IMG/VR virus record: IMGVR_UViG_3300017971_000261
Coordinates: 1-64,000 of that record
From: a virus
Strand: one strand, 5' to 3'
DNA: 64,000 bases
Part shown: one piece after another, positions 1-64,000 of the stretch
Numbering within the stretch: the stretch's first letter is position 1
Layout of the letters: each line of letters opens with the position of its first letter
Position numbers and translations under genes: made by a program
The notes under the pieces: model-generated
Seen by the model: only the letters and a program-made list of their open reading frames with translations
What the model was told of the DNA's origin: nothing
The model's database searches: none

Positions 1-698
1 AAAACGAGCTGATACAAAGGAACGCAGAGCTTGAGGAATTCACATATATCGTTAGCCACGACCTGCAAGAACCACTCAGACGCATCAAGACCTTCAGTCA
101 GCTTCTGAAGAAATCCCTGGGTGACAACTTGTCTAAAGACCAAAAGCGGCATTTCGGTTTTCTCATTGATAGTGCTGAACGTATGGGAAAATTGATCAAG
201 GATCTATTGGAATTATCGCGTATCGGTTCCGCGCCAAGAAATGGCGACACGTGCAATATGAGTAGATTGGTGCGTAAAGTGGTGGAAGATTTAGGAGACC
301 TTATGGGTGAGTCTAATGCTGAGATTGAAGTTGCCAAATTGCCAACCATAAAAGGAAATGCGTCTTTGATTAGTCAGTTAATGGGGAACATACTGAGTAA
401 TGCTCTAAAGTATCATCGCAAAAACACAAAATCTTACGTAAAGGTCTACGCCTCCACGAGATCAGGACAGGAAGTTATTTGCGTAGAAGACAACGGAATA
501 GGCATAGACGAGAAATATCATGACCAAATATTCAAACCGTTTACAAGATTACATCGTTCCGACGAATACACGGGAAGCGGCGTTGGCCTTACAATCTGTA
601 AACGGATCGTTGATAAACATGGATGGACTATGGACTTCGAGTCCACCCCAGGAAAGGGTTCGATCTTCTGGTTCACTTTCGGAGAAAGAAATGAGTAA
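1..698 (+). CDS. Sensor histidine kinase, 5' partial
   Basis: The kinase core of a two-component sensor: it autophosphorylates a histidine and passes the phosphate to a response regulator. The reading frame is open from base 3, so the sensory N-terminus lies outside the window. The H-box SHDLQEPLR (His codon 57-59) is of the phytochrome-type HisKA subfamily. It is followed by the N-box NILSNALKYH, the G1 box VEDNGIGID, an F-box region FKPFTRLH and the G2 box GSGVGLTICKRIVDKHG, so the ATPase domain is complete. It ends in TAA and overlaps the next gene by 8 bases, so the two are translationally coupled. No membrane segment lies in the visible part. A kinase is uncommon in phage genomes. Confidence 0.93.
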   Translation, partial: NELIQRNAELEEFTYIVSHDLQEPLRRIKTFSQLLKKSLGDNLSKDQKRHFGFLIDSAERMGKLIKDLLELSRIGSAPRNGDTCNMSRLVRKVVEDLGDLMGESNAEIEVAKLPTIKGNASLISQLMGNILSNALKYHRKNTKSYVKVYASTRSGQEVICVEDNGIGIDEKYHDQIFKPFTRLHRSDEYTGSGVGLTICKRIVDKHGWTMDFESTPGKGSIFWFTFGERNE

Positions 699-1140
699 GA
701 ATCACGTTCGGATACTCTTGATTGACGATGACGACAGTTACCAAGTTATTCTTGAGACAGCACTTAAAGCTGAAGATTCGACCATCGAATACGACATCGA
801 TTGGTATAGCGGGCTTGAAGAAGGAATTCAGTTTGAGCACGACCTATACATCATCGACCACCGAATTGCTAACCGCCCGATGTCGCAGAAAATCATCAAA
901 GCTATACGTGAACAAGATCCGCACGGGGCCATCATTGTGCTATCCGGTTTTGGGTCATATCAGTTACTCAAAGAGCTAGGTGCTCTAGGTGTGATTTGTT
1001 TTGTTGACAAAGATGATTGTGACATTCGTCCAATCGCTGAGGCAGCAAAGGAAATCGCATCAACCAAGTCGAGGCTTCAGGTGATGAAGCAGAAGATCAC
1101 CTCAGTCGAAAGTCTACTTAACGGTGGCCAAAACGTGTAG
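691..1140 (+). CDS. Response regulator receiver protein, single domain
   Basis: A 149-residue stand-alone receiver domain with no output domain. The acidic pocket is visible at the start (LLIDDDDS), the phosphoacceptor Asp lies in LYIIDHR, the Ser/Thr position in VLSGFG and the conserved Lys in FVDKDD. The ATG at 691 is chosen because it sits inside the end of the kinase gene (ATG within the last codons) and starts directly on the receiver fold; an upstream in-frame start would add unrelated sequence read from inside the kinase. The likely partner is the adjacent kinase. The region after the Asp (HRIANRPMS) is less canonical than in the next gene, so signalling rather than DNA binding is expected. 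Confidence 0.88.
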   Translation: MSKNHVRILLIDDDDSYQVILETALKAEDSTIEYDIDWYSGLEEGIQFEHDLYIIDHRIANRPMSQKIIKAIREQDPHGAIIVLSGFGSYQLLKELGALGVICFVDKDDCDIRPIAEAAKEIASTKSRLQVMKQKITSVESLLNGGQNV

Positions 1141-1150
1141 GGATCTTTCT

Positions 1151-1570
1151 ATGGACACAAACCATATTATCCTCATCGAGGATGACGATGCCGACGCTGA
1201 ACTCTTCGTTTCAGTGGCGTCAGATCTCTGTAGTGACATTAGGAGAATTAAAGATGGTGAAGAAGCCGTACAGTATTTCTCTAATCCTTCTCTGAGTCCT
1301 CCTGATGTAGTTTTCCTAGATTTGAACATGCCCAAACTCGATGGGAGGCAAATACTAAGTTTCTTGCGCTCAGAGGATAGACTTCGACGAATCCCTGTGG
1401 TTGTTCTGACTTCTTCAAAATCAGAGAGAGATGTAGATCTGTGCTACGAAAACTGTGCTAATATCTACATTGTGAAGCCTCTAGATTTGGCAGATTTCAC
1501 GCATGCTGTCACCAGCATTCTTACAACATGGTTTGTCTTAGCGACGATCCCTACCTGTGTGCGGGATTAG
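1151..1570 (+). CDS. Response regulator receiver protein, Rcp1-like
   Basis: A 139-residue single receiver domain. Acidic residues E10-D13, phosphoacceptor D57 in FLDLNMP, the Thr of VVLTSSKSE and the Lys of IVKPLD are all intact. This arrangement, a phytochrome-type kinase followed by small receivers, is the known pattern of bacterial phytochrome/Rcp1 systems; that this one senses light is not shown. The start is the ATG at 1151, ten bases after the previous stop; a GTG at 1124 would add nine residues overlapping the preceding gene. The C-terminal about 15 residues (after LTTWF) look unstructured. Confidence 0.88.
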   Translation: MDTNHIILIEDDDADAELFVSVASDLCSDIRRIKDGEEAVQYFSNPSLSPPDVVFLDLNMPKLDGRQILSFLRSEDRLRRIPVVVLTSSKSERDVDLCYENCANIYIVKPLDLADFTHAVTSILTTWFVLATIPTCVRD

Positions 1571-1613
1571 AAGTCGCAAGTTTCTGGCTGTTTTTGTGTG
1601 TAAGGAGGATCGC

Positions 1614-2042
1614 ATGATGGCAGCTCGGCTTCCCAAAGACTGGAAAGACAGAATCGAATTAGCCTATGAGAATGAGTGTGACAAGATCATCTATTATCTC
1701 ATGTTCAAGAAGACCAAGATTCCTAAGGGGTTTAACCGTGAGATCGGCGACCTAGCTGTTGAAACCAACGGCCTCCATATCGTTGAGGGTCCAAACATCG
1801 TCAAATGTATGCAGAGACGGGGCCTAGGAACTATGCTCTATGAACGCGCTATCAGGGACCTTGGTTTCATCAGTGTCGAATGGAGCGATGTGACAGTACC
1901 AGGCAAACACGCATGGAGAAGTCTCACAACACGCTGGCCATTCAGTTTAGATCTTTCCGATGGTGTGATAACGGTTTACAGGAAACGCCAGAGACGTAGC
2001 AGACGAAAGTGCGACGTGTTCGTTTTCCCGCATACGGCATAA
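1614..2042 (+). CDS. GNAT-like N-acetyltransferase
   Basis: A 142-residue protein with a motif-A-like acetyl-CoA loop, QRRGLGTMLYERAI, after a beta-strand region (GLHIVEGPNIVK), as in small phage GNAT proteins. The substrate is unknown. The ATG at 1614 is fixed by a strong TAAGGAGG ribosome site seven bases upstream; a second ATG follows directly. The last about 30 residues are Arg/Lys-rich and overlap, on the opposite strand, the 3' end of the convergent gene by about 100 bases, so the C-terminus may be a read-through extension. Family assignment rests on a single motif. Confidence 0.6.
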   Translation: MMAARLPKDWKDRIELAYENECDKIIYYLMFKKTKIPKGFNREIGDLAVETNGLHIVEGPNIVKCMQRRGLGTMLYERAIRDLGFISVEWSDVTVPGKHAWRSLTTRWPFSLDLSDGVITVYRKRQRRSRRKCDVFVFPHTA

Positions 2043-2478
2043 AGTGTCGTTCATCGTAGCAATCTTTGATGCAGTCTATTCCCATTGACGTGATTCGCAC
2101 TTTCTTGCCTGAAAGTTCCACCATTCCGTAGGATGCAAGCCGTTCTAGTGATTCACTGAGTTTAGAGAGCGACACGAAGACCTTGAGATCAACCCCGGGA
2201 TTCAACGGAACGACAAGTGAAGCACCGAATTGGAAGTAATCCTCAACGTCTATCTGAGTCCAGCATCCGACATAGGCGTACATGAGACCGAGCCATATCA
2301 GACAATGATCATCTCCGGGTTGCAGCGGGACTTCCGGTTCTTGTACTTTGGCGGAATTCGCCCAGAAGGGAGCCACATGGACGGTGATCTTTTCAGGAAA
2401 CTGCCCTGGACCGAAGTTCAACATGTCTCCGGGCTGAATCTCTTTCAGGATGTTACCACCCGAGCAGGAAGTCATCAT
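1942..2478 (-). CDS. Small winged-helix-like protein, family copy 1
   Basis: A 178-residue protein of unknown function and the most diverged of four related minus-strand genes in this window. It shares the pattern of an aromatic residue, then VGCW followed by a hydrophobic/acidic segment (VGCWTQIDVEDYF), and later a helix plus a short hairpin, LASYGMVELSGKKVRITSMG. The order helix, helix, then beta-wing resembles a winged helix-turn-helix, which is an inference. It follows the copy at 2453-2986 in the same direction and overlaps it by 26 bases, so both probably use the promoter at 3005-3033. A second ATG lies one codon after the first. Confidence 0.62.
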   Translation of the reverse strand: MMTSCSGGNILKEIQPGDMLNFGPGQFPEKITVHVAPFWANSAKVQEPEVPLQPGDDHCLIWLGLMYAYVGCWTQIDVEDYFQFGASLVVPLNPGVDLKVFVSLSKLSESLERLASYGMVELSGKKVRITSMGIDCIKDCYDERHFMPYAGKRTRRTFVCYVSGVSCKPLSHHRKDLN

Positions 2479-2986
2479 CTTCGGACCTTCTCACAAAGTC
2501 TTCCATCAATCTCTTCGCTAGATCGCTGAAGTAATACTTGCCTTCCTTGTCAATTTCAAAGAAGCCGTACCACTGAAGTTTTTTGCAGTATTGCCTGTAG
2601 TCCTTCAATTGAGGCGATGTAACCGGTATTCCAAATCGTTCATGTTCAGATTGAAGCAGTTCTTCCGGAGTCCAACTTACCCAGATGCCGGTCAAAAAAC
2701 AATGTCGGTATGCACTCAGAATGAGCGGTATCGCGCATTCCGGTGTAATCAGGTTGTCTTCGACGGACCATCCTTCCCATTTGCCCGTCTCAGAAGGCAT
2801 ATCGGACTTCAAAGCTGATGGTGGCGGCACTTCCTTTCTTCTTTCGGCAGCATCCATTCTACAGTTGATTGCTTCAGCATCGGCGAAGAGCAGCTTCAGG
2901 AAGTGTCTCTTCCAAACTGAGGTAAGAACATCAAGAACTCTTATGTCTTGTGGTTGATCCTTAAGTTCTTGCGGCCGTTTTGCCAT
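2453..2986 (-). CDS. Small winged-helix-like protein, family copy 2
   Basis: A 177-residue protein of unknown function. Its C-terminal half has the family pattern: YRHCFLTGIWVSWTPEELL, a linker, then helices and a terminal hairpin with GFFEIDKEGKYYFSDLAKRL, similar to the end of a winged helix domain. The N-terminal 70 residues are not shared with the other copies. The start ATG at 2986 has AAGGAG eight bases upstream, and a strong promoter lies 19 bases further (3005-3033). It heads a two-gene operon with the 1942-2478 gene. A regulatory role is possible but unproven. Confidence 0.75.
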   Translation of the reverse strand: MAKRPQELKDQPQDIRVLDVLTSVWKRHFLKLLFADAEAINCRMDAAERRKEVPPPSALKSDMPSETGKWEGWSVEDNLITPECAIPLILSAYRHCFLTGIWVSWTPEELLQSEHERFGIPVTSPQLKDYRQYCKKLQWYGFFEIDKEGKYYFSDLAKRLMEDFVRRSEDDDFLLGW

Positions 2987-3004
2987 GCCGGTTTCTCCTT
3001 AGAC

Positions 3005-3033
3005 AGTATACCACATCATCTGATCGCCGTCAA
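3005..3033 (-). promoter_or_regulatory. Sigma70-type promoter
   Basis: On the minus strand: TTGACG, 17-bp spacer ending in ATGTGG, then TATACT. It lies directly before the 2453-2986 gene and leaves a leader of about 14 bases holding its AAGGAG site. Confidence 0.85.
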
Positions 3034-3115
3034 ATCCAAGGAGGTTTGATGGGCCTTTGTGGTCAACTCATATAGTGTTAGTAGGACAATAGGGTTCTAC
3101 GAAGGACGGAACGAT

Positions 3116-3256
3116 ATGACAACCAAAATGAAGGCCAAATTGGCGATTCTTGGTGTTGGCGGTTTCCTATTGATCTGCCCGTACACAGTTGGCTGTGCTG
3201 CTCTTAGTGCATTGGCGGCTCTGCTACAGATCACGGGCGGTCAACTTCCGCTGTAA
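3116..3256 (+). CDS. Small membrane protein
   Basis: A 46-residue protein: a basic start (MTTKMKAK), a hydrophobic stretch of about 27 residues (LAILGVGGFLLICPYTVGC onward) and a short tail. It is probably a single membrane span or an uncleaved signal. The Cys in TVGC resembles a lipobox only weakly. The ATG at 3116 follows GAAGGACGGA; an earlier GTG at 3059 would add 19 residues without a ribosome site. It is followed by a terminator hairpin at 3278-3313, so it is a self-contained unit. Function is unknown. Confidence 0.6.
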   Translation: MTTKMKAKLAILGVGGFLLICPYTVGCAALSALAALLQITGGQLPL

Positions 3257-3277
3257 ACCAAGTCTCACGAAGCACAT

Positions 3278-3313
3278 GGCGGGGCCGGACATTCGTTCGT
3301 CCCCGCCTCTTTT
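3278..3313 (+). terminator. Rho-independent terminator
   Basis: GGCGGGG at 3278-3284 pairs with CCCCGCC at 3301-3307, followed by TCTTTT. It lies 21 bases after the stop of the small membrane protein gene. Confidence 0.75.
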
Positions 3314-3394
3314 CGTATCAACCGCAGATGCATAGGAATATACCTGTTTTTGCCGCAATGAATGATAGGCAACTGATCCTGAACGGAGACCCAG

Positions 3395-3940
3395 ATGGCA
3401 CGCGCGTCCCGCTACTCGCCACAGCGAACCGGCCAATATTTCAACTACCTTGAGAGGTTTATAGTTCGCAATAGAACTAATCGTCTAATCTCTTTGGGGC
3501 CGGATACGGACTGGGTTCTCAAACCGGGTCAACAAATAGACCTTCTGAAGCGATGTACGAGAGAACAGATCAGCCAATCCAAGCGTCTTTCTCGTCTTGC
3601 GAAACGCGGTCTCATTTCGGTGCGGTGGGTAAAGCCAAAAGGCAGGATTGACCGCGATCTAAGCTTCATCAACGATGCTACTGCTGGCCTAAGTTCCTTG
3701 CCGGACCACGACCATCCTCTGGCCGACCATGAACACAGTTGTACCGACATCGTAATGGATGATCCATACTGTTGCTTCCCGCCGTGTGATCATGAACACC
3801 CTGAACTGGCTGATGCTGACCACACCCATACTGGTTTTGCTGAAGAAGATCATGAACATAGTTGTGCTGATATTGTGATGGATGACCCATACTGTTGCAC
3901 TTTCGCGATTTATGTCTTCCGTAGAGGTAGTTACTGTTGA
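3395..3940 (+). CDS. His-rich fibre-like protein, N-terminal part
   Basis: A 181-residue reading frame whose first about 100 residues are basic (MARASRYSPQRTG onward). The second half is built of His/Asp repeats (DHDHPLADHEH, DHEHPELADADHTHTG, EEDHEH). The segment SC(T/A)DIVMDDPYCC occurs twice. Such D-H-x-H repeats are typical of phage tail-fibre and tip proteins, where His residues can bind metal. The start ATG 3395 follows GGAGAC. Shortly after the second repeat the frame ends in a non-repetitive tail (TFAIYVFRRGSYC). The overlapping frame 3882-5342 continues in fibre-like style and carries a related CFPSCTHTHEHEYP segment, so the two are probably one gene broken by a +1 shift near 3900. 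Confidence 0.7.
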   Translation: MARASRYSPQRTGQYFNYLERFIVRNRTNRLISLGPDTDWVLKPGQQIDLLKRCTREQISQSKRLSRLAKRGLISVRWVKPKGRIDRDLSFINDATAGLSSLPDHDHPLADHEHSCTDIVMDDPYCCFPPCDHEHPELADADHTHTGFAEEDHEHSCADIVMDDPYCCTFAIYVFRRGSYC

Positions 3941-5342
3941 CTTCACGGTTAATGCAGGGAATCTAGTAGGAAACAATTCGACTATAGCCTTCTATGTTTA
4001 CGAACATTCACGTATGAGTATAGGATTAGAATTGGTTCCTGGATTCTGTTTCGGTCTCCGCAACGCAACAGGAATATCACAGCTAGTAAAAGTTGACACC
4101 GGCTCCATGCTTGTCTTCTATATCGGGCTTTATGGTTTAGATGCAGAAATGGATGGCAATGCTGTCGCTGACAACTTTGTTGAAGTGCGACGTAATTCTA
4201 CGATGTACATATATGACACACCATATTTGCACGTCGCTGATTTGCTATTCGGAGCAGCCATCAGCACATTGACAGCTATCATATATCAAGATTTGTCACT
4301 AACAGATAGAACCTTGTTTTTTGTTGATGGTACGAGTTCTCTAGACTATCCCTTGCCATATTACTATACTGGTGGCGTGCCCACCGGGCCATTCTCGTGC
4401 AATTTGCAGATGAGACATTTCAAGAAGATCTTCTACGCAGACGGTGGATCTATCAGCTCAGGTTCTCTCAAGCCATACAAGTCAAATTCTGAGTCAGACA
4501 GCGTGTTTGCTCAGTCAGACAATGGAGGTTTGATAAAGCTTAATCTAGTAAATGGTGTTGGCCAGGACAACACAACGAGTTGGTACAGAATGTTACAAGC
4601 AAGCAGCGGAAGTGCTATTGCATGTGATCTGACAGAATACGTTTTCATCTTCGTTATCGCACCAGCCCCCATAGATTATTACCAAGACAATGCTGCCACT
4701 CATTCGATGATTCTTGCAGAAAATCAGTCGAAAATTGAGTTGTATTCCGAATCAACGACTAACGACAGAATGCTGGAAACAGGGAACAACAACAGCATTC
4801 ACATGGAGACATCAGAATCTTCTTCTATCGTTTGGCACTACAGTGATGAAGATTTGTACTTTGATGGTTTAGCTAACGAACCTGTCGTGGAGAATGGAGA
4901 TTCTGGCAATTTAACCGGTTTGGATTACTTCTATCTGTCAGATGGTACCAAAATGGGTCAAGGCTGCTACATTAGCCAACGACAGTCCGGCGAGAATGTA
5001 CTTGAAGACCCATATCTTGAGTATTGTTTCCCATCATGCACTCATACACATGAGCACGAATATCCTGTTGATATTAAGACCATAACATCTGATTACACGA
5101 TAGAACCAGAGTATGAGTTGATTCTATGCAACGCCTCCTCTACTGATATTACCGTGACGATGCCAGCCGTGGCATCCGAAAATGGAAGCCGCTATTACAT
5201 TAAGAGGATCGACGATTCGGCCAATTCTGTTACTGTTGATGGGCATGGATCTGAAACAATTGATGGACAATATACGCAATCTCTGTCGCACCGAGATTGT
5301 ATACTTGTGGTGTGTGATGGCACATCATGGCACATCATATAG
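3882..5342 (+). CDS. Fibre-like virion protein, C-terminal part after frameshift
   Basis: A 486-residue beta-rich protein (NSTIAFYVYEHSRM, many short Thr/Asn/Ser strands). It contains a Cys/His segment CFPSCTHTHEHEYP like those in the preceding frame, and a C-terminal domain from about TITSDYTIEPEYELILCNAS to DGTSWHII. That domain is the common end module of phage fibre proteins, with the pattern VTVDGHGSETIDG. The nominal ATG at 3882 has no ribosome site and lies inside the preceding frame, so translation probably arrives by frameshift or the break is a mutation or assembly error. It was recognised by composition and module order, not by an exact relative. Confidence 0.75.
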   Translation: MTHTVALSRFMSSVEVVTVDFTVNAGNLVGNNSTIAFYVYEHSRMSIGLELVPGFCFGLRNATGISQLVKVDTGSMLVFYIGLYGLDAEMDGNAVADNFVEVRRNSTMYIYDTPYLHVADLLFGAAISTLTAIIYQDLSLTDRTLFFVDGTSSLDYPLPYYYTGGVPTGPFSCNLQMRHFKKIFYADGGSISSGSLKPYKSNSESDSVFAQSDNGGLIKLNLVNGVGQDNTTSWYRMLQASSGSAIACDLTEYVFIFVIAPAPIDYYQDNAATHSMILAENQSKIELYSESTTNDRMLETGNNNSIHMETSESSSIVWHYSDEDLYFDGLANEPVVENGDSGNLTGLDYFYLSDGTKMGQGCYISQRQSGENVLEDPYLEYCFPSCTHTHEHEYPVDIKTITSDYTIEPEYELILCNASSTDITVTMPAVASENGSRYYIKRIDDSANSVTVDGHGSETIDGQYTQSLSHRDCILVVCDGTSWHII

Positions 5343-5353
5343 GAGGAATACTG

Positions 5354-5977
5354 ATGGCCAATCTGCCTAAATTTCCAAACGTAACTGCATTTGTGGAGGC
5401 TGCCACTGAACGTATGGAGGCCATGAGTTCACCAGATCCCGATGCGACCTATCCTGACTTCGCAGGTACTTACAACGTCCAGTTTCTTGAATTCAATTGT
5501 CGGACGAAATGGAACCTAAACGCCGAGGGTAGGCAAAGCAGTGTGGTCTCCGATCTGCCTGTGCCATCGCTTGATTTGTCCAGTGTGCCTTCTTTGTACG
5601 GTGGTGTTCTATCAAGCGCAAACGCGTATCTTTCAGATCTTTCGTCAAAGTTGCCGAACATTCTCTCCAGCTCTATTGTTATCTACCATCATGACCCGTG
5701 GCTAGTTCGTGTGGCAAATAACGGTCAAAAGAATGTTCACTTCATTGGGCTTAACGATCCGGAAGGTTTCACATTGGACCCATCTGAGGTTTCTATGGAC
5801 ATCTTAATGGAATACATAGATGGTCTGCAGAGTATTCAGGTGGTTGGTTTGTGGAATGGGGCCAACCGCATAGGTGGAAGACTTTTGATAACATCACTAT
5901 TCAGCGAGTCTAGACCACGAAGCGGTGTCGGGATCGAACTCTCGATCGCTGCCAGGTATAGGGCCATCAGATCATGA
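5354..5977 (+). CDS. Hypothetical protein following the fibre gene
   Basis: A 207-residue protein of unknown function. AGGAGGA at 5341-5347 fixes the ATG at 5354, only eleven bases after the fibre stop, so it is co-expressed and may be a fibre chaperone or accessory virion protein (context only). The sequence has an alpha-helical start, a low-complexity Ser/Leu centre (SSVPSLYGGVLSS) and a C-terminal alpha/beta part (SIQVVGLWNGANRIGGRLL). The last six bases overlap the convergent minus-strand gene. Confidence 0.72.
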   Translation: MANLPKFPNVTAFVEAATERMEAMSSPDPDATYPDFAGTYNVQFLEFNCRTKWNLNAEGRQSSVVSDLPVPSLDLSSVPSLYGGVLSSANAYLSDLSSKLPNILSSSIVIYHHDPWLVRVANNGQKNVHFIGLNDPEGFTLDPSEVSMDILMEYIDGLQSIQVVGLWNGANRIGGRLLITSLFSESRPRSGVGIELSIAARYRAIRS

Positions 5978-6364
5978 CCAGGCCTCGATGTATCGATCTT
6001 TCATCAGAGATCTAACCCGGTATCTTCCTGGCCTTCCTAAGTCAAGCATTCCAGTCGTAACAAGCCCGGCCAAGAGCTTGTGCTTCTGTGCTTTTGTTAA
6101 CCTCTTGTACCCTGGAAGGTTAATTTGATGTTCTCGAACAAATGTGTCTAGTTCTTTCAGGGTGAAAGAAATCCAGGTTCCAATATGTCGCATATATCGA
6201 ATGACAACTGATCCCACCACGACAAGATCGATGAGCGGACAATCGGCCTGTAAACACTCATCGTCATTGATAGGGAACTCTGGCAGATTGGTTCTTCCGG
6301 CCGGGAATACGGGATTCGGCCACGGCGAGGTGGCTGGCACATCTATGGGCAGAGGTGCTAGCAT
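5972..6364 (-). CDS. Small winged-helix-like protein, family copy 3
   Basis: A 130-residue protein. After a Pro-rich start (MLAPLPIDVPATSP) it shows the family core IRYMRHIGTWISFTLKELD, then a linker, two helices (KRLTKAQKHKLLAGLV) and a hairpin (TGMLDLGRPGRYRVRSL). It is short enough to be one winged-helix-like domain. The ATG at 6364 is chosen because the -10 element ends at 6371, so transcription should begin at or next to this ATG. An ATG 39 bases further upstream would lie inside the promoter. This makes it a candidate leaderless mRNA. Function is unknown; it could be a DNA-binding regulator. Confidence 0.72.
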   Translation of the reverse strand: MLAPLPIDVPATSPWPNPVFPAGRTNLPEFPINDDECLQADCPLIDLVVVGSVVIRYMRHIGTWISFTLKELDTFVREHQINLPGYKRLTKAQKHKLLAGLVTTGMLDLGRPGRYRVRSLMKDRYIEAWS

Positions 6365-6370
6365 GATGCT

Positions 6371-6399
6371 AGTATACCACAAGATTGGTCTTATGTCAA
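6371..6399 (-). promoter_or_regulatory. Sigma70-type promoter, consensus
   Basis: On the minus strand: TTGACA, 17-bp spacer ending in CTTGTGG, then TATACT. It directly abuts the start codon of the 5972-6364 gene, leaving no room for a leader. Confidence 0.88.
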
Positions 6400-6407
6400 G
6401 CAAAAAG

Positions 6408-6595
6408 AAAGCACTAGGTGCCCCATGGCTCGCCCAGTGCTTTCCGGAGGGGAAAAGGCCGGATCAACACTGTGTTACTCAGTGCCCTGACTCAAGGCGT
6501 GAGTTCGACCAACTGGTGATCCGACCTCTTCGGAATCGCCGCCAACGCACCGCGCCGTGCGTAGCGGCTGCCACGGCAAAATACTACCATTTTGC
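6408..6595. other. Structured non-coding stretch
   Basis: No gene is seen between 6400 and 6726. The stretch is dense in perfect inverted repeats: AAAGCACT 6408-6415 with AGTGCTTT 6436-6443; CGGATCA 6460-6466 with TGATCCG 6517-6523, enclosing CACTG/CAGTG (6468-6472/6480-6484); GCCGC 6538-6542 with GCGGC 6564-6568, enclosing CGCAC/GTGCG (6546-6550/6557-6561); and GCAAAAT 6576-6582 with ATTTTGC 6589-6595. Read on the minus strand, the first hairpin is followed by CTTTTTG and could be a terminator. The rest may be an RNA or the leader of the peptidase gene at 6727. I tested it as a tRNA and it does not fit. Confidence 0.55.
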
Positions 6596-6726
6596 TGTAT
6601 GCTCTAGTATGACACAAGTAGCGGGCAAGTCAAGTAACAATTCACTTTTTTTCGTTGATCTATGGCGGCATTGCCCAAAGGTCATTCCACAGTTCGGGCA
6701 AAAGACAAGATGAGAGGAGTTGCACC

Positions 6727-7578
6727 ATGCCACGAGATTTCAGATCTATTCCATTGGGTTGGGTTCCGGATCTTCCGGACGCTAGAGATTGGTCCTACAG
6801 AGACAAATATCCTCTTAAGATCATGAGACTTCCGAGTATAGTTGATTTGCGCCCTAAATTTGGGTCAGTCAATGACCAGGGTGAAATAGGATCATGTACA
6901 GCACAAGCTGCTACAGATTCAATGGAATATTGTGAGTATGTTGAATCAACAGACAGAAATGACTATAGTAGACTATTTCTTTACTACAACTCACGAGAAC
7001 ACAAAAACATTGACGAGGGAGCCTATCTGCGTGATGTTTTCAAATCCATGAATTCAACCGGTGTCAGCCTAGAAAATCTTTGGCCGTATGATACTTCGAA
7101 ATGGGCCGATAAACCTATAGAGGCTGCCTATGATGATGCCGGAAGCCATACAGCCATCGAATATTTGTCAGTTTCACAAAACGCTACGGAACTGAAATCT
7201 GTGTTAGCTGAAGGTTTCCCGATCACATTTGGCATGACTATCTACGTGTCGTTTTATGAGACAGGACAAAATGGCATGGTCCCGACACCTACTCTAGACG
7301 AGACTGCTGAAGGCGGTCATGCAATGCTCATTGTTGGTTATAACAGCACTAAACAGGTATACATCGTCAGGAATAGTTGGGGCGATGATTGGGGCGAGCA
7401 TGGATACTGCTACATACCATCTGCAATGGTAGAGAGCAGAAACTATTCAGATAATTTTTGGGTTGTAAAGCGTATTGGACAAGAGGTACCAACCGAGAGA
7501 GCTTCATCTTGTTGTGGTGTTGCTCAATCGGCACGCAGAAAAATCAAAGCAGCCTGGGACGGTCTGAAGTATGGATAG
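6727..7578 (+). CDS. Papain-family (C1A) cysteine peptidase
   Basis: A 283-residue cysteine protease. The C1A active site is complete: oxyanion Q51 and nucleophile C57 in QGEIGSCTA, H198 in EGGHAMLIVGY, N216 in VRNSWGDDWGEHGY. The start GWVPDLPDARD is typical of prokaryotic C1A enzymes; no signal peptide or long propeptide is visible. The ATG at 6727 follows GAGAGGAG; an upstream start at 6655 would only add unrelated residues. A trypsin-like protease gene follows after 22 bases. Roles could be virion protein maturation, host protein cleavage or lysis; none is shown. Confidence 0.9.
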   Translation: MPRDFRSIPLGWVPDLPDARDWSYRDKYPLKIMRLPSIVDLRPKFGSVNDQGEIGSCTAQAATDSMEYCEYVESTDRNDYSRLFLYYNSREHKNIDEGAYLRDVFKSMNSTGVSLENLWPYDTSKWADKPIEAAYDDAGSHTAIEYLSVSQNATELKSVLAEGFPITFGMTIYVSFYETGQNGMVPTPTLDETAEGGHAMLIVGYNSTKQVYIVRNSWGDDWGEHGYCYIPSAMVESRNYSDNFWVVKRIGQEVPTERASSCCGVAQSARRKIKAAWDGLKYG

Positions 7579-7600
7579 CGCCAGGCTATAATAGGTTATC

Positions 7601-8569
7601 ATGAAACGTTTTCTGAAGTACTCCGGTGTTGTTTTGATTATCGTTGCTGGTTGGGGATTAGTTGTCGCCTCGTTCTTTGGAGATCAAATCAAACAAGCAT
7701 ATGACTCCTACTTTCCGCCGCCCACATCCCAACCCGCTTATGTTGAGAAAGAGTTCTTGATTGGCGAAGGCTTGCGCCCACTTATCCCTCTAGAAGATGA
7801 GATAATCGGGCCTCCAAGCCCCGTACCAGACAAACCGTGCAGCAAACTGCGAACCCAGGTTTTCGATCCAACCGTTAAGATCATTGTGAAGAAAGATGTC
7901 GCTGTCCTTACTCTCCAGCCAACATCTCAAACCTTCTTTGATGTTTATGAGAAGATTGTTCCATCTAGTCTAGGCGGCGTGAAATATGAAGTGCATGCAT
8001 GCGGTACTGGCTTTGTTGTCAAACGAGACGAAAGAGGATCTGTTGTTGCTACAGCGGCACATGCTGTTCGCGGTGCTACTGTTGTTGGGGTAATATCCTA
8101 TGAATGGGAAGATGGCAAAACCATAGAGAAGGCACATGCAGCGTCAGTTATTACGGTATTTGCCCCTGAGGCTGGAGAAGATGCTGATCGCTCCGATGTC
8201 GCCCTGTTACGTGTGCCGAACCTGTTCACGGTCGAACCTGTGAAGTTAGCTGAATGTGGAGCAGAATGGGGAGAACCGCTTCTTGGTTCGCACTGCAGCC
8301 TGAGCAAACCACCTATTTTGACGACAGGCCTAGTTTCTCAATTGCCTGAAGACGAAGGTGGAAAAGGTTTTCTTCGATGTTCGGTTCCTATCTACCCCGG
8401 AGCAAGTGGAGGACCACTTTTTGTACGTCGAGACAGTGATTATCAGGTTGTGGGAGTTATCGCTGCAGGAGCACGATCAGACCATCCGGATGTGAACAAA
8501 TGGGCTATTTTCATGACATTTGTTGTTGGAGTCGAAAAGGTACATGAGATCATGAAAAGCTGTCCTTAA
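7601..8569 (+). CDS. Membrane-anchored trypsin-like serine peptidase
   Basis: A 322-residue protein. A basic start and one membrane segment (residues about 8-26, SGVVLIIVAGWGLVVASFF) precede a Pro-rich linker and a chymotrypsin-fold protease domain. Catalytic triad: H154 in ATAAHAV, D199 in DRSDVALLRV, S269 in YPGASGGPLF. It is probably displayed on the periplasmic side of the host membrane, as with DegS-type proteases, though no PDZ domain is seen. A TATAAT at 7587-7592 lies just before the ATG, but its -35 is poor. It forms a pair with the cysteine peptidase gene upstream. Confidence 0.88.
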   Translation: MKRFLKYSGVVLIIVAGWGLVVASFFGDQIKQAYDSYFPPPTSQPAYVEKEFLIGEGLRPLIPLEDEIIGPPSPVPDKPCSKLRTQVFDPTVKIIVKKDVAVLTLQPTSQTFFDVYEKIVPSSLGGVKYEVHACGTGFVVKRDERGSVVATAAHAVRGATVVGVISYEWEDGKTIEKAHAASVITVFAPEAGEDADRSDVALLRVPNLFTVEPVKLAECGAEWGEPLLGSHCSLSKPPILTTGLVSQLPEDEGGKGFLRCSVPIYPGASGGPLFVRRDSDYQVVGVIAAGARSDHPDVNKWAIFMTFVVGVEKVHEIMKSCP

Positions 8570-8689
8570 AGTAGTTTCTGGGCCAATTCCTTGCAAGAAT
8601 TCGTATTGTTGTTTTGGATAAATGTAGTGTCCCGTCTGTCTTTAGATAGATGGTGCCATCCTTCAACATCTTTTTCAGACCGTTCTCCA

Positions 8690-8800
8690 AAACTTATGAA
8701 AATCTGAAACCACTCAAATCCTCTGTTTGGTTCTCAGTTCATCGAGGGACACTGGGCGGCAACGCCGCCCTGCAACCTTCCCTCTCCCTGAGCGTCAATT
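8690..8800 (-). ncRNA. Candidate omega-RNA (reRNA) of TnpB
   Basis: TnpB nucleases use a guide RNA transcribed across the 3' end of their own gene. Here a perfect hairpin, GGGCGGC 8754-8760 with GCCGCCC 8764-8770, lies inside the last codons of tnpB on its 3' side, where such scaffolds are expected. The exact 3' end and the guide part (towards 8690 or lower) cannot be fixed by eye. The 8570-8733 stretch holds no gene. Confidence 0.4.
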
Positions 8801-9897
8801 CCCGTGGAACTCACGGTATGATATCGTTCTAGGTTAATAGCTGCATTCAAATCTCTGTCGATGGACAGACCGCAGCCATCACAATGATAGGTTCGATCAC
8901 TCAACTTCAGATCGTCCTTGATACATCCGCATTCAGAGCACAACTTGCTGGATGGAAACCAACGGTCAGCTAATTCTACGTTGACTCCATTCCAGTCAGC
9001 CTTGTACTCGATCTGTCTTCGAAACTCAGAGACGGATGCATCCGCAACTGCTCTTGCCAACTTGTGATTCTTCAACATTCCTGACACGGAGAGATCCTCC
9101 AAGACTACAGTCCCAGATCGTTTGGTTTTCACGACCCAAGATGTAGCCTTGTGGATTGCGTCTCTCCGAATGTTGGAGATCCTGTAGTGCAAACGAGCGA
9201 TGCGTTGTCTGGTCTTCTCCCTCCTGTTGCTGCCCTTCTTCTGCCTAGAATGACGCCTCTGAAGGCGTCCGAGTTGCCGTTTCTTCGAGATCAGGGCTTT
9301 GGGATTCTCAAAGGTCGTCCCATCAGAGCAAGTCGCCAAGGTCTTGACGCCGACATCTATGCCTACAACCTTGTCAGAGCCGTTGTGCGGCATCTCGTAC
9401 TCTTCTTGGACGCTGAGAGAGACAAACCATCGTCCTGCTCGTTCTGAGAGCGTAGCCGAGAGTACGTGAGCATCCAGAGGTAGATAGCCCGCCTCTTTCA
9501 GCCTCAACCATCCGAGCCTGGGCAGTTTGATCCTTCGACTCTCGACACAGATTGATCCTGTCAGTCGAAACGATCCGGAGCAACCCGCCATCTTCTTCTT
9601 GAACTTCGGAAACCCGACTCCATCCTTGCGTCTCTCGAAGAAGTTCTTGAATGCTTGCTGGAGATTGCGGAAACTTTCCTGGGGAGCGGCTTTTGAGACC
9701 TCGACCCACCAGGGGATGTTCTGCTTTTTCCAGGCATTCCACTCTTTGTGGAGTTGCATGGCGTTTGGTTTGGATTCTTTGTTCTTCACCCGAGCAAGAG
9801 CCCAATTCCAAGCATACCGAGCCGTGCCAGCGTGCTTGCGAAGCAGAGTACGCTGGCAGTTGTTGGGATCGAGTTGTGTTTTGTAGCTTCTTAGCAT
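8734..9897 (-). CDS. tnpB: TnpB RNA-guided nuclease (IS200/IS605 OrfB)
   Basis: 387 residues, full length for the family. It shows the RuvC-like Asp in GIDVGVKTLATC, Glu in VVLEDLSVSGM, the zinc ribbon CSECGCIKDDLKLSDRTYHC and the last Asp in DRDLNAAINL. It starts MLRSYKTQLDPNN as is normal for TnpB. The ATG at 9897 is preferred to one at 9915 because the latter lies before the stop of the upstream gene. No TnpA (Y1 transposase) is present in the window, so the element is non-autonomous or domesticated. Its C-terminal codons overlap the presumed guide RNA. Confidence 0.93.
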   Translation of the reverse strand: MLRSYKTQLDPNNCQRTLLRKHAGTARYAWNWALARVKNKESKPNAMQLHKEWNAWKKQNIPWWVEVSKAAPQESFRNLQQAFKNFFERRKDGVGFPKFKKKMAGCSGSFRLTGSICVESRRIKLPRLGWLRLKEAGYLPLDAHVLSATLSERAGRWFVSLSVQEEYEMPHNGSDKVVGIDVGVKTLATCSDGTTFENPKALISKKRQLGRLQRRHSRQKKGSNRREKTRQRIARLHYRISNIRRDAIHKATSWVVKTKRSGTVVLEDLSVSGMLKNHKLARAVADASVSEFRRQIEYKADWNGVNVELADRWFPSSKLCSECGCIKDDLKLSDRTYHCDGCGLSIDRDLNAAINLERYHTVSSTGIDAQGEGRLQGGVAAQCPSMN

Positions 9898-9901
9898 CTT
9901 T

Positions 9902-10258
9902 CTATGACAGTTCATTAATTAGTTGTCTGTATTCTTCGTAGTCTAGACACCGATCACAACCGCAGTGCCCGCAGCCGTTGTAACACCAATCATCTGGATC
10001 TGAAGGTCCGTTCTTTTTGAGTATACGGACCAGCCGATCCACCTTCGCCTTCAGTTTGCTCATGGGGTGTTCAGGACATTCCTCAATGTGTTGTTTGAGG
10101 ACATCAGCCATTGATGCAGGGACTTCGTCTTCTGGTCCATACCGATGTCCACAATACACGCAGTTGATGTACATGCCAGACTGAAGATCGGCGACCCAGA
10201 TTTTGAGCCGCTCATTCTCTTCTTGAAGATCATGAAGTCTTTCGTACATCGTTTCCAT
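9902..10258 (-). CDS. Small zinc-finger protein with coiled coil
   Basis: A 118-residue protein. An N-terminal heptad-like helix (METMYERLHDLQEENERLK) leads to a CxxC, about 27 residues, HxxxC zinc module (CVYCGHRYGPED then QHIEECPEHPM), then a helix and a Cys-rich patch (CYNGCGHCGCDRC). The CGHRYGP...HPM module is seen in many small phage proteins of unknown function. It lies in a run of minus-strand genes; the tnpB start follows its stop within a few bases, so TnpB probably inserted at its 3' end. Confidence 0.75.
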   Translation of the reverse strand: METMYERLHDLQEENERLKIWVADLQSGMYINCVYCGHRYGPEDEVPASMADVLKQHIEECPEHPMSKLKAKVDRLVRILKKNGPSDPDDWCYNGCGHCGCDRCLDYEEYRQLINELS

Positions 10259-10272
10259 TGTATCGCTCCGAT

Positions 10273-10923
10273 TCAGAATTCCGTTTCCACGGAAATTGTT
10301 TCTCTTTTGCTGTCGTAAAACATGGTCACAACATCCTTGTCTTCACCTCCGTTATGGGTGAAAAACAACTCTTCGTAGGCAGAAGATGATTTGTCGTACT
10401 GCCAGACAAATTCATTGTTTTTATCCGTACAGAAGTGCTTGTTGAGTCTCCCATTGCCGATCAAGAGACATCTCAATTCACCCTTGGAGGCATCAACCGC
10501 CAAAACTCCGAAGCTTACGTCTAAGTCCTGGTAATCCTTGTTTGGAAGCCTGCGACTGTCGTATTGGGTGTAAACCCGACCTATCTTTGGCCATTTGTCG
10601 GTGTCAATAGTCTGTTCATCAGATTTCTTCTTGGTCGTAACTGCACCAGCAATGCTAGACAGCACTTCACGTTTGGTTGGCTCGTCTAAACGAACATAGG
10701 CTCTTGGGTTGTGCCCTTGCCTAACGAACCCGTCCTCCCACAGTTTATCAAGATGATCGTCTCTCCAGATGAGCCGTAATTCACAAGACCAGTGCTTTTC
10801 TAGCCATGCTTGAATTTCGGCGTCATGGTCACCCAGAAGCGATGCAGAACAAGAGGGATTGCTCACGAACATGTCTATTGCTTCGCCGCACGCATCGCAG
10901 ACTGCTTTGTACCAGGTCTTCAT
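10273..10923 (-). CDS. Hypothetical protein with N-terminal zinc motif
   Basis: 216 residues. The N-terminus has a CDACGEAID motif and a further Cys in KHWSCELRLIW, compatible with a small zinc site. The rest is mixed alpha/beta without a motif I can name. It is co-directional with the zinc-finger gene downstream (14-base gap) and the 10939-11271 gene upstream, so it is likely one operon. Function is unknown. Confidence 0.72.
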   Translation of the reverse strand: MKTWYKAVCDACGEAIDMFVSNPSCSASLLGDHDAEIQAWLEKHWSCELRLIWRDDHLDKLWEDGFVRQGHNPRAYVRLDEPTKREVLSSIAGAVTTKKKSDEQTIDTDKWPKIGRVYTQYDSRRLPNKDYQDLDVSFGVLAVDASKGELRCLLIGNGRLNKHFCTDKNNEFVWQYDKSSSAYEELFFTHNGGEDKDVVTMFYDSKRETISVETEF

Positions 10924-10938
10924 GGCTGTTATCCCCAG

Positions 10939-11271
10939 CTATACTTTACCATCAGGATCACACTTTCCCCACGATCCCATTTCAACGAAACCAACAACCA
11001 AATCATCGCAGAAAGATCGTACGCACGCACAGTGGGCTGTGACACCGATCTGAAGATTGTCAGGACGATCAGGTATCCGCTCAGCGGTCGTTGAGGTATA
11101 GACTCTATCGACCAGGGCACTTCGCAAATGCTGCAATGCGGCTTTGGCAGATCTCAGACCGGAACGTAATTCAACGCCATTCTCTTTTTCCGCAGAAATG
11201 TGTTCGAAATGAAAGATCGCATGCTCCAGATCGTTGCGGGCGTCAATGATTACCTGTTTGTGTTTATCCAT
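10939..11271 (-). CDS. Hypothetical helical protein
   Basis: 110 residues. The first about 60 are strongly alpha-helical (DARNDLEHAIFHFEHIS, RSAKAALQHLRSALVDR). The rest has three Cys (HCACVRSFC). No known domain is recognised. It lies 12 bases after the stop of the homing endonuclease gene and 15 before the next gene, in a compact minus-strand operon. Confidence 0.62.
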   Translation of the reverse strand: MDKHKQVIIDARNDLEHAIFHFEHISAEKENGVELRSGLRSAKAALQHLRSALVDRVYTSTTAERIPDRPDNLQIGVTAHCACVRSFCDDLVVGFVEMGSWGKCDPDGKV

Positions 11272-11283
11272 TCGCAGTACTCC

Positions 11284-12264
11284 CTATAATTCACAGCGTT
11301 TTCTATTTTCTGAAAACCTCATGTCCAGATTTTCAATTGCCCTGAGGTTCTCGTCGTGCATGTTCAGCTTATAGAACATACATTTAGGTAATTCGAATTT
11401 CTCAGCGTACATTCTCCACGAAGGTATGACTATTCTGAAATCTCTGCGGCGAAACTTCACGGAATTACAGTGACCATCACGATGCTTGTTCCGGACAACA
11501 TGTAAGCTTAACGAAAATCGTTTGTTCAGGCTCTCGCAGAGGGATACCAGACCATCATAATCGAACAGTTTTGCTGAGATGCTTAGATTTGGCTTGGCAG
11601 CATGATGGCTACTCCCTCTCGTTCCGTCTTTTTTCATGCCAATGTTACCATCATCCAGATACCAAACCATCAAACCTAACAGATCAAGATCTTCTAGCAA
11701 ATCCAGAGGTACTTTCCCTTTTCTAGAATTTGTCATTTGATGGTAGAATTTCTCACGCAACAAAGAAAAAATGGGGTGAGAAACCGTCCACATTTCAGGT
11801 CTACCGCCGTCACCGTTAAAGTACTTAGGAAGGAAAACAGACAGCATCTTCATTTTCCACTTCACATAATCAGTCTGCTTACCACGATGTCCCTCATAGA
11901 ACAAATAGTTCCTTATTTTCCATCGGCGTTTATTCTTTCCAAGGCTGTTCTTTTTGATACAACCGTCTCCAAGTATGCTACCGAAGAGCACTTGTTTAGT
12001 TATATTGTCGAGATCACCTAGTGTAAGGCTCTGATCGAGCTTACACAGGTTGTTCTCATCAACAAACGAACGGCGGTATCTGCCGACTTTCGATAGATAA
12101 TCCTTATCTAGTTGTACCCCCAGCCTTTTCCGTTGACGCCTTATTGCCTCTTCGGTATGACGAGGTATTAGCTTCGACAACTCGTTTATCATCAACGTCG
12201 CTCCTTGTCGCCGAAGAATCTCGTTTTCTTCTTCTGTCCATCTTGCTTGGCTTTTTGTTTTCAT
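11284..12264 (-). CDS. Free-standing LAGLIDADG homing endonuclease
   Basis: 326 residues. Two LAGLIDADG helices are visible: LFGSILGDGCIKKN and LLGLMVWYLDDGNIG, each with its metal-binding Asp, so it is a single-chain two-motif enzyme that cuts a long asymmetric DNA site. An N-terminal Myb/SANT-like segment (RWTEEENEILRRQG) may aid DNA binding. GGAGGAG upstream of the ATG at 12264 sets the start. It is not inside an intron or intein; it overlaps the last 161 bases of the MerR-like gene, consistent with insertion into that gene's 3' part. Confidence 0.9.
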   Translation of the reverse strand: MKTKSQARWTEEENEILRRQGATLMINELSKLIPRHTEEAIRRQRKRLGVQLDKDYLSKVGRYRRSFVDENNLCKLDQSLTLGDLDNITKQVLFGSILGDGCIKKNSLGKNKRRWKIRNYLFYEGHRGKQTDYVKWKMKMLSVFLPKYFNGDGGRPEMWTVSHPIFSLLREKFYHQMTNSRKGKVPLDLLEDLDLLGLMVWYLDDGNIGMKKDGTRGSSHHAAKPNLSISAKLFDYDGLVSLCESLNKRFSLSLHVVRNKHRDGHCNSVKFRRRDFRIVIPSWRMYAEKFELPKCMFYKLNMHDENLRAIENLDMRFSENRKRCEL

Positions 12265-12631
12265 TGCTCCTCCGGACTAAATCTGCCAAGTTATAGGTAT
12301 TATACCCGCCTTCTAGCTTTCTTACCGCCAGAAGAAACTCTGACAGAGTCTCCTCAGAAGAGCATACTACTATTTTATGGAATCCTCCTTGTGTCTTTTC
12401 ACAAAAATCAAGAAAATCTTTTTCGGGTGTTACAACTCGGTTTCTCTCTGCTGGCTTGTCCGGTGGGTTCTCGTTGAGGAGTCGCTTGATGTCCGAAACC
12501 TTGTAGCGTCTGTGGTTGCCAGCAGTACGAATGGGCACAAGCACGCCCTGCTTGTCCCATATCCGAAGGGTGTCATCATGGACACCCAGCATTTCTGCTG
12601 CCTTGCTGACGCTAACTAGATTCCTGCTCAT
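12104..12631 (-). CDS. MerR-like DNA-binding protein
   Basis: 175 residues. The N-terminus is a MerR/excisionase-type helix-turn-helix: SVSKAAEMLGVHDDTLRIW, then GNHRRYKVSDIKRLL. This is close to the DNA-binding half of IS607-type resolvases, but no serine recombinase catalytic domain follows. The C-terminal about 55 residues, rich in Arg/Ser, overlap the start of the homing endonuclease gene and may be an artefact of its insertion. The start ATG at 12631 lies inside the 3' end of the 12612-12800 gene, so they are coupled. It may regulate nearby minus-strand genes. Confidence 0.8.
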   Translation of the reverse strand: MSRNLVSVSKAAEMLGVHDDTLRIWDKQGVLVPIRTAGNHRRYKVSDIKRLLNENPPDKPAERNRVVTPEKDFLDFCEKTQGGFHKIVVCSSEETLSEFLLAVRKLEGGYNTYNLADLVRRSNENKKPSKMDRRRKRDSSATRSDVDDKRVVEANTSSYRRGNKASTEKAGGTTR

Positions 12632-12800
12632 CTTCTGAAACCAATCCCTCTTCTCTGAAGATCTTCCACCAGCGATCCATGAGCTTCTGGAATTCCTTGA
12701 CGGACGGAACTCTGTCCAGTTCGAAGGGAATTGGATGCTTTTTGCCGTCATCCGTCTCGAAATGCGTTTTGGTGACTTTGGTGATCACTGGTCTAACCAT
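12612..12800 (-). CDS. Small hypothetical protein upstream of MerR-like gene
   Basis: 62 residues (MVRPVITKVTKTHFETDD onward), beta-rich N-terminus and an amphipathic C-terminal helix (FQKLMDRWWKIFREEGLV). GGGAG sits eight bases before the ATG at 12800; an earlier ATG at 12830 would begin inside the -10 region. It overlaps the MerR-like gene by 20 bases. Function is unknown. Confidence 0.6.
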   Translation of the reverse strand: MVRPVITKVTKTHFETDDGKKHPIPFELDRVPSVKEFQKLMDRWWKIFREEGLVSEDEQESS

Positions 12801-12828
12801 CCTTTTTCTCCCTGTATGTACTCCTTCC

Positions 12829-12857
12829 ATTATACGGTTTCCTGGAAGAATTCAGAA
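12829..12857 (-). promoter_or_regulatory. Possible promoter
   Basis: Minus strand: consensus TATAAT 17 bp after a poor -35, TTCTGA. It lies about 30 bases before the start of the 12612-12800 gene and would drive the MerR-endonuclease operon. Weaker than the other promoters listed. Confidence 0.45.
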
Positions 12858-12987
12858 TTTTTCAGAAGTTTTTTGGAGCAGTTAATCAACCCCATAAGGT
12901 CGAAATGCCCACACAGGTTGACATCAATATCTTCTGGCGGCGTCATGTCAAGCGAACATGTCACACGCCATTATAGCTAGTAGGTGA

Positions 12988-13440
12988 TCAACTCGTTCGC
13001 TGATTGAGTTGTTCTACATCCCAGATGAGTTGTTCTACATCCCAGATTTGGCAGAGGCATTCGATGGCGTCCGGGTCGAAACGCAATCCATCTTCGATCT
13101 CTTTGTCCGGCACAACGACCTCGAATTCCTTCAGTAACCCGAAGCCTTCGACGATGGCCTTGGCTCCCTTTTCGACGTCATCGCCTTTCACACGGCCGCT
13201 TTGGTTGCCGCCATCTTCTGACTGCTCGCCGACCTCGCGGTAATGTTTGACGATGTCGTCCGGCGTGAAGACTGCCCAGGCACCCACGTGCTTGCAATAT
13301 CGGACGATCCACGACAGGGTGAAAAGCGAATCTCCGGTCAACCCCTCGATGTCTCCGCTCTTGTTTATGACATTGGCGTATTCTGTTGCGTCTACAACAG
13401 ATACGACATCTGTTGGTTGAGAAGTGGGACTGAGTGCCAT
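12988..13440 (-). CDS. Small winged-helix-like protein, family copy 4
   Basis: 150 residues. The family core is clear: IVRYCKHVGAWAVFTPDDIVKHY, then a disordered Gly/Ser linker (GEQSEDGGNQSGR), helices (KGAKAIVEGFGLLKEFEVV) and an end that repeats IWDVEQL twice because of a 21-bp tandem duplication. AAGGAG lies before the ATG at 13440, and a promoter at 13474-13502 leaves a leader of about 27 bases. It is monocistronic, with 187 bases of apparently empty DNA before the next minus-strand gene. Confidence 0.72.
   Translation of the reverse strand: MALSPTSQPTDVVSVVDATEYANVINKSGDIEGLTGDSLFTLSWIVRYCKHVGAWAVFTPDDIVKHYREVGEQSEDGGNQSGRVKGDDVEKGAKAIVEGFGLLKEFEVVVPDKEIEDGLRFDPDAIECLCQIWDVEQLIWDVEQLNQRTS
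13006..13047. repeat. 21-bp tandem duplication
   Basis: Two exact, adjacent 21-bp copies (13006-13026 and 13027-13047). It is in frame and doubles the heptapeptide IWDVEQL at the C-terminus of the 12988-13440 protein, so it looks like a recent slippage event. Confidence 0.95.
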
Positions 13441-13473
13441 CAGGTGCTCCTTGGATTAACAGTAGTTGCTTGA

Positions 13474-13502
13474 AGTATACCCCAAGATCGCCTAGAATGC
13501 AA
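13474..13502 (-). promoter_or_regulatory. Sigma70-type promoter
   Basis: Minus strand: TTGCAT, 17-bp spacer ending in CTTGGGG, then TATACT, upstream of the 12988-13440 gene. Confidence 0.78.
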
Positions 13503-13559
13503 GCCAAGACCAGGATTTATGACGTTAAGCACGAATAGAAAGTAGTGCGGTGAGGTCAC

Positions 13560-14297
13560 ATGGCAAGCTGGATGCGAAAAATTGCTGATGACGAAGATCT
13601 GGTTACTGAAGAAGATCTGTGGGCGAAGATCGAGTCCATGGGACCGCGCGAGCAGTACAATATACAAAGATACCTGGATAACCCTGACGAAGACCTCGAT
13701 TTCAAGGAGTATGTTTCTGAATACGAGCGTAGAATGGAGTTTATTAAGGAACTTGCCTGGGCCGTACCTACCAAAGAAGCAGTCAAAGCAATCGCTGGGT
13801 TCGTAGGCGGCGGTAGGGCTCTTGAAATAGGTGCCGGGACGGGGTTGTGGTCCTATCTCATCCAGCAGGCGGGTGTGAATCCTGACAAGTACGCTCCGAC
13901 AGATGTTTCATCCGGGGTTGCCCCAGGTAAAAAAGGAAAGAGCTGGATCGGACGGAAGTACCACGGCATGGGGAAGATGCAAAGAAGAACCACGTTCGTT
14001 CCTGTCCAAAAGATGAGTGTCGATCAAGCGATTGAAGCTTATGGAGACTATGAGGTTCTCATATTGGTTTGGCCTCCCTATAATACACCAATGGCAGCGA
14101 ACGCACTCAAAGGTTTCCGTGGTAACCGGATCATTTACGTCGGCGAAGGCGAAGGTGGCTGTACAGCAGACGATGAGTTTCATGCCATGCTATCGAAAGA
14201 TTGGAAGGTTCACAAGAAATTCACAACCGCAGCATCCAAGAATTGGAAACAGTGGAATGCGATCCACGATTGCATTACCTTCTATGAAAGGAAGTAG
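13560..14297 (+). CDS. SAM-dependent methyltransferase-like protein
   Basis: 245 residues. The SAM-binding motif I is clear (RALEIGAGTGLWSYLI) and a motif-IV-like VWPPYNTPM follows about 80 residues later. The PPY is shared with N6-adenine and Gln methyltransferases, but the preceding residue is Trp rather than Asp/Asn/Ser, so the substrate is uncertain. The C-terminus (VGEGEGGCTADDEFHAML, then an NWKQWNAIHD strand) completes a Rossmann fold. The N-terminal about 75 residues are an acidic helical extension. ATG 13560 follows GGTGAGG. It is divergent from the 12988-13440 gene. Confidence 0.82.
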   Translation: MASWMRKIADDEDLVTEEDLWAKIESMGPREQYNIQRYLDNPDEDLDFKEYVSEYERRMEFIKELAWAVPTKEAVKAIAGFVGGGRALEIGAGTGLWSYLIQQAGVNPDKYAPTDVSSGVAPGKKGKSWIGRKYHGMGKMQRRTTFVPVQKMSVDQAIEAYGDYEVLILVWPPYNTPMAANALKGFRGNRIIYVGEGEGGCTADDEFHAMLSKDWKVHKKFTTAASKNWKQWNAIHDCITFYERK

Positions 14298-14308
14298 GGA
14301 GAACAAAG

Positions 14309-14509
14309 ATGTCAGAAGACAACGAAAAAACTGCCCAGAAGGGAGTTGGACAAGGTGGTGAGGGACTTGGCCTAGGCCCATGCGGAAGAGGCGAAAAGAA
14401 GCAACGCGGCCTCGGACCTGGGAGAGGACGCGGCCGACGACGCAAGAATTGGCTACGCCGCCTCAAGGAACAAGACAACAAAGAGAAAGACATGGAGGAG
14501 ACGCAGTAA
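14309..14509 (+). CDS. Small Gly/Arg-rich protein
   Basis: 66 residues with GxGxG and RGRGRRRKN repeats (LGPCGRGEKKQRGLGPGRGR), resembling DUF5320-type low-complexity proteins. The basic tail suggests nucleic-acid binding, an inference. GGGAG precedes the ATG, 11 bases after the methyltransferase stop, so they form an operon. Confidence 0.62.
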   Translation: MSEDNEKTAQKGVGQGGEGLGLGPCGRGEKKQRGLGPGRGRGRRRKNWLRRLKEQDNKEKDMEETQ

Positions 14510-14535
14510 AGCATCTCCCCCATAGTCTTCTAGGT

Positions 14536-16527
14536 CTATGGTTCAAATGTCAGCTCCACCTGGTGTTCGGCGGATGTCTGTCCTGTGCTTGCTATGAATT
14601 GGATGTTGTACGTTACAGATGCATCTGGAACCGTGACTACGATTGACATGTATCTTAGATGACCGCCCCATTCCTTCTTGTAACCACTGAAGGAGAAACC
14701 CGGTGTGATTCCACCAGGAATGGTATCTAGGCCAGCAATCTGTATTCTATCTATCGCAGACTGCATACATTTAGCCAGCAAGGTTATGGTTATTTTCTTA
14801 CCGGCCTTACCTCGGTATGTGGCTTTACCTTCTTCTGCGTTATAGTAATCAGGAGATGGTATTGCTCCGTAGAACAGTTTAACCACAGGTACAATGGTTG
14901 GTTTTGAAGATGAATCAAATCTATCACTTCCAAGCTGTTGTTCATCTGAGTCACTGACGCCGTCACCATCACTATCGGTAATCTCTCCGGGTATCTGCTG
15001 GATTTTGGCTCCCCATGCGACTTGTCTAATACGCCAACAAAACTGGTCATCGCCGGTTGTCTCGTAATCTATACCGTTTCTGGTGAGCGTGCCCGTTTGG
15101 AAGAAACCCTTCTCAGGAATCCACATGTTCACTGCTTGGCCGATGCCGACGTATCCAGACAGTCCCCACTTCCCGAATATGTTGGTTTCGGTATCGACAC
15201 TGAAGTGGTAAGCAACCGTTGTATCGTGACGATCCCCATTGCCATGCCAGATGTCTATATCTGTATTTGGGTCTGTCTTGTCTACAATGACAGAACCGGC
15301 CTGTAAGTGTGGACCTGAGTTAGTCCAGGACGCAGGATGAGTAAAATGACCGTTTGCCAAGGTTAGCCACACATCAGGCCCATAGTATGTAACGTAGTTC
15401 CTGGTATACGCAGGGGAATACATGGGACCCCATTCTGGGTTCATGTTTACTTGTTCCCAGTACTGGAAGGTTTTCCGGTCGTTCGGATTGAAGTTGTTAA
15501 TCCATTTCTCGACCGTGGCTGCTTTGGCAGGGAACGCCTCGCCGTAGATCCTAAGAGCATCGATCATTGCTTGGTTGTTTGGATCATTTACAGGCGGCAC
15601 ATTGAAGTATGACCATATGGCCCAGCCTTTGATTGCTTTCTGAATTTCTGCCTTCAGATGCTGCACCTTCGTGACATAACGTCCTTCTTTTTCAAGTCCG
15701 TCCGCAAAAATGTAAGCCTTGATTAGGACTTCTGGCATGAATGATTTGGTGAGCCAGAAACGCCCAGGCCCTTCAGTCCCACGAGCGAAGCAAGGATAAC
15801 CAGATTTGTCGGAACCATCGTTGAACCAATACTCTGCTCCCCAACCGCCTTCACCTTGAGCATCAGCGTTGATTCGCTGAAGATCACAAACATATTGTGC
15901 GTTGTAGAAAACGCTGTCCAGATAATCGTTTGGTTCGTAGATCTTGCCAGATTTGCTTGGCCCTGCTTGTGCAAGCATCTCTGGATTTCGATCTACCGCC
16001 TCCCAGAAAGCAATCTGAAAATGGACCACTCTCAACAGTGCGGCATCGTTACCAGTTGGCATCAGATTGGATGGGTAGTAATTGGGAAAACCGTGTGATT
16101 TCAGGGCCTCTTTGTATCCCTCTGATTCGTCTATACCCCATTGGCTATCTTTGAGAACATGATAAGGAAAAGCTTGTGGAACACCACCACCGTTGGGAAT
16201 TGGCCCACGTCCGGTTGGCCCATACGGATAGAACTCTCCGTCTTCGTCGTACACGTCTTTGAACTCAATGATGGTATCCGCCAACCACTTTGCTGATTTG
16301 AAGAACTTGATCTTATCACTATCCCCGTCGGGGAGAGCCTCTGCTAGTCTTAGTTGGTAATAACCGCACAGCTGAGATATGCCGTCAAAGCAGGATAGAT
16401 TCCGAAATTGCTCTTGATAGTTGGCATGACCGGCCCGCCCGGTAACGGAAAGACCATGGCGATTCGACACATACGAACACTTTGCCGCAAGCACAGGCTC
16501 TCGTATGACAACATCACGGCTAGCCAA
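14536..16527 (-). CDS. Large secreted-type enzyme, N-terminus missing
   Basis: Up to 663 residues. From FDGISQLCGYYQLRLAEALP onward it has a helical body rich in Trp/Tyr (WLADTIIEF, AEYWFNDGSD), like alpha/alpha-barrel glycan-active enzymes, then a calcium-type repeat DSDGDGVSDSDEQQLGSD and a C-terminal Ig-like domain. It is probably a carbohydrate-active or fibre-associated enzyme; the family is not identified. There is no signal peptide. The first about 45 residues lie antisense to the Walker A region of the AAA gene and look non-native, and the only start for the full frame is a TTG. The true 5' end appears to be lost at a junction near 16400. Confidence 0.7.
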   Translation of the reverse strand: MASRDVVIREPVLAAKCSYVSNRHGLSVTGRAGHANYQEQFRNLSCFDGISQLCGYYQLRLAEALPDGDSDKIKFFKSAKWLADTIIEFKDVYDEDGEFYPYGPTGRGPIPNGGGVPQAFPYHVLKDSQWGIDESEGYKEALKSHGFPNYYPSNLMPTGNDAALLRVVHFQIAFWEAVDRNPEMLAQAGPSKSGKIYEPNDYLDSVFYNAQYVCDLQRINADAQGEGGWGAEYWFNDGSDKSGYPCFARGTEGPGRFWLTKSFMPEVLIKAYIFADGLEKEGRYVTKVQHLKAEIQKAIKGWAIWSYFNVPPVNDPNNQAMIDALRIYGEAFPAKAATVEKWINNFNPNDRKTFQYWEQVNMNPEWGPMYSPAYTRNYVTYYGPDVWLTLANGHFTHPASWTNSGPHLQAGSVIVDKTDPNTDIDIWHGNGDRHDTTVAYHFSVDTETNIFGKWGLSGYVGIGQAVNMWIPEKGFFQTGTLTRNGIDYETTGDDQFCWRIRQVAWGAKIQQIPGEITDSDGDGVSDSDEQQLGSDRFDSSSKPTIVPVVKLFYGAIPSPDYYNAEEGKATYRGKAGKKITITLLAKCMQSAIDRIQIAGLDTIPGGITPGFSFSGYKKEWGGHLRYMSIVVTVPDASVTYNIQFIASTGQTSAEHQVELTFEP

Positions 16528-17127
16528 CTTGATGGAGCCTACAAAGAAGGAACGCTCTCTGATATCTTCAACAAGGCAAACGTCATCTTTTTCGACGACA
16601 TAGATATCTCTTTCTTCATGCGGAAAAGAGACGGTGATGCTAGGATGTGCTGTTCAATATTGGCTGCTATGGATGGCGTAAATGCTGGCAAGCATTCGGT
16701 GAGAATCTTCACTACCAATGAAGAAATCAAATGCATCGATGACGCTTTTCTCCGGCCCGGTAGAATCGATCGCATTTTCGATGTCGGGCCTCCGAGCCGC
16801 GAAATGAGAGGCGAATTGATACGAACGCGATGGAGTGAAGAAATCCTTGCAAACGTAGCAGTTGACAAAATGGTCGACAGGACTGAAGATTGGAGCTTTG
16901 CTCAACTGGAAGCACTTAAGGGTGCTCTCGTTATCAATTGTCTGCTGACGGATCTCGGTTGGGATTTGGACGCCGCCATTAACGAAGTTAACTCACGTGA
17001 CATTCCTTCTCAACAGAAGACAAAAGCCGGTTTTGCTGCAATTACTGAGAAAACAGTAGCAGCAAACGCACCCGTTCTAGTGAATGGGAAACGTCAGATC
17101 GGTTTCTCTTCAGAATGGGACGACTAA
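16408..17127 (+). CDS. AAA ATPase, N-terminally truncated
   Basis: 239 residues. Walker A GPPGNGKT is only ten residues from the first codon (a TTG); Walker B is VIFFDDID, with a sensor-1 Asn in FTTNEE and an arginine-finger/box VII region FLRPGRIDRIF, as in the BCS1/FtsH-like AAA branch. Such proteins normally have 100-200 residues before Walker A; here a stop codon at 16396 closes the frame. The gene is head to head with, and overlaps, the 14536-16527 gene. It converges with the RNR gene with a 4-base overlap at the stops. The role is probably remodelling of a protein complex; the substrate is unknown. Confidence 0.85.
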   Translation: MLLIVGMTGPPGNGKTMAIRHIRTLCRKHRLSYDNITASQLDGAYKEGTLSDIFNKANVIFFDDIDISFFMRKRDGDARMCCSILAAMDGVNAGKHSVRIFTTNEEIKCIDDAFLRPGRIDRIFDVGPPSREMRGELIRTRWSEEILANVAVDKMVDRTEDWSFAQLEALKGALVINCLLTDLGWDLDAAINEVNSRDIPSQQKTKAGFAAITEKTVAANAPVLVNGKRQIGFSSEWDD

Positions 17128-19478
17128 CTACAACTGGACATCGCGCATCTCGGACAAACCAAACAACTGCCTCCCGGGACCATTTTGGTTACGATGTCTT
17201 CTTCCGCGCACTTGGGACACACCTTGTCACCTGATATCTCTTGGAGATCTTCTAGTGAGAGATACTTGGTTCTAAATATACGTCCAACAGCCTTACTGAA
17301 AGATGTGATGAACAGATTGGAAGCGTCTATCTGCTCTACAATAAATCTGGGATGGATGCCATGCCTCAACTCTAGGCTAAATCTACGGGTTTCGTAATTG
17401 ATTCTGCGCCATGCTTCCTCAGTGGTTGGATCGACCTTTCCTTCGTCTTCAAGGATTCCCTCAATCTTGTCGGCCAAGATGTTGTCAACTATTGTGTTGC
17501 CATCCTTATCCTCTATTGAGTAGTGCCTGGAACGCCGTTTAACTACAACCCCTTCGTTTGGAAGTGCTGTCCTGCCGTTCATGGCGAAGACTTCGTATGG
17601 AACATCATTGACCTTGCCGATAATGATATGCCATTCGATTCCCTCTGCGGTAGACCTGAATATGTCGCAGTCCACTCGTTTTGGTCTTTTAAGAGCATTG
17701 TTCCAACCTAGATGTGTAACTTGTTTGCCCTTTGTCATCAAAACCTGTGTAGTCTTGCTTTCGTCCCGATAGATTGTGATTCCCTTACATCCTGACTTCC
17801 ATGCGTACATGTAAGCATTGTAGACATCGTCCATCGTGGCTGAATTTGGCATGTTCACCGTCTTAGAAATACCAGAATCAACGAACTTTTGGAAAGCGGC
17901 TTGCATGTCAATGTGCTGTTGCCACGTTACCTCCCTCCCCTGTTTTTCAGGATCTACTGCACACCGGAAGTAACGCTTATCAGCCTTGGGATGCGGCATC
18001 TCATACTTGCCCGTATTATCATAGCGGTAGATGACGGGAGAGAAGATGGGCTCAATCGAGCTACTGCATCCAGCCAAGAGACTAATAGAACCTGTTGGCG
18101 CGATAGTAAGAAGAGTTACGTTTCGTCTGTGATCAAGTTCGTCATGCTGGCATGATTTTGGTGTACCTTTCTCTTTAGCAAGTTGAACAGAGCATTTATG
18201 CGCTTCTGTATAGAAGAAGTCCATCAGACGCTGAGCAAGCTCAAGAGAGGTGTCGCTTCCGTAAGCGATTCTCAAGGAAAGCAATAGATCGGCGAACCCC
18301 ATAACACCCAGACCAATAGGACGATTGTCCTGGGCCCATGATGCGAAATCATCGGTTGGAAAGACGTTGGCGTCGATGATGTTGTCCAAGAACCGCACGG
18401 CCGTCCAAATGGCATCACGCAGGTTGTCCCAGTCCAGATCACGAGATGATGGGTTGTAGAACTTCGACACATCAGTCGAACCGAGATCGCAACATGCCAG
18501 CTCAGGAAGGGGCATTTCACCGCATGGGTTGCAACAGTCTATCGTTTGTCCGCTGTATCTGTAAGGTGTCTTTTCGTTTATGCGATCTTTGAAAAGAAGA
18601 CCGGGATCTCCGTTTCGCCATGCATTCTCAACGATGTGAGCAAACAGATCTTTCGCTTTGATAGTGTCGTAAACCTTTCCGTTGAAAACAAGATCGATTG
18701 TACCATCTTCTTCTACGGCTTGCATGAATTCGTCTGTTACCAGAACAGAAAGGTTGAAATTGTGCATGAACTTATCAAGAATGACCTTTAGCTGGTCGCT
18801 TTGGTTGCTAAGAAAGTCATCATATTGCGAGAAGATGTCCTCACGTAGCATCGTCTTAAGAGCACGTTCTGACTGTTTGCACTGTATGAATTTGATGATG
18901 TCAGGATGATCGTGTCGCATCGTTGCAAGCATTGCCATTCCACGAAAGCCTGATTGGGTAATGCTCGTCATGACCTCAGAGATCATTCTCATATGCTCGA
19001 TTGGGCCGCACGCTTTGGCATGCGTTGAACCGAATACAGGATCGCCTTCCGGTCGTATGTTGGATATATTGACTCCAGCACCGCCTCCTTGGCGTGCAAT
19101 ATCCCCAAAGGCCTCGATGTTCCTCACCATGGCTTTCCATGAATCTTCTGGGCTTTTGGCAACGAAGCAGGCTAGCAAACCGCGTGATTTGGTGTTGGTT
19201 CCAGAATTTACGAGACAAGGGCTGTTTGGCAAGAACTTCAATGAATGGATCAGGTCGAATGCCTTCTGTTTGTATTCCTTGGTGTCATCAGGGCATACAT
19301 GATTAACCACCCTCCAACACATTTTGATCCAGTCTTCCGCTGGGTTCCCATCCGCGTCCTTCATGTAATAACGTTTCTGACATATTGATTCCGCCATCTG
19401 GCTCAGGTGACCGTTGCTGCTTTCTTCCATCTCCATTCCCTTCTTGGTGTGTTTGATTTTCTTTTTGGCACGACTCAT
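17124..19478 (-). CDS. nrdJ: Class II (adenosylcobalamin-dependent) ribonucleotide reductase
   Basis: 784 residues. It reduces ribonucleotides to deoxyribonucleotides for phage DNA synthesis. Visible are the N-terminal active-site Cys in LLACFVAKSP, the GGGAGVNISNIRP loop, the NPCGE motif with the radical Cys (CCNPCGEMPL), the LTIAPTGSISLLAGCSS segment of class II enzymes, and a C-terminal CPKCAEED...CPRCAMSSC zinc/redox tail. No NrdB subunit is nearby, in line with class II. It may depend on host cobalamin. The ATG at 19478 has a weak AAAGGG upstream, and the roughly 200-base leader is strongly structured (19513-19680). Confidence 0.95.
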   Translation of the reverse strand: MSRAKKKIKHTKKGMEMEESSNGHLSQMAESICQKRYYMKDADGNPAEDWIKMCWRVVNHVCPDDTKEYKQKAFDLIHSLKFLPNSPCLVNSGTNTKSRGLLACFVAKSPEDSWKAMVRNIEAFGDIARQGGGAGVNISNIRPEGDPVFGSTHAKACGPIEHMRMISEVMTSITQSGFRGMAMLATMRHDHPDIIKFIQCKQSERALKTMLREDIFSQYDDFLSNQSDQLKVILDKFMHNFNLSVLVTDEFMQAVEEDGTIDLVFNGKVYDTIKAKDLFAHIVENAWRNGDPGLLFKDRINEKTPYRYSGQTIDCCNPCGEMPLPELACCDLGSTDVSKFYNPSSRDLDWDNLRDAIWTAVRFLDNIIDANVFPTDDFASWAQDNRPIGLGVMGFADLLLSLRIAYGSDTSLELAQRLMDFFYTEAHKCSVQLAKEKGTPKSCQHDELDHRRNVTLLTIAPTGSISLLAGCSSSIEPIFSPVIYRYDNTGKYEMPHPKADKRYFRCAVDPEKQGREVTWQQHIDMQAAFQKFVDSGISKTVNMPNSATMDDVYNAYMYAWKSGCKGITIYRDESKTTQVLMTKGKQVTHLGWNNALKRPKRVDCDIFRSTAEGIEWHIIIGKVNDVPYEVFAMNGRTALPNEGVVVKRRSRHYSIEDKDGNTIVDNILADKIEGILEDEGKVDPTTEEAWRRINYETRRFSLELRHGIHPRFIVEQIDASNLFITSFSKAVGRIFRTKYLSLEDLQEISGDKVCPKCAEEDIVTKMVPGGSCLVCPRCAMSSCS

Positions 19479-19512
19479 CTATACGTCCCTTTCCTGACCG
19501 CATCTTCCAGTT

Positions 19513-19680
19513 TTTTGTCGAGCGAAATCAAATTTTGTTAGCCCTTACTACGACAAAAGATATGAGTTCGGCGATTTGGCATCGCGCCTTCTCGTCGTGA
19601 AACTCACTCATAAAGGTAGCGTTAACTAGCCTGCGGGAAGACCTCAAAGGGTCGGCTGGTAGGCTCTAGGAACTAACAAA
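19513..19680. promoter_or_regulatory. Structured RNA element, pseudoknot-capable, between nrdJ and 19734
   Basis: The gap 19479-19733 holds no gene but several perfect inverted repeats. TTTTGTCG 19513-19520 pairs with CGACAAAA 19551-19558. TTTGTTAG 19534-19541 pairs with CTAACAAA 19673-19680. These two pairings interlock, which is pseudoknot topology. Between them are TATGAGT/ACTCATA (19561-19567/19606-19612), GCGAT/ATCGC (19571-19575/19581-19585) and AGCCT/AGGCT (19628-19632/19660-19664). As the minus-strand leader of nrdJ it could be a riboswitch or attenuator; it could also belong to the plus-strand gene. I do not find a cobalamin-box consensus. Confidence 0.6.
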
Positions 19681-19733
19681 TAAGGCAACGGAATTATAGT
19701 GTGTGACGCATCGGAACCAGCTTGGCATTCGGT

Positions 19734-20195
19734 ATGAATCAGGAGAAAATCTCAAACAAGGAACCGTGGCAAATGACACTAGATGAATACCTGTCATCGA
19801 TGCCTGAAACAGCACGAAACCAAACTGTTTCAGCGCGACTTCTAGTGCCCATACGCAACCCAATAGGCCCCCCAAATTGTATCGAAGAAGACCGCAACCA
19901 TCAGTTGGGACATATGCTGAGGCTGAATGATGCTAACGGTGTAGGTCGAGCAATCGTTGTGGTCAAAAACGGTTACATCATTTACGCAGAAGTAGATCCT
20001 AAATTAGAGGGATATGGTTTGATCCATGCGTTGACTAGTGCCTTTGAGTCTGCTGGTGCGACACATGCTTCCATTGGCACTATTGGGGGCGCGAAGGCTG
20101 CCCACCGATGGCAGGTTTACCTTGCTGCACGAAAAGGGAAACAAATCCCGAACCATGTTCTATTGGATTATCCTGAGTTATTCAATCTCATCTAG
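19734..20195 (+). CDS. Hypothetical protein with MTLDEY start motif
   Basis: 153 residues. The start region NKEPWQMTLDEYLSSMPE and the end IPNHVLLDYPEL resemble short motifs common in phage and plasmid proteins processed as parts of large polyvalent proteins. The centre (RAIVVVKNGYIIYAEV then LEGYGLIHALTSAFESAG) could be a diverged GNAT fold; I cannot confirm this. The ATG 19734 is used; a TTG at 19722 is possible. It converges with the 20178-21170 gene, overlapping by 18 bases. It is flanked upstream by the structured element. Confidence 0.65.
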   Translation: MNQEKISNKEPWQMTLDEYLSSMPETARNQTVSARLLVPIRNPIGPPNCIEEDRNHQLGHMLRLNDANGVGRAIVVVKNGYIIYAEVDPKLEGYGLIHALTSAFESAGATHASIGTIGGAKAAHRWQVYLAARKGKQIPNHVLLDYPELFNLI

Positions 20196-21170
20196 AAATT
20201 CAAGATCGTTTTCTAATTTGTCCCGTTGGATCATTATGACGTATTTGACTTTAGAAGCATCATCTTCCGTTATGATCTGCTCACGAATGCTGTCTGGAAA
20301 ATCGAGCTGGATGAACTTCTCTACAGGATCGTAGCCTGTTACTATCAATTCGGTGCCTTCGGTGATCTGTCTACAGTCTGTGGACTTGAAGCAAGATGGT
20401 ATCTTTTCGATGCATTCGTTGTAATAAGAACCGGGGTCGAAGTTAACTGGGCTCTTTGTTTTGACTCTTGGTTTTCTATCGGCATTCTGCTTCCTCCATT
20501 CTTGGATTCGTCGGTTTCGTTCCCTGTTAAGCTTTTCGAATGACTTTCCCCTCTCTTTGATCTCTCTTGGGTCTCTCTCGCCTTTTAGGTAGGCTATTTG
20601 CATTCCCAGAAGATATCGAACTCGTTTGTTCTCAAGTTCTTGGGCCTGTTGCGGGGATAGATCTAAGTTGTGTTTCTTGTTGAAGTTTTCGACATTTGTC
20701 TTGATTTGTGGCGGCGACATAGGCCCTTCAGACGAGTAGTCCTCGAACCACTTTGTTTCTCTTCCGGTGATCGCCATCTCTATCAACATGTCCACCGGAT
20801 TCCAGTTAGGCTTTTGTGTTGTATCTGGCCCCACTTTAGTGTCTTCCATGTTTTGTCCTTTCATTTTGATTACACGATTGTGTCCGATTTCTGAGAGAAT
20901 AGAGTTTGAGATTGATTGGATTTTCGGCAGCTCTCTTTCGAGAGCGTTTGATATACCTGTCCGCTCGTACTCACCAGCCAGAATCCAGAAGCACTCTGTT
21001 CCTAGTATCTCTTTGCCATCACACACAAAAACTGGCGTCTCGTGCTTGTACCCATCGAGATCTATTTCCCTGTATTCAAGGAACTCAGCATCTATAGACG
21101 TAGAACCAAAATCTCGTCTATAGACGATTTTGACAGAATCTCCGCTGTTTAGTCTCCTTCTCTTTGGCAT
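20178..21170 (-). CDS. Hypothetical protein
   Basis: 330 residues, not recognised. The N-terminal about 60 residues are beta-rich (DSVKIVYRRDFGSTSIDAEFLEYREI). The middle has a highly charged helix (ERGKSFEKLNRERNRRIQEW), and the C-terminus an alpha/beta part (GTELIVTGYDPVEKFIQLDF). No signal or membrane segment. It lies 18 bases after the phosphatase-like gene in the same direction, so it is probably co-transcribed. An internal ATG (MEDTKVG) could give a shorter second product. Confidence 0.68.
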   Translation of the reverse strand: MPKRRRLNSGDSVKIVYRRDFGSTSIDAEFLEYREIDLDGYKHETPVFVCDGKEILGTECFWILAGEYERTGISNALERELPKIQSISNSILSEIGHNRVIKMKGQNMEDTKVGPDTTQKPNWNPVDMLIEMAITGRETKWFEDYSSEGPMSPPQIKTNVENFNKKHNLDLSPQQAQELENKRVRYLLGMQIAYLKGERDPREIKERGKSFEKLNRERNRRIQEWRKQNADRKPRVKTKSPVNFDPGSYYNECIEKIPSCFKSTDCRQITEGTELIVTGYDPVEKFIQLDFPDSIREQIITEDDASKVKYVIMIQRDKLENDLEFLDEIE

Positions 21171-21188
21171 ATCGCTTTTGGATTATAG

Positions 21189-22022
21189 CTATGCGGCTGG
21201 TGTCCAGGCATCATCCTGATATGGATCTTCCACATCCAGTTGTTGTCGGATTTGTTCAATTCGTTCCTGTTCGGCAGGATTACCTTCGAAGTATGAACCT
21301 ATAAGGGTTCTCTCTATATCGACTACTCTTGAGTGAGCCATGTGCCCTAATGTGTCTTCTAGTTTCTTGTTCGTCAATTCGCTTATCGCCCTTAGATAAA
21401 CTGCTGGACCTCTATTCATACCATAGGAGCAATGAACATATATGAGACTTTGTTGGTCCGGAGGAAGTTGTGCTTGTGCTCTGATGGTCTCGGCCAACTT
21501 CCCCGCTGCCGCTGTATAGAGATTGTGATATTCGCGGCTAATCTCGTTCAATCGTTCGTCTCGGCTGTTGAAACCTAGACGAGGGGGTTCGGAAAGTGGG
21601 AAGTTATAGCGTTTTGTGACACCTTCAAGAGCTTCGTGGGATTGATCATCTGTCACATTGAACTCTATAACCTCTGGTTTCCGGCCGTAGGTTTGTATGA
21701 ACTTTTGCTTGGCGTCGTCCAGTTCGAGGTTATTTGCTCCCCCTACAAAGACAAACGGGAATTCCGGCGATTGGTATGCTGGGTTATAGATGTCTCCGTC
21801 ATCTGCGATCTGAACCTGAGCACGTGGACGATCCCCTCTTGGGTCATAGAAGGTGTTTGTGCGCGGATCGCTCCCTCTAATTCCCTGGTCTAGTTGATAA
21901 GCTAGTTTTCGTACCCAGTTTACGCGTCTTACTCGCACTTTTGCTCTGATCCGGTCTTTGAGTTTTCTTCTTTTTTGCTCGCCTTTTCCTTCTTTGGTAT
22001 TCGGTGGCGGCATGTTCGACAT
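21189..22022 (-). CDS. Dual-specificity (Cys-based) phosphatase-like protein
   Basis: 277 residues. The signature of Cys-dependent protein phosphatases, HC-x5-R, is present in YVHCSYGMNRGPAVYL, followed by a helix typical of the fold (RAISELTNKKLEDTLGHM). The residue after the Arg is Gly instead of Ser/Thr, an unusual P-loop end. The N-terminal 100 residues are basic then beta-rich (FPFVFVGGANNLEL), where a general-acid Asp would be expected. It may dephosphorylate host or phage proteins or RNA 5' ends; the substrate is unknown. ATG 22022 lacks a clear ribosome site and may be coupled to the overlapping small gene upstream. Confidence 0.72.
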   Translation of the reverse strand: MSNMPPPNTKEGKGEQKRRKLKDRIRAKVRVRRVNWVRKLAYQLDQGIRGSDPRTNTFYDPRGDRPRAQVQIADDGDIYNPAYQSPEFPFVFVGGANNLELDDAKQKFIQTYGRKPEVIEFNVTDDQSHEALEGVTKRYNFPLSEPPRLGFNSRDERLNEISREYHNLYTAAAGKLAETIRAQAQLPPDQQSLIYVHCSYGMNRGPAVYLRAISELTNKKLEDTLGHMAHSRVVDIERTLIGSYFEGNPAEQERIEQIRQQLDVEDPYQDDAWTPAA

Positions 22023-22135
22023 GACACCGATTTCGACGTGGGGGATCGGCGTTCAAACAGATCGCACATGTGTTTGTCTGCTACGTCGATTCCTCGTATT
22101 TCGCAAGTGTTTTTGCATCGTTTGCTTGGCTTCAT
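21929..22135 (-). CDS. Small Cys-rich protein
   Basis: 68 residues with five Cys in the first 42 (KRCKNTCEIRG, HMCDLFERR, CRTCRHR) and a Lys/Glu-rich tail, compatible with a zinc-binding peptide. GAGAAAGG precedes the ATG. It overlaps the start of the phosphatase-like gene by 94 bases in another frame, so it could be spurious; the ribosome site and Cys spacing argue for it. Confidence 0.45.
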   Translation of the reverse strand: MKPSKRCKNTCEIRGIDVADKHMCDLFERRSPTSKSVSCRTCRHRIPKKEKASKKEENSKTGSEQKCE

Positions 22136-22347
22136 GCCTTTCTCCGATCAAACGATCTATAGGACATCTTGTGTCCCTAAGAGTTTAGGGCCATTGTCGT
22201 CTTTCGGATCTCAGGACTTACCCTCTGATTTCTTATACCCAGCCACAGATGACGAACCCTTGCTCATATCCTGTTAGTCTTAGGAACATAAGTTAGCAAA
22301 CATAAACAGATTACGAGCCCCAATGCTTCGAAGGATGACCCTCTGGC

Positions 22348-22376
22348 TTGACAAAGCGGGAAAAGTAGGGTACTTA
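22348..22376 (+). promoter_or_regulatory. Probable promoter
   Basis: TTGACA, 17-bp spacer, TACTTA, about 45 bases before the 22421 gene. The -35 is perfect, the -10 weak (a TATATT lies four bases further). The 22136-22347 stretch before it shows no gene. Confidence 0.5.
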
Positions 22377-22420
22377 TATTCATGGCAGTTCGTCAGTACC
22401 TGTGAATGTGAGGCATTTCC

Positions 22421-22792
22421 ATGACCACCAAGGCAAGAGGAAAAATCTCAATCAAGGCAAAAAGATGTCCGGGTTGCGGCCGATTCTTCTCGAAGAGGCC
22501 GCATGAAGGACCTAAGCGGTTTCAGCAACGCACCTTCTGTAACCGTGAATGTCAACGTAGATTGATGGTCAGAGATCCAGAGAGAATCAAGAAATATCGC
22601 CGCACCATGCGTAACAAGCGTGCGGAGCCCCATGCTGTCACACCAGAGGAAGTTGAGAAAACGATTGCAGAAATCAGGGCGGAGAAGATCGCAGCCGGGC
22701 AGAAGACTATTATGGAGAAGATGAATGACGAACGTTGGCACGCCAGAGTGGTGTCAACCAGGTTCATTCCAAGGTCATTTTTGTCCGGTTAA
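22421..22792 (+). CDS. Single-module zinc-finger protein
   Basis: 123 residues. An N-terminal CxxC-x22-CxxxC module (CPGCGRFFSKRP then TFCNRECQRRL) matches the modules repeated nine times in the protein at 23341. The rest is a charged helix (EEVEKTIAEIRAEKIAAG). It is probably nucleic-acid binding and may be the ancestor or a partner of the multi-module protein. The ATG 22421 follows a weak GTGAGG. Confidence 0.72.
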   Translation: MTTKARGKISIKAKRCPGCGRFFSKRPHEGPKRFQQRTFCNRECQRRLMVRDPERIKKYRRTMRNKRAEPHAVTPEEVEKTIAEIRAEKIAAGQKTIMEKMNDERWHARVVSTRFIPRSFLSG

Positions 22793-22801
22793 GGCACGCC
22801 C

Positions 22802-23233
22802 GTGGAAGCAAACGTCAAAGAGTTCGTACAAAAGCTATCAGAATTGATTGATCTTGCCGAGGCCACTGATGAAATCAAAGAATTCGATCGATTGATGGTT
22901 AAGCTCTGGCGTATGGTGCATAAGGTGTACGTTGCTTGTCTTCATTCGCCATCGGTTTATAACGATGTCAGCATCGAAGATCTTGACAAAATGATTGCTT
23001 TGCTGCAATCTCTTGAGAACAAGCTGAAGGTTAGGCCAGATAGCCTAAAAATGAGTAAGGAGAAGAAAGAGTATTACGACATGGTGATTGCATGCATAAA
23101 GATGAATCGCCTTCTGATTAGACGACGAAAACGTCGCATTCAGAAACTTCCCACAATGCCAATAGATGACCCCAGAACGATAGGCCAGGAACCTGCTGAA
23201 CCTGAGCCTGCTCCCAATCCAATCGGTCGGTAA
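22802..23233 (+). CDS. Hypothetical helical protein
   Basis: 143 residues starting at a GTG nine bases after the preceding stop. Mostly alpha-helical with amphipathic repeats (VKEFVQKLSELIDLAEATDE), a basic patch (RLLIRRRKRRIQKL) and a Pro/Glu tail. Not recognised. It is co-transcribed with the single-module zinc-finger gene. Confidence 0.62.
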   Translation: MEANVKEFVQKLSELIDLAEATDEIKEFDRLMVKLWRMVHKVYVACLHSPSVYNDVSIEDLDKMIALLQSLENKLKVRPDSLKMSKEKKEYYDMVIACIKMNRLLIRRRKRRIQKLPTMPIDDPRTIGQEPAEPEPAPNPIGR

Positions 23234-23250
23234 AATTCAGCCTTATTGGT

Positions 23251-23279
23251 TTGACAAATCCGCTGCCCCGTTGTATACT
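23251..23279 (+). promoter_or_regulatory. Sigma70-type promoter, consensus
   Basis: TTGACA, 17-bp spacer, TATACT, about 62 bases before the nine-module zinc-finger gene. The leader between them holds short repeated TGTCCACT-like words. Confidence 0.85.
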
Positions 23280-23340
23280 TGTCATCCGTAGTCCGTTGCT
23301 GTCTAACGATGTCCACTCGTGTCCACTGTAGTCCAAACGG

Positions 23341-25077
23341 ATGCGACTTGAACAAAGCAAAACGTCGGTCGAAGAATCGATTGGGCTCACCGCAAACCAG
23401 ACGGTACCAACCTTAGGACATTCCGACGATATTTCAGACGACGGCAGGCTCTCGAAAGAATGCAGGGTCTGTAAATCCATATTCTACAAAAGGAGCAAGC
23501 GAACACTCAAAGAGTGGGAGACCACCAAATGCTGTTCTAGAAGATGCAGCGCGATCCACATGCATCGTGTACTTGCTGCCCGCCGCAGACTCGCCGAGAA
23601 GGAAACCAAAACATACTGCAAGGTCTGCAGAAAACTCATCAAACGACGCGAAAATGAACCGCTTGCAACCTATCGCCAGCGCAAAGTCTGTAGTGATGCA
23701 TGTAGGATTCTTAGCATCAAGAAACAGGCTCAACGCCGCACCCAGCTACGTTCGACTCCAAAGAAATGCATTGCCTGCGGCAAACGCTTCAAAAGACGTG
23801 CAAACGAGCAAGTGTCCAAATTCGAGGAAAGGCAAACATGCGGTCGAAAATGCACGTGGAAGCTAAAGGTCGTTCGTCCAACCAAGACCTGCTTAGCATG
23901 CGGGAAAGAATTCGCCAAGAACAAGAGGGACTCATTGGAGCAGTGGTCTAACAGAAAGGTCTGCAGTAGGAAATGTGTCGCTAAATTGGCTAGGGCTAGA
24001 TCCAAATACTCACACAGCAAGATAAGCAGCAAGAAAACATGCAGCCCTACCAAGCGGTGTCTTGTCTGTGGAAAGAAGTTCTCGAAACGGCGAAAAGAGA
24101 GCATTACCAACTTTACATCACGCAAAACGTGTGGTATGTTTTGTGCGGATGAGTTGAACTCTCTGCACATGAAGGAACGCTACAAGAAAACAGCTGAACA
24201 ACGAAGAAAACGGACCAAGCAGTGGAAGAAATGCCGCATTTGTGAATCAAGGTTCTACAGGAGAGAAAACGAAACGGACAAGGAATGGAAAAAGCACTCA
24301 TATTGTTCCAGCACGGAGTGCCGTGACAGACTTTTCAAGCTTGCTTCTGCTCGTCTCAACGAAAAACGCCGTCAACGACGCCAGAAAATCGAGACGAAGC
24401 AGTGTGTCATCTGTGGCAAGAAGATCGAACGACGATGGGGAAAGGAAAGCGCAAGACGATGGAAAGAGAGACAGTGTTGTGGGCGTGATTGTGCCCAAGA
24501 ACTTGGGGCTCGAACCAGACGACGTCAAGGTCTAGAAATCAAACGCCAATGCGTAATCTGTGGGAGAGAGCTGCCTGCTGGTTACACAAAGCGAAAACTC
24601 TGTGGTAGATTAAGCTGTAAAAAACGCTTGAGACGCCTCAGGCTTGAGGAAAGAAAGAAGAATAGACCCAAGAAAACATGTCAAACCTGCGGCCGAATCT
24701 ATATGCGTCCCAGCAATCTGTCTGATGAACAATGGAAGAAACGGAGCGCATGTAGTAGCAAGTGTGTTTTACTACTGAAACAGCAGAAAAACATGGTGAA
24801 AACGAAGGATGTCATTCGCTCCGAGGCGACGCCAAAGGCCAATTACGCGTCCTTCGTGGGTAAAGATGCTGGATATGTCAAGTTAGCCGCCGAACTGGTC
24901 GGCGAAGAAATGATAAGGCAGCTTCTTTTAGACCAAATATCTCTTGATTCGGTGCTGCCGAAATACCCCATTACACCAGGAGAACCGGAAACATGTCACG
25001 CCGAAGAAGAAAAAGGACACGAAGAGACAGAAGGACAGATGGACCGGCCTCAGGAAGCAACGTCAATCGCAGTGTAA
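23341..25077 (+). CDS. Nine-module zinc-finger protein
   Basis: 578 residues, extremely Lys/Arg-rich. It contains nine consecutive modules of the form CxxCxxxFxRR, about 20 residues, then CxxxC or a close variant (first CRVCKSIFYKR, last CQTCGRIYMRP). Consensus between the Cys pairs is an acidic residue, Trp or Phe and Arg-Lys. Each module should bind one zinc, giving a long basic array suited to DNA or RNA. A 70-residue acidic C-terminal region follows (KLAAELVGEEMIRQLL). It ends 85 bases inside the next gene. The same module occurs once in the 22421-22792 protein and, more distantly, in the HNH protein at 36876. It may be a nucleoid, replication or anti-nuclease factor; function is not known. 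Confidence 0.82.
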   Translation: MRLEQSKTSVEESIGLTANQTVPTLGHSDDISDDGRLSKECRVCKSIFYKRSKRTLKEWETTKCCSRRCSAIHMHRVLAARRRLAEKETKTYCKVCRKLIKRRENEPLATYRQRKVCSDACRILSIKKQAQRRTQLRSTPKKCIACGKRFKRRANEQVSKFEERQTCGRKCTWKLKVVRPTKTCLACGKEFAKNKRDSLEQWSNRKVCSRKCVAKLARARSKYSHSKISSKKTCSPTKRCLVCGKKFSKRRKESITNFTSRKTCGMFCADELNSLHMKERYKKTAEQRRKRTKQWKKCRICESRFYRRENETDKEWKKHSYCSSTECRDRLFKLASARLNEKRRQRRQKIETKQCVICGKKIERRWGKESARRWKERQCCGRDCAQELGARTRRRQGLEIKRQCVICGRELPAGYTKRKLCGRLSCKKRLRRLRLEERKKNRPKKTCQTCGRIYMRPSNLSDEQWKKRSACSSKCVLLLKQQKNMVKTKDVIRSEATPKANYASFVGKDAGYVKLAAELVGEEMIRQLLLDQISLDSVLPKYPITPGEPETCHAEEEKGHEETEGQMDRPQEATSIAV

Positions 25078-27857
25078 CCATTAAGCGGATGGGGTTAATT
25101 GCTCTGTCCGTGTCGTTATGCATTGGGATCGGCATTGCATGTGTTCACTCCGAAGGAGGCCGCTGGCGATCCGTTGACGAACAACTCAGGGCCGAGGCTG
25201 TGCAGCGTCTGATTGTTCCCACTGACTATCCAACGATACAAGCAGCAGTTAATGCCGCCGATAATACTGATATCATTATCCTGGAGAATCGTGAGTTCAC
25301 AGGAGAAGGGAACAGAGACATCGACCTCGGTGGCAAGTCTGTTACAATACAGTCTGTAAACCCAGACATGCCGACCATCATCCAGTCAACGATCATAGAT
25401 TGCCAGGGTACTGAATCAGATCCTCATCGTGCCTTCATTCTGAATGAGGTAAATCAAGGCTATGCAACAATCGAAGGCATAACCATCACAAATGGCACAG
25501 CATATGGTTCATCAAGTCCGGACGAAAGGGGTGGTGCTGTCCTTTGCCAGAATAGCAATGTCCATTTTAACTACTGCCGATTCATTGGCAATAAGGCCCA
25601 AAAGTACGGAGGGGTCATGATTGTTACTGGCAGTGGAGCACAGGTCATACGAAACTGCCTTTTTGAGAACAATCATGCCGGTAATGAAGGCGGATGTATT
25701 GATTCTGGTTCTACGACCATGATCATCGAGAACACCATATTCCGCAACAATCATGCATCCGGCGGTGACAATACGATGGGTGGTGCTATTGCTTTCGGTG
25801 GGAATAGCTTGGAAATCCATAACAGTACCATCATCGATTGCTCTGTGGAAGGCAGGGGCGGTTCGATTTCTACCTGGGGAACTGCTGCACTTAGCTTTCA
25901 GAATGTAAGCATTGTGGACAACAATGCAGGAAACAGAGGTGGCGGAATCTACCTGTCGCCGGATGCCAATCTGACTGCTGTTAACACGATCCTATGGGGA
26001 AACACAGATCAGGGCGGTTCGGATTGGAGTGCCCAGATCCACGATGGTAGACGCGGCACGTTTTCTTACTCGTGTGTGCAAGGCTGGGACAGGGGAGGGG
26101 AAGCGAACATCAACACCGATCCTAAACTGACCGACTTCCATATTGCTGTTGATTCGCCCTGCAAGGACGCCGGTGACGCGAGCCTTTCTTATGTCGAGCT
26201 TCAGAAAGACATTGACGGACAGATGCGTGTATCAGATGGACATGTGGATATTGGTGCTGATGAATACGTCAGCCTCATCACGCGTCATGTTCCATCTGAT
26301 CATACTACCATCCAAGAGGCAATTGATTCCTGCAATGATGGAGATACCGTCCTTGTCTCGGATGGGACTTACAGTGGCCCGGGCAACCGAAGCATCTATC
26401 TGAGGGGCAAAGCTATCACTGTGGCGAGCGAGAATGGCCCATCTGCTTGCATCATCGATTGCGAAGGTCAAGCGAGAGGATTTTACCTACGCCAGGGAGA
26501 GAAAGACACAACAAAGATTAAAGGGTTTACAATCAAGAATGGTACTGCCTTCTACGGCGGCGGTGCCATTTTCTGCTATACATCCAGCCCATGGATAGAA
26601 AACTGCGTCTTTGAGTCCAACACTGGCTCATGGGAAGGCGGAGCCATCCGATGTTCGACCAATTCTAGTCCGATCATCATGAACTGCAAGTTTGCACTCA
26701 ACACCAGTACAAGCTGTGGCGGTGCTCTCGCGGCCAGGGGTGACTCCAGACCCACTGTGATGAACAGCCTTTTCGTGCTGAACAGTAGCGAGAAATTCGG
26801 CGGTGCGATCTACTGCGGTCGAGGCACAACCCTTACCGTTGTTGGTTGCACGATCTTGCGTAATGATACCAACCACATGGGCGGTGGTATTGCTTGTATC
26901 GGGGGCAACATCAATATCTTTGACACAATCATGAGAGAGAATACATGTGGAAACGTCAATCTGGCAACGACACTTCCTGCCTATGGTATCTCTGGGCATG
27001 TTATGCACGAAGTGAACGGAACACCAATAAAGGATGTTGCCATCAACCCAGATCCCAACACAATGAATGGTGCAACAACGGATGAATACGGATACTACGA
27101 AACCGCTGTCGCCGCGACCCTTACGCCTATCAACCAGGAGGAAACCACGGATGGGAAACAGCTGGCTCTGATAGGCGGCGGTGGCAGCGGCATCATGTTC
27201 CACTGCAATATCGAAGGCGGTATCGATGGTGTAGCGATTGATCCCAATTCGCCTCTCACACACCGGCCAGAGGCTACAACTGACGCTGATCCGCTATTTG
27301 TTGATTCAGATGGAGCAGATAACGACGCGAATACATGGCAAGATAATGACTACCATCTTACCGTTGGATCACCTTGTATCGACGCCGGATATGAGGGCCT
27401 ACTGCCGATATATGCTGGCTCAGTCGATCTGGACAATGAAACGAGAGTCCTTCAGGGGAAGGCCGATCTTGGTGTCGATGAAGTCAATTACTTCAAGGTT
27501 GGAGGAAACGTTCCTATCGCCGCGTGTGAGATACAACCACCGCCTTACGTTACGAGCGGGGACGAAGTCGTAGCACGATACATGTCCGGTACGCAGCTTT
27601 CGATAGCAGTCACGGATCTTAAGGTTGCGGCACTGACTGAGGGATGGCTTGTCTGGGATGACCCTAATCTCAGGGGAGACGCGAACTACGCCAGATCTTA
27701 CATGGGTTCATCGCTCATTCTGGACGTAGACAGCGACAAACACATAGCCATCAAACTTCGCACCGGCCAGTGTGGGAAGGGCAATTTTGTTGCTATAGTA
27801 GGTGTTCTTCTCGTTCTCTCAATTGCCAGATTTTGTACCGGCAGAAGAGGACGATAG
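24993..27857 (+). CDS. Right-handed beta-helix surface protein with C-terminal anchor
   Basis: 954 residues. An Arg-rich start and a hydrophobic segment (MGLIALSVSLCIGIGIAC) act as signal or anchor. Two parallel beta-helix blocks follow, each opening with (V)PxDxxTIQxAxxxxxxxD and rich in GGA/GGG and NC-x-F-x-N turns. Near residue 670 is a carboxypeptidase-regulatory-like strand set (ISGHVMHEVNG). The end is a hydrophobic stretch plus RRGR, like a C-terminal membrane anchor. This layout is typical of bacterial secreted surface proteins, especially in Planctomycetes, and may have been acquired from a host. It could bind or degrade polysaccharide. AGGAG before ATG 24993 supports the start. Confidence 0.82.
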   Translation: MSRRRRKRTRRDRRTDGPASGSNVNRSVTIKRMGLIALSVSLCIGIGIACVHSEGGRWRSVDEQLRAEAVQRLIVPTDYPTIQAAVNAADNTDIIILENREFTGEGNRDIDLGGKSVTIQSVNPDMPTIIQSTIIDCQGTESDPHRAFILNEVNQGYATIEGITITNGTAYGSSSPDERGGAVLCQNSNVHFNYCRFIGNKAQKYGGVMIVTGSGAQVIRNCLFENNHAGNEGGCIDSGSTTMIIENTIFRNNHASGGDNTMGGAIAFGGNSLEIHNSTIIDCSVEGRGGSISTWGTAALSFQNVSIVDNNAGNRGGGIYLSPDANLTAVNTILWGNTDQGGSDWSAQIHDGRRGTFSYSCVQGWDRGGEANINTDPKLTDFHIAVDSPCKDAGDASLSYVELQKDIDGQMRVSDGHVDIGADEYVSLITRHVPSDHTTIQEAIDSCNDGDTVLVSDGTYSGPGNRSIYLRGKAITVASENGPSACIIDCEGQARGFYLRQGEKDTTKIKGFTIKNGTAFYGGGAIFCYTSSPWIENCVFESNTGSWEGGAIRCSTNSSPIIMNCKFALNTSTSCGGALAARGDSRPTVMNSLFVLNSSEKFGGAIYCGRGTTLTVVGCTILRNDTNHMGGGIACIGGNINIFDTIMRENTCGNVNLATTLPAYGISGHVMHEVNGTPIKDVAINPDPNTMNGATTDEYGYYETAVAATLTPINQEETTDGKQLALIGGGGSGIMFHCNIEGGIDGVAIDPNSPLTHRPEATTDADPLFVDSDGADNDANTWQDNDYHLTVGSPCIDAGYEGLLPIYAGSVDLDNETRVLQGKADLGVDEVNYFKVGGNVPIAACEIQPPPYVTSGDEVVARYMSGTQLSIAVTDLKVAALTEGWLVWDDPNLRGDANYARSYMGSSLILDVDSDKHIAIKLRTGQCGKGNFVAIVGVLLVLSIARFCTGRRGR

Positions 27858-27946
27858 AAGGCAGGGATCATGTTTAACATGTTTGTAATCCTAAAGATGT
27901 GTCGTCCGGGGTCTACTCTCTCGGCACATACTCGTTGGAGGGTAGT

Positions 27947-28384
27947 ATGTGCAGTTCCGCGTCAAGCACAGAGGATTTACAAGAGTTAGAAAGTCAAATC
28001 AGGTCTCAGGAAAGTCGGAGGGTTCGAACTGAATTCTCCAGGATGCTCCTTCCTTTAGCCGACATATTACAGGAGATGCTTAACAAATGTCGTGATGGCG
28101 ACGGCCATCTCGTCGTCAATTCTTTGACTGTGGGCACTCTTGTCGAGATGATGCAGGCCGTTCTTTGCGAGGAAGGCGTATGCAGATATGCTCCGTCATG
28201 CGGTGAGGAGTATAATCAAGAGATGCACGACGCCGTTGAGATAATACTGTCCGAGGAAGTATCCGAGGGACATGTCGTCACAACGGTTCAAGATGGTTAT
28301 GAAATAGACCGGTCTTGCCTCCGAAAGGCAAGAGTCGTGATCTCGAACGGAGCCCAGATTGCACCTGAGAACACTGACGCATGA
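27947..28384 (+). CDS. grpE: GrpE-like nucleotide exchange factor
   Basis: 145 residues. The GrpE pattern is visible throughout: a coiled-coil start, LLPLADILQEML, then a Gly-Val patch (EEGVCRYAPSCGEEYNQEMH), DAVEIILSEE, a VVTTVQDGYEIDRSCLR loop and ARVVIS at the end. GrpE releases ADP from DnaK. No DnaK or DnaJ lies in the window, so it would act on the host chaperone, perhaps for virion folding. The ATG at 27947 has GGAGG six bases upstream; an upstream GTG at 27899 has no site. It overlaps the next gene by 26 bases. Confidence 0.82.
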   Translation: MCSSASSTEDLQELESQIRSQESRRVRTEFSRMLLPLADILQEMLNKCRDGDGHLVVNSLTVGTLVEMMQAVLCEEGVCRYAPSCGEEYNQEMHDAVEIILSEEVSEGHVVTTVQDGYEIDRSCLRKARVVISNGAQIAPENTDA

Positions 28385-28640
28385 GGAAGCGGAGTATCTA
28401 GCCGCAGGACCACAAGAATCGTCCCTGTCCAATACTGCCGAGATCGAAGATCTCCAGGCAACAATACCTGATGATCATTGTCGTGAATACTACCACGGCA
28501 TGGTACGCGGCCTCCAGCTCTCCGAAGTTGTCTGGAGGTTGATGTCAGAAGAAGAACCAGAGATGTTTCCCTTCATCCTTGGCCTTCTGATTGCTAGATC
28601 AGCGAATCTCTTCCTTGACAGCAGCGAATCATACCTCTAG
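28359..28640 (+). CDS. Small acidic helical protein
   Basis: 93 residues, beginning at a TTG inside the end of the GrpE gene. It is acidic and helical (HEEAEYLAAGPQE; MVRGLQLSEVVWRLMSEEEPE). Not recognised; the overlap suggests coupling to GrpE. The weak start lowers confidence. Confidence 0.5.
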   Translation: MHLRTLTHEEAEYLAAGPQESSLSNTAEIEDLQATIPDDHCREYYHGMVRGLQLSEVVWRLMSEEEPEMFPFILGLLIARSANLFLDSSESYL

Positions 28641-28700
28641 GCCCAGGACAGGGATACCCCTCCAGAGAATATCAAGGTATCGCAAACAAGGAGATGCGTC

Positions 28701-29066
28701 ATGCTTAAGATCAAAAGTGCTGCTGTGCCCAAGAAAGAGACAGAAACGGTCCGTATAACAGAGAAGGTTAAATCTCGTGCTAATGCCGCCTTGGCCCCCT
28801 TTTTGAGCGGTTCTCCGATGAGAGAAATTCCTTTGGGTGACATGTTTGCTACTCTTAAGAATCTTGGTATAGTAGTTGTACAAGAGGATAATACACCATG
28901 GTCAGGCATAATAAGTGCCCCAACAGAGCAAGATACAAGGATGACTTTCGATCTATCATGGCAAGACGAGGTTAAGGGTTTGGTTCCAATTAGCAATTCA
29001 CAATTAGTTCTTTCGATCTACAAGTTTGCTACTGGGACATATGAGGTTACCGGCTACGTCGCGTAA
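28701..29066 (+). CDS. Hypothetical protein
   Basis: 121 residues: a basic helical first third (KKETETVRITEKVKSRANAA), then a beta-rich part (NLGIVVVQEDNTPWSGII; SNSQLVLSIYKFATGTYEV). AAGGAGATG lies just before the ATG. It is followed after 5 bases by the 29072 gene, with which it probably works. Not recognised. Confidence 0.65.
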   Translation: MLKIKSAAVPKKETETVRITEKVKSRANAALAPFLSGSPMREIPLGDMFATLKNLGIVVVQEDNTPWSGIISAPTEQDTRMTFDLSWQDEVKGLVPISNSQLVLSIYKFATGTYEVTGYVA

Positions 29067-29071
29067 TATCA

Positions 29072-29902
29072 ATGGACACTCCCTACAAATCCAGCCAGGT
29101 CGCTGCGGTCGATTGGTTCCGTTACAATACGGTGCCGGGCAATGTTACCCTTCCGGACGATTGGGAGAGCCCATCAGATCGATGGACCACGAACTCTGAG
29201 TTCGACGTCCGAACATACAGGGGCGGAGAGCTGATCTATATGGGAGAACTCAACGGAGATTTGACCGATGCATCAGGTAGATCTAACTACTATGTGACTG
29301 TAGTTATCCAACCACGACGTAATCTTGCTTTTGAAATACGAGGTAGACGTTCTAACGCATCAAATTATGTTGCATTTCGTGTAGACTTTGACAACGACCT
29401 GATCTCTCTTCTGGAATGTAACGCAGGGGCTCGATCTACCATCGCCACATCAAGCCATACGCTATTTACGAATATAGAAAGAAAGTATATCGTCTCTTTC
29501 TACATGTATAGCTCTCGACTCATAGGCCAGATACATGGATATCCGATTATCGAGAAAAGGACATCACACAACATAGGCGTTGAGGGTGTTTCACTGAACG
29601 TGGATGACTTCACAGACGACCCGTATAACGACACAACGTTTCATAGTCTGCATTTCTTCTTGGTACGTGGCCTTTACAGACAACCGCCGATGGCTCTTGA
29701 GGGTGACCCAACACGTCTGGATGTTATCTTCCGTAAGCAAATGAAGGAATGGATAGAGAATCCATACCTCGACTATAGGTCATTTGCCGATGCTTATAGG
29801 ATCAATAGAATTTACAATCCTGAATCAGTCGATATACCATGGAGACAATTAGGCTATCCTATCCGAGAACCCAGTACAGAGCAATGGGTAGACGTACTTT
29901 AG
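29072..29902 (+). CDS. Hypothetical beta-rich protein, possible virion component
   Basis: 276 residues, mostly beta strands, with a lectin/laminin-like feel (LAFEIRGRRSNASNYVAFRV, FEIRGR repeats of hydrophobic/polar alternation). It ends in a helical part with an NPYLDYRSFADAYR segment. This is compatible with a jelly-roll virion or adhesion protein, an inference from composition. No signal peptide. It is the last gene before the 29904 promoter. Confidence 0.65.
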   Translation: MDTPYKSSQVAAVDWFRYNTVPGNVTLPDDWESPSDRWTTNSEFDVRTYRGGELIYMGELNGDLTDASGRSNYYVTVVIQPRRNLAFEIRGRRSNASNYVAFRVDFDNDLISLLECNAGARSTIATSSHTLFTNIERKYIVSFYMYSSRLIGQIHGYPIIEKRTSHNIGVEGVSLNVDDFTDDPYNDTTFHSLHFFLVRGLYRQPPMALEGDPTRLDVIFRKQMKEWIENPYLDYRSFADAYRINRIYNPESVDIPWRQLGYPIREPSTEQWVDVL

Positions 29903-29903
29903 T

Positions 29904-29932
29904 TTGCAAAACCCTGTGGCTTGTGGTATAAT
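29904..29932 (+). promoter_or_regulatory. Sigma70-type promoter
   Basis: TTGCAA, 17-bp spacer ending in CTTGTGG, then consensus TATAAT, 24 bases before the ATG of the ADP-ribosylglycohydrolase gene. Confidence 0.87.
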
Positions 29933-29955
29933 CCTAAGTGAACAAGGAGGCCCAC

Positions 29956-30957
29956 ATGCCTGCAGGGAAAGAAGTTGATCCTCACGTCGTCTCGCTAGCA
30001 GTCAAGGGAGCACTATTAGGTTATCTCGTTGGAGATTCAGTGGCCTATCCATACCGCGATATGACGGCTGAACAAATCGGAGATCTCAAAAAGATCGATC
30101 CAACCAAGACGCACGAGAGCCAAGAATCCCCGGGCGTTTTTACTAACCATGGCTCTACGATGCTCTGTTCGCTGGCCATGCTCAATGATTGTTCGGCGGC
30201 TGATGCTTCAGTGCTGCTCGAAAAATTCCAAGCCTGGCATGTCGGATCTTCATTTGCACCAGAAGTTGAGTCGGCTGAATGTGTCGAGATTGACATTGCC
30301 ACCTCAGAAGCGATCAAGAACTTCAACGACTCTATCCCTGCCGAAAGCTGTACCAGTCAAGGTGACAGCGCGTTGTCGAATGCGTGTTTGTCAAGAGTTC
30401 TTCCTGTTGCATTGTATTACGGGCCACTATCAGTCGACGAGACCATTGAAAATGCCATTGCTGTCTGTCGTGTAACTCACCCATGTGTCACAAGCGAAAC
30501 GGTCTCTGCCGCGTATGCCCTAGCCGTTCGCAATCTCATGCTCCGCAAGAAGGAAAAAATCTTCGATCTTCTTAAGGACTATCTCTCGTTTCGCAATCTG
30601 GAGGAACACCGACAAGAGGCCGAAAGAATCGCATCTTCCTCACGAGAACGCATGGCATCTCAGAACGTTCTTGACTGTTTCTGGGTGGGCTGGCAGGCCT
30701 ATGCTGCTTCGGGTCTGAACTTCGAACAAGCCATAATCTCTGCCATATCGATTGGTTCGGACACGTCCGCATCTGCGGCTCTTGCTGGCTCCCTTGTTGG
30801 TCTCTCTATTGGTGCTTACGAGATACCACAACGTTGGGTTGACGAACTCAAGCTGGACGCCGAGTCCAATGAGGAAATATCGGGCTTCGTCAAAACGGTA
30901 ACGAAGCGTGCGGTCAAGGCAATCTCCAAACCACAGGGGGTGCAAACTGATGCTTAA
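29956..30957 (+). CDS. ADP-ribosylglycohydrolase-like protein (DraG/ARH family)
   Basis: 333 residues. The fold is recognised from GALLGYLVGDSVAYPY near the start, THPCVTSE in the middle and SIGSDTSASAALAGSLVGL near the end. Family enzymes remove ADP-ribose from proteins or metabolites using two Mg ions. Here the first metal motif (normally TDDT) reads FTNHGSTM and the last (normally GGDTDT) is GSDTSA, so key Asp residues are missing and activity is doubtful. AAGGAGG precedes the ATG at 29956. The gene is followed, with an 8-base overlap, by bS21. It may counter ADP-ribosylating host defences or act as a binding protein. Confidence 0.85.
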   Translation: MPAGKEVDPHVVSLAVKGALLGYLVGDSVAYPYRDMTAEQIGDLKKIDPTKTHESQESPGVFTNHGSTMLCSLAMLNDCSAADASVLLEKFQAWHVGSSFAPEVESAECVEIDIATSEAIKNFNDSIPAESCTSQGDSALSNACLSRVLPVALYYGPLSVDETIENAIAVCRVTHPCVTSETVSAAYALAVRNLMLRKKEKIFDLLKDYLSFRNLEEHRQEAERIASSSRERMASQNVLDCFWVGWQAYAASGLNFEQAIISAISIGSDTSASAALAGSLVGLSIGAYEIPQRWVDELKLDAESNEEISGFVKTVTKRAVKAISKPQGVQTDA

Positions 30958-31198
30958 GGTCAAAGCGAAGGGCAATGAAGCTGCTGAACACATGTGGCGG
31001 CGTTTCCAGAAGATCTGCGAGAAAGAGGGCCTGATGCGCGACATTAAGCGTCGCATGTACTACGAGTCACCCTCTGAGGAACGCCGAAGGAAGAGGCTTA
31101 AAGCCAAACGCCGAAGAATCAAAGAAACCCAAAGAAACAAACAGAAGACGAAAAGACGTAAACCTTCGCGTGGAAGGATCGCATTCCGGTCTAACTAA
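30950..31198 (+). CDS. rpsU: Ribosomal protein bS21 homologue
   Basis: 82 residues. The bS21 hallmark is complete: RRFQKICEKEGLMRDIKRR followed by YYESPSEERRRKRLKAKRRR, plus a longer basic tail than usual. Phage-borne bS21 is known from huge phages and is thought to replace the host copy on the ribosome and favour phage mRNA. The ATG at 30950 overlaps the previous stop, with a GGGGG stretch upstream. It converges with the glycosyltransferase gene (8-base overlap). Confidence 0.92.
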   Translation: MLKVKAKGNEAAEHMWRRFQKICEKEGLMRDIKRRMYYESPSEERRRKRLKAKRRRIKETQRNKQKTKRRKPSRGRIAFRSN

Positions 31199-32195
31199 AC
31201 CCATGCTCGGCTAGAAGTTTTGCATATTTTGCTACGCAGTGTCTTATGTGTAGGAATTTGTCAAAGTGTGCTTTGGTTGATTTGCGCAGGCGTCGCAGTA
31301 CCGGACGTTTTCGGATTAGTCGCCGTATTTGTTTCTGCACATCCTCATAGGTCTTGAAATAGATTCCATTCACTCCATTTTGGACGAGTTCATTTGTTCC
31401 GCCCTTGTCACGGCAGAGTATTGGGACACCAAGTGACAATGTCTCCAGCACTGCCATTGATGAGCCTTCCGAGATCATATTGTCGTAGAAATAGAGGTGG
31501 AGCGACGACAGAAGTGACATTTTCCAGTCCTGATCGTCTATAACGCCTAGGTATCTGACATTGTCCATCTCGTTGTGATAAGGTTTGCCTATCATGTAGT
31601 GAACGTGCCCCTTTATACCGTTCAGATATTCGGTTGCCTTATCAGAGAACTTTCCTCCGCACAGACGATGACAACGACCCGTTCTAAACTTATCCTGCTC
31701 CAAGACGGGACATCCGGGTTTTAGCCCAGATTCTGGCGGCTCCCAGTATTCCATACCATTAACGATGATGACATGCTTTTTCTTACGTGGATATCTAGCA
31801 ATGCCATCCAAAAATGCAGAAACAGAGACAAAGACATCAGCTTCCTGGAATCTACGTAGTTCTCCTGGACCCTGCACTGTGTGGTTGACAACGATATAGA
31901 ATGGGTCAATATCTTCAAGACATGGAGCACCGAAAAGCCTATGCTGTATGACAACATCGTACTTTCGGGCAATCTTCTTCTTGAAATCCTTGTAGCGATG
32001 GTAGCCTGCCACGTTAAGACCACTAGTTTCGATGAGATTCTTATTGGTGGTCTCGTCATCACCACGTTTGTTCACAACAAGAAGATCGCCATCAATGTCA
32101 TAATACTTCTTGAGGCCACGTATTATCTGACAAACAGATGTCGTCCCGCCATTCAAATTGGGGTGAGCGATGATGTGTGCAATTTTAGCAGGCAT
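31191..32195 (-). CDS. Glycosyltransferase, GT-B fold (GT4-like)
   Basis: 334 residues. The N-terminal Rossmann half begins KIAHIIAHPNLNGGTTSVC. The C-terminal half has the donor-binding signature EGSSMAVLETLSLGVPIL followed by GGTNELVQNGVNG, typical of GT4 enzymes with the E-x7-E pattern. It transfers a sugar from a nucleotide donor, perhaps to phage DNA, virion or host surface glycans. No membrane segment. It follows the subtilisin gene after ten bases and shares its MPAK start. Confidence 0.88.
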   Translation of the reverse strand: MPAKIAHIIAHPNLNGGTTSVCQIIRGLKKYYDIDGDLLVVNKRGDDETTNKNLIETSGLNVAGYHRYKDFKKKIARKYDVVIQHRLFGAPCLEDIDPFYIVVNHTVQGPGELRRFQEADVFVSVSAFLDGIARYPRKKKHVIIVNGMEYWEPPESGLKPGCPVLEQDKFRTGRCHRLCGGKFSDKATEYLNGIKGHVHYMIGKPYHNEMDNVRYLGVIDDQDWKMSLLSSLHLYFYDNMISEGSSMAVLETLSLGVPILCRDKGGTNELVQNGVNGIYFKTYEDVQKQIRRLIRKRPVLRRLRKSTKAHFDKFLHIRHCVAKYAKLLAEHGFS

Positions 32196-32205
32196 AAGCC
32201 CCTAA

Positions 32206-33306
32206 TTATACACCGTTTTCTTCCATGAGCTTCTTGACATCCACAAGTCCATAACCGGTTTTCTTGTCTTTTCCGGCCGAAGAAAGATCGATAGCGGTCT
32301 TTCTGAGATGCTCACGTATTTCTTCTACGGTATCGACAGGTGTAGCTCCGCCGAGTTTTCTGTGTTTCGCGATCATGAGTGCTACAACTCCGGCCACCCA
32401 CGGTGTTGCCATGCTCGTTCCGCTCATAACTCCATATCTGTTCTTTGGCAGGGTGGACAGGACTTTAACTCCTGGTGCAACGAAATCTAGATTAGGCCCA
32501 GTTTGGCTAAAACTCGCGCGACTCATATCTTTGGATACTGCACCTATGGAAATCGTTTCCTTCAGTCTGGCTGGATAATCTAGCTTGCCTATGTTCCCCG
32601 CATTGCCAGCCGCACATATGACAGGGACATTCTTGCTATATGCACGCTGGACAGCGGCACGCATGGCCTTATTGTTGTCCGGGCCACCGAGTGACATGCT
32701 GATCACATCAGCCCCCTTGGCTAAAGCGTAATCAATACCCGTCGCAATGTCTACGTATCTTCCGCAACCGTTGTTGTCTAAGACTTTGATTGTGATTATT
32801 TTCGCATCCGGAGCCACTCCGACTACGCCGATGCTATTGTTGTTTGCAGTTACGATACCTGTGCAATGTGTACCATGACCATCGCCATCATAAATTTTTG
32901 TTCTTATCTTCTTGATCTTCTTATTTACCGCACTAATCCTGCGCTGGTTTAGTCTGATGGATTTTCTCATTCTTTTCTTAGCACCTTTGCTCTTTGTTCG
33001 TCTGATTCGCTTCTTAAGTGTAGAAATTGATGATTTGTATCTTGACCTAGTCTTCAGAAGGTTTTTGATACTACTATCTCCGCTGAAATTGTGTTTTGCA
33101 CCAAATGAATTTTTGAGGTCTTTGTGTTTTGTGTCGCAACCGGTATCCAATATGGCAACAGTTACGCCCTCTCCTTTGGTTGTAGCCCAAATCTCTGGGA
33201 TGTTGAATTTCGATATATGGTATCCGAGCCTTTGGGCACTGCTAGTCGAAATATCGTGTTTCACTAGATCCGGCGGTAGTTCACATTCTGGTCTTTTTGC
33301 TGGCAT
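32206..33306 (-). CDS. Subtilisin-like serine peptidase (S8)
   Basis: 366 residues. Catalytic triad: D54 in AILDTGCD, H144 in GDGHGTHC and S298 in SGTSMATPW, with oxyanion N235 in AAGNAGN. Unusually, a strongly basic helical insert (about residues 78-138, rich in KKRIRRTKSKGAKKRMRK) separates Asp and His; it looks like a nucleic-acid-binding or coiled insert. There is no signal peptide and only a short N-terminal extension, so cytoplasmic or virion location is likely. It is the third unrelated peptidase in the window. Confidence 0.93.
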   Translation of the reverse strand: MPAKRPECELPPDLVKHDISTSSAQRLGYHISKFNIPEIWATTKGEGVTVAILDTGCDTKHKDLKNSFGAKHNFSGDSSIKNLLKTRSRYKSSISTLKKRIRRTKSKGAKKRMRKSIRLNQRRISAVNKKIKKIRTKIYDGDGHGTHCTGIVTANNNSIGVVGVAPDAKIITIKVLDNNGCGRYVDIATGIDYALAKGADVISMSLGGPDNNKAMRAAVQRAYSKNVPVICAAGNAGNIGKLDYPARLKETISIGAVSKDMSRASFSQTGPNLDFVAPGVKVLSTLPKNRYGVMSGTSMATPWVAGVVALMIAKHRKLGGATPVDTVEEIREHLRKTAIDLSSAGKDKKTGYGLVDVKKLMEENGV

Positions 33307-33413
33307 GATTTCCCCCCTAAATACGTTTCTCCATGGAAAAGGCGCTATCCTTTACTTGCTCAAAGGGTCTATCTAAATAGATGGTGAAATCTATAGTAGA
33401 CAGGAGGTTAGTT

Positions 33414-33788
33414 ATGAGAAGCTGGTTGTTAGCAACGTTGCTGATTGGTTTTCTTGCTCTTTCGTCCGGACAGGCATACGCCAGACCGCATCACGGAAGG
33501 CATCATGGACGTTCGTATACCACCTGCCGAAAACTTTGCCCTACGAAGTGCCACAAGCCACGGTTTTTGGCCTCTCATCATTGTTGGAAGGCACGATGTG
33601 AAGAACACAGACGCCTCACTGGTGGTTCTCTTGTTGTGGGTGGGCCCGGTGGATATCTGAGTATCCGAATCGGACGTGTATCACCAAGGCCAACTTGCGG
33701 CAATGGCAGATACTACTTCGAGCGAGACTATGGACATAGAGGCCCGTTCTATCACCAAGGTCTGGGCCGCATGCGAGGATGCAAGTAG
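33414..33788 (+). CDS. Small secreted His/Cys-rich protein
   Basis: 124 residues. A clear signal peptide (MRSWLLATLLIGFLALSSG, cleavage probably after AYA) precedes a mature part rich in His (RPHHGRHHGR) and with seven Cys (CRKLCPTKC, CWKARC, then two more), suggesting disulfides or metal binding. GGAGG before the ATG fixes the start. Function is unknown; export to the host periplasm is the main inference. Confidence 0.72.
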   Translation: MRSWLLATLLIGFLALSSGQAYARPHHGRHHGRSYTTCRKLCPTKCHKPRFLASHHCWKARCEEHRRLTGGSLVVGGPGGYLSIRIGRVSPRPTCGNGRYYFERDYGHRGPFYHQGLGRMRGCK

Positions 33789-33805
33789 GCTACGTTAGAT
33801 TCCGC

Positions 33806-33834
33806 TTGCAAACATCGCACGAATAGTGTATGAT
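33806..33834 (+). promoter_or_regulatory. Sigma70-type promoter
   Basis: TTGCAA, 17-bp spacer ending in ATAGTG (an extended -10 TG), then TATGAT. It lies 27 bases before the 33861 gene. Confidence 0.75.
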
Positions 33835-33860
33835 TGGGTTGTACGCGAGGCCAACCCAAG

Positions 33861-34223
33861 ATGGAAGTAAGTCGCTCCGACACACGATATGTTTGTGTGC
33901 TTCATTGCAACAGGGCCAAGAAGAATTTGGCCCACAGTCTAGCCAAAACTCCCTATCAATACGAAATCGAGCAGATTCCTGATTGCCCAACTCAGTACAG
34001 GGAAATCTTCGTTCGTGCCACCCTCGCTCGGTTAGCAGGATCGTTTCGGAACGGTAAACCGTTTGAGGTCATTCTGGATCATATAATGTCTTTGGACAAT
34101 GCTGTAATTGTCGTTTTTGGACATGAAGATCTTTTACCACTGATTCAGTCATGGGCAGAGCAAAATTCTTGTAAGTTTCGTTGCTGGAAAACTTGCCACA
34201 GCGTCGATCTTGTGGTATCCTAG
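33861..34223 (+). CDS. Hypothetical protein
   Basis: 120 residues, alpha/beta (RYVCVLHCNRAKKNLAHSL; NAVIVVFGHEDLLPLIQSW), with five Cys. The strand-helix alternation suggests a small Rossmann-like fold, unconfirmed. The ATG at 33861 is used; a TTG at 33834 would lie within the -10. The next promoter (34193) lies inside its 3' end. Confidence 0.6.
   Translation: MEVSRSDTRYVCVLHCNRAKKNLAHSLAKTPYQYEIEQIPDCPTQYREIFVRATLARLAGSFRNGKPFEVILDHIMSLDNAVIVVFGHEDLLPLIQSWAEQNSCKFRCWKTCHSVDLVVS
34193..34221 (+). promoter_or_regulatory. Sigma70-type promoter before the tRNA island
   Basis: TTGCCA, 17-bp spacer ending in CTTGTGG, then TATCCT. It is inside the end of the 33861 gene and would transcribe the small basic gene and the first tRNA. 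Confidence 0.75.
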
Positions 34224-34243
34224 GGTGTGCGGGAGCGTGAGCT

Positions 34244-34411
34244 ATGTCACACTCGAAGGGGAACAAGCATGCTGGCAAGCGAAATTACGTCCACCAGGGT
34301 TGGGTAGGATCAAAATGGTGGAAACAGGCTCGGTATGCTCGTTGGGATGACCACAGACAGAAGGATAGTGGCCTTCCTTTCAGGCGAAAAGACAAAAAGA
34401 AGAAACGTTAG
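34244..34411 (+). CDS. Small basic protein
   Basis: 55 residues, strongly basic and Trp-rich (HQGWVGSKWWKQARYARW, ending KDKKKKR). GGGAGCGTGAGC precedes the ATG. Its last base is the first base of the following tRNA, so the mRNA must be cut by tRNA processing. It is probably nucleic-acid binding; function is unknown. Confidence 0.62.
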   Translation: MSHSKGNKHAGKRNYVHQGWVGSKWWKQARYARWDDHRQKDSGLPFRRKDKKKKR

Positions 34412-34622
34412 GTCGGGTGGCGAAATTGGCAGACGCGCAGCGACAAGCATTGGCGACAACTGTACCAGGCGTTGCCGTGCTGTCGACTCTACAACACCTT
34501 GCCGCCATCGAGTGGCGTACGACGCCACTGGTACCGGCGAACAGCCATGGCGGATGCCGTAGGGTCTACATTGAGGACGCTGTGTCCCATAGGGGCGTGC
34601 TGGTTCGAATCCAGCCCCGGCC
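34411..34622 (+). tRNA. tRNA-Leu type, interrupted in the anticodon loop
   Basis: The exons form a class II (long variable arm) tRNA like the other three here. Acceptor GGTCGGG 34411-34417 pairs with CCCGGCC 34616-34622; D-stem GCG/CGC; anticodon stem CAGCG 34438-34442 with CGCTG 34578-34582; long variable arm; T-arm GCTGG-TTCGAAT-CCAGC. Between the anticodon-stem strands lie 135 bases instead of 7, so about 128 bases are extra. Depending on the splice point the anticodon is GAG or AAG, both leucine. The base after the acceptor is T, not the A required by normal leucyl-tRNA synthetase, so it could be non-functional. CCA is not encoded. Confidence 0.75.
34443..34577 (+). other. Insertion/intron in tRNA anticodon loop
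   Basis: 135 bases between the anticodon-stem strands, holding strong hairpins: GACTCTAC with GTAGGGTC around CCGCCAT/ATGGCGG, which encloses AGTGGCG-TACGA-CGCCACT. It is too short for a normal group I intron and no U precedes a plausible 5' splice site, so the splicing mechanism is unknown. No protein is encoded within. Confidence 0.6.
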
Positions 34623-34658
34623 TTTACTTCGCCCATTTTTTGCCGACTGGAGACAGAC

Positions 34659-35741
34659 ATGATCACATTCGAAGTTTCGGATGCACCGCAAGTGAGGGGT
34701 CCTGCAACGGGCATCAACCCCAAGCAGTTCATCGAGGAGGGGCTGCTCAATGGCCCCATCGAACAGTGTTGCGATTATCAGGCGACACTCAGGCATGTCC
34801 CTACATCGCATCCCTTGTTCGGTGCGGCCTATGCTGCGTTCTGTGAGCACAAACCGCTGGTTCTCTCGCCGGACATGATCTGGATCACGATCATGCAGGG
34901 GTTGGCGAACCATATCAACCTCGACCCGGAGAAGTACAGACACCAGTTCGTGGAGCACGAAGGCAAAGAAGAGATCAAGATTCGTCATGACGGTCTTGTC
35001 AAAGGCAGCCCGGAGAATCCGTGGCACGAAGTAATCGGCATGTTCTCCGCTCAGCTGAGACCACGGATCTTGAACAATGTTCACGATTATGTGGTCTGTG
35101 ACTTCAGCACAACCGATCTCGTCGAGCGTGTTTCCTCAATCATGGTCTTGATGGATGCCATGCAGGGATACTTCGACTACAGGGTGATGACTATCTGTGG
35201 TATTCCGAAGGTTACATTGGAGGGGGAACCGTCTGACTGGCAGGCAATCGCTGAGAGAGTCCCGAAGCTGAATGATTACGGCCTCGATTGGTGGACGCAG
35301 CGACTCGGGCCGGTGTGCGACGAGTTTGTGAAGGCCTCGCTCGGCGATGTCGACGAGGAACACTGGATGAACATCTTCCAGGAACAAAGCATGGGAAGCG
35401 GCGGTCCTAACTTGTTTGGGTGGCTGTTCTACTTCTTGCCTTACACGAAAGACCATCAAACCAACGCCCCGACAGTCGTGAACCGGATGTTGACACAGCC
35501 GGAACGCAGACTGAGAAAAGGAAGCCATCGTGCTGGGCCAGGAGCGTCACTTGACACTGACGACATCCCGATGTCCCTTTCTAAGGTTCCCTTCATATGG
35601 GAATATCACGGGAATGTGTCCAATTACGAGTTCCTGGCGGGCATCATCGGAGCTACTGAGTCTGAAGAGGATTGCTCAATCCGACCGAAAGTCGGTTGGG
35701 CCGTCCGTCCGAAGCCGGAGGAACAGGCAGAACAAGCGTGA
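34659..35741 (+). CDS. DUF4419 family protein
   Basis: 360 residues. DUF4419 landmarks are visible: KPLVLSPDMIWITIMQGLANH, FVEHEGKEEI, WHEVIGMFSAQLR, VVCDFSTTDLVERVSSIMVL, CGIPKVTLEGEPSDW and WMNIFQEQSMGSGGP. The family is found in bacteria and fungi and its biochemical role is unknown. ATG 34659 follows GGAGAC. It sits between two tRNA-Leu genes, 36 bases after the interrupted one, so it belongs to the tRNA island. Confidence 0.85.
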   Translation: MITFEVSDAPQVRGPATGINPKQFIEEGLLNGPIEQCCDYQATLRHVPTSHPLFGAAYAAFCEHKPLVLSPDMIWITIMQGLANHINLDPEKYRHQFVEHEGKEEIKIRHDGLVKGSPENPWHEVIGMFSAQLRPRILNNVHDYVVCDFSTTDLVERVSSIMVLMDAMQGYFDYRVMTICGIPKVTLEGEPSDWQAIAERVPKLNDYGLDWWTQRLGPVCDEFVKASLGDVDEEHWMNIFQEQSMGSGGPNLFGWLFYFLPYTKDHQTNAPTVVNRMLTQPERRLRKGSHRAGPGASLDTDDIPMSLSKVPFIWEYHGNVSNYEFLAGIIGATESEEDCSIRPKVGWAVRPKPEEQAEQA

Positions 35742-35821
35742 CTGACAGGTTCACGACTCGCAAGTATCTACTGAAGGTGCGGCACAGGTGATGACAGGCT
35801 CTGCGGCCAGGAAACTTAGGA

Positions 35822-36241
35822 ATGCCGGATTGGGATCGTGTACATGACGTCATCCAGTCTCAACTGAAGATCGTTGCCGACGCTATTGTAGAACAGGGTA
35901 GCTCAGTCGACATCGAAATTCGGTTTGAGTCCGGGAAAACGAGCAGCGACTACTGTCATCTGCTGACATCTATCAAATTGATGCCACAGAGCCAAGATTG
36001 TATCGATCCAATCTTGTTGACCGTGAGCTTCGTGCCTGCTGGTGATGGCATGGTACAAGTGACAGGAGATGCTTCCGGAGAGAATCTGGGTGACATGATT
36101 GCCAGCTATGGCAGCATGGGTGCTGTACCGGACTTGGATGTATGGCTGCTATTCGCTGGCTGTCAGGTTGTAGGATACTTGGGGTCGCACATCAATGACA
36201 TAACCAACGCATGCAGGGACCCCTCACGCACGAGCCCGTGA
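35822..36241 (+). CDS. Hypothetical protein
   Basis: 139 residues: an N-terminal helix (RVHDVIQSQLKIVADAIVEQ), then beta strands (DIEIRFESGKTSSDYCHLL; ILLTVSFVPAGDGMVQVTG) and a Cys-containing helix. Not recognised. It follows the DUF4419 gene by 80 bases that hold no gene. Confidence 0.6.
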   Translation: MPDWDRVHDVIQSQLKIVADAIVEQGSSVDIEIRFESGKTSSDYCHLLTSIKLMPQSQDCIDPILLTVSFVPAGDGMVQVTGDASGENLGDMIASYGSMGAVPDLDVWLLFAGCQVVGYLGSHINDITNACRDPSRTSP

Positions 36242-36254
36242 CGAAAGGAATCAT

Positions 36255-36602
36255 ATGCGGGTTGAACATTGGAGAAGGAAAGTCTGCGAAGGTTTCGTAG
36301 ATTACATTCACGGCGGTGGTTACATCATCGACGAGTTTGTAATACCTGATCTTCGATTGGTCGTCAACAAAGAGGCCTTTTTCATACAAACGCCTGAGCA
36401 GTACACCCGTAAGGAAGAGGCAGAGAACGCCGAAGAATGGCAACCCAGGTTCGTTACGGCCGTAGAAGTCGAAGACGAGCAGGTCACCAACAACCTGAGA
36501 AGGCTCGCCGCATTCGCAGAGATGAAAGAGGAAGCGAAAAATGCTGAAACTCAAGTACTTACAGAATTGAGTACCCGTTTCGGTGTGAATCTGTTGGATT
36601 AG
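36255..36602 (+). CDS. Hypothetical protein
   Basis: 115 residues: beta-rich first half (GYIIDEFVIPDLRLVVNKEAF), charged helical second half (RRLAAFAEMKEEAKNAETQV). GAAAGGA precedes the ATG. Its stop lies two bases before the tRNA-Leu(GAG), so the message is probably released by tRNA processing. Confidence 0.6.
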   Translation: MRVEHWRRKVCEGFVDYIHGGGYIIDEFVIPDLRLVVNKEAFFIQTPEQYTRKEEAENAEEWQPRFVTAVEVEDEQVTNNLRRLAAFAEMKEEAKNAETQVLTELSTRFGVNLLD

Positions 36603-36604
36603 TA

Positions 36605-36688
36605 GTCCCGGTGGTGGAACTGGCAGACACGCGGGCCCGAGGAGCCCGTGCTCGAAAGAGCGTGAGGGTTCGAATCCCTCCCGGGACA
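36605..36688 (+). tRNA. tRNA-Leu(GAG)
   Basis: Acceptor GTCCCGG/CCGGGAC, D-stem GTG/CAC, anticodon stem CGGGC/GCCCG with loop CCGAGGA (anticodon GAG), variable arm GCTC-GAAA-GAGC, T-arm GAGGG-TTCGAAT-CCCTC, discriminator A. Position 33 is C rather than the near-universal U. CCA is not encoded. Confidence 0.9.
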
Positions 36689-36714
36689 TTCATGCCGCAG
36701 TTCAAACGAATCTC

Positions 36715-36743
36715 TTGACATGAGCAGGATCATGTGGTATACT
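36715..36743 (+). promoter_or_regulatory. Sigma70-type promoter, consensus
   Basis: TTGACA, 17-bp spacer ending in CATGTGG, then TATACT. It leaves a leader of about 125 bases before the HNH gene at 36876; the leader holds a GGCAGAG/CTCTGCT inverted repeat. Confidence 0.88.
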
Positions 36744-36875
36744 AGAAGCACGGATGAAGGTTCGCGCTCTGAGGTAACGGTAGCGATATAATGAGATGAC
36801 GAATAAGGCAGAGCTGTAAAAAGAAAGGTGCCTGCCTCTGCTGTTTCGAATGTTAGTTTAACGGAGGAAACTAAC

Positions 36876-37658
36876 ATGACAGCAAGAAGCCGCAGACGAT
36901 ACAGCGAAAGCCAATTTCGTGAAGCCGTAAGAGAGTCGCGTTCAGTTGCAGAAGCATTGAGGAAACTTGGTCTTTCACCCCATGGCGGTGGAGGATATGA
37001 GTCATTCTACTCATATTGCGAGGAGACCGGAACGGATTGGAGCCATTTCAAGGGCCAGGGTTGGTTGCGTGGCGGTTCATGTTCGTGGTCTCAGTTCAAA
37101 GCAAGACCTCTTGAGGAGATATTAGTAGAAGATTCTACTTATCTTTCTACTGCCAATCTGAAGCGCAGGCTTATCAAAGAGGGCGTGTTTGAGGACAAAT
37201 GTTACGAATGTGGTCTTAAGGAATGGCGTGGGAGCAAATTGCCGACTGAGCTGCATCATAAGAACGGCAACAGACGTGACAATAGGCTGTCCAACCTAAT
37301 AATACTTTGTCGGAATTGTCACGGTCTAACACAGAATTTTCGCCAGCGTAACGGGAGATCGTCCAATGGCGTCCTGGGACAACGGAAACACAAACCAGGG
37401 CGAAACAGAACAGGACGAAAACGAGAGCTTAATGACAGAACGTGCCCTACTTGTCATAAAGAATTCAGGCCTCGCCGTAGGGAACAGAGATTCTGTTCGT
37501 ATACCTGCAGTTCTCTGTCGAGGCGAAAACGAGATCGGCCGAATAAGGCCGTCCTTTTGCGGATGGTTAACGAATCTTCTGTCTGTGCTGTCGCCAGGGA
37601 CATGGGAGTATCGGACAACACTATACGCAAATGGATCAAATTCGGAGAAGACTGTTAA
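36876..37658 (+). CDS. HNH homing endonuclease
   Basis: 260 residues. N-terminal helices of the NUMOD-type (FREAVRESRSVAEALRKLGL; DWSHFKGQGW) precede an HNH nuclease core: CYECG, then LHHKNGNRRDNRLSNLIILC and CRNCH. It continues with a second zinc module (CPTCHKEFRPRRREQRFCSYTC) like those in the nine-module protein, and ends in a helix-turn-helix (VCAVARDMGVSDNTIRKWIK). It should nick or cut a specific DNA site. GGAGG fixes the ATG at 36876. It lies between two tRNA-Leu genes (stop four bases before the next tRNA), suggesting that it spreads or maintains the tRNA island. Confidence 0.9.
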   Translation: MTARSRRRYSESQFREAVRESRSVAEALRKLGLSPHGGGGYESFYSYCEETGTDWSHFKGQGWLRGGSCSWSQFKARPLEEILVEDSTYLSTANLKRRLIKEGVFEDKCYECGLKEWRGSKLPTELHHKNGNRRDNRLSNLIILCRNCHGLTQNFRQRNGRSSNGVLGQRKHKPGRNRTGRKRELNDRTCPTCHKEFRPRRREQRFCSYTCSSLSRRKRDRPNKAVLLRMVNESSVCAVARDMGVSDNTIRKWIKFGEDC

Positions 37659-37662
37659 ATTA

Positions 37663-37747
37663 GGCCCAGTGGCGAAACGGAAAACGCGGCACGCTCAAAC
37701 CGTGTTGTCCCATCGTGGACTTGAAGGTTCGAATCCTTCCTGGGCTA
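37663..37747 (+). tRNA. tRNA-Leu(CAA)
   Basis: Acceptor GGCCCAG/CTGGGCT (one GU pair), D-stem GCG/CGC, anticodon stem GCACG/CGTGT with loop CTCAAAC (anticodon CAA), variable arm GTCC...GGAC, T-arm GAAGG-TTCGAAT-CCTTC, discriminator A. CCA is not encoded. It starts four bases after the HNH endonuclease stop. Confidence 0.9.
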
Positions 37748-37768
37748 TTAAATTCAACAGGTGTAGTT

Positions 37769-38536
37769 ATGTCGGCCACCAAGGAAATCTACTCGAACTG
37801 CAGACTACTGTCTCCGGACGGTGTTCTCATGTGCTACTGCGGCCACGACAAGGTCAAGTGGTACTTGGACAGAGGCGTTGCAGAGGTCGTAGAGATACGG
37901 CCGCATCTAACGGTGCGTCTACTGTTCGAGCCTGAGGGTCTTGGCAAGGCCGGAGACCCCTTCTACCTGCAGGTGCGTGAGAACAAGTGCTGTGTGTGTG
38001 GTAGCAAGGAAGACCTAACGAAGCACCACGTTATTCCTTTGTGCTACAGAAGGCACCTGAATGGATCGCGAAACACGCACCATGATGTTCTGCCGATCTG
38101 TAGAACCTGCCACAACAAGTATGAGCGTGACTACGCGATCGAAGTAAGACAAAACTTCGCGAAGCGTTACAAGGCACCGCTGGGTGGTCTCGTTGGTGAC
38201 GTTGATGCTGCAGTATTTGCACGCGTCAGCCGTTGTGCAAGTGCTCTGGTTCGATACGGCGACCGTATTCCGGCAAACCGTCGTAACGAACTTCGGGATG
38301 TGATCGATCAGTTTCTCGGTCGTCTCGCTACGTGGGACGAAATCTTGGAGCTGTCGGAGAACTACCGAGAGCGTGATGACTATCTCAGCCATCCGGAGAT
38401 CGTCGCACAGAAGATCACGGACTTGGATACGTTCTACAAGATCTGGAGACGACACTTCGTTCACACGATGCGACCGCGCTTCTTGCCGGAGCACTGGTCC
38501 ATCAATCGAAGTATCGTAGAGGAAACCATGAGCTGA
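37769..38536 (+). CDS. HNH protein resembling the C-terminal part of EXD2
   Basis: 255 residues. From YSNCRLLSPDGVLMCYC through KVKWYLDRGVAE, VRLLFEPEG, YLQVRENKCCVCGSKEDL, HHVIPLCYRRH, HHDVLPICRTCH to FVHTMRPRFLPEHWS, the order and wording of motifs match, from memory, the region after the exonuclease domain of eukaryotic EXD2. That region contains an HNH-like zinc site. The exonuclease domain itself is absent. LTKHHVIP and the two CxxC pairs support an HNH fold. ATG 37769 lies 22 bases after tRNA-Leu(CAA). It may act on RNA or DNA, possibly tRNA, given its place between tRNA genes; that is speculative. Confidence 0.75.
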   Translation: MSATKEIYSNCRLLSPDGVLMCYCGHDKVKWYLDRGVAEVVEIRPHLTVRLLFEPEGLGKAGDPFYLQVRENKCCVCGSKEDLTKHHVIPLCYRRHLNGSRNTHHDVLPICRTCHNKYERDYAIEVRQNFAKRYKAPLGGLVGDVDAAVFARVSRCASALVRYGDRIPANRRNELRDVIDQFLGRLATWDEILELSENYRERDDYLSHPEIVAQKITDLDTFYKIWRRHFVHTMRPRFLPEHWSINRSIVEETMS

Positions 38537-38835
38537 TGACGCATAGTGCTCACGATCCAATCAAGATCGTCAAACTGCTAAGCCTGGGAGGGCCGTGCCC
38601 CACTCAGTGGGAAGCATGGGACGATCAGGGTCGTGAGTACTACATGCGTTATCGGTGGGGTCATCTGACTTTCTGTCGTTGGGACGTGAGCCCTCCTGAA
38701 TACTATCTGTCCGAGCAGATCGGAGACCAATATGATGGCATGTTAGACGATGACACCATGAAACAACGTCTGATTGGCATCGTGGATTGGAGTGAATGCA
38801 AACAGGTCGACAACCGACCTGTTGATCCCTATTGA
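38536..38835 (+). CDS. Hypothetical protein ending at a tRNA
   Basis: 99 residues. Start and stop of the neighbours overlap (TGATG), so it is coupled to the EXD2-like gene. Tyr/Trp-rich beta pattern (QWEAWDDQGREYYMRYRWG; LTFCRWDVSPPEYY) resembles small phage proteins that form one beta sheet. Its stop is directly followed by tRNA-Leu(UAA). Function is unknown. Confidence 0.65.
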   Translation: MTHSAHDPIKIVKLLSLGGPCPTQWEAWDDQGREYYMRYRWGHLTFCRWDVSPPEYYLSEQIGDQYDGMLDDDTMKQRLIGIVDWSECKQVDNRPVDPY

Positions 38836-38919
38836 GCCTCTGTGGCGGAACAGGCAGACGCGCGGATTTTAAGAGTCCGTGTCCTTAGTGGCGTACAGGT
38901 TCGAGTCCTGTCAGGGGCA
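38836..38919 (+). tRNA. tRNA-Leu(UAA)
   Basis: Acceptor GCCTCTG/CAGGGGC, D-stem GCG/CGC, anticodon stem CGGAT/GTCCG with loop TTTAAGA (anticodon UAA), variable arm, T-arm ACAGG-TTCGAGT-CCTGT, discriminator A. It abuts the preceding stop codon; the next start codon follows after two bases. CCA is not encoded. Confidence 0.92.
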
Positions 38920-38921
38920 GT

Positions 38922-39173
38922 ATGAAGGCGAGCGTACCATTGGCCCTTAAGGATGCAGCCGACTTGATGTCTTCCTTTCGGGATTTTAAGAAGGTAACTT
39001 TTCGTCCACAGGATGAAATAATCTTTCAATGCCTTGACCCCGGCATAGGTTACACAAGATGGAGGGGACGAATAGGTTTGCGTTCTTTATGTGTACAAGA
39101 GGTATGGACGGATCATGAGCCTGAGGGCGTAAAGACATGGTTGCTTGCGGTCGAGAGAAAGCGTGAAGATTGA
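38922..39173 (+). CDS. Small hypothetical protein, tandem paralogue A
   Basis: 83 residues. The pattern LxDAADL, then a charged strand (KKVTFRPQDEII), a G-x-x-R-x-RGR turn and a final W-x-L-x-V-x-K strand is shared with the next gene, so the two are a tandem duplication. It starts two bases after tRNA-Leu(UAA). Function is unknown. Confidence 0.6.
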   Translation: MKASVPLALKDAADLMSSFRDFKKVTFRPQDEIIFQCLDPGIGYTRWRGRIGLRSLCVQEVWTDHEPEGVKTWLLAVERKRED

Positions 39174-39426
39174 TTTCAAACAGGCATTAACAGACGCTGC
39201 TGATTTGTTTTGTGCCTACATGTACTTGAAAATGCGATACGTCAGGGAACCAGACAGCATCGTAACCGGCAACCTTAAGCCAGAGAAAGGAACAATCAGG
39301 TTTACTCGCGGGAGAATGCAACTGCTGATCAAAGTGAAGTATGCTTCTTTGGCAGCAGATGCGACCACTGGACTCTTCCCGCATACTTGGATTTTGGATG
39401 TCCAAAAGCAAGCCAAATCCGGATGA
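39163..39426 (+). CDS. Small hypothetical protein, tandem paralogue B
   Basis: 87 residues from a GTG at 39163 that overlaps the previous stop (VKIDFKQALTDAADLFCAY onward); a TTG at 39145 is an alternative. It shares LTDAADL, the D-x-I segment, GTIRFTRGR and WILDVQKQ with paralogue A. It overlaps the start of gyrB by 29 bases, so the two small genes and gyrB form one operon. Confidence 0.6.
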   Translation: MKIDFKQALTDAADLFCAYMYLKMRYVREPDSIVTGNLKPEKGTIRFTRGRMQLLIKVKYASLAADATTGLFPHTWILDVQKQAKSG

Positions 39427-41389
39427 GTACAGTGAAAAGTCAATCAAGATCCTTGAGGGTCTGACTGCTGTACGCAAGCGTCCATCCATGTATATCGGCG
39501 ATGTCGGTCATGCCGGTCTCCATCATCTCGTTCAAGAAATCATCGACAACAGTGTAGATGAAGCACTTGCTGGGCACTGCACTGCAATACAGGTTGTTCT
39601 ACACAAGAACGGCTCTTGTACGATCTCAGACAATGGCCGTGGCATCCCAGTCTACAAAATGAAGCACGAGAACCCAAAGATCAACGGCAAGCCAGCCGCC
39701 GAGATCTGCCTGACTACTCTTCATGCCGGTGGTAAGTTTGACCGATCGATCTACAAGGTTTCCGGTGGATTGCATGGCGTCGGTGTCAGTGTTGTCAACG
39801 CCTTAAGCAAGTGGCTATGGCTTGAAGTAAAACGCGATGGCAAGATGTGGCAGATGGAATTCGAACAAGGCAAAACCACCAAACCGATGAAGTCCAAGGG
39901 TGCAACGAATGCAACTGGAACGACCATTCAGTTTCAGCCGGACCCGAAAATCTTCAAGAAGGATCGGACCTTCTCATATGAGCTGTTACGGGATCGCTTG
40001 CGTGAACTTGCCTTCCTGAATGATGGACTCAGCATATCTATCAAAGACGAGAGAACTGGGAAAAAAGATCGTTTCAAATTCAGGGATGGACTGAAACAGT
40101 TTGTCAAGGCGGTTGCCAGTGGAAGTGAGCCTATCCATCCCGTGCTTCGTCTTTCCGGCCGGGAAAAGGAAACCGGTCTTCAGATGGATCTGGCACTCCA
40201 GTATACCGATGAGTATTCAGAAAATACTCTCGTGTTTGCCAACAACATCCGCAACATGGATGGTGGCACACATCTTTCTGGTTTGCGGTCTGCCCTGACA
40301 CGTACCATCAACACCTATGGTAGAACTGCCGGTATCTTCAAGGATGGTATGAACCCAACAGGAGATGATATACGAGAGGGTCTTTGTGCCGTTCTTTCTG
40401 TCCGAGTCCCGGAGCCACAGTTTGAGGCACAAACCAAAGTTCGCCTGATGAATCCGGAGGTAGGAACCTTCGTAGAACAGACTGTAAACCGTCTCCTGTC
40501 CCAGTGGTTGGACTCAAACCCACATGATGCTAAGAAGATCGCCCTGAAGGGCCTGAGGGCCGCTAGAGCACGAGAAGCAGCCAGGAAGGCCAGAGAGCTG
40601 TCACGGAAGGGTTCCCAGGCCAAGGATGACATGCCAGCAAAGCTCTGGGATTGCACGAGCAGACGTGTCAGGGAGCGTGAGATCTTTTTGGTTGAAGGCG
40701 ATTCGGCCGCTGGCAGTGCGAAGAGCGGCAGGGATAGTAAATTTCAGGCCATCCTTCCCTTGCGTGGCAAGATACTGAACGTTGAAAAGGCCAGAATCGA
40801 CAAGGTCCTGTCAAACGAGGCCCTACGTCAAATGGTGACGGCAATCGGCTGCGGCATTGGACGTCTGGATTTTGATCTGAATAAGCGTAGATACGACAAG
40901 ATCATTATCATGACAGATGCCGACGTTGATGGAAGCCATATCAGGACCTTGATCTTGACCTTCTTATTCAGACACATGAGGCCACTGATAGAAGGTGGGC
41001 ATGTCTATGTCGCGTTACCGCCGCTGTTCGAGATCAGAAAGAAAGGTGGCCGCAAAAGCATCTATCTAAAAGACGAATCAGACCTCAATAGATGGGCCCA
41101 ATCTGAGGAAGTAGACATCAAGGAGTCAAAGGATTACGTGATGAAGCGTTTCAAGGGTCTCGGCGAGATGAACGCTGAGCAGCTTTGGGACACCACCATG
41201 AATCCTGAGAATCGTCAACTTCAGAAGGTTGTCATGTGCGACAGGACGGATGATGAAAGTAGCATGGAATACCAGATGGATGCACGTGAGGCGGATCGAA
41301 TGTTCAAGGTTCTGATGGGCTCAAATGCAGAAATACGAAGGACATACATCGAGGAAAACGCCTTGCATGTTGGCCAGCTGGATGTCTGA
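39398..41389 (+). CDS. gyrB: DNA gyrase/topoisomerase IV subunit B
   Basis: 663 residues, length of a GyrB without the long insertion of Gram-negative enzymes. ATPase (GHKL) motifs: QEIIDNSVDEALAGH, ISDNGRGIPV, GGLHGVGVSVVNALS. TOPRIM motifs: EGDSAAGSAKSGRDS with PLRGKILN, and TDADVDGSHIRTL. The C-terminal tail FKGLGEMNAEQLWDTTMNP is also present. It supplies the ATP-driven strand-passage half of a type II topoisomerase. No subunit A gene is in the window; it may be elsewhere in the genome or come from the host. The ATG 39398 (MSKSKPNPDEYS) is used; it overlaps the preceding gene. Confidence 0.96.
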   Translation: MSKSKPNPDEYSEKSIKILEGLTAVRKRPSMYIGDVGHAGLHHLVQEIIDNSVDEALAGHCTAIQVVLHKNGSCTISDNGRGIPVYKMKHENPKINGKPAAEICLTTLHAGGKFDRSIYKVSGGLHGVGVSVVNALSKWLWLEVKRDGKMWQMEFEQGKTTKPMKSKGATNATGTTIQFQPDPKIFKKDRTFSYELLRDRLRELAFLNDGLSISIKDERTGKKDRFKFRDGLKQFVKAVASGSEPIHPVLRLSGREKETGLQMDLALQYTDEYSENTLVFANNIRNMDGGTHLSGLRSALTRTINTYGRTAGIFKDGMNPTGDDIREGLCAVLSVRVPEPQFEAQTKVRLMNPEVGTFVEQTVNRLLSQWLDSNPHDAKKIALKGLRAARAREAARKARELSRKGSQAKDDMPAKLWDCTSRRVREREIFLVEGDSAAGSAKSGRDSKFQAILPLRGKILNVEKARIDKVLSNEALRQMVTAIGCGIGRLDFDLNKRRYDKIIIMTDADVDGSHIRTLILTFLFRHMRPLIEGGHVYVALPPLFEIRKKGGRKSIYLKDESDLNRWAQSEEVDIKESKDYVMKRFKGLGEMNAEQLWDTTMNPENRQLQKVVMCDRTDDESSMEYQMDAREADRMFKVLMGSNAEIRRTYIEENALHVGQLDV

Positions 41390-41403
41390 TATGCAGGTTC
41401 CTT

Positions 41404-41432
41404 TTGACTTTCGGGCCAACGTGTGGTATAGT
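41404..41432 (+). promoter_or_regulatory. Sigma70-type promoter
   Basis: TTGACT, 17-bp spacer ending in CGTGTGG, then TATAGT, 17 bases before the small membrane protein gene at 41450. Confidence 0.85.
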
Positions 41433-41449
41433 AGAGGTAGGAGAACGGA

Positions 41450-41665
41450 ATGTACATATTGCCGATCATAATTGGCATATACATAGTGATCGGTGTGATC
41501 ATCGTCATTGCGATGATGTTCGACCGTGATATGCTTGTTTTCTTCTTCAACCCATCTGAGGCGTCCTACGAGCATTCCTTCAAGCTGATCTTCTCTACGT
41601 TCCTCGCACCTGTTGCGTTGTTCGTTGGTGTATTGAAGGTCTGTGCTTCTCGATTAAGCAGCTGA
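41450..41665 (+). CDS. Small two-span membrane protein
   Basis: 71 residues with two hydrophobic segments (ILPIIIGIYIVIGVIIVIAM, then LIFSTFLAPVALFVGVL) separated by a short charged loop. Size and topology fit a holin-like or other small membrane protein; no lysis enzyme is adjacent, so this stays open. GGAGAACGGA precedes the ATG. It has its own promoter and overlaps the convergent 41654 gene by 12 bases. Confidence 0.65.
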   Translation: MYILPIIIGIYIVIGVIIVIAMMFDRDMLVFFFNPSEASYEHSFKLIFSTFLAPVALFVGVLKVCASRLSS

Positions 41666-42196
41666 TGCTGTATCCATCTCCCTGATGCGATCGATCAACT
41701 TCTCCAACCATAATCCAAGGGTTTGCAAAACTGATTCGGCCGAGGAAAGTGTAGATTTTGCAAGCTTAGACATGTAAGCAACATCATCATCGCTACGTTT
41801 AGGATCAGAAAGATCAACGATTTGAGGCATGAAGGTTTGCAGACTCAGATCTAGGATGGTTGTGTCTTTTGAAATGGACTCAACCAGACGTCGTATCGGC
41901 CAATGTTTCTCATATCCTGCTGATTCTATGTCCTGTTGAACTTTATCAAATGTTCCGCCGGACGAGAAGTGTTCGCCAAGAGCTTTCAGTATCGCATTTT
42001 TGATGTTACGGATTCTCCCCAATTCTTCCGATGTGATTCGCATCTTTTCTAGTAGCCCTTTGATGATTTGAATCCCACGCTGCATTTCTAGGACGGACTG
42101 CCTACAGATCATCAGCTCGCCATTTCTGTAGCACATCTTATATAGCCCCTCCGCGAATCGATCGCGGGCCAGTTTTGACGAGATAATTTGTTTCAT
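41654..42196 (-). CDS. Hypothetical helical protein
   Basis: 180 residues, almost entirely alpha-helical (GIQIIKGLLEKMRITSEEL; RRLVESISKDTTILDL), no known motif. The ATG at 42196 (MKQIISSKLARDRFAEG) is preferred; an ATG at 42235 with AAAGG upstream would add 13 residues. It is divergent from the virion module that begins at 42316 and is the last minus-strand gene before it, so it could be a regulator of the switch, an inference from position. Confidence 0.6.
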   Translation of the reverse strand: MKQIISSKLARDRFAEGLYKMCYRNGELMICRQSVLEMQRGIQIIKGLLEKMRITSEELGRIRNIKNAILKALGEHFSSGGTFDKVQQDIESAGYEKHWPIRRLVESISKDTTILDLSLQTFMPQIVDLSDPKRSDDDVAYMSKLAKSTLSSAESVLQTLGLWLEKLIDRIREMDTASAA

Positions 42197-42315
42197 CACC
42201 ACCCACCAAAACACTGTAACTTGATTCACTTTCATCCTTTGCTTCTGATCCTCCTGTATAATCAACAACAGGGCATATCCGCCGAAAGGCCAATAAACTA
42301 GTAGAAGGAGACAGT

Positions 42316-44349
42316 TTGGATACCGTGCGCACCCAATCCATACCAGAAGTGAAAGGCTCTCTGAAACAATGGCTTACGAAGCTCGCAGAGAATCCATACG
42401 CTGCGGCAGAGGACCCGTACGCTTGCGGAAACCCCCCACTCTGTTGGGCTGTCGAAATTGACGACAACCTTCTACCAGATGCGTTGCATAACCTCACTGG
42501 TGAGAGGATCTTGTTTTGCTATAATGCAGATAATCCTGAGTCCTTATGGATTGCAAATTACTATGCACGGTACCGATCGGTTCCATCAGACAACCTACTA
42601 GGTCTCACCGGGATCACTGTAGACCCTACTGCCGGGACCGGTGACCCGTGTTGGCCCGGAAGGACAACCGAAGTTGTCATTGATGAGACGGAATTTGACA
42701 TCCGGATACAGACTCCAATCTTGACCAAACTGATTGAGATGGATGTCGACCCATATTCTGTGTATCCTGCCATTTGGTGCATCATCACAGGATTCGATTT
42801 GCCACATGCTTACTATCCCGGCGACGACCCATATGCCCCACCAATCGGCATCACCAGCAGACTCAGCAGGGTCTATCACAGTGTAGATTACAAACATGCC
42901 AACCCTCTTTACAACAAGAAGGACACTTTCCGATTCTACAATGGCTCAGATGCCAATATCGCTTTGATTACGTCTGTCATCGATGGACCAACGAGCTGCC
43001 ATGCAAGACGAATCATAGATCGATCGACCGAGGTCAGCAGACAGAACGAGCTGACTGGAAAGATCTATATTGATCCATACGGCAAGCGTGATACAGAAAA
43101 CGAACTTGAGTACGAATCAGATATATTGGACTTCGTTACTAACGAACTTAGCAACTTAGGATTGACAAGTTTCACAACTTCAGTTGCCCAGTACTTCCTG
43201 CAGGACCCAACAATTCCAGAGCTAGACGGAGATAGCTTTTACTGGGGTTGGTATAGACCAAGATTCTCAAGCCAGCTTGTTGAAGCAACAAGCAATAAGA
43301 GATGCTTCTTGTACAATGCAGATGATGACTCGGCATCTGCGTTGAACGAACGTGTTGACACAAACGCCGGAAACAGGTGGTGCAACATCGCTATAGACAC
43401 TGAGCCACCTTACGCGTCGACAGCAGGAGCGGTTTCAGCTCCTGGTTCTGATGCCCACCTCAGACCTAGGCCATTTTTCGAGGCTCTGCATCAGGGAGCA
43501 TGTTTGGGTGAATGTTTTTTGTATGCTAGCCCATATGTTGATTGGAAAATCATACTGGTTGGCGACCCGTTGATGACGGCTAGATTCCCATCTGCTATTC
43601 CTGATGAGCAAGATCCTACTCATACAACCCTACACAACGACGAGCTTGTCGATCGAGCTAAACGTCGCATTGAACAATCTCTAGCATATGGCTATAGACA
43701 ATGGCGTATTGCAGACCAGATTGTTCAACTGGTAGTCAACACAACCGAACTTGATGAGGAAATCAGGCTGTTAGAACCATCTGCTCTCTATCGCAGGTAT
43801 CTAGATATAGCCAGGCAACGTGAAGGATTTGAGCTAGTGGTTGATTCATTTCTGAGATACATAAGCAGAACTACATTGAGAAGTTTTCAATACTGGCTAA
43901 CATCAAACAACAAGCAGATTACGCCCCTTTTGTCGCAAGTAATCGAACGTCTTCCGCATGACAGTTCTATACCAGCTTCCTTGATATATAGCAGTGGCTA
44001 CTGGGAATACATTTTCACATTCACTTATTATGGGGAAGATCGTCAGAACGTCCATTTTCAGATGCAGATCGCATCTGACGACACGTTTGGCACTGTCATT
44101 TTTGACTTGGTGAGTTCCACTTCTCAAAGCGGATGGACGTATGAATCAGAGCTAAGAACCTTCGTGCAACTGCAATCAGCAGGTTTGCCATCCAATTTCA
44201 GCGGGCGACGAATCAAGTTCTCGGCCACATCCTCTGAGCATTTGTCAACTGGAGATCTGGTTTACGTTAGATGGCGAGTTACTGATGCTTCTGGTGTCCC
44301 TGCTTCAAGTTGGACTTCTGACACAGAGGGCATGATTGTCATAGCGTAG
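42316..44349 (+). CDS. TIGR03790-like protein fused to a virion-type C-terminus
   Basis: 677 residues. The N-terminal 400 resemble the TIGR03790 family seen in Planctomycetes and related bacteria: ILFCYNADNPESLWIANYYARYR then PSDNLLGL, a middle with an ALITSVIDGP segment, and DWKIILVGDPLMTAR at the end of the domain, reminiscent of gingipain-like peptidases. The C-terminal 250 residues form helices then a beta-sandwich (FTFTYYGEDRQNVHFQMQI; YVRWRVTDASG). The start is a TTG fixed by AAGGAG ten bases upstream. As first gene of the packaging module it is probably a virion protein. Catalytic residues could not be assigned. Confidence 0.65.
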   Translation: MDTVRTQSIPEVKGSLKQWLTKLAENPYAAAEDPYACGNPPLCWAVEIDDNLLPDALHNLTGERILFCYNADNPESLWIANYYARYRSVPSDNLLGLTGITVDPTAGTGDPCWPGRTTEVVIDETEFDIRIQTPILTKLIEMDVDPYSVYPAIWCIITGFDLPHAYYPGDDPYAPPIGITSRLSRVYHSVDYKHANPLYNKKDTFRFYNGSDANIALITSVIDGPTSCHARRIIDRSTEVSRQNELTGKIYIDPYGKRDTENELEYESDILDFVTNELSNLGLTSFTTSVAQYFLQDPTIPELDGDSFYWGWYRPRFSSQLVEATSNKRCFLYNADDDSASALNERVDTNAGNRWCNIAIDTEPPYASTAGAVSAPGSDAHLRPRPFFEALHQGACLGECFLYASPYVDWKIILVGDPLMTARFPSAIPDEQDPTHTTLHNDELVDRAKRRIEQSLAYGYRQWRIADQIVQLVVNTTELDEEIRLLEPSALYRRYLDIARQREGFELVVDSFLRYISRTTLRSFQYWLTSNNKQITPLLSQVIERLPHDSSIPASLIYSSGYWEYIFTFTYYGEDRQNVHFQMQIASDDTFGTVIFDLVSSTSQSGWTYESELRTFVQLQSAGLPSNFSGRRIKFSATSSEHLSTGDLVYVRWRVTDASGVPASSWTSDTEGMIVIA

Positions 44350-44368
44350 AACTAAACTATGGTGAAAT

Positions 44369-44752
44369 ATGACTGCAACAAAGATACATAGATACATGAA
44401 TCTTATTGCTCTTTCTGTTCGTGCAGGCAACCGTAAGGCCGCAAGGATTGCGTCAGCGCGAACTGACATTGGCAATACTGATGTCTACAGCTTCCCGTCT
44501 GTTCGGGAAGCATATCGAGCAGTACAGCAATTTAGTGAAGACGCCTTTCGCACCTACAGTTCGTTTTCCAGTGCTGCTACAGAAGCCAATGGGCTTCGTT
44601 CTCTGGTTAAGGGATTATCTAAGTATATCATCGAAATCCTAGGAATGACTGTGGATTCATGGCTAACTGCGAACGGTTTTCAGGTGCAAACGGAGTATGC
44701 GACATTGTCAAACTCATTGGGTTATCCTATTAGTTCGGCAAACATAGCATAA
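44369..44752 (+). CDS. Hypothetical protein before terminase
   Basis: 127 residues, helical first part (HRYMNLIALSVRAGNRKAARI; FPSVREAYRAVQQFSEDAF) and a polar C-terminus. Small terminase subunits often occupy this place, but no DNA-binding motif is evident, so I do not assign it. It lies 19 bases after the preceding gene and 6 before terL, clearly co-expressed. Confidence 0.6.
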   Translation: MTATKIHRYMNLIALSVRAGNRKAARIASARTDIGNTDVYSFPSVREAYRAVQQFSEDAFRTYSSFSSAATEANGLRSLVKGLSKYIIEILGMTVDSWLTANGFQVQTEYATLSNSLGYPISSANIA

Positions 44753-44758
44753 GGAAAT

Positions 44759-46642
44759 ATGCCAAAGCGAACAGTAAATAGATCCTTTTCAGATGTTCTG
44801 GGAGAATTACGTTCGGATGTTTCTATGAATCGAACTGGAGGAATCCCAGACATCATTGAATTCACGTTCAGTCCACATTGGTTGAACGTTCGTGCCTCAG
44901 GAATCGCTAATCTTTACCCGGTCCAAACGATTATTCTCAAGTCCTTTTATAGAGGAAGCATTGGCAATGAAAATCTCACGCTGACCGAAGAGGAATTAGA
45001 CAAGCTTAAGAAACTAAAGCACGACAATATCATTGACAAATATCACGACCTTGGAAATTTCAGGGAATTGGTGCTTGTGCTCGGTCGTCGTTCTGGCAAG
45101 AACCTCATGACATCGATCGTTGCATTGTATGAAGCCATGAAGCTGATCGAGATTCCAGGCGGATCTCCTTACGAATACTATGGAATTGCTCGCGGTGCTC
45201 CTGTTTACGTGCTAGGAATCGCGAGTGCTGCCGAGCAGGCACAGCTTCTGTTCTCCGAGATTCGTACACGCGCTCAATCATCTGATTACTTCAAACGGCA
45301 TATGGTGCCCGGTGCTATTGGTTCACAGACAATCAGCCTTCTAACACCAGAAGACAGGGAAGTCAATAGGCAACTAGATAGGGATGGCTTGCCAGAGGCC
45401 AAGACAAAAGGCAGTGTTGTCATCTACAGCGGCCACTCGAACAGCAATTCGCTCGTTGGAAAACGTTGCATCATGCTGGTCATGGATGAAGTGGCGTCTT
45501 ACCCACAAACTAGCGGACCATCATCCGGTGATGCCCTATATCAACAGCTCGTGCCCATGACCGCCGACTTCAAGCGTAAGGTTGGTCAAACTGAGGACGG
45601 AAAAGACCGATATAGGCTTGACTCTAAGATTATTGCTATTTCGTCACCAAGAGGCGAGGAAGGTCTTCTTTTCCGCCTATATAGCAACGCCAGAAGACGA
45701 AAAAGCCGATTGGCCTACAAGTTACCAACTTGGGATGTTAATATGGGTGTAACTAAGGAGATGCTTTTTGAAGAATATCCAGAGTTACGTCCTGTTGAGT
45801 TCAATATGCAGTTTGGTGCTGAGTTCTCAGGAACTTCAGGTGAGAAGTTCATACCAGACCGTTATGTGGATGATGCAATCGAACTGGGACGCGTAATGGG
45901 CGTGCTCAAAAGACCTCTCGGCGAACGGGGTTTGGTTTACTATGCTCATCTGGACCCTGCGTCAAGAAGCCACAACTTTGCTCTCGTTATTTTACACATT
46001 GAGGAATACATCAGAGAAAGGGTGAAAGCTGACGGACGAAAGGCTAAAGAAGTAACAAAGGTATTCGTTGTCGACCACCTGATGGTGTGGGAGCCGGGGG
46101 TCAAAGAATCAATCAACGTCAAGGAGGTTGAGGATTATATTGTTGGACTCAGCAAGAAATTCAAGTTTGCCACTGTCACTTATGATGCCTGGAATTCACC
46201 ATCTAGCAAGGATGTTTTGCAGAGGCACGGGATACCTAATAGGGAAACAGCATTCCGAAAACATTACAAGATGGGCATTTATGACCAGCTAGAAGACCTT
46301 TTAGTCAATAATCAGATAGCTTTACCAGCAGGCTCGCCAAGGTACAAGGAAGCAGAATTGCTTGAACTGGAGCTGAAATCCCTGAAGCGGCAATATACTG
46401 CTAACGGTTTTCAGATAAAGCCTGACGAAAACGGCCTTGTACAGACAGATGACTTATGTGATGCACTTGCTGGTGCTGTAGGTTCTGCCATGGGCGGAAT
46501 CTATGATGGATACCCAAAAGGGGCCGTTGCGTATATGCCTGCTTTCAGATCTGGTGGAGCAAACAGGCCATGGTTGATCGGAAGAGGCGTATTTAACAAC
46601 CAAGAGATCAAAACGCTGGGTGGCCGGTTTGGTATGTTCTAG
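44759..46642 (+). CDS. terL: Terminase large subunit
   Basis: 627 residues. It is the ATP-driven DNA packaging motor and headful/end nuclease. Walker A is GRRSGKN (109-115; Asn replaces the usual Ser/Thr), Walker B IMLVMDEVA (D243, E244), and a coupling-motif Ser lies in IIAISSPRGEE. The RNase H-like nuclease shows Asp residues in HLDPASRS (D399), VTYDAWNS and DLCDALAGA. It acts with the portal encoded at 61411. No intein is present in this gene. Confidence 0.95.
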   Translation: MPKRTVNRSFSDVLGELRSDVSMNRTGGIPDIIEFTFSPHWLNVRASGIANLYPVQTIILKSFYRGSIGNENLTLTEEELDKLKKLKHDNIIDKYHDLGNFRELVLVLGRRSGKNLMTSIVALYEAMKLIEIPGGSPYEYYGIARGAPVYVLGIASAAEQAQLLFSEIRTRAQSSDYFKRHMVPGAIGSQTISLLTPEDREVNRQLDRDGLPEAKTKGSVVIYSGHSNSNSLVGKRCIMLVMDEVASYPQTSGPSSGDALYQQLVPMTADFKRKVGQTEDGKDRYRLDSKIIAISSPRGEEGLLFRLYSNARRRKSRLAYKLPTWDVNMGVTKEMLFEEYPELRPVEFNMQFGAEFSGTSGEKFIPDRYVDDAIELGRVMGVLKRPLGERGLVYYAHLDPASRSHNFALVILHIEEYIRERVKADGRKAKEVTKVFVVDHLMVWEPGVKESINVKEVEDYIVGLSKKFKFATVTYDAWNSPSSKDVLQRHGIPNRETAFRKHYKMGIYDQLEDLLVNNQIALPAGSPRYKEAELLELELKSLKRQYTANGFQIKPDENGLVQTDDLCDALAGAVGSAMGGIYDGYPKGAVAYMPAFRSGGANRPWLIGRGVFNNQEIKTLGGRFGMF

Positions 46643-46728
46643 CCGGTATATGACAGGACTAGAGGTACAGCGTAACTAAGTTATAGTATGTACGCGCCTT
46701 ATGGCCAAAGGATAACCGAGGTGATCAA

Positions 46729-47442
46729 ATGACCTTCAATTTCAACGAGCACGTAAAGCAGGCTCAGGTAAAGCCTTACGAAAAGTATCTTCGAGATGAC
46801 AGTGTCGAAGGAGAGGCTGACGACAAACAGCCCGTTGTTGAAAAAATGCTTCCGGATCGCGAAGGCGACAAAGTCGAGGTCGCTGAACGTATGATCTCTG
46901 AGGTCCGAGAGGATGTAACTGATGACACTGAGACTCAGGAAAGGCGTCTGGATACGGCAGAATCTCAATATGACAAGAAGCATAGGGATGACAGTGCATC
47001 CATCTCCGTTCCTCCGTTAGCTGTTGTAGTTGAGAAACTTCGACAAGAACGAATGGCAGACTGGAAGACCGACAAGCAACCAAACTGGACTCTTGAATTC
47101 GATGACAAGAAACAGCTTGGCGACTTGCCACGGTTCCCGAAATCTCCCGGTCAGCATACGGAAATCGCTCTGGAAAACGATCCCAGACGATTTGAGTCGG
47201 GCGGAGATCTACGCAAACAAGAGAAAGCTGAGCCGAAACCCCTTTCTGGTGATTTCACTACAGCAGATGTTGATAGAGTTACTGAGAGAATTAAGATCGG
47301 CAAAAGCAGGGATTTCGATGCTGCCATTGCTGCTGTTCTCTGTGAGGCAGAAGATCAGAGGCGTGAACTGACCGAAGAAGAGAGACAAGCAATCGTACAA
47401 CTTAAAATAGCCCGAACCGAAGCCATGGTTAAAGAAGGCTGA
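46729..47442 (+). CDS. Hypothetical charged protein
   Basis: 237 residues, highly charged and mostly disordered or helical (DREGDKVEVAERMISEVRED; LTEEERQAIVQLKIARTEAM). Such proteins between terminase and portal are often head-assembly or scaffold factors, an inference from position. A TATAGT lies at 46682 without a good -35. Not recognised. Confidence 0.65.
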   Translation: MTFNFNEHVKQAQVKPYEKYLRDDSVEGEADDKQPVVEKMLPDREGDKVEVAERMISEVREDVTDDTETQERRLDTAESQYDKKHRDDSASISVPPLAVVVEKLRQERMADWKTDKQPNWTLEFDDKKQLGDLPRFPKSPGQHTEIALENDPRRFESGGDLRKQEKAEPKPLSGDFTTADVDRVTERIKIGKSRDFDAAIAAVLCEAEDQRRELTEEERQAIVQLKIARTEAMVKEG

Positions 47443-47457
47443 ATGAAGGTATAATTC

Positions 47458-47982
47458 ATGAGAACGGTGATCAGCAAAAAGGTTACCGCACTATGGAATC
47501 CGGATTGGGATCTTCTCACCGACTATGAAGACGAGAAGAGAAAGCAGATCGTTCGGGAGCGGGGCGGTCTACGTTCTGACCCGTTCAGGAAGAAAGACGA
47601 ATACAACTTGCCGGACAAAACAAAGAACATCGGAGAATATGGCCAAGATCCCGGACTAGGCCAAAACCGAAGAAAGCCACCTATAGGAGAACCTGGTATC
47701 TCAAGTTTGACGAGAGGCGAGGAACCAGAAGAAAGAAGCGGGACAGATGTGAGTTCAGGTCCCGCATCGGATTCTATGCGATCGGAAGAGAATGAGACCA
47801 ATCTTCGTCCGAATCGCATGAATCCTAATGATGTCTCCAGACAGTTTGCAAATGAGTCGGAGACGGTGCCGCCGGAACTAAAGACGCCCGGCTACACCAA
47901 CCCCAGAGACATGTCGCCTAAGGATCGTGTCAGGTGGCATCTGGACAACATGAGGCAGAGGGGGCCTGTTCGTTACAGGTAA
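47458..47982 (+). CDS. Hypothetical disordered protein
   Basis: 174 residues: a folded start (VTALWNPDWDLLTDYEDEKR), then a Pro/Gly/Glu-rich, probably unfolded body, ending in a basic helix (MSPKDRVRWHLDNMRQRG). It starts 15 bases after the preceding stop; a TATAAT overlaps the gap but lacks a -35. Function is unknown. Confidence 0.6.
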   Translation: MRTVISKKVTALWNPDWDLLTDYEDEKRKQIVRERGGLRSDPFRKKDEYNLPDKTKNIGEYGQDPGLGQNRRKPPIGEPGISSLTRGEEPEERSGTDVSSGPASDSMRSEENETNLRPNRMNPNDVSRQFANESETVPPELKTPGYTNPRDMSPKDRVRWHLDNMRQRGPVRYR

Positions 47983-48019
47983 TGGAAACGTGAAGTGAAC
48001 TTGCTAAGGAGGTAAGTTA

Positions 48020-48811
48020 ATGTTCATCGTAGGCACAAAGAAGATTGGAAAAGGCATCCTGATGATTCCAAGTCTCAACTACAAGGTAAAGGCCGGTGGT
48101 AAATATCCTGTTTCAGACATGGATCTTAGGAATCCGGACGTTCGACGACCGCTTCAGGCAGGAAGCATCAAGTTAGAGGGCGCTCCAGATGGTTTCAATC
48201 CCCTTTCCTTGGTCGAGTCAGACGACCTTGTCTTATGCAAGAATGTTCTGTGTAACTCTCTGGTCATTGATGGCCATGACGGGGCCATACGTCGTGGTGC
48301 AGAATTCAAAGTCCATCGTTCAGCTCTCTCTGAACCCGGCCTCAAGAAACTGATCTCCAATCGACTAGTGGAGATCCTTGATGAGGGTGACGATCTTGAT
48401 CTGGAGGAAGAAGCCGTTGTGGATCTTGGCCCAGATGAGCCAGCACTTGGTGCAGAGGCAAGTCCTGAACTAGAGACCAACGAAGAAATGGATATGCCAA
48501 CAGATGTTCTTGAAGAACTACCACAAGAGGTCAAGTCGGTTCCTGACCCCAGAAAAAGTGCCGTGATCTGGAATCCATCCGGAAACGAGCCAGTGGTCAA
48601 GAACAACCTGAAAGCCACTGTTTGGAGCAAAGGAAAGGCAGTACAAGCAGAACAGGGCCCGCCTCCACAACAAACAGAAATTCTTTTCGTGGATCAGGAG
48701 CAGAGAGCCGAAGCAATCAAGAAGCATCCGGTTCTTAGCAAAAAAGCCGAGAAGAAAACAGATGAACCCAACTTCGTATTAGAGGAAAATAACACCGAGG
48801 GGGAAGGATAG
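48020..48811 (+). CDS. Hypothetical virion-module protein
   Basis: 263 residues. The N-terminal 130 look folded and beta-rich (GKGILMIPSLNYKVKAGGKY; AEFKVHRSALSEPGLKKL). The rest is acidic and then Lys/Glu-rich and unstructured. A near-perfect AAGGAGG sets ATG 48020, suggesting high expression as expected for a head or connector component. Not recognised. Confidence 0.65.
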   Translation: MFIVGTKKIGKGILMIPSLNYKVKAGGKYPVSDMDLRNPDVRRPLQAGSIKLEGAPDGFNPLSLVESDDLVLCKNVLCNSLVIDGHDGAIRRGAEFKVHRSALSEPGLKKLISNRLVEILDEGDDLDLEEEAVVDLGPDEPALGAEASPELETNEEMDMPTDVLEELPQEVKSVPDPRKSAVIWNPSGNEPVVKNNLKATVWSKGKAVQAEQGPPPQQTEILFVDQEQRAEAIKKHPVLSKKAEKKTDEPNFVLEENNTEGEG

Positions 48812-48812
48812 G

Positions 48813-48995
48813 GTGGAGAAGGACAGCAGAGTCATCTCGCTCAGTCCGTCAGTTTGGACAACGATTTACGCTAAATTATCGCCTAAGAACAAGAAATTCT
48901 TAAGGCGTTACTATAAGTCCATTTATCCGAGAGAGTACGTCAAAGTACTCGTTTCTGCATTGGAACAATATGGATTCTCAGAGAGATACGCTTAA
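48813..48995 (+). CDS. Small hypothetical protein
   Basis: 60 residues from a GTG one base after the previous stop, with GGGGGAAGG upstream. Helical (LSPKNKKFLRRYYKSIYPRE; YVKVLVSALEQYGF). It overlaps the next gene by 26 bases, so it is likely coupled. The last segment (a helix then IYPREYVKVLV) resembles the end of the 57227 protein (IYPQKFVEELV), suggesting a shared interaction motif. Confidence 0.6.
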   Translation: MEKDSRVISLSPSVWTTIYAKLSPKNKKFLRRYYKSIYPREYVKVLVSALEQYGFSERYA

Positions 48996-49740
48996 GGACC
49001 TTAGCCAAAAACAACTGCTTGAGGTTGAGATGCGCATCTTCGAAATTGGCGTAGATGATGGCAAGTACTACACACATGCCGTTCGTGTCGGGGATGATTT
49101 TCGCGAAACCAATGACCTCAATGAGTGTGCTGGGCTTATCAAGAAATCGGTCGAAGAACTGAAGATGGAACTGTGGAAACAATGGGTCCACTTGGGCCAT
49201 CTAGCAGATGAGCTGTCAAACAGTTATGGTTTCAACACAGGCTCTATAGAGAACCTTCTGTTCCTTCACAACCTCAAAAAATGCTACATGCTTGCTGGCT
49301 TCTTCTCCTCGCTTGATGCCATACGAGACAAGGTGAGATCAATTTTCAACATAGATGTCGGAATAAGGGACCCTGATGTCATCGAGGAGTTCAACAATAC
49401 AGCTCTGAGAATCCTGGTCCTGCACAGGTCCGTGATGCGGGAAACATATCGTGTCAAGTTGATCTCTGCATACAGCAGCTTAACAAAAACTGCCCAGATC
49501 TCTGGCCCATGGGCCAATCTTGATTTGCCTCTCAAAGAGCGTGTGTGGCAATGGGATGAGGAAGAAAGCAACCTGATGGAACGAGAGAAAGCACGCAAGA
49601 ACCAGCTCCGGTATAACCCGGAGTATAACATTCAGGGCTTTTATTTCGTCTGGCAGGATCGTAATCGAGATCCATATCTGTTCGAGAAACGCCGGGAGGA
49701 GAGCCCATACCCACAACGAGAAAGGCTTCAGATACCATAG
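48970..49740 (+). CDS. Hypothetical helical virion-module protein
   Basis: 256 residues, mainly alpha-helical with several hydrophobic repeats (DLNECAGLIKKSVEELKMEL; RILVLHRSVMRETYRVKL). No motif is recognised. The C-terminus is Arg/Glu/Pro-rich. It starts inside the preceding small gene and is followed after 8 bases by the nucleotidyltransferase-like gene. Confidence 0.65.
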   Translation: MDSQRDTLKDLSQKQLLEVEMRIFEIGVDDGKYYTHAVRVGDDFRETNDLNECAGLIKKSVEELKMELWKQWVHLGHLADELSNSYGFNTGSIENLLFLHNLKKCYMLAGFFSSLDAIRDKVRSIFNIDVGIRDPDVIEEFNNTALRILVLHRSVMRETYRVKLISAYSSLTKTAQISGPWANLDLPLKERVWQWDEEESNLMEREKARKNQLRYNPEYNIQGFYFVWQDRNRDPYLFEKRREESPYPQRERLQIP

Positions 49741-49748
49741 GAATCGGG

Positions 49749-50570
49749 ATGGACAGGGAAACGACAAAAGAGACAACCAAGAATTCAAACTCATCTGTCG
49801 ATGCTGTCGTGGAATCCCTGTCTCGTTTTGCTGATCTGTTTGATTTGCCACATCTCTTTCTGATGGGCGGTTATCCTCGTCACCTATACTACGAAAAGCC
49901 CTGTACGGATAACCGGTTGGATGTCGTTTGCGCTTACGATGATCTTACAGAGGAGATGGCTAATCTGTTTGCATCAGAGATTCTTGGCCGTCTTCCGTCC
50001 TTCAAAGGCCACAGGGGCGATATCATCATCAAGACATCGGACGACGAGCCGAACATCGAGCTGCATTTCCAGTCTTACAGCCCAAACTCTCATCTCTACA
50101 ACCCTGACTTGAAAAATCATTTGGCTGCTAGCGAGGCTGACACCATCCCCATTATGCACAATGCGTATGGAAGAGATTTTACTGTAGATACACTTGCTTA
50201 TGCTTTAGATGATGGTTATCTCTACGACCCAACAGGTCGTGCATCTAGGGATTTGAAAGACAAAAAGCTGGACAGCATGCTCTCTCCAGAAACCCTGTTC
50301 AAGTTCTGCCCAAAAGCAGCTTTTAGGGCACTGAATCTTGCACTTGATGAGGATCTCGACATTTCTCCGAGACTTGGTAAAGGCATACGATCTGCCATAC
50401 CGAGGATCATGGCTGTCATACCAGAAAACGAACGCACCAGAAATGCAATCAGGACAATAGTTAAGCACCGGGAGGATGGCCTCGATTTACTGAAGAAGTA
50501 TAACCTTGACCGGTTCCTAATCAATGATAAGGTCAAGAACATACTGAAACAGGAGGCTAAAGGTGCATGA
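49749..50570 (+). CDS. Poly(A) polymerase/CCA-transferase-like protein, catalytic motif degraded
   Basis: 273 residues. The head domain of class II tRNA nucleotidyltransferases is recognisable: LFLMGGYPRHLYYEKP (normally VGGAVRDLLLG), the active-site strand, then AYGRDFTVDTLAYALDDGYLY and DPTGRASRDLKDKKL, and the following FCPKAAFRALNLALDED neck. The catalytic DxD strand reads NRLDVVC, so the first Asp is lost. The family adds CCA or poly(A) to RNA; this copy is probably inactive or altered. It lies amid virion genes, which is unusual, and overlaps the next gene by 8 bases. Confidence 0.78.
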   Translation: MDRETTKETTKNSNSSVDAVVESLSRFADLFDLPHLFLMGGYPRHLYYEKPCTDNRLDVVCAYDDLTEEMANLFASEILGRLPSFKGHRGDIIIKTSDDEPNIELHFQSYSPNSHLYNPDLKNHLAASEADTIPIMHNAYGRDFTVDTLAYALDDGYLYDPTGRASRDLKDKKLDSMLSPETLFKFCPKAAFRALNLALDEDLDISPRLGKGIRSAIPRIMAVIPENERTRNAIRTIVKHREDGLDLLKKYNLDRFLINDKVKNILKQEAKGA

Positions 50571-53295
50571 GTCCCAGTGCGTAATACCCGGGCTTAGAAA
50601 CGTCCTGCCTTTCAGTGGCATTGTTGGTCGTTCTGCTCCCATCACTAACAAAGAAGCTCAGACCTTGATGACTCTTTGGGAATCTGATAAGGACGAATAT
50701 GGTGACCCGATTATACCGGATGGCGTAGACGACATTACGCTTGCTGGCCTCATCTCTAAAGGTTATCTATCCGGTCGCCACGCCATGGGCCATACAATGA
50801 CACGTCCCAATACAACGCTTTCACTCACAGAGAAAGCGAAGATGGTCATCAGGAATATCGTTCTACACGCAGAGAAATCGACGTTTGAGAAAGATGCGCA
50901 AGGCAATGTAGACTACGAAGCCATCTATGTTTCCATGCACAAACCGAAAGTGAAAACTTCCTGGGCCAAAAAGATCGCGCAAACATTGCCCGAAGATGGC
51001 GATGAAGACAAAGAAGATGAAATCTTCAATCTCATTGATATAGATCTTGAGTGGCTAGAAAGAAAGCTCAACGCCCTTAACAAGAGGGCACTTAAACTAG
51101 GTTTGAAGCCGCCTCCTGAATCCACAGAATGGTTGCCGGGCAAAGGTCAATTGAAACAGGTTGGTTACGTTGTGCTTGGCCAGACACAAGTCAAAGACAA
51201 GGATAACCTTCGCGTCCATATCTTCAATCAAGTAAAAGTCTTCGGCGAACCACCAGTTCTGGCTGGCTGGAAATTCTTGGCTCGTCTCTATCCGGCCGAA
51301 GACCCAAACGTACCCGGCAATCTTATTAAGGCAGTCCCAGGTGTCGAATTACCTGAGAGATACCGTACTGTACCACCAGATTGTGAGCACTGCCGCAAGA
51401 ACCTAAGACGGTGTTCCACCTATGTTGTCCAGAACGTAGAAACCGGCGAGATGAGACAGGTTGGTAGCACCTGCTTGAAGGACTTCCTAGGCCATAAATC
51501 GCCAGAATCCTATGCCAGATATGCAGAAGGTCTGGCCGCACTGCTTGAAGAGATAGGTGCCAAAGAAGAAGAGGGGTTCGGTGGTGGAGGCGGTGGTGGA
51601 GATCGAGGATATTCTATTCAACCATTCGTTGAACTCGTTTGGGCTATGGTACGAAAATATGGATTCCTTGGCAGAGGAAAAGCATACGAATCAGGTCAGA
51701 CTTCTACCGTTGACGCTGTTTTATCAATGATCTATGGGAAAGGTGAGGCGGACAAGCGTGCCCTAAAAGAATTGCGTGAATCCATTACAGCCGAAGATAG
51801 GGCTAACGCAGAACAGGCAATCATCTGGGCTCGTGGTCTGAAGGAAGGTGACGATGAATACATTAGCCAACTCAGTGACTACTTCTGGAATTTGTCCGTT
51901 GCGTGTTCATCTGAGGTTGTAACAGGCAAGACGGTTGGTATAGTTGGTTCACTTCCAACGGCTTACGAAAGAAACGTCCTACAACAAATCGGTGTACGAC
52001 CAGAGGGTAGAGCAGGAGAAAAGGGAGAAGTCATAGCGGTCAAGGGAAAAGTTCGTGAGGAACTACCCCAGTATGACGAGGCCAACGACTTCTATGACAT
52101 ACTCACCGAACAAGGCACAATTGTACGATGTGCACTCCCAATGGAAACTTCTGTTGGTGAAGATGTTGCTTTAGAAGGTACCGTCGTTGGGTACGCAAGG
52201 CAGTTCCAAAACATTGTCACACTCTTGGCTAATATCAAAGTTTTGAATTCAGAAGAAGTCGCAGCAAGAACTCAAGAAATCCAACAAGAGAGAGAACAGG
52301 CACAACAAGGTGACGCACCGGAATATTCCACCGGTGAGAAGATTACCACTGATGTAACTGTTCTTAAGGCTGACGAGAGAGAAGGAAATTACGGACCTTA
52401 TGTCCTCTATCAGATGGTTGATCCGTGGGGAACAAAACTCACCATCTTCTATAGTGGCAGCACATTCGATCTCGAAACAGGCGAACGTGCCAATATCTCT
52501 GCCAAAGTTAAGAAGGTTGGTGACTACAATGGTGAACCGAGTGTTGTACTAACGAACCCAAAGATTAACAGCAGACTCATGTCCGAAGATGTGACAGATG
52601 TTAGGATGACCAACGCCCAAAGACGTGAAGCCAAAAAACAAGTCAAAACTCTTGAATCACAGAAACAAGGATTGATGGCCGGTTTCGAGACTCCAGACCA
52701 AGTGCAACAAACGGTGTACAACGCTTTGAATCCCATCTATTCTGTGTTCACTGGCGTTCGAGCCGACAATTTTCTGACCACAGGAGTAGGAAATCCAGGA
52801 GACTATGGTCTTGAAGCGGAGTACAACTATCAACTCGGCGGTTATGCTGCGGTGCCATCGGCTCGGATGGCAATGTTTCTCAATCCCGACGCTCTCCCTG
52901 AAATCTACGACCGTGCCCTCCAAGCAATACAAGAGGCCACCCAGAAAAACGAACAAAGACAACAAGATCAACCAGATGACGATTACAACAACAGGGCACT
53001 GAGATCACAGCAAGAAATGCTTCAGGTTCTGCCACAAGTCAAGGACAGTATCATATCCGAGACACAAACAGCCATCGCTCAGAGTCTGCCTGCTGTGCAG
53101 GAATTCCTACGCAACATACCGCAAAGAGAAGAGATAGATCGTCAAATAGAAGAAATACAGAAACGAATTTCTGAAGCCGATCAACAGAAAAAGCAGTATG
53201 GACCACTGCCGGAACCAGAGAAAAAGACGCGTCGTAAGAAGATGCCAATGGCGCGAAGTTTTAGTTGGTTTAGGAAAATATCATGCAGATTATAG
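50563..53295 (+). CDS. Large zinc-ribbon and OB-fold protein
   Basis: 910 residues from a GTG. About residue 275 is a zinc site, CEHCRKNLRRCSTYV followed by RQVGSTCLKDFLGH, a module frequent in large phage and plasmid proteins. A Gly run (FGGGGGGGDRG) follows. Two OB-fold-like segments come later (KGEVIAVKGKVREELPQY...; KITTDVTVLKADEREGNYG), then a long Gln/Glu-rich coiled coil. The OB folds suggest single-strand nucleic-acid binding. The last about 15 residues overlap the next gene. It is the largest complete gene after the beta-helix gene; exact function is unknown. Confidence 0.75.
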   Translation: MHESQCVIPGLRNVLPFSGIVGRSAPITNKEAQTLMTLWESDKDEYGDPIIPDGVDDITLAGLISKGYLSGRHAMGHTMTRPNTTLSLTEKAKMVIRNIVLHAEKSTFEKDAQGNVDYEAIYVSMHKPKVKTSWAKKIAQTLPEDGDEDKEDEIFNLIDIDLEWLERKLNALNKRALKLGLKPPPESTEWLPGKGQLKQVGYVVLGQTQVKDKDNLRVHIFNQVKVFGEPPVLAGWKFLARLYPAEDPNVPGNLIKAVPGVELPERYRTVPPDCEHCRKNLRRCSTYVVQNVETGEMRQVGSTCLKDFLGHKSPESYARYAEGLAALLEEIGAKEEEGFGGGGGGGDRGYSIQPFVELVWAMVRKYGFLGRGKAYESGQTSTVDAVLSMIYGKGEADKRALKELRESITAEDRANAEQAIIWARGLKEGDDEYISQLSDYFWNLSVACSSEVVTGKTVGIVGSLPTAYERNVLQQIGVRPEGRAGEKGEVIAVKGKVREELPQYDEANDFYDILTEQGTIVRCALPMETSVGEDVALEGTVVGYARQFQNIVTLLANIKVLNSEEVAARTQEIQQEREQAQQGDAPEYSTGEKITTDVTVLKADEREGNYGPYVLYQMVDPWGTKLTIFYSGSTFDLETGERANISAKVKKVGDYNGEPSVVLTNPKINSRLMSEDVTDVRMTNAQRREAKKQVKTLESQKQGLMAGFETPDQVQQTVYNALNPIYSVFTGVRADNFLTTGVGNPGDYGLEAEYNYQLGGYAAVPSARMAMFLNPDALPEIYDRALQAIQEATQKNEQRQQDQPDDDYNNRALRSQQEMLQVLPQVKDSIISETQTAIAQSLPAVQEFLRNIPQREEIDRQIEEIQKRISEADQQKKQYGPLPEPEKKTRRKKMPMARSFSWFRKISCRL

Positions 53296-53687
53296 TAAGA
53301 CCACACAATCGCAGAATCAAACAGAAGGTGGAGAAGGACTTGTACTGGTACAATCCGGACACTTCTGAAGTGGAACACTTCCGGGGCGGGAGTCTCAGCT
53401 TCAAATATGACCGATCTTTGGGACGCCAAGTTCCATATGTTGTTGATGACGAGTGTTTCGTATGGCAGAACTCATGGGATGAGATCAATTCGTGGATCAA
53501 GAAACATAACGGAACTCTTGCTATCAGCGAAATAGTACCAAGAGGCTATGCGGTCATTAAACTGAATAGTGGTTTGTGGCCAAAACTGGAAAGAGAACTT
53601 AGACAACAAAACATTCTTTACGAGATCGAAAACGACGAAGACGAAGAGGAGGAGGCATTGGGTGCCAAATCAGGAAGCGCGGCTTAG
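53283..53687 (+). CDS. Hypothetical protein
   Basis: 134 residues, beta-rich (YWYNPDTSEVEHFRGGSLSF; GYAVIKLNSGLWPKLERELR) with an acidic tail (NDEDEEEEAL). TTTAGGAAAATATC precedes the ATG. It overlaps both neighbours (13 and 26 bases), so it is part of a tightly coupled string. Not recognised. Confidence 0.65.
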   Translation: MQIIVRPHNRRIKQKVEKDLYWYNPDTSEVEHFRGGSLSFKYDRSLGRQVPYVVDDECFVWQNSWDEINSWIKKHNGTLAISEIVPRGYAVIKLNSGLWPKLERELRQQNILYEIENDEDEEEEALGAKSGSAA

Positions 53688-54534
53688 GGTCGAAATTGCA
53701 GACACGCCAAGCAAACACGAAGAAGGACTTATGTTCCGGAAAGACCTTCCGGGCAATTCCGGCATGGCTTTCGTGTTTCCAAGTCCGCGCCAATTAAGTT
53801 TTTGGGGCCAAAACACATATCTTCCGCTTGACATAGCTTTCATTAGTCCAAATGGAACAATACACGAAATTGAACACATAGCTCCTCTCAGCTCAAGGCC
53901 GGTTCAAAGCTCTGAGGCCTGCACGATGGCTATAGAAGCCAATGCTGGCTGGTTTGATAGCATGGGTGTAGGTCCGGGCGATTCTGTTTTCATAGATCGA
54001 GATCTTCCAACCATCACAGGATTGGCACAAGCAATCTTCCATGCAGAACCGGAAGCACATGCAACACAAAACATTACCAAAGAAGCTGCTTCGAGTGCAG
54101 ACGACTATGCATTCCATGCTGATATCGCAGAACAAGACAGATACACAACTGACCGCATGGAATGTGATGTCTGGTTGAAGGGAAGCAGATGGGGATATAC
54201 CGTTTCTGTTCTGCTGACTCATACCCAGACGGGTTTGGCCAGCATGCCAGCATATTGGAAATATGGTAACAACGAAAAGGCAGCGGCTCAGAGAAGTTTT
54301 CGTGAATGCAAGAGTTTAGTTCAGGACTTTCTTCGAGAATACGAACAAGAACTCTATCCATTTGCGTTAGTCTCACCGAAGATAAGGGGTGTTTTCCAAT
54401 TTCATGATACCGATCACCGAGATACGACCTTCATACCGCTCGTGAATTACAGCACCAACATCAAGCGCGAGACCGATTGGAGGCAAACGATCTACGGAAA
54501 CAGATATCCAGAAAAGCCTCTCGGAATACCTTAA
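53662..54534 (+). CDS. DUF192 domain protein with novel C-terminal half
   Basis: 290 residues from a GTG with GAGGAGG upstream. Residues 6-115 are a DUF192 domain: IADTPSKHEEGLMFRKDLP, GMAFVFPSPRQLSFWGQNT, LPLDIAFISPNG and GVGPGDSVFI. DUF192 proteins of bacteria are usually small and exported; this one has no signal. The remaining 170 residues (WGYTVSVLLTHTQTGLASMP; RSFRECKSLVQDFLREYEQE) are not recognised. Position suggests a virion or assembly function. Confidence 0.82.
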   Translation: MPNQEARLRVEIADTPSKHEEGLMFRKDLPGNSGMAFVFPSPRQLSFWGQNTYLPLDIAFISPNGTIHEIEHIAPLSSRPVQSSEACTMAIEANAGWFDSMGVGPGDSVFIDRDLPTITGLAQAIFHAEPEAHATQNITKEAASSADDYAFHADIAEQDRYTTDRMECDVWLKGSRWGYTVSVLLTHTQTGLASMPAYWKYGNNEKAAAQRSFRECKSLVQDFLREYEQELYPFALVSPKIRGVFQFHDTDHRDTTFIPLVNYSTNIKRETDWRQTIYGNRYPEKPLGIP

Positions 54535-54545
54535 GAGGACCACAG

Positions 54546-55280
54546 ATGTTGACTATAATCAGCCACAAGACCTCATTGGTCCTCAGAAAACAAGCACAAA
54601 AAAGCTCTGATGATTTGCTCAGACTTTTAGAGTCGAAGGGCTATACTAGGCACAGACGGCCGAGTCGGCAAGATGTGTGGAATGCCGTGGGCGAACTTAA
54701 ACGCGACCAACCTGATATGTATGGACAATATCAAGATGCATCTTGGTCATCCATTGTAGAGAATGTTTATCAGTATTTCAGAACAGCCTGGTCCGTACCA
54801 TATGGCATGGAAACCAAACCATATCCGGGACCTGTGACAAAGATCGACAAGGACAACTGGCAGGAATATAGCCCCGAAAATGATGATGTAGATGCCCAAT
54901 GGGAACAGCAAGTAGAACCTACTGATGAACCTAGAGAGACCCCAATCGCAATCGATCAAAAGGAAGATACCTCAGGTGTCATCCCTGAATTCAAAGAAAT
55001 CCCCTACTACACGGCCGAAGAACTCATCGAAGACGCAGAAAGAGAAAGGGAATTGATTGGATTTTACTATACTACAATTGAAGGTACTCCAGTAGGTTAC
55101 AGAATTGTTGAGCCCCACTATACTTTTGTAGCGGCCACAACGGGAAACCACATTCTTGTTTCCTACGATCGTGTCGTCGATGACATAAGGGCTTTCGTGA
55201 TAGGACCATCGATGTACGGCGGCGTACGGTACAGTGGTGCAAAATTCCAGCCTAAACCCCAGATTACGGCTGGAGACTAA
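54546..55280 (+). CDS. Hypothetical protein
   Basis: 244 residues: a helical N-terminal domain (SSDDLLRLLESKGYTRHRRP; QDVWNAVGELKRDQPDMYG), an acidic linker, and a C-terminal alpha/beta part (YTFVAATTGNHILVSYDRVV). AGAGGACC precedes the ATG 54546. No known domain. It lies 11 bases after the DUF192 gene. Confidence 0.65.
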   Translation: MLTIISHKTSLVLRKQAQKSSDDLLRLLESKGYTRHRRPSRQDVWNAVGELKRDQPDMYGQYQDASWSSIVENVYQYFRTAWSVPYGMETKPYPGPVTKIDKDNWQEYSPENDDVDAQWEQQVEPTDEPRETPIAIDQKEDTSGVIPEFKEIPYYTAEELIEDAERERELIGFYYTTIEGTPVGYRIVEPHYTFVAATTGNHILVSYDRVVDDIRAFVIGPSMYGGVRYSGAKFQPKPQITAGD

Positions 55281-55296
55281 GGAACGGAGAGGCGAT

Positions 55297-57132
55297 ATGG
55301 ACGACGTGACATCCCATCTGGTCAATCTCTCAAATGCTCTTGACAAAGAGGGAGCAAAAGAAGTTGCTGACTTGGTCGACAATCTGCTTATCAGCACTGG
55401 CTCTCTACAAAAGACCGCTCAATATGTCGGTGTGATTGGTTATGTGCTGCGGCAGAATCGTGCTATGGCCAATTGTATCCGCAAAAAGCGTCGAGACATC
55501 GAAGGACCAATGCAAGATGTCGTACTTGGATGTCTCAAAGAGTATCAAACTTCTACACACTACCAGGACAATGAGTGGGTTAGTAAATATGCTCAAACGA
55601 TCGAGGCCCTACCGTTAGAGTTCGACGATGTCCTGCTCGCCTTCACAAACTCAGTAGCAGAACACAATGATATACCTGAACATTTCGACAATGTATGGCG
55701 TGTTGCATCAGCATTGTCAGATCTGAGACGTCCGGACCCAGAGATTGACAAGGTTATTGCGTCAGTGAGAACACTTCATGCTAGCCTGGAGTCCGAGTCG
55801 ACGACATTGGTCAAACAGGCTAAAAAAAAAATAGCCCAGCAGGGGCCTGAACAAAGAGTGCAAGAAAGGTGGTGGCGACGCCCCTTTCGCTCGATAACTA
55901 ACAGGCCTCTTACCGAACGCGGTCGACATCAGCGAAGAACTAACGAGTTCGAGAACCTAGCAGCAACAGCAAGACTCATTTCGCAATCTGCCAACGCAGC
56001 CATCAATAGCCTCAATCAATACGGACGCCTCATAGAGGGTATAAGATCTGAAGTGTCCGCTATGGCTGCTCGTCGCAGATATGGGCCGGTCATCCAAGGC
56101 ATAGTAGATGTTCTGCAAAACCTCGATAGCTACAATGCGTCCTCCAATATGGCCAATATGCAGCGGTACCGCAACCATATAGGCCGTCTAACCAGTGCAG
56201 AGGGTGCTCAGGCATCTGACTTAGCTCAGAGGGCGATTGATGCTTCGCAACAAATGCTTCAAAATGTTGGCTCTCAGATGTCGGATGACACATCTGGCAC
56301 CGAGGGCCGTCTTGATACGCTTCTTGATGAACTCTATCAGCGGGACGCTGGGATCAAGCGTCTTTTGAGTGCTGTGCCTAACCCACAGATAGAATCAGTT
56401 CGACGTTATATCTCAAATCTCAAGAATCAAAGAATTCAATTGTCTAGGGACATGTTCAATCCTCAGCTTTGGCTGTCTATTGCAAATCAAGCCGATCAAA
56501 TTGGCGAAGCTGCTACGGCAGAAGCAGAGGCATCGCCCGAACAACCAGCAACACCGCCACGAGGTTCTTATATGCCAAGCCCAGGTGAAGAGCCGGTCGG
56601 CGAACGTGAACGAGAATATCCTACACCCAGAAGACGAGAAGACAGTTCTGAAGGTGGTTCTCTCGAACCCGCTGATCACCAAGCTAGAGTGAATTCCATT
56701 CTTTCGTCCATGGGAGCTTTAGTCCCACAAACACCCCCTAATCCACCAGAAGAGAGACCCGAGATTGCCAGAGCGGTTCTACGCGGTCTAACAATTGGGG
56801 ATGTGAATTTGCTTAGCGTACTTTCTTCTGCCATGACAGGCACTCCCACAGAAGCCATAATTAACGATGTACTCAATGAGTTACAGCGAATTGCATCTTC
56901 ATCTACTACGACAGAGCCTGCCACAGAACCAGAGACAGCACCAACTGATGCAACCATCTCTAGCCGCCTTGACATGCTTGTAAAACTAGCCAATGCACTA
57001 GATCCGATTGATAGAGAGATTGCAGATCTCATTGATTCATACATTTACAAGGCGAAAGAGGCAAAAGGCGAACTCCCTGAATTGCCTGAATTTTCAGTAC
57101 TTGTAAAGGAGAGGGAAGCCAAAGCGCAGTAA
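55297..57132 (+). CDS. Large helical virion-module protein
   Basis: 611 residues. N-terminal and middle parts are helical (DVTSHLVNLSNALDKEGAKEV opens it). A Pro/Glu-rich spacer (EEPVGEREREYPTPRRRE) and a C-terminal Thr/Glu linker and helix follow, with repeats of the HLVNLSNALD/MLVKLANALDPIDREIADL type at both ends. GGAGAGG fixes ATG 55297. An A10 run at 55822-55831 (KKK in frame) could cause slippage: a -1 shift would end the protein within a few codons, giving about 185 residues. Function is unknown; it is probably structural. Confidence 0.68.
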   Translation: MDDVTSHLVNLSNALDKEGAKEVADLVDNLLISTGSLQKTAQYVGVIGYVLRQNRAMANCIRKKRRDIEGPMQDVVLGCLKEYQTSTHYQDNEWVSKYAQTIEALPLEFDDVLLAFTNSVAEHNDIPEHFDNVWRVASALSDLRRPDPEIDKVIASVRTLHASLESESTTLVKQAKKKIAQQGPEQRVQERWWRRPFRSITNRPLTERGRHQRRTNEFENLAATARLISQSANAAINSLNQYGRLIEGIRSEVSAMAARRRYGPVIQGIVDVLQNLDSYNASSNMANMQRYRNHIGRLTSAEGAQASDLAQRAIDASQQMLQNVGSQMSDDTSGTEGRLDTLLDELYQRDAGIKRLLSAVPNPQIESVRRYISNLKNQRIQLSRDMFNPQLWLSIANQADQIGEAATAEAEASPEQPATPPRGSYMPSPGEEPVGEREREYPTPRRREDSSEGGSLEPADHQARVNSILSSMGALVPQTPPNPPEERPEIARAVLRGLTIGDVNLLSVLSSAMTGTPTEAIINDVLNELQRIASSSTTTEPATEPETAPTDATISSRLDMLVKLANALDPIDREIADLIDSYIYKAKEAKGELPELPEFSVLVKEREAKAQ

Positions 57133-57226
57133 GCAATATAGTTTAGAGTGTCCGTACGAAGGGGCCGTGTAGCCTCGGAGGGATACCATAACCCTGCCTA
57201 GGGTCAGATAAAGGAGAGGTGAAACG
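57133..57226 (+). promoter_or_regulatory. Structured leader before acidic protein gene
   Basis: 94 bases without a gene. They hold GGGGCC-rich text, a hairpin ACCCT 57191-57195 with AGGGT 57200-57204, and a GGAGAGG ribosome site. This is the longest gap in the right-hand virion module before 61 kb; a TATAGT at its start lacks a -35. It may be a processing or translational control site. Confidence 0.4.
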
Positions 57227-57880
57227 ATGCGACTTTTCAGCTCGAAGATTGCGAATCCGGTAAGCGGAGGAACTACTTGGGACGAGTTTGTTGCCAAGAC
57301 ACTGTCAGCAATGAACAAGACCGAGGAAGAGACAAAGACCGCTGAGACGGAAGAGCAACCACAGAAGCAGGAAGAGGAAACCCAGGAAGAGGACGAGAAG
57401 ACCGCTGCCAAGATCATCAAAGAAGACGGGGAAGAGGAAGTCAACGTCAACAACGAAGGCACCCCCGAGATGACAAATGATGATTACGAGAAGGACATCA
57501 CAAAGCATCGCGAGAGCGAAGCTGAGTCCACAGAAGAAGTCAAAGAGGCAGAAACCGAAGAGACAACCGAAAAGCAAGCTGAGACCAAAGAAGAGGAAAC
57601 TGAAAAAACAGAAGACGAAGAGCCTGCGAAGGAAGAAGCCAAGAGCACCAAGGCTAGTATGCAGGATAGTTTCCGTAAGATTGCTTCACTGGGACGACGA
57701 GAGAAGCTTATGACATTGGCAGCTCTTGCGGCCGACAAGAATAACCCGATTGAATACTGCGAAGCGATGGTTGGAATCAAGTTGGCAGACATGACCGACG
57801 AGGAAAGACGTTGGTTTGCCGATTATATGTCCATCATCTATCCGCAGAAGTTCGTCGAGGAATTGGTCGCTAAGCGCTAA
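57227..57880 (+). CDS. Acidic protein, possible scaffold
   Basis: 217 residues. Residues 30-140 are almost pure Glu/Lys/Thr (TEEETKTAETEEQPQKQEEE), a long charged, probably extended helix. The C-terminal 70 residues look folded (SFRKIASLGRREKLMTLAAL; WFADYMSIIYPQKFVEELV). Phage scaffolding and head-decoration proteins often have this layout, an inference. GGAGAGG precedes ATG 57227, implying strong translation. Confidence 0.65.
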   Translation: MRLFSSKIANPVSGGTTWDEFVAKTLSAMNKTEEETKTAETEEQPQKQEEETQEEDEKTAAKIIKEDGEEEVNVNNEGTPEMTNDDYEKDITKHRESEAESTEEVKEAETEETTEKQAETKEEETEKTEDEEPAKEEAKSTKASMQDSFRKIASLGRREKLMTLAALAADKNNPIEYCEAMVGIKLADMTDEERRWFADYMSIIYPQKFVEELVAKR

Positions 57881-57922
57881 TCTTCTGGTTCCCTCGTCTT
57901 CGCTCGAAAGGAGTGTGGCCAG

Positions 57923-58585
57923 ATGATTGTGCCCGTAGGGTCTGTCAAGAAAGCGGTGGCACAGGCGGATTTTAAGAACGCCTCTGTCTTCGGCAGCGAC
58001 CTCTTTCAGAAGTTCGCTTTCAGGGCTTCAGAAGAGGACATGGATGGTGTTTCGCAAGTTCAACCTGCTCCTGATGAACAGCAGCAAGTAATGGAGGAGG
58101 CACTGGGACCGGGCTCACAGAGTCCGTCCATAAGCGAACCTTTTCGCCAACAGGACCAAAACCAGTATAATGTAGCCAAGATGTACGGCGTCGAATTCGA
58201 CCAGGGCTTGGCTCAGCAGGTTGGTCAAGGTTTGGGCCAAGGTGTTCCTCTAAAACAGATGATCAATGAATTCGTTGTAAAGAGCCTGCAGGACAAGTTC
58301 CCTGGGCTCAACGGCATCAACGTGCGTGTAGATACAAGCAACGTCAGTGGTGTTGAAGTTTACATGAACGCTTTGCCGGGACAAACACCAGAAAACTTAG
58401 ACGGTGGCCTCGTAGCAGAGGCAGCCGCTTTCTTTTTGGCCACGAATGGCGTCATTCAAGGGCCAATGGAATTTGGCAGTACTACCGAACAGTCTGAGGC
58501 CCTTTTTGAAGCGTACGTCAAAGCAGGAAAGTCAGAAGAAGATGTTGGGCCCGAAGTAAAGAAACCAGGCAAAGGGAGTAAATAA
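57923..58585 (+). CDS. Hypothetical virion-module protein
   Basis: 220 residues: short N-terminal folded part, a Gln/Pro/Glu linker, then a domain with NVAKMYGVEFDQGLAQQVGQ and GINVRVDTSNVSGVEVYMNA, alternating strands and helices. AAAGGAG precedes ATG 57923. Its stop overlaps the next start by one base (TAATG). Not recognised. Confidence 0.65.
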   Translation: MIVPVGSVKKAVAQADFKNASVFGSDLFQKFAFRASEEDMDGVSQVQPAPDEQQQVMEEALGPGSQSPSISEPFRQQDQNQYNVAKMYGVEFDQGLAQQVGQGLGQGVPLKQMINEFVVKSLQDKFPGLNGINVRVDTSNVSGVEVYMNALPGQTPENLDGGLVAEAAAFFLATNGVIQGPMEFGSTTEQSEALFEAYVKAGKSEEDVGPEVKKPGKGSK

Positions 58586-59541
58586 TGACCCTCTCCAAAA
58601 ACTCATCGGATAACGAAACAGTCGACGAACTTCTCGGACAACTCATTGACAAAGTAGAGGAAAAAACGGCTGAATCAAGCATAGGAAGTCCCAGCGAACA
58701 GTCTGAGACTTTCTTCCAGTCATTCACAGAAGGTGATATGACCGGCGTGCGCCGTGAGTTCCTTAATGATGTCGGCAAGGAACTATTGTACGCCGCGAAT
58801 AGGGCCGGTGTCAATATCTCGGAAACAGATCTTGCTAAGTTTGCCACTGATGCATGGAATAACAACACCAGAGGTCGAAATCTGGAACTCCAAGCCCGTG
58901 GCTACTGCAGAAAACTAGCAGATATTGAGGCCAACCCAAAGCCAGGGACAACAAGAGTTGCTGGCAATTCTGAGACAGACCGTTTCAATCCTCACCGGAT
59001 TACCTCTGGCAGCTTTGTGCCTAACGAGAATCGACAGGGATACATCGGGATGTCTAAAAGCCCTAACTCCATCTGGGACTCTGAGGCCATCATTCGCCTC
59101 GCTCAGGAAAAGGGCGGTGACGAGAAGATCAAGGAAAGCCATCAAGCACGCCAAGATTACAAAGAGGCCCAGAAGTTCAAAGAACGGTTCCAGCGAGAAA
59201 ACAAAGAGGCCCCGATGGACACCGGTGTACAGCGTTCTGCATCCGCTTTGGATGGTATGAATGAACGTAACGATCCGCCCGTATCCGGTCTCAGAATTCT
59301 TAGCGAGGATCGAGATTTCAACAATGTGCCTGATCTAACAGAAGGTGAGAAGATCAAAGCACGCAGGCGCGACGAGAAAGTTGCGAAGGCCAAGAAAGAA
59401 CTCGAAATACTCAAAGGCACGACCAAGGTTGATAACTCGGCCAGCTCACTATTTGGGATCAACGAGCCGTCAGATGGAATGTCCTCAATTGAACGCAAAG
59501 GCATGGACAATCTTTTCGGCGGTGGTGAAGAAACCAAGTAA
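58585..59541 (+). CDS. Hypothetical virion-module protein
   Basis: 318 residues. The N-terminal 120 are helical (NETVDELLGQLIDKVEEKTA; VGKELLYAANRAGVNISETD), the rest charged and probably flexible. The segment SASALDGMNERNDPPVSG is echoed by SASSLFGINEPSDGMSS near the end, an internal repeat. It is coupled to the previous gene by a one-base overlap. Confidence 0.65.
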   Translation: MTLSKNSSDNETVDELLGQLIDKVEEKTAESSIGSPSEQSETFFQSFTEGDMTGVRREFLNDVGKELLYAANRAGVNISETDLAKFATDAWNNNTRGRNLELQARGYCRKLADIEANPKPGTTRVAGNSETDRFNPHRITSGSFVPNENRQGYIGMSKSPNSIWDSEAIIRLAQEKGGDEKIKESHQARQDYKEAQKFKERFQRENKEAPMDTGVQRSASALDGMNERNDPPVSGLRILSEDRDFNNVPDLTEGEKIKARRRDEKVAKAKKELEILKGTTKVDNSASSLFGINEPSDGMSSIERKGMDNLFGGGEETK

Positions 59542-59555
59542 CGAAGGGAACGCTC

Positions 59556-61061
59556 GTGTTCAATCTGACCAAGTTTAGCCAAGAAGAAGGCGAGGGGCCT
59601 CCCACCGAAACAGAGTTCAGTACAGATGTCGAACAAGAGGCCACAGATATAGGTCAGGAATCCGAGGAGCCGACAGAACCAACAGAAACCCTAACTGGGA
59701 CTAGGTTGTTCAATGCACTTCTGGTCGGAAAGCTCCAGGATTACTACGACCCGGGCGTATTCCAGGCTCTCATGGCGGGCGTCTCCCCTCCGCACAATGT
59801 AGACGCGATCGAAGGCGATGTCCGTCGTCTTCCTGAAATCCAGAATACCAATCCAGAATACTTTCAATGGGACCAAAACGCAAACCGAGCGTTTCAGCAG
59901 GTTAAGGCAATTCTTGATTCGGGTGGCACACCAGTTGTCCCACTTCGAGCAGCCAGCTCTGATGAAATCGTCAAGGAAGGCCAAATAACACCAGAACCAC
60001 AAGAAAACCAAGGACCTATGGCATCAGAGGACGCATTTGTTGCTACGTATTTGGCACCCCTAACAGGGTATGACCACGAGAAAAATGCGACCATAGAGAC
60101 TTCAGAATCCGCACGGGCCCAGATACTTGAGAACATTTGTCCAATTGGCGAAGAGGAAGCCAATAGCGAACTCGAAGAAATACAAAGGCTAGACCCAAAA
60201 CTGAATTCGCAGGAAGCAGATCAACAAATGCGGAAGTTTTATCAAAGGTGGATTCCGCCTGCACTTAGGCGAGCCCCCCAAATGGAGCAGACAGTCATGA
60301 GCGAAAATACGCCGGAAGGCATCATCAAACATAACCTCTGCAAGTTCTGCTCACAGTCAGACGATTGTGGGAAGAAAGGCATGAAGAAGGAAGCCTCCGT
60401 TGCGTTCTATGGGCAACCTTACTTACTCTATGGCCCAACAGAGAAACGAAAGTGTCCCAAGATGAGCGGCAAGAATATGGGAGACTTCGTATCGGAATAC
60501 ATCTGCCGACACCACTGTCTAGACGGCATTGTCATTGATGATAACAAAACGGTTTGTGGTGAAGCGCTATGGCGTGCGAACGTTATGGACAAGTACAGCC
60601 GTGACTATGTTGATGCGGATGGCAACTTGGTAGGCGGTTATATCAACAAGCGGTTTGAGGTGAATTACAATGTCCCGGAAGACAATAACATTAGACTTAA
60701 ACCTGGTGAAGTCCGCAAACCGTCAGAACGGTTCTGGAACTACGAAGCCAGGATGCAGCACATGCGGGAGACAGAGGGGAAAAAGAGGGGATACCGCCCG
60801 ACCACAGACACCTCCCCGCCTTTTAACTGGTCTAGAGATGTGGAACAAAACAACGTAGAGGCCTCGCAAGAAGAGAGAGATCGCCGAGAAGAAGCCAGCG
60901 GCCATCAGACCGTACAGTACACCAACAGGGATCAGGGTGAGAATCAACCCAAGAAAGCGTTCAATCTCAACGCATTCAAGGAAGTTACAGCAAGCACAGA
61001 CGAAACAACGATCATTACGACCAGTGCCGTCGATACGGAAGATCCAAAAAAAAAAGACTAG
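59556..61061 (+). CDS. Cys-cluster protein before portal, zero-frame product
   Basis: 501 residues from a GTG. An acidic start (MFNLTKFSQEEGEG) and helical body lead to a Cys cluster: CKFCSQSDDCGKK, KRKCPKMSG, YICRHHCLDG and KTVCGEALW, which could hold zinc or an iron-sulfur cluster. The C-terminus is charged and disordered. The frame ends in an A10 run (61046-61055) followed at once by a stop; the -1 frame continues without stop to 61390, so a frameshifted longer form of about 610 residues is likely. It sits just before the portal gene. Confidence 0.72.
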   Translation: MFNLTKFSQEEGEGPPTETEFSTDVEQEATDIGQESEEPTEPTETLTGTRLFNALLVGKLQDYYDPGVFQALMAGVSPPHNVDAIEGDVRRLPEIQNTNPEYFQWDQNANRAFQQVKAILDSGGTPVVPLRAASSDEIVKEGQITPEPQENQGPMASEDAFVATYLAPLTGYDHEKNATIETSESARAQILENICPIGEEEANSELEEIQRLDPKLNSQEADQQMRKFYQRWIPPALRRAPQMEQTVMSENTPEGIIKHNLCKFCSQSDDCGKKGMKKEASVAFYGQPYLLYGPTEKRKCPKMSGKNMGDFVSEYICRHHCLDGIVIDDNKTVCGEALWRANVMDKYSRDYVDADGNLVGGYINKRFEVNYNVPEDNNIRLKPGEVRKPSERFWNYEARMQHMRETEGKKRGYRPTTDTSPPFNWSRDVEQNNVEASQEERDRREEASGHQTVQYTNRDQGENQPKKAFNLNAFKEVTASTDETTIITTSAVDTEDPKKKD

Positions 61062-61390
61062 CTAGTACCCTCCAGAAGCACGGCCCGACGGAGGCGATTT
61101 CGCCGTCGGGCTCTTCTTGTTTCAACCTGAGCAAACAACCACAGGTAGCAGACCCGATTCTAGAGGTTGACGCCAAAGTTTGTGTCACTCCAGAATTCCT
61201 TCAGCAATTCATAGATGAAGATGGCGATTTTGATGAAGAGCAGTTTGATCTCTTTATTGATTCCCTAAGCGACTCTGAGAAGTCTATAATGGAACAAAAC
61301 CTGAACAATATCGGTGAACTGCTTCGACTTAAGGCTTTGGTTGATTCAGATCATGAAGAGTCCGCCAAAGACCTTGAGATGGATGGGTAG
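61055..61390 (+). CDS. -1 frame extension of the 59556 gene
   Basis: 111 codons open in the -1 frame from the A10 run to a TAG at 61388, with no ATG, GTG or TTG start near its beginning (first ATG at 61288). It encodes an acidic, helical segment (TPEFLQQFIDEDGDFDEEQF; IMEQNLNNIGELLRLKALV) in the style of its neighbours. It therefore looks like the end of a frameshift product, by programmed -1 slippage on AAAAAAAAAA or because the run is miscounted in the assembly. The hairpin at 61083-61111 would lie inside it. Confidence 0.6.
   Translation, partial: RLASTLQKHGPTEAISPSGSSCFNLSKQPQVADPILEVDAKVCVTPEFLQQFIDEDGDFDEEQFDLFIDSLSDSEKSIMEQNLNNIGELLRLKALVDSDHEESAKDLEMDG
61083..61122 (+). terminator. 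GC-rich hairpin, terminator or frameshift stimulator
   Basis: GCCCGACGG 61083-61091 pairs perfectly with CCGTCGGGC 61103-61111, followed by TCTTCTTGTTT. It is shaped like a rho-independent terminator 22 bases after the zero-frame stop. It also lies 27 bases after the A10 run and could stimulate slippage, though stimulators usually sit closer. Confidence 0.6.
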
Positions 61391-61410
61391 TCCGCCGGTG
61401 AGGTGACCTT

Positions 61411-64000
61411 ATGTCAAAACTAATACTGCCTGATGATCCTGAGTTCCACCAGCCCACAGTGTGGGGTGATGCAATCGCCAAGGGGCTTACGCCAAAGTCG
61501 GCATCCGATAAAATCGTCAAGCAAGCTTCACAAGAAGCAGCCAACCAAGTTCGTTATGCCCAGACCATGCTTACGCCAACCCAAGAATGGTGGTACAAGC
61601 AAGCCCAAATGGCTAGTCCCGGCATCAACAACATGGTGACGAGCCCCATGTGGTTCTCTCCGATACATACACCAATGAATTGGCAAATTGCCTCAAAACG
61701 GAGAGAGATATATAATTGGTGCAGGTTCTTTTATACCAATGAAGCTAAAGTTGCTGCTGCTATAGATTTCTATTGTTTCGATCCCACCATGCAAGTGCTG
61801 CTCGCAGATGGTAGACAAAAAGCTATCTCATCTGTTCAGCCTGGCGATCTCGTACGTTCACATGATGGCTCGTCTAATGTTGTCAAAAACAAGTTCGTGC
61901 GCCGCACCAGAGAAACAATGTTGAGCGTCGCTGTTTCTGGAATATGCGGTGGAAAAACAATGAGGGTAACAACTGGCCACGAAATACTTACCGAACGTGA
62001 CGGAGAGATCACGTTCGTTAAAGCTGGCGAACTTCGAAAAGGTGATTATCTTCTTACCCCTATTCTTTACGATAGTATACCGGACTGCGAGACAATAAAT
62101 AAAGATCTAGCATGGCTGCTCGGCGTTTACGCTGCCGAAGGTTGTGGAATACCCTATGAAAAAGAACTTTCAGATGGCTCGGTCCACAAGAGATTCAAGG
62201 GTGTCTATTTTACTATTAGCATTGATGAAAGAGATTTCGCTGATCGTATACGTTCTGCGGTACACCGAGTATACGGGGAAAATAAAGTAACTATTACAGA
62301 AATACCGGAGAAAGGCAAAATAAGGATATCAGCATATGGTTTGCAGATAGCTGACGACCTGATAGGCCTTTGTCCTGGTATGAGTAGAACAGGAACGAAA
62401 CGATTTGCACCGGTCGTCATGGGATTTGGCAAAAAAACTCTACTGTCCATCCTGTGCGGCTTCCTGGATGGTGATGGATGTTTCAATGCTGCCAACGGTT
62501 TCCAGGGTGTTGGTGTTTCCAAAACTCTGTGCGAGCAGATAGCTAATATTTGTGACATACTAGGACTTGAGTACAGCTTCACAAGCACGCGGATCTCTAA
62601 GGGAAATCGTCAGACGTGTTACAACATAAGAATCTCACGTCGAAGTTGTGACCTGTTGTCTGACGCCTGTTATAAGATTTACGAACATCAAATAGATGAA
62701 AGCAAAATACGCAACACACCTTATTTTGCAAAGGGAAAATACATATACCGTAAGATTAGATTTATCAAAGAGTACGAATATGAAGGAAATGTTTATGATC
62801 TTGAAATAGAAAACTCCCATTCCTATGTTGTAAACAGGGTTGCTGTACACAACAGCGGCTTTCCGCTTAACGGGTTTGATCTGGCCTGCAAAGACAATAA
62901 CGTTCTCAAGTTTTTCGAGCATAAGATAGTAAGAAAGCTTGATCTACTCAATATTCTAAGGCAAGTTGCGTCCGAGTACTATATGCTAGGTGATGTCTTT
63001 GTCCACACCGACATCGAATGTCCGCACTGTGGTGGTACGGCCAGAGACCCGAAGACCGGACGCATGTGCAATCACCCGGACGGGATGATCAGCAAGCTTC
63101 GGATACTGAATCCGGACTGGATCGAGGTGCACCAGCCGGTCATATCTGATGAGCCGTACATCGTACTCATACCGGACGAAGAACTCACTACGATTGTGAT
63201 GCGACGTCGACCGAGACAGATCTATGATAGCTTGCCGGACTACATCAAACAGTACGTCGCGGCCCACCAGCCGATCCCGCTCTCGAACCGCGTAACGTCA
63301 CACCTTAAGCATATGCCCGTTCCATACGGAACCTACGGAACAAGCCTCATTCGTAGGCTTTTCCAGACGTTGGCATACAAGACAAAAATCATGACTGCGA
63401 ACTGGATTGTCGCAGAGAGACTAATCGTTCCGGTACGTATCGTCAAGATCGGTAGCGACCAGCGTCCAGCATCGTCTGCCGACATCTCTGATGTCCAAAT
63501 GCAGTTAGCTGCAACGGCTAATGATCCTAATCTGACCATAGTGACCCACCACAATTTCGAACTCGAATGGTATGGTGCCTGTTTTCCGCAAACCAATGAT
63601 ATACAAGTACTTACGCCAGAAGGATGGAAAACATACGAAGAAATCAATGACGATGATCTTGTCGGAACATTTAACAAGGAATCTGGTATTCTAGAGTTCC
63701 AGCAATTCACACAAAGACATGAATACGAATATGATTCATCACTATACGGGCCGCTTTATTCATTTGGTGATAAATTGATGGATATACCAGTTACGCCGAA
63801 CCACCGCATGCTAGTAAGGAAAGGAAGATGGACTGATCGCTATGACACTGTAATGTCTCAGGATGTAAAAAGACACCATAAAATCCCGTGCCGAGTTGGC
63901 TGGAATGGCAAACTTCCCCCATCTTTGCCTTATCGGTCTTGCTCGGCTTTGTCGAATATGTCGCTCCATGATTTCTTGCGTTTTGCTGGTTACTATGTCT
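61411..64000 (+). CDS. Portal protein precursor with two inteins, 3' partial
   Basis: The frame is open from ATG 61411 (after GAGGTGACC) to the window end, so it is absent as a closed reading frame. Extein 1 (121 residues, MSKLILPDDPEFHQPTVWGD to KVAAAIDFY) and extein 2 (242 residues, from SGFPLNGFDLACKDNNV, with SEYYMLGDVFVHTDI, a CPHCGG...CNHPDG zinc-like loop and ILNPDWIEVHQP) read like a portal: ring protein at the head vertex through which DNA enters. The family call rests on the ILNPDWIEV region and position after terminase. After intein removal extein 1 joins extein 2 at Y-S. The third extein lies outside the window. Confidence 0.82.
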   Translation, partial: MSKLILPDDPEFHQPTVWGDAIAKGLTPKSASDKIVKQASQEAANQVRYAQTMLTPTQEWWYKQAQMASPGINNMVTSPMWFSPIHTPMNWQIASKRREIYNWCRFFYTNEAKVAAAIDFYCFDPTMQVLLADGRQKAISSVQPGDLVRSHDGSSNVVKNKFVRRTRETMLSVAVSGICGGKTMRVTTGHEILTERDGEITFVKAGELRKGDYLLTPILYDSIPDCETINKDLAWLLGVYAAEGCGIPYEKELSDGSVHKRFKGVYFTISIDERDFADRIRSAVHRVYGENKVTITEIPEKGKIRISAYGLQIADDLIGLCPGMSRTGTKRFAPVVMGFGKKTLLSILCGFLDGDGCFNAANGFQGVGVSKTLCEQIANICDILGLEYSFTSTRISKGNRQTCYNIRISRRSCDLLSDACYKIYEHQIDESKIRNTPYFAKGKYIYRKIRFIKEYEYEGNVYDLEIENSHSYVVNRVAVHNSGFPLNGFDLACKDNNVLKFFEHKIVRKLDLLNILRQVASEYYMLGDVFVHTDIECPHCGGTARDPKTGRMCNHPDGMISKLRILNPDWIEVHQPVISDEPYIVLIPDEELTTIVMRRRPRQIYDSLPDYIKQYVAAHQPIPLSNRVTSHLKHMPVPYGTYGTSLIRRLFQTLAYKTKIMTANWIVAERLIVPVRIVKIGSDQRPASSADISDVQMQLAATANDPNLTIVTHHNFELEWYGACFPQTNDIQVLTPEGWKTYEEINDDDLVGTFNKESGILEFQQFTQRHEYEYDSSLYGPLYSFGDKLMDIPVTPNHRMLVRKGRWTDRYDTVMSQDVKRHHKIPCRVGWNGKLPPSLPYRSCSALSNMSLHDFLRFAGYYV
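61774..62853 (+). other. Intein 1 with LAGLIDADG endonuclease
   Basis: 360 residues, inserted in frame. Starts at Cys1 (CFDPTMQVLLADGRQKAISS), block B His in TTGHEILT, two LAGLIDADG motifs (WLLGVYAAEGC and LCGFLDGDGCF), block F EYEGNVYDLEIENSHSYVV, and ends VAVHN before Ser+1. All residues for self-splicing are present, so it should be active, and the endonuclease motifs suggest homing. Confidence 0.93.
63580..64000 (+). other. Intein 2, N-terminal part
   Basis: A second intein begins at Cys in CFPQTNDIQVLTPEGWKTYE and shows block B in VTPNHRMLVRKG. It runs past the window end, so its C-terminal splice site and any endonuclease are not seen. Confidence 0.85.

Follow-up and report, generated by a model that had tools for sequence, protein, structure and literature searches.

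The window analyzed here comprises bases 1-64000 of an 80,267-base IMG/VR virus record. The four minus-strand genes that an initial annotation had described as a family are all present in it as ORFs: p1 (1942..2478; 178 aa), probably the fourth and most diverged copy; p2 (2453..2986; 177 aa); p3 (5972..6364; 130 aa), with a predicted winged-helix core at residues 43-120 (6005-6238); and p4 (12988..13440; 150 aa), an acidic protein with a pI of 4.3. Over 26 bp (2453-2478), the start of p1 is shared with the end of p2; the terminal part of a plus-strand ORF (1557-2042) also overlaps p1. An AGAAGG motif lies 7 nt before the p1 ATG at 2478, inside p2, and a Shine-Dalgarno sequence, AAGGAG, precedes both p2 (3000-2995) and the ATG of p4. 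p1 and p2 probably constitute one unit, with p2 as its first gene. Against codon-usage references of -0.153 +/- 0.084 off-frame and 0.109 in-frame, p4 is clearly coding-like (0.145), and p1 (-0.017), p2 (0.012), and p3 (-0.020) receive intermediate to moderate support; each of the four beats its antisense ORFs.

Its capsid and terminase sequences identify the record as part of the genome of a large phage in the capsid lineage of phage G (Donellivirus): the major capsid protein, encoded beyond the window (L002:14072-14944), displays 53% identity to gp27 of Bacillus phage G and has at least 80 IMG/VR loci at 60-83% identity, and the terminase matches PHROG terminases. Several other features were observed in this record. 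At the contig edge (129-1570, plus strand), a histidine-kinase fragment is followed by two response-regulator receiver ORFs, which is unusual in a phage. A papain-family cysteine protease adjoins a trypsin-like serine protease (6655-7578 and 7601-8569, both plus strand), and a further protease, subtilisin-like by reading of its sequence, lies at 32206-33306 on the minus strand. This phage-G-like phage also has a TnpB/IS605 OrfB-like gene with OrfB_IS605 and Cas12f1-like TNB domains (8734-9915, minus strand) and a LAGLIDADG homing endonuclease gene (11284-12264, minus strand), the latter overlapping a MerR-type HTH gene (12104-12751) at its end. Three tRNA-Leu genes with the anticodons GAG, CAA, and TAA are spaced about 1.1 kb apart on the plus strand (36605-38919), with ORFs between them that we read as HNH type. 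Further, an intein-like stretch (CFPQTNDIQVLT...VVRFSGRCFIVGNS) apparently interrupts a structural-type protein (L002:64-2841), again judged by reading only.

Among the promoter-like sites of the first 14.5 kb, the two that rank highest lie directly before p3 and p2. The promoter of the p2-p1 unit (3005..3033, minus strand) reads TTGACG-17-TATACT (10/12) and that of p3 (6371..6399, minus strand) TTGACA-17-TATACT (11/12), both with a TGTGG extended -10. Only six nucleotides separate the -10 of p3 from its ATG, which would leave the p3 mRNA with little or no leader. A terminator-like hairpin (6408..6424, minus strand) immediately precedes the p3 promoter; sites of this kind show no excess over shuffles here. 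The site before p4 (13474..13502, minus strand; TTGCAT-17-TATACT) shares its -10 (GGGGTATACT) with p2 and p3, preceded by TTGGGG, and has a poor -35 (TTGCAT); it scores 13, a level at which 1.55 sites are expected by chance. No promoter of its own was found for p1. Of the three sigma70-type promoters claimed in the initial annotation, then, those of p2 and p3 are solid and that of p4 is doubtful.

A general promoter scan yielded 16 sites versus 20.2 in shuffles, that is, no excess; a tighter pattern, TTGACN(15-17)TGNTATACT, has three occurrences in the window versus 0.01 expected. The third of these, at 36715, played no part in defining the pattern; it follows a tRNA-Leu gene and precedes an HNH-type gene. 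In a graded scan, whose consensus was shaped by three of the seven sites it recovers, seven sites reach at least 15/17 versus 0.05 expected; those besides the p2 and p3 promoters belong to the class TTGACA-N12-TGTGGTATAMT and lie on the plus strand at 23251-23279, 29903-29932, 34193-34221, 36715-36743, and 41404-41432. A perfect copy of the class also occurs in a related record (L041). The class resembles sigma-A promoters with a TRTGn extension. By sequence, the p2 and p3 promoters are thus real and strong without being specific to the family, and we rejected the idea of these promoters as a family signature, the class being contig-wide and also preceding unrelated genes. They would allow transcription of the genes by a host-type RNA polymerase; because the same type stands before unrelated genes across the contig, they say nothing on when. 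It is on the promoters that the earlier proposal of early host-takeover proteins rests. In its own right, the strong extended -10 class might be used as a map of the transcription units of this phage.

The relationship of the four proteins centers on a conserved N-block, located in p1 at 2212..2298 (IWLGLMYAYVGCWTQIDVEDY...), in p2 at 2633..2719 (LSAYRHCFLTGIWVSWTPEEL...), in p3 at 6125..6211 (SVVIRYMRHIGTWISFTLKEL...), and in p4 at 13228..13314 (SWIVRYCKHVGAWAVFTPDDI...), all on the minus strand. In p2, p3, and p4, it takes the form Y-x(4)-G-x-W-x-x-(F/W)T-x-x-(E/D) and goes beyond chance, strongly for p3 and p4 and moderately for p2. The alignment registers were picked by eye before the tests, and the scores and E-values that follow flatter the case for a family somewhat. 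In ungapped pairwise comparisons of 29 aa against about 49,800 windows from the ORFs of the contig, the p3-p4 score of 55 is reached by no other window, and the p2-p4 score of 34 is the best or second best. When a 25-residue N-block profile of three copies was run against the 1211 ORFs of the window, the omitted copy emerged as the top non-member for p4 (E=4e-6), p3 (E=0.0065), and, marginally, p2 (E=0.12). Comparison by hhalign with p3 and p4 jointly gives independent placement of p2 in the same register (E=0.0013), and whole-protein phmmer links p3 with p4 (E=0.012), sees p2 faintly, and does not see p1. Leave-one-out profiles of the C-terminal block alone recover no copy; therefore, the C-terminal similarity is generic. 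These results support a family of three or more paralogues that includes p2, p3, and p4, the last by virtue of its N-block.

The position of p1 is less firm, and we regard it as quite possible that there are only three paralogues, p1 being unrelated and its YVGCW stretch fortuitous. The profile of p2-p4 did not recover p1 among the 1211 ORFs, and its block scores with p2 and p3 are unremarkable, within noise. Against this, hhalign gives p1 the same register as p2 (E=0.18 versus p3 and p4), and its score of 20 with p4 is reached by 5-7 of the about 49,800 windows, placing it among the top seven. As p1 further lies in tandem behind p2, and its residues 99-139, in the half that would hold the recognition helix and wing, weakly and partially match a winged-helix profile (PADLOC WH_III-A; E=0.0019), we consider it a probable fourth member. 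The shared core originally described for four copies stands for p2, p3, and p4; p1 has it in the same register and is missed by the leave-one-out profile.

An AlphaFold model of p3, built with the other family copies as the alignment, displays a clear winged helix at residues 43-120 (block-mean pLDDT of about 71-89), preceded by 41 N-terminal residues that are disordered or unresolved. Its elements follow the order H-E-H-(h)-H-E-E-H, namely, a helix (43-61), a short strand (at about 66-67), a helix (69-78), a short helix, a helix (91-104), a two-stranded hairpin (107-109 and 115-117), and a helix. The p3 model thus has the succession H1-S1-H2-H3 followed by a two-stranded wing. The top PDB Foldseek matches of p3 are mostly winged-helix domains (Rpa2, cullin WHB, LmrR/PadR, ORC2, Rot/MarR, RecQ, IclR, FOXN1, and MCM), with a best E of 0.021 and none reaching 0.001; among the viral proteins it matches are one of MarR type and one putatively DNA-binding. 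The p1 model is poor and uninformative (mean pLDDT of 39.8), with a helix-hairpin-helix at 107-142 of pLDDT about 60-69. The original suggestion of a winged helix is accordingly borne out for p3, and we infer the same fold for p2 and p4; the final helix-hairpin is present in the p3 model and can be aligned in p1 and p2, and the C-terminal half of p4 has no confident alignment.

No relatives were found by IMG/VR close-protein scans with each of the four proteins or by a search of bacterial and archaeal genomes with p3. With the first 16 kb as query, a near-identity search of annotated phages also gave nothing. In tblastn against annotated phages, p1, p3, and p4 were without match, and a p2 match to a Vibrio phage terminase stretch (E=0.04) was rejected. 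Likewise, 57 capsid-related records searched whole, including Bacillus phage G, contain no family relative; as most such records are fragments, this absence is weak evidence. These were covered by two profiles (A2 and A11) over overlapping record sets, jointly amounting to 57 records besides the window's own, in which matches were confined to a sub-motif (E of 0.002 over 12 aa, 0.04, and 0.3) and rejected; the E-values of the family members under these profiles are no evidence, since the models contain those members. A four-sequence profile offered no conserved stretch usable as a scan query, and a degenerate DNA motif pattern retrieved two IMG/VR contigs, with a glycosyltransferase-like and an unrelated protein, which we rejected as chance. 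In G006, compared through the neighboring gene at 13560-14297, no family copy lies beside that gene. The PDB, searched by sequence using a profile of three copies (A7), returned nothing, no copy matched Pfam or NCBIfam models (including the PadR and MarR families) at or above the curated cutoff, PHROGs gave nothing better than E 0.1, and libraries of characterized regulators had no match at a useful E-value.

The charge of the predicted cores differs among the copies. That of p3 is basic (net +7), those of p2 (-2) and p1 (-5) are near neutral to slightly acidic, and that of p4 is -10 in a protein of net charge -16; for the recognition helix and wing together, the values are +9, +2, +1, and -3 for p3, p2, p1, and p4, respectively. 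A core of -10 would be odd for a DNA-binding winged helix. With p3 basic and p4 acidic, it is unsafe to treat all four as DNA-binding regulators; the designation as regulators given in the initial annotation is plausible for p3, and the acidity of p4 argues against a single shared DNA-binding role.

One alternative, possible though rather unlikely in our estimate, is that these winged helices work by contacting proteins and not DNA, e.g., by binding the host RNA polymerase or defense systems in host takeover. The acidity of p4 and the near-neutral cores of p1 and p2 would fit such a role, several of the top fold matches of p3 are protein-binding winged helices (e.g., cullin WHB), and the strong divergence between the copies suits moving host targets. 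However, the recognition helix and wing of p3 are strongly basic, and no host target or anti-defense link was found, PADLOC having given only a generic winged-helix match. It is improbable that the proteins are instead accessory winged helices of replication, recombination, or packaging (as in Rpa2, ORC, RecQ, and MCM): although the top fold match of p3 is to the replication protein Rpa2, the winged-helix fold does not tell function, and no replication gene adjoins any of the four, which stand alone among accessory genes. More speculative still is a division of labor in which a basic DNA-binding copy is antagonized or titrated by acidic or neutral copies, or in which the latter bind the host RNA polymerase; if true, this would mean that duplication within a single large phage has produced a small, self-contained regulatory network.

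Weighing these findings, we propose, with about even confidence, a winged-helix paralogue family specific to this lineage, in which p3 at least is a DNA-binding regulator of transcription. Under this proposal, p1-p4 would be small single-domain proteins of a phage-G-like large phage, in which the N-block supplies the first helix, first strand, and second helix of the fold and a variable linker leads on to the recognition helix and then the wing hairpin. Expression of the p2-p1 unit and of p3 would be driven by strong promoters of host type (sigma-70/sigma-A, extended -10), and that of p4 perhaps by a weaker promoter. Most likely, p3 at least would bind DNA and tune the transcription of phage or host promoters, and the diverged copies, above all the acidic p4, may have moved to other partners, e.g., through protein contacts. 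What the analysis shows are the genes, the shared block, the promoter sequences of p2 and p3, and, as a prediction, the p3 fold; DNA binding, regulation, and any timing are inferred. As phage regulators go, the family would be an unremarkable one, novel in its sequence and not in its type. The literature searched yielded no winged-helix paralogue family of jumbo phages, and little seems recorded on transcription regulation in phage-G-like large phages; a duplicated winged-helix family together with a recognizable strong promoter class provides concrete genes and DNA sites for testing, where the family would otherwise be one among many orphan small phage regulators.

Several known systems offer parallels. 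Bacillus phage G itself is without match to the family profiles despite its related capsid. The PadR/LmrR and MarR (Rot) regulators, at Foldseek ranks 3 and 9, share the fold of the p3 core, but at E-values of 0.04-0.07 and below 20% identity, with the dimerization helix not in evidence and no Pfam match. The best fold match, the winged-helix domain of archaeal Rpa2 (E 0.021), has 11% identity and a different biology, and p3 lacks the OB-fold domain. The likeness to the PADLOC WH_III-A profile concerns the recognition-helix-and-wing half of one copy only (p1 residues 99-139), and no CRISPR genes were noticed in the ORF lists of the window. A further parallel is T7 Gp5.7, a small phage winged-helix protein able to silence host-polymerase promoters on the phage genome (PMC5569994). 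Gp5.7 is a single 7-kDa protein, whereas p1-p4 are multicopy and have 130-178 aa; it offers, by analogy and not by homology, a model for how p3 might act.
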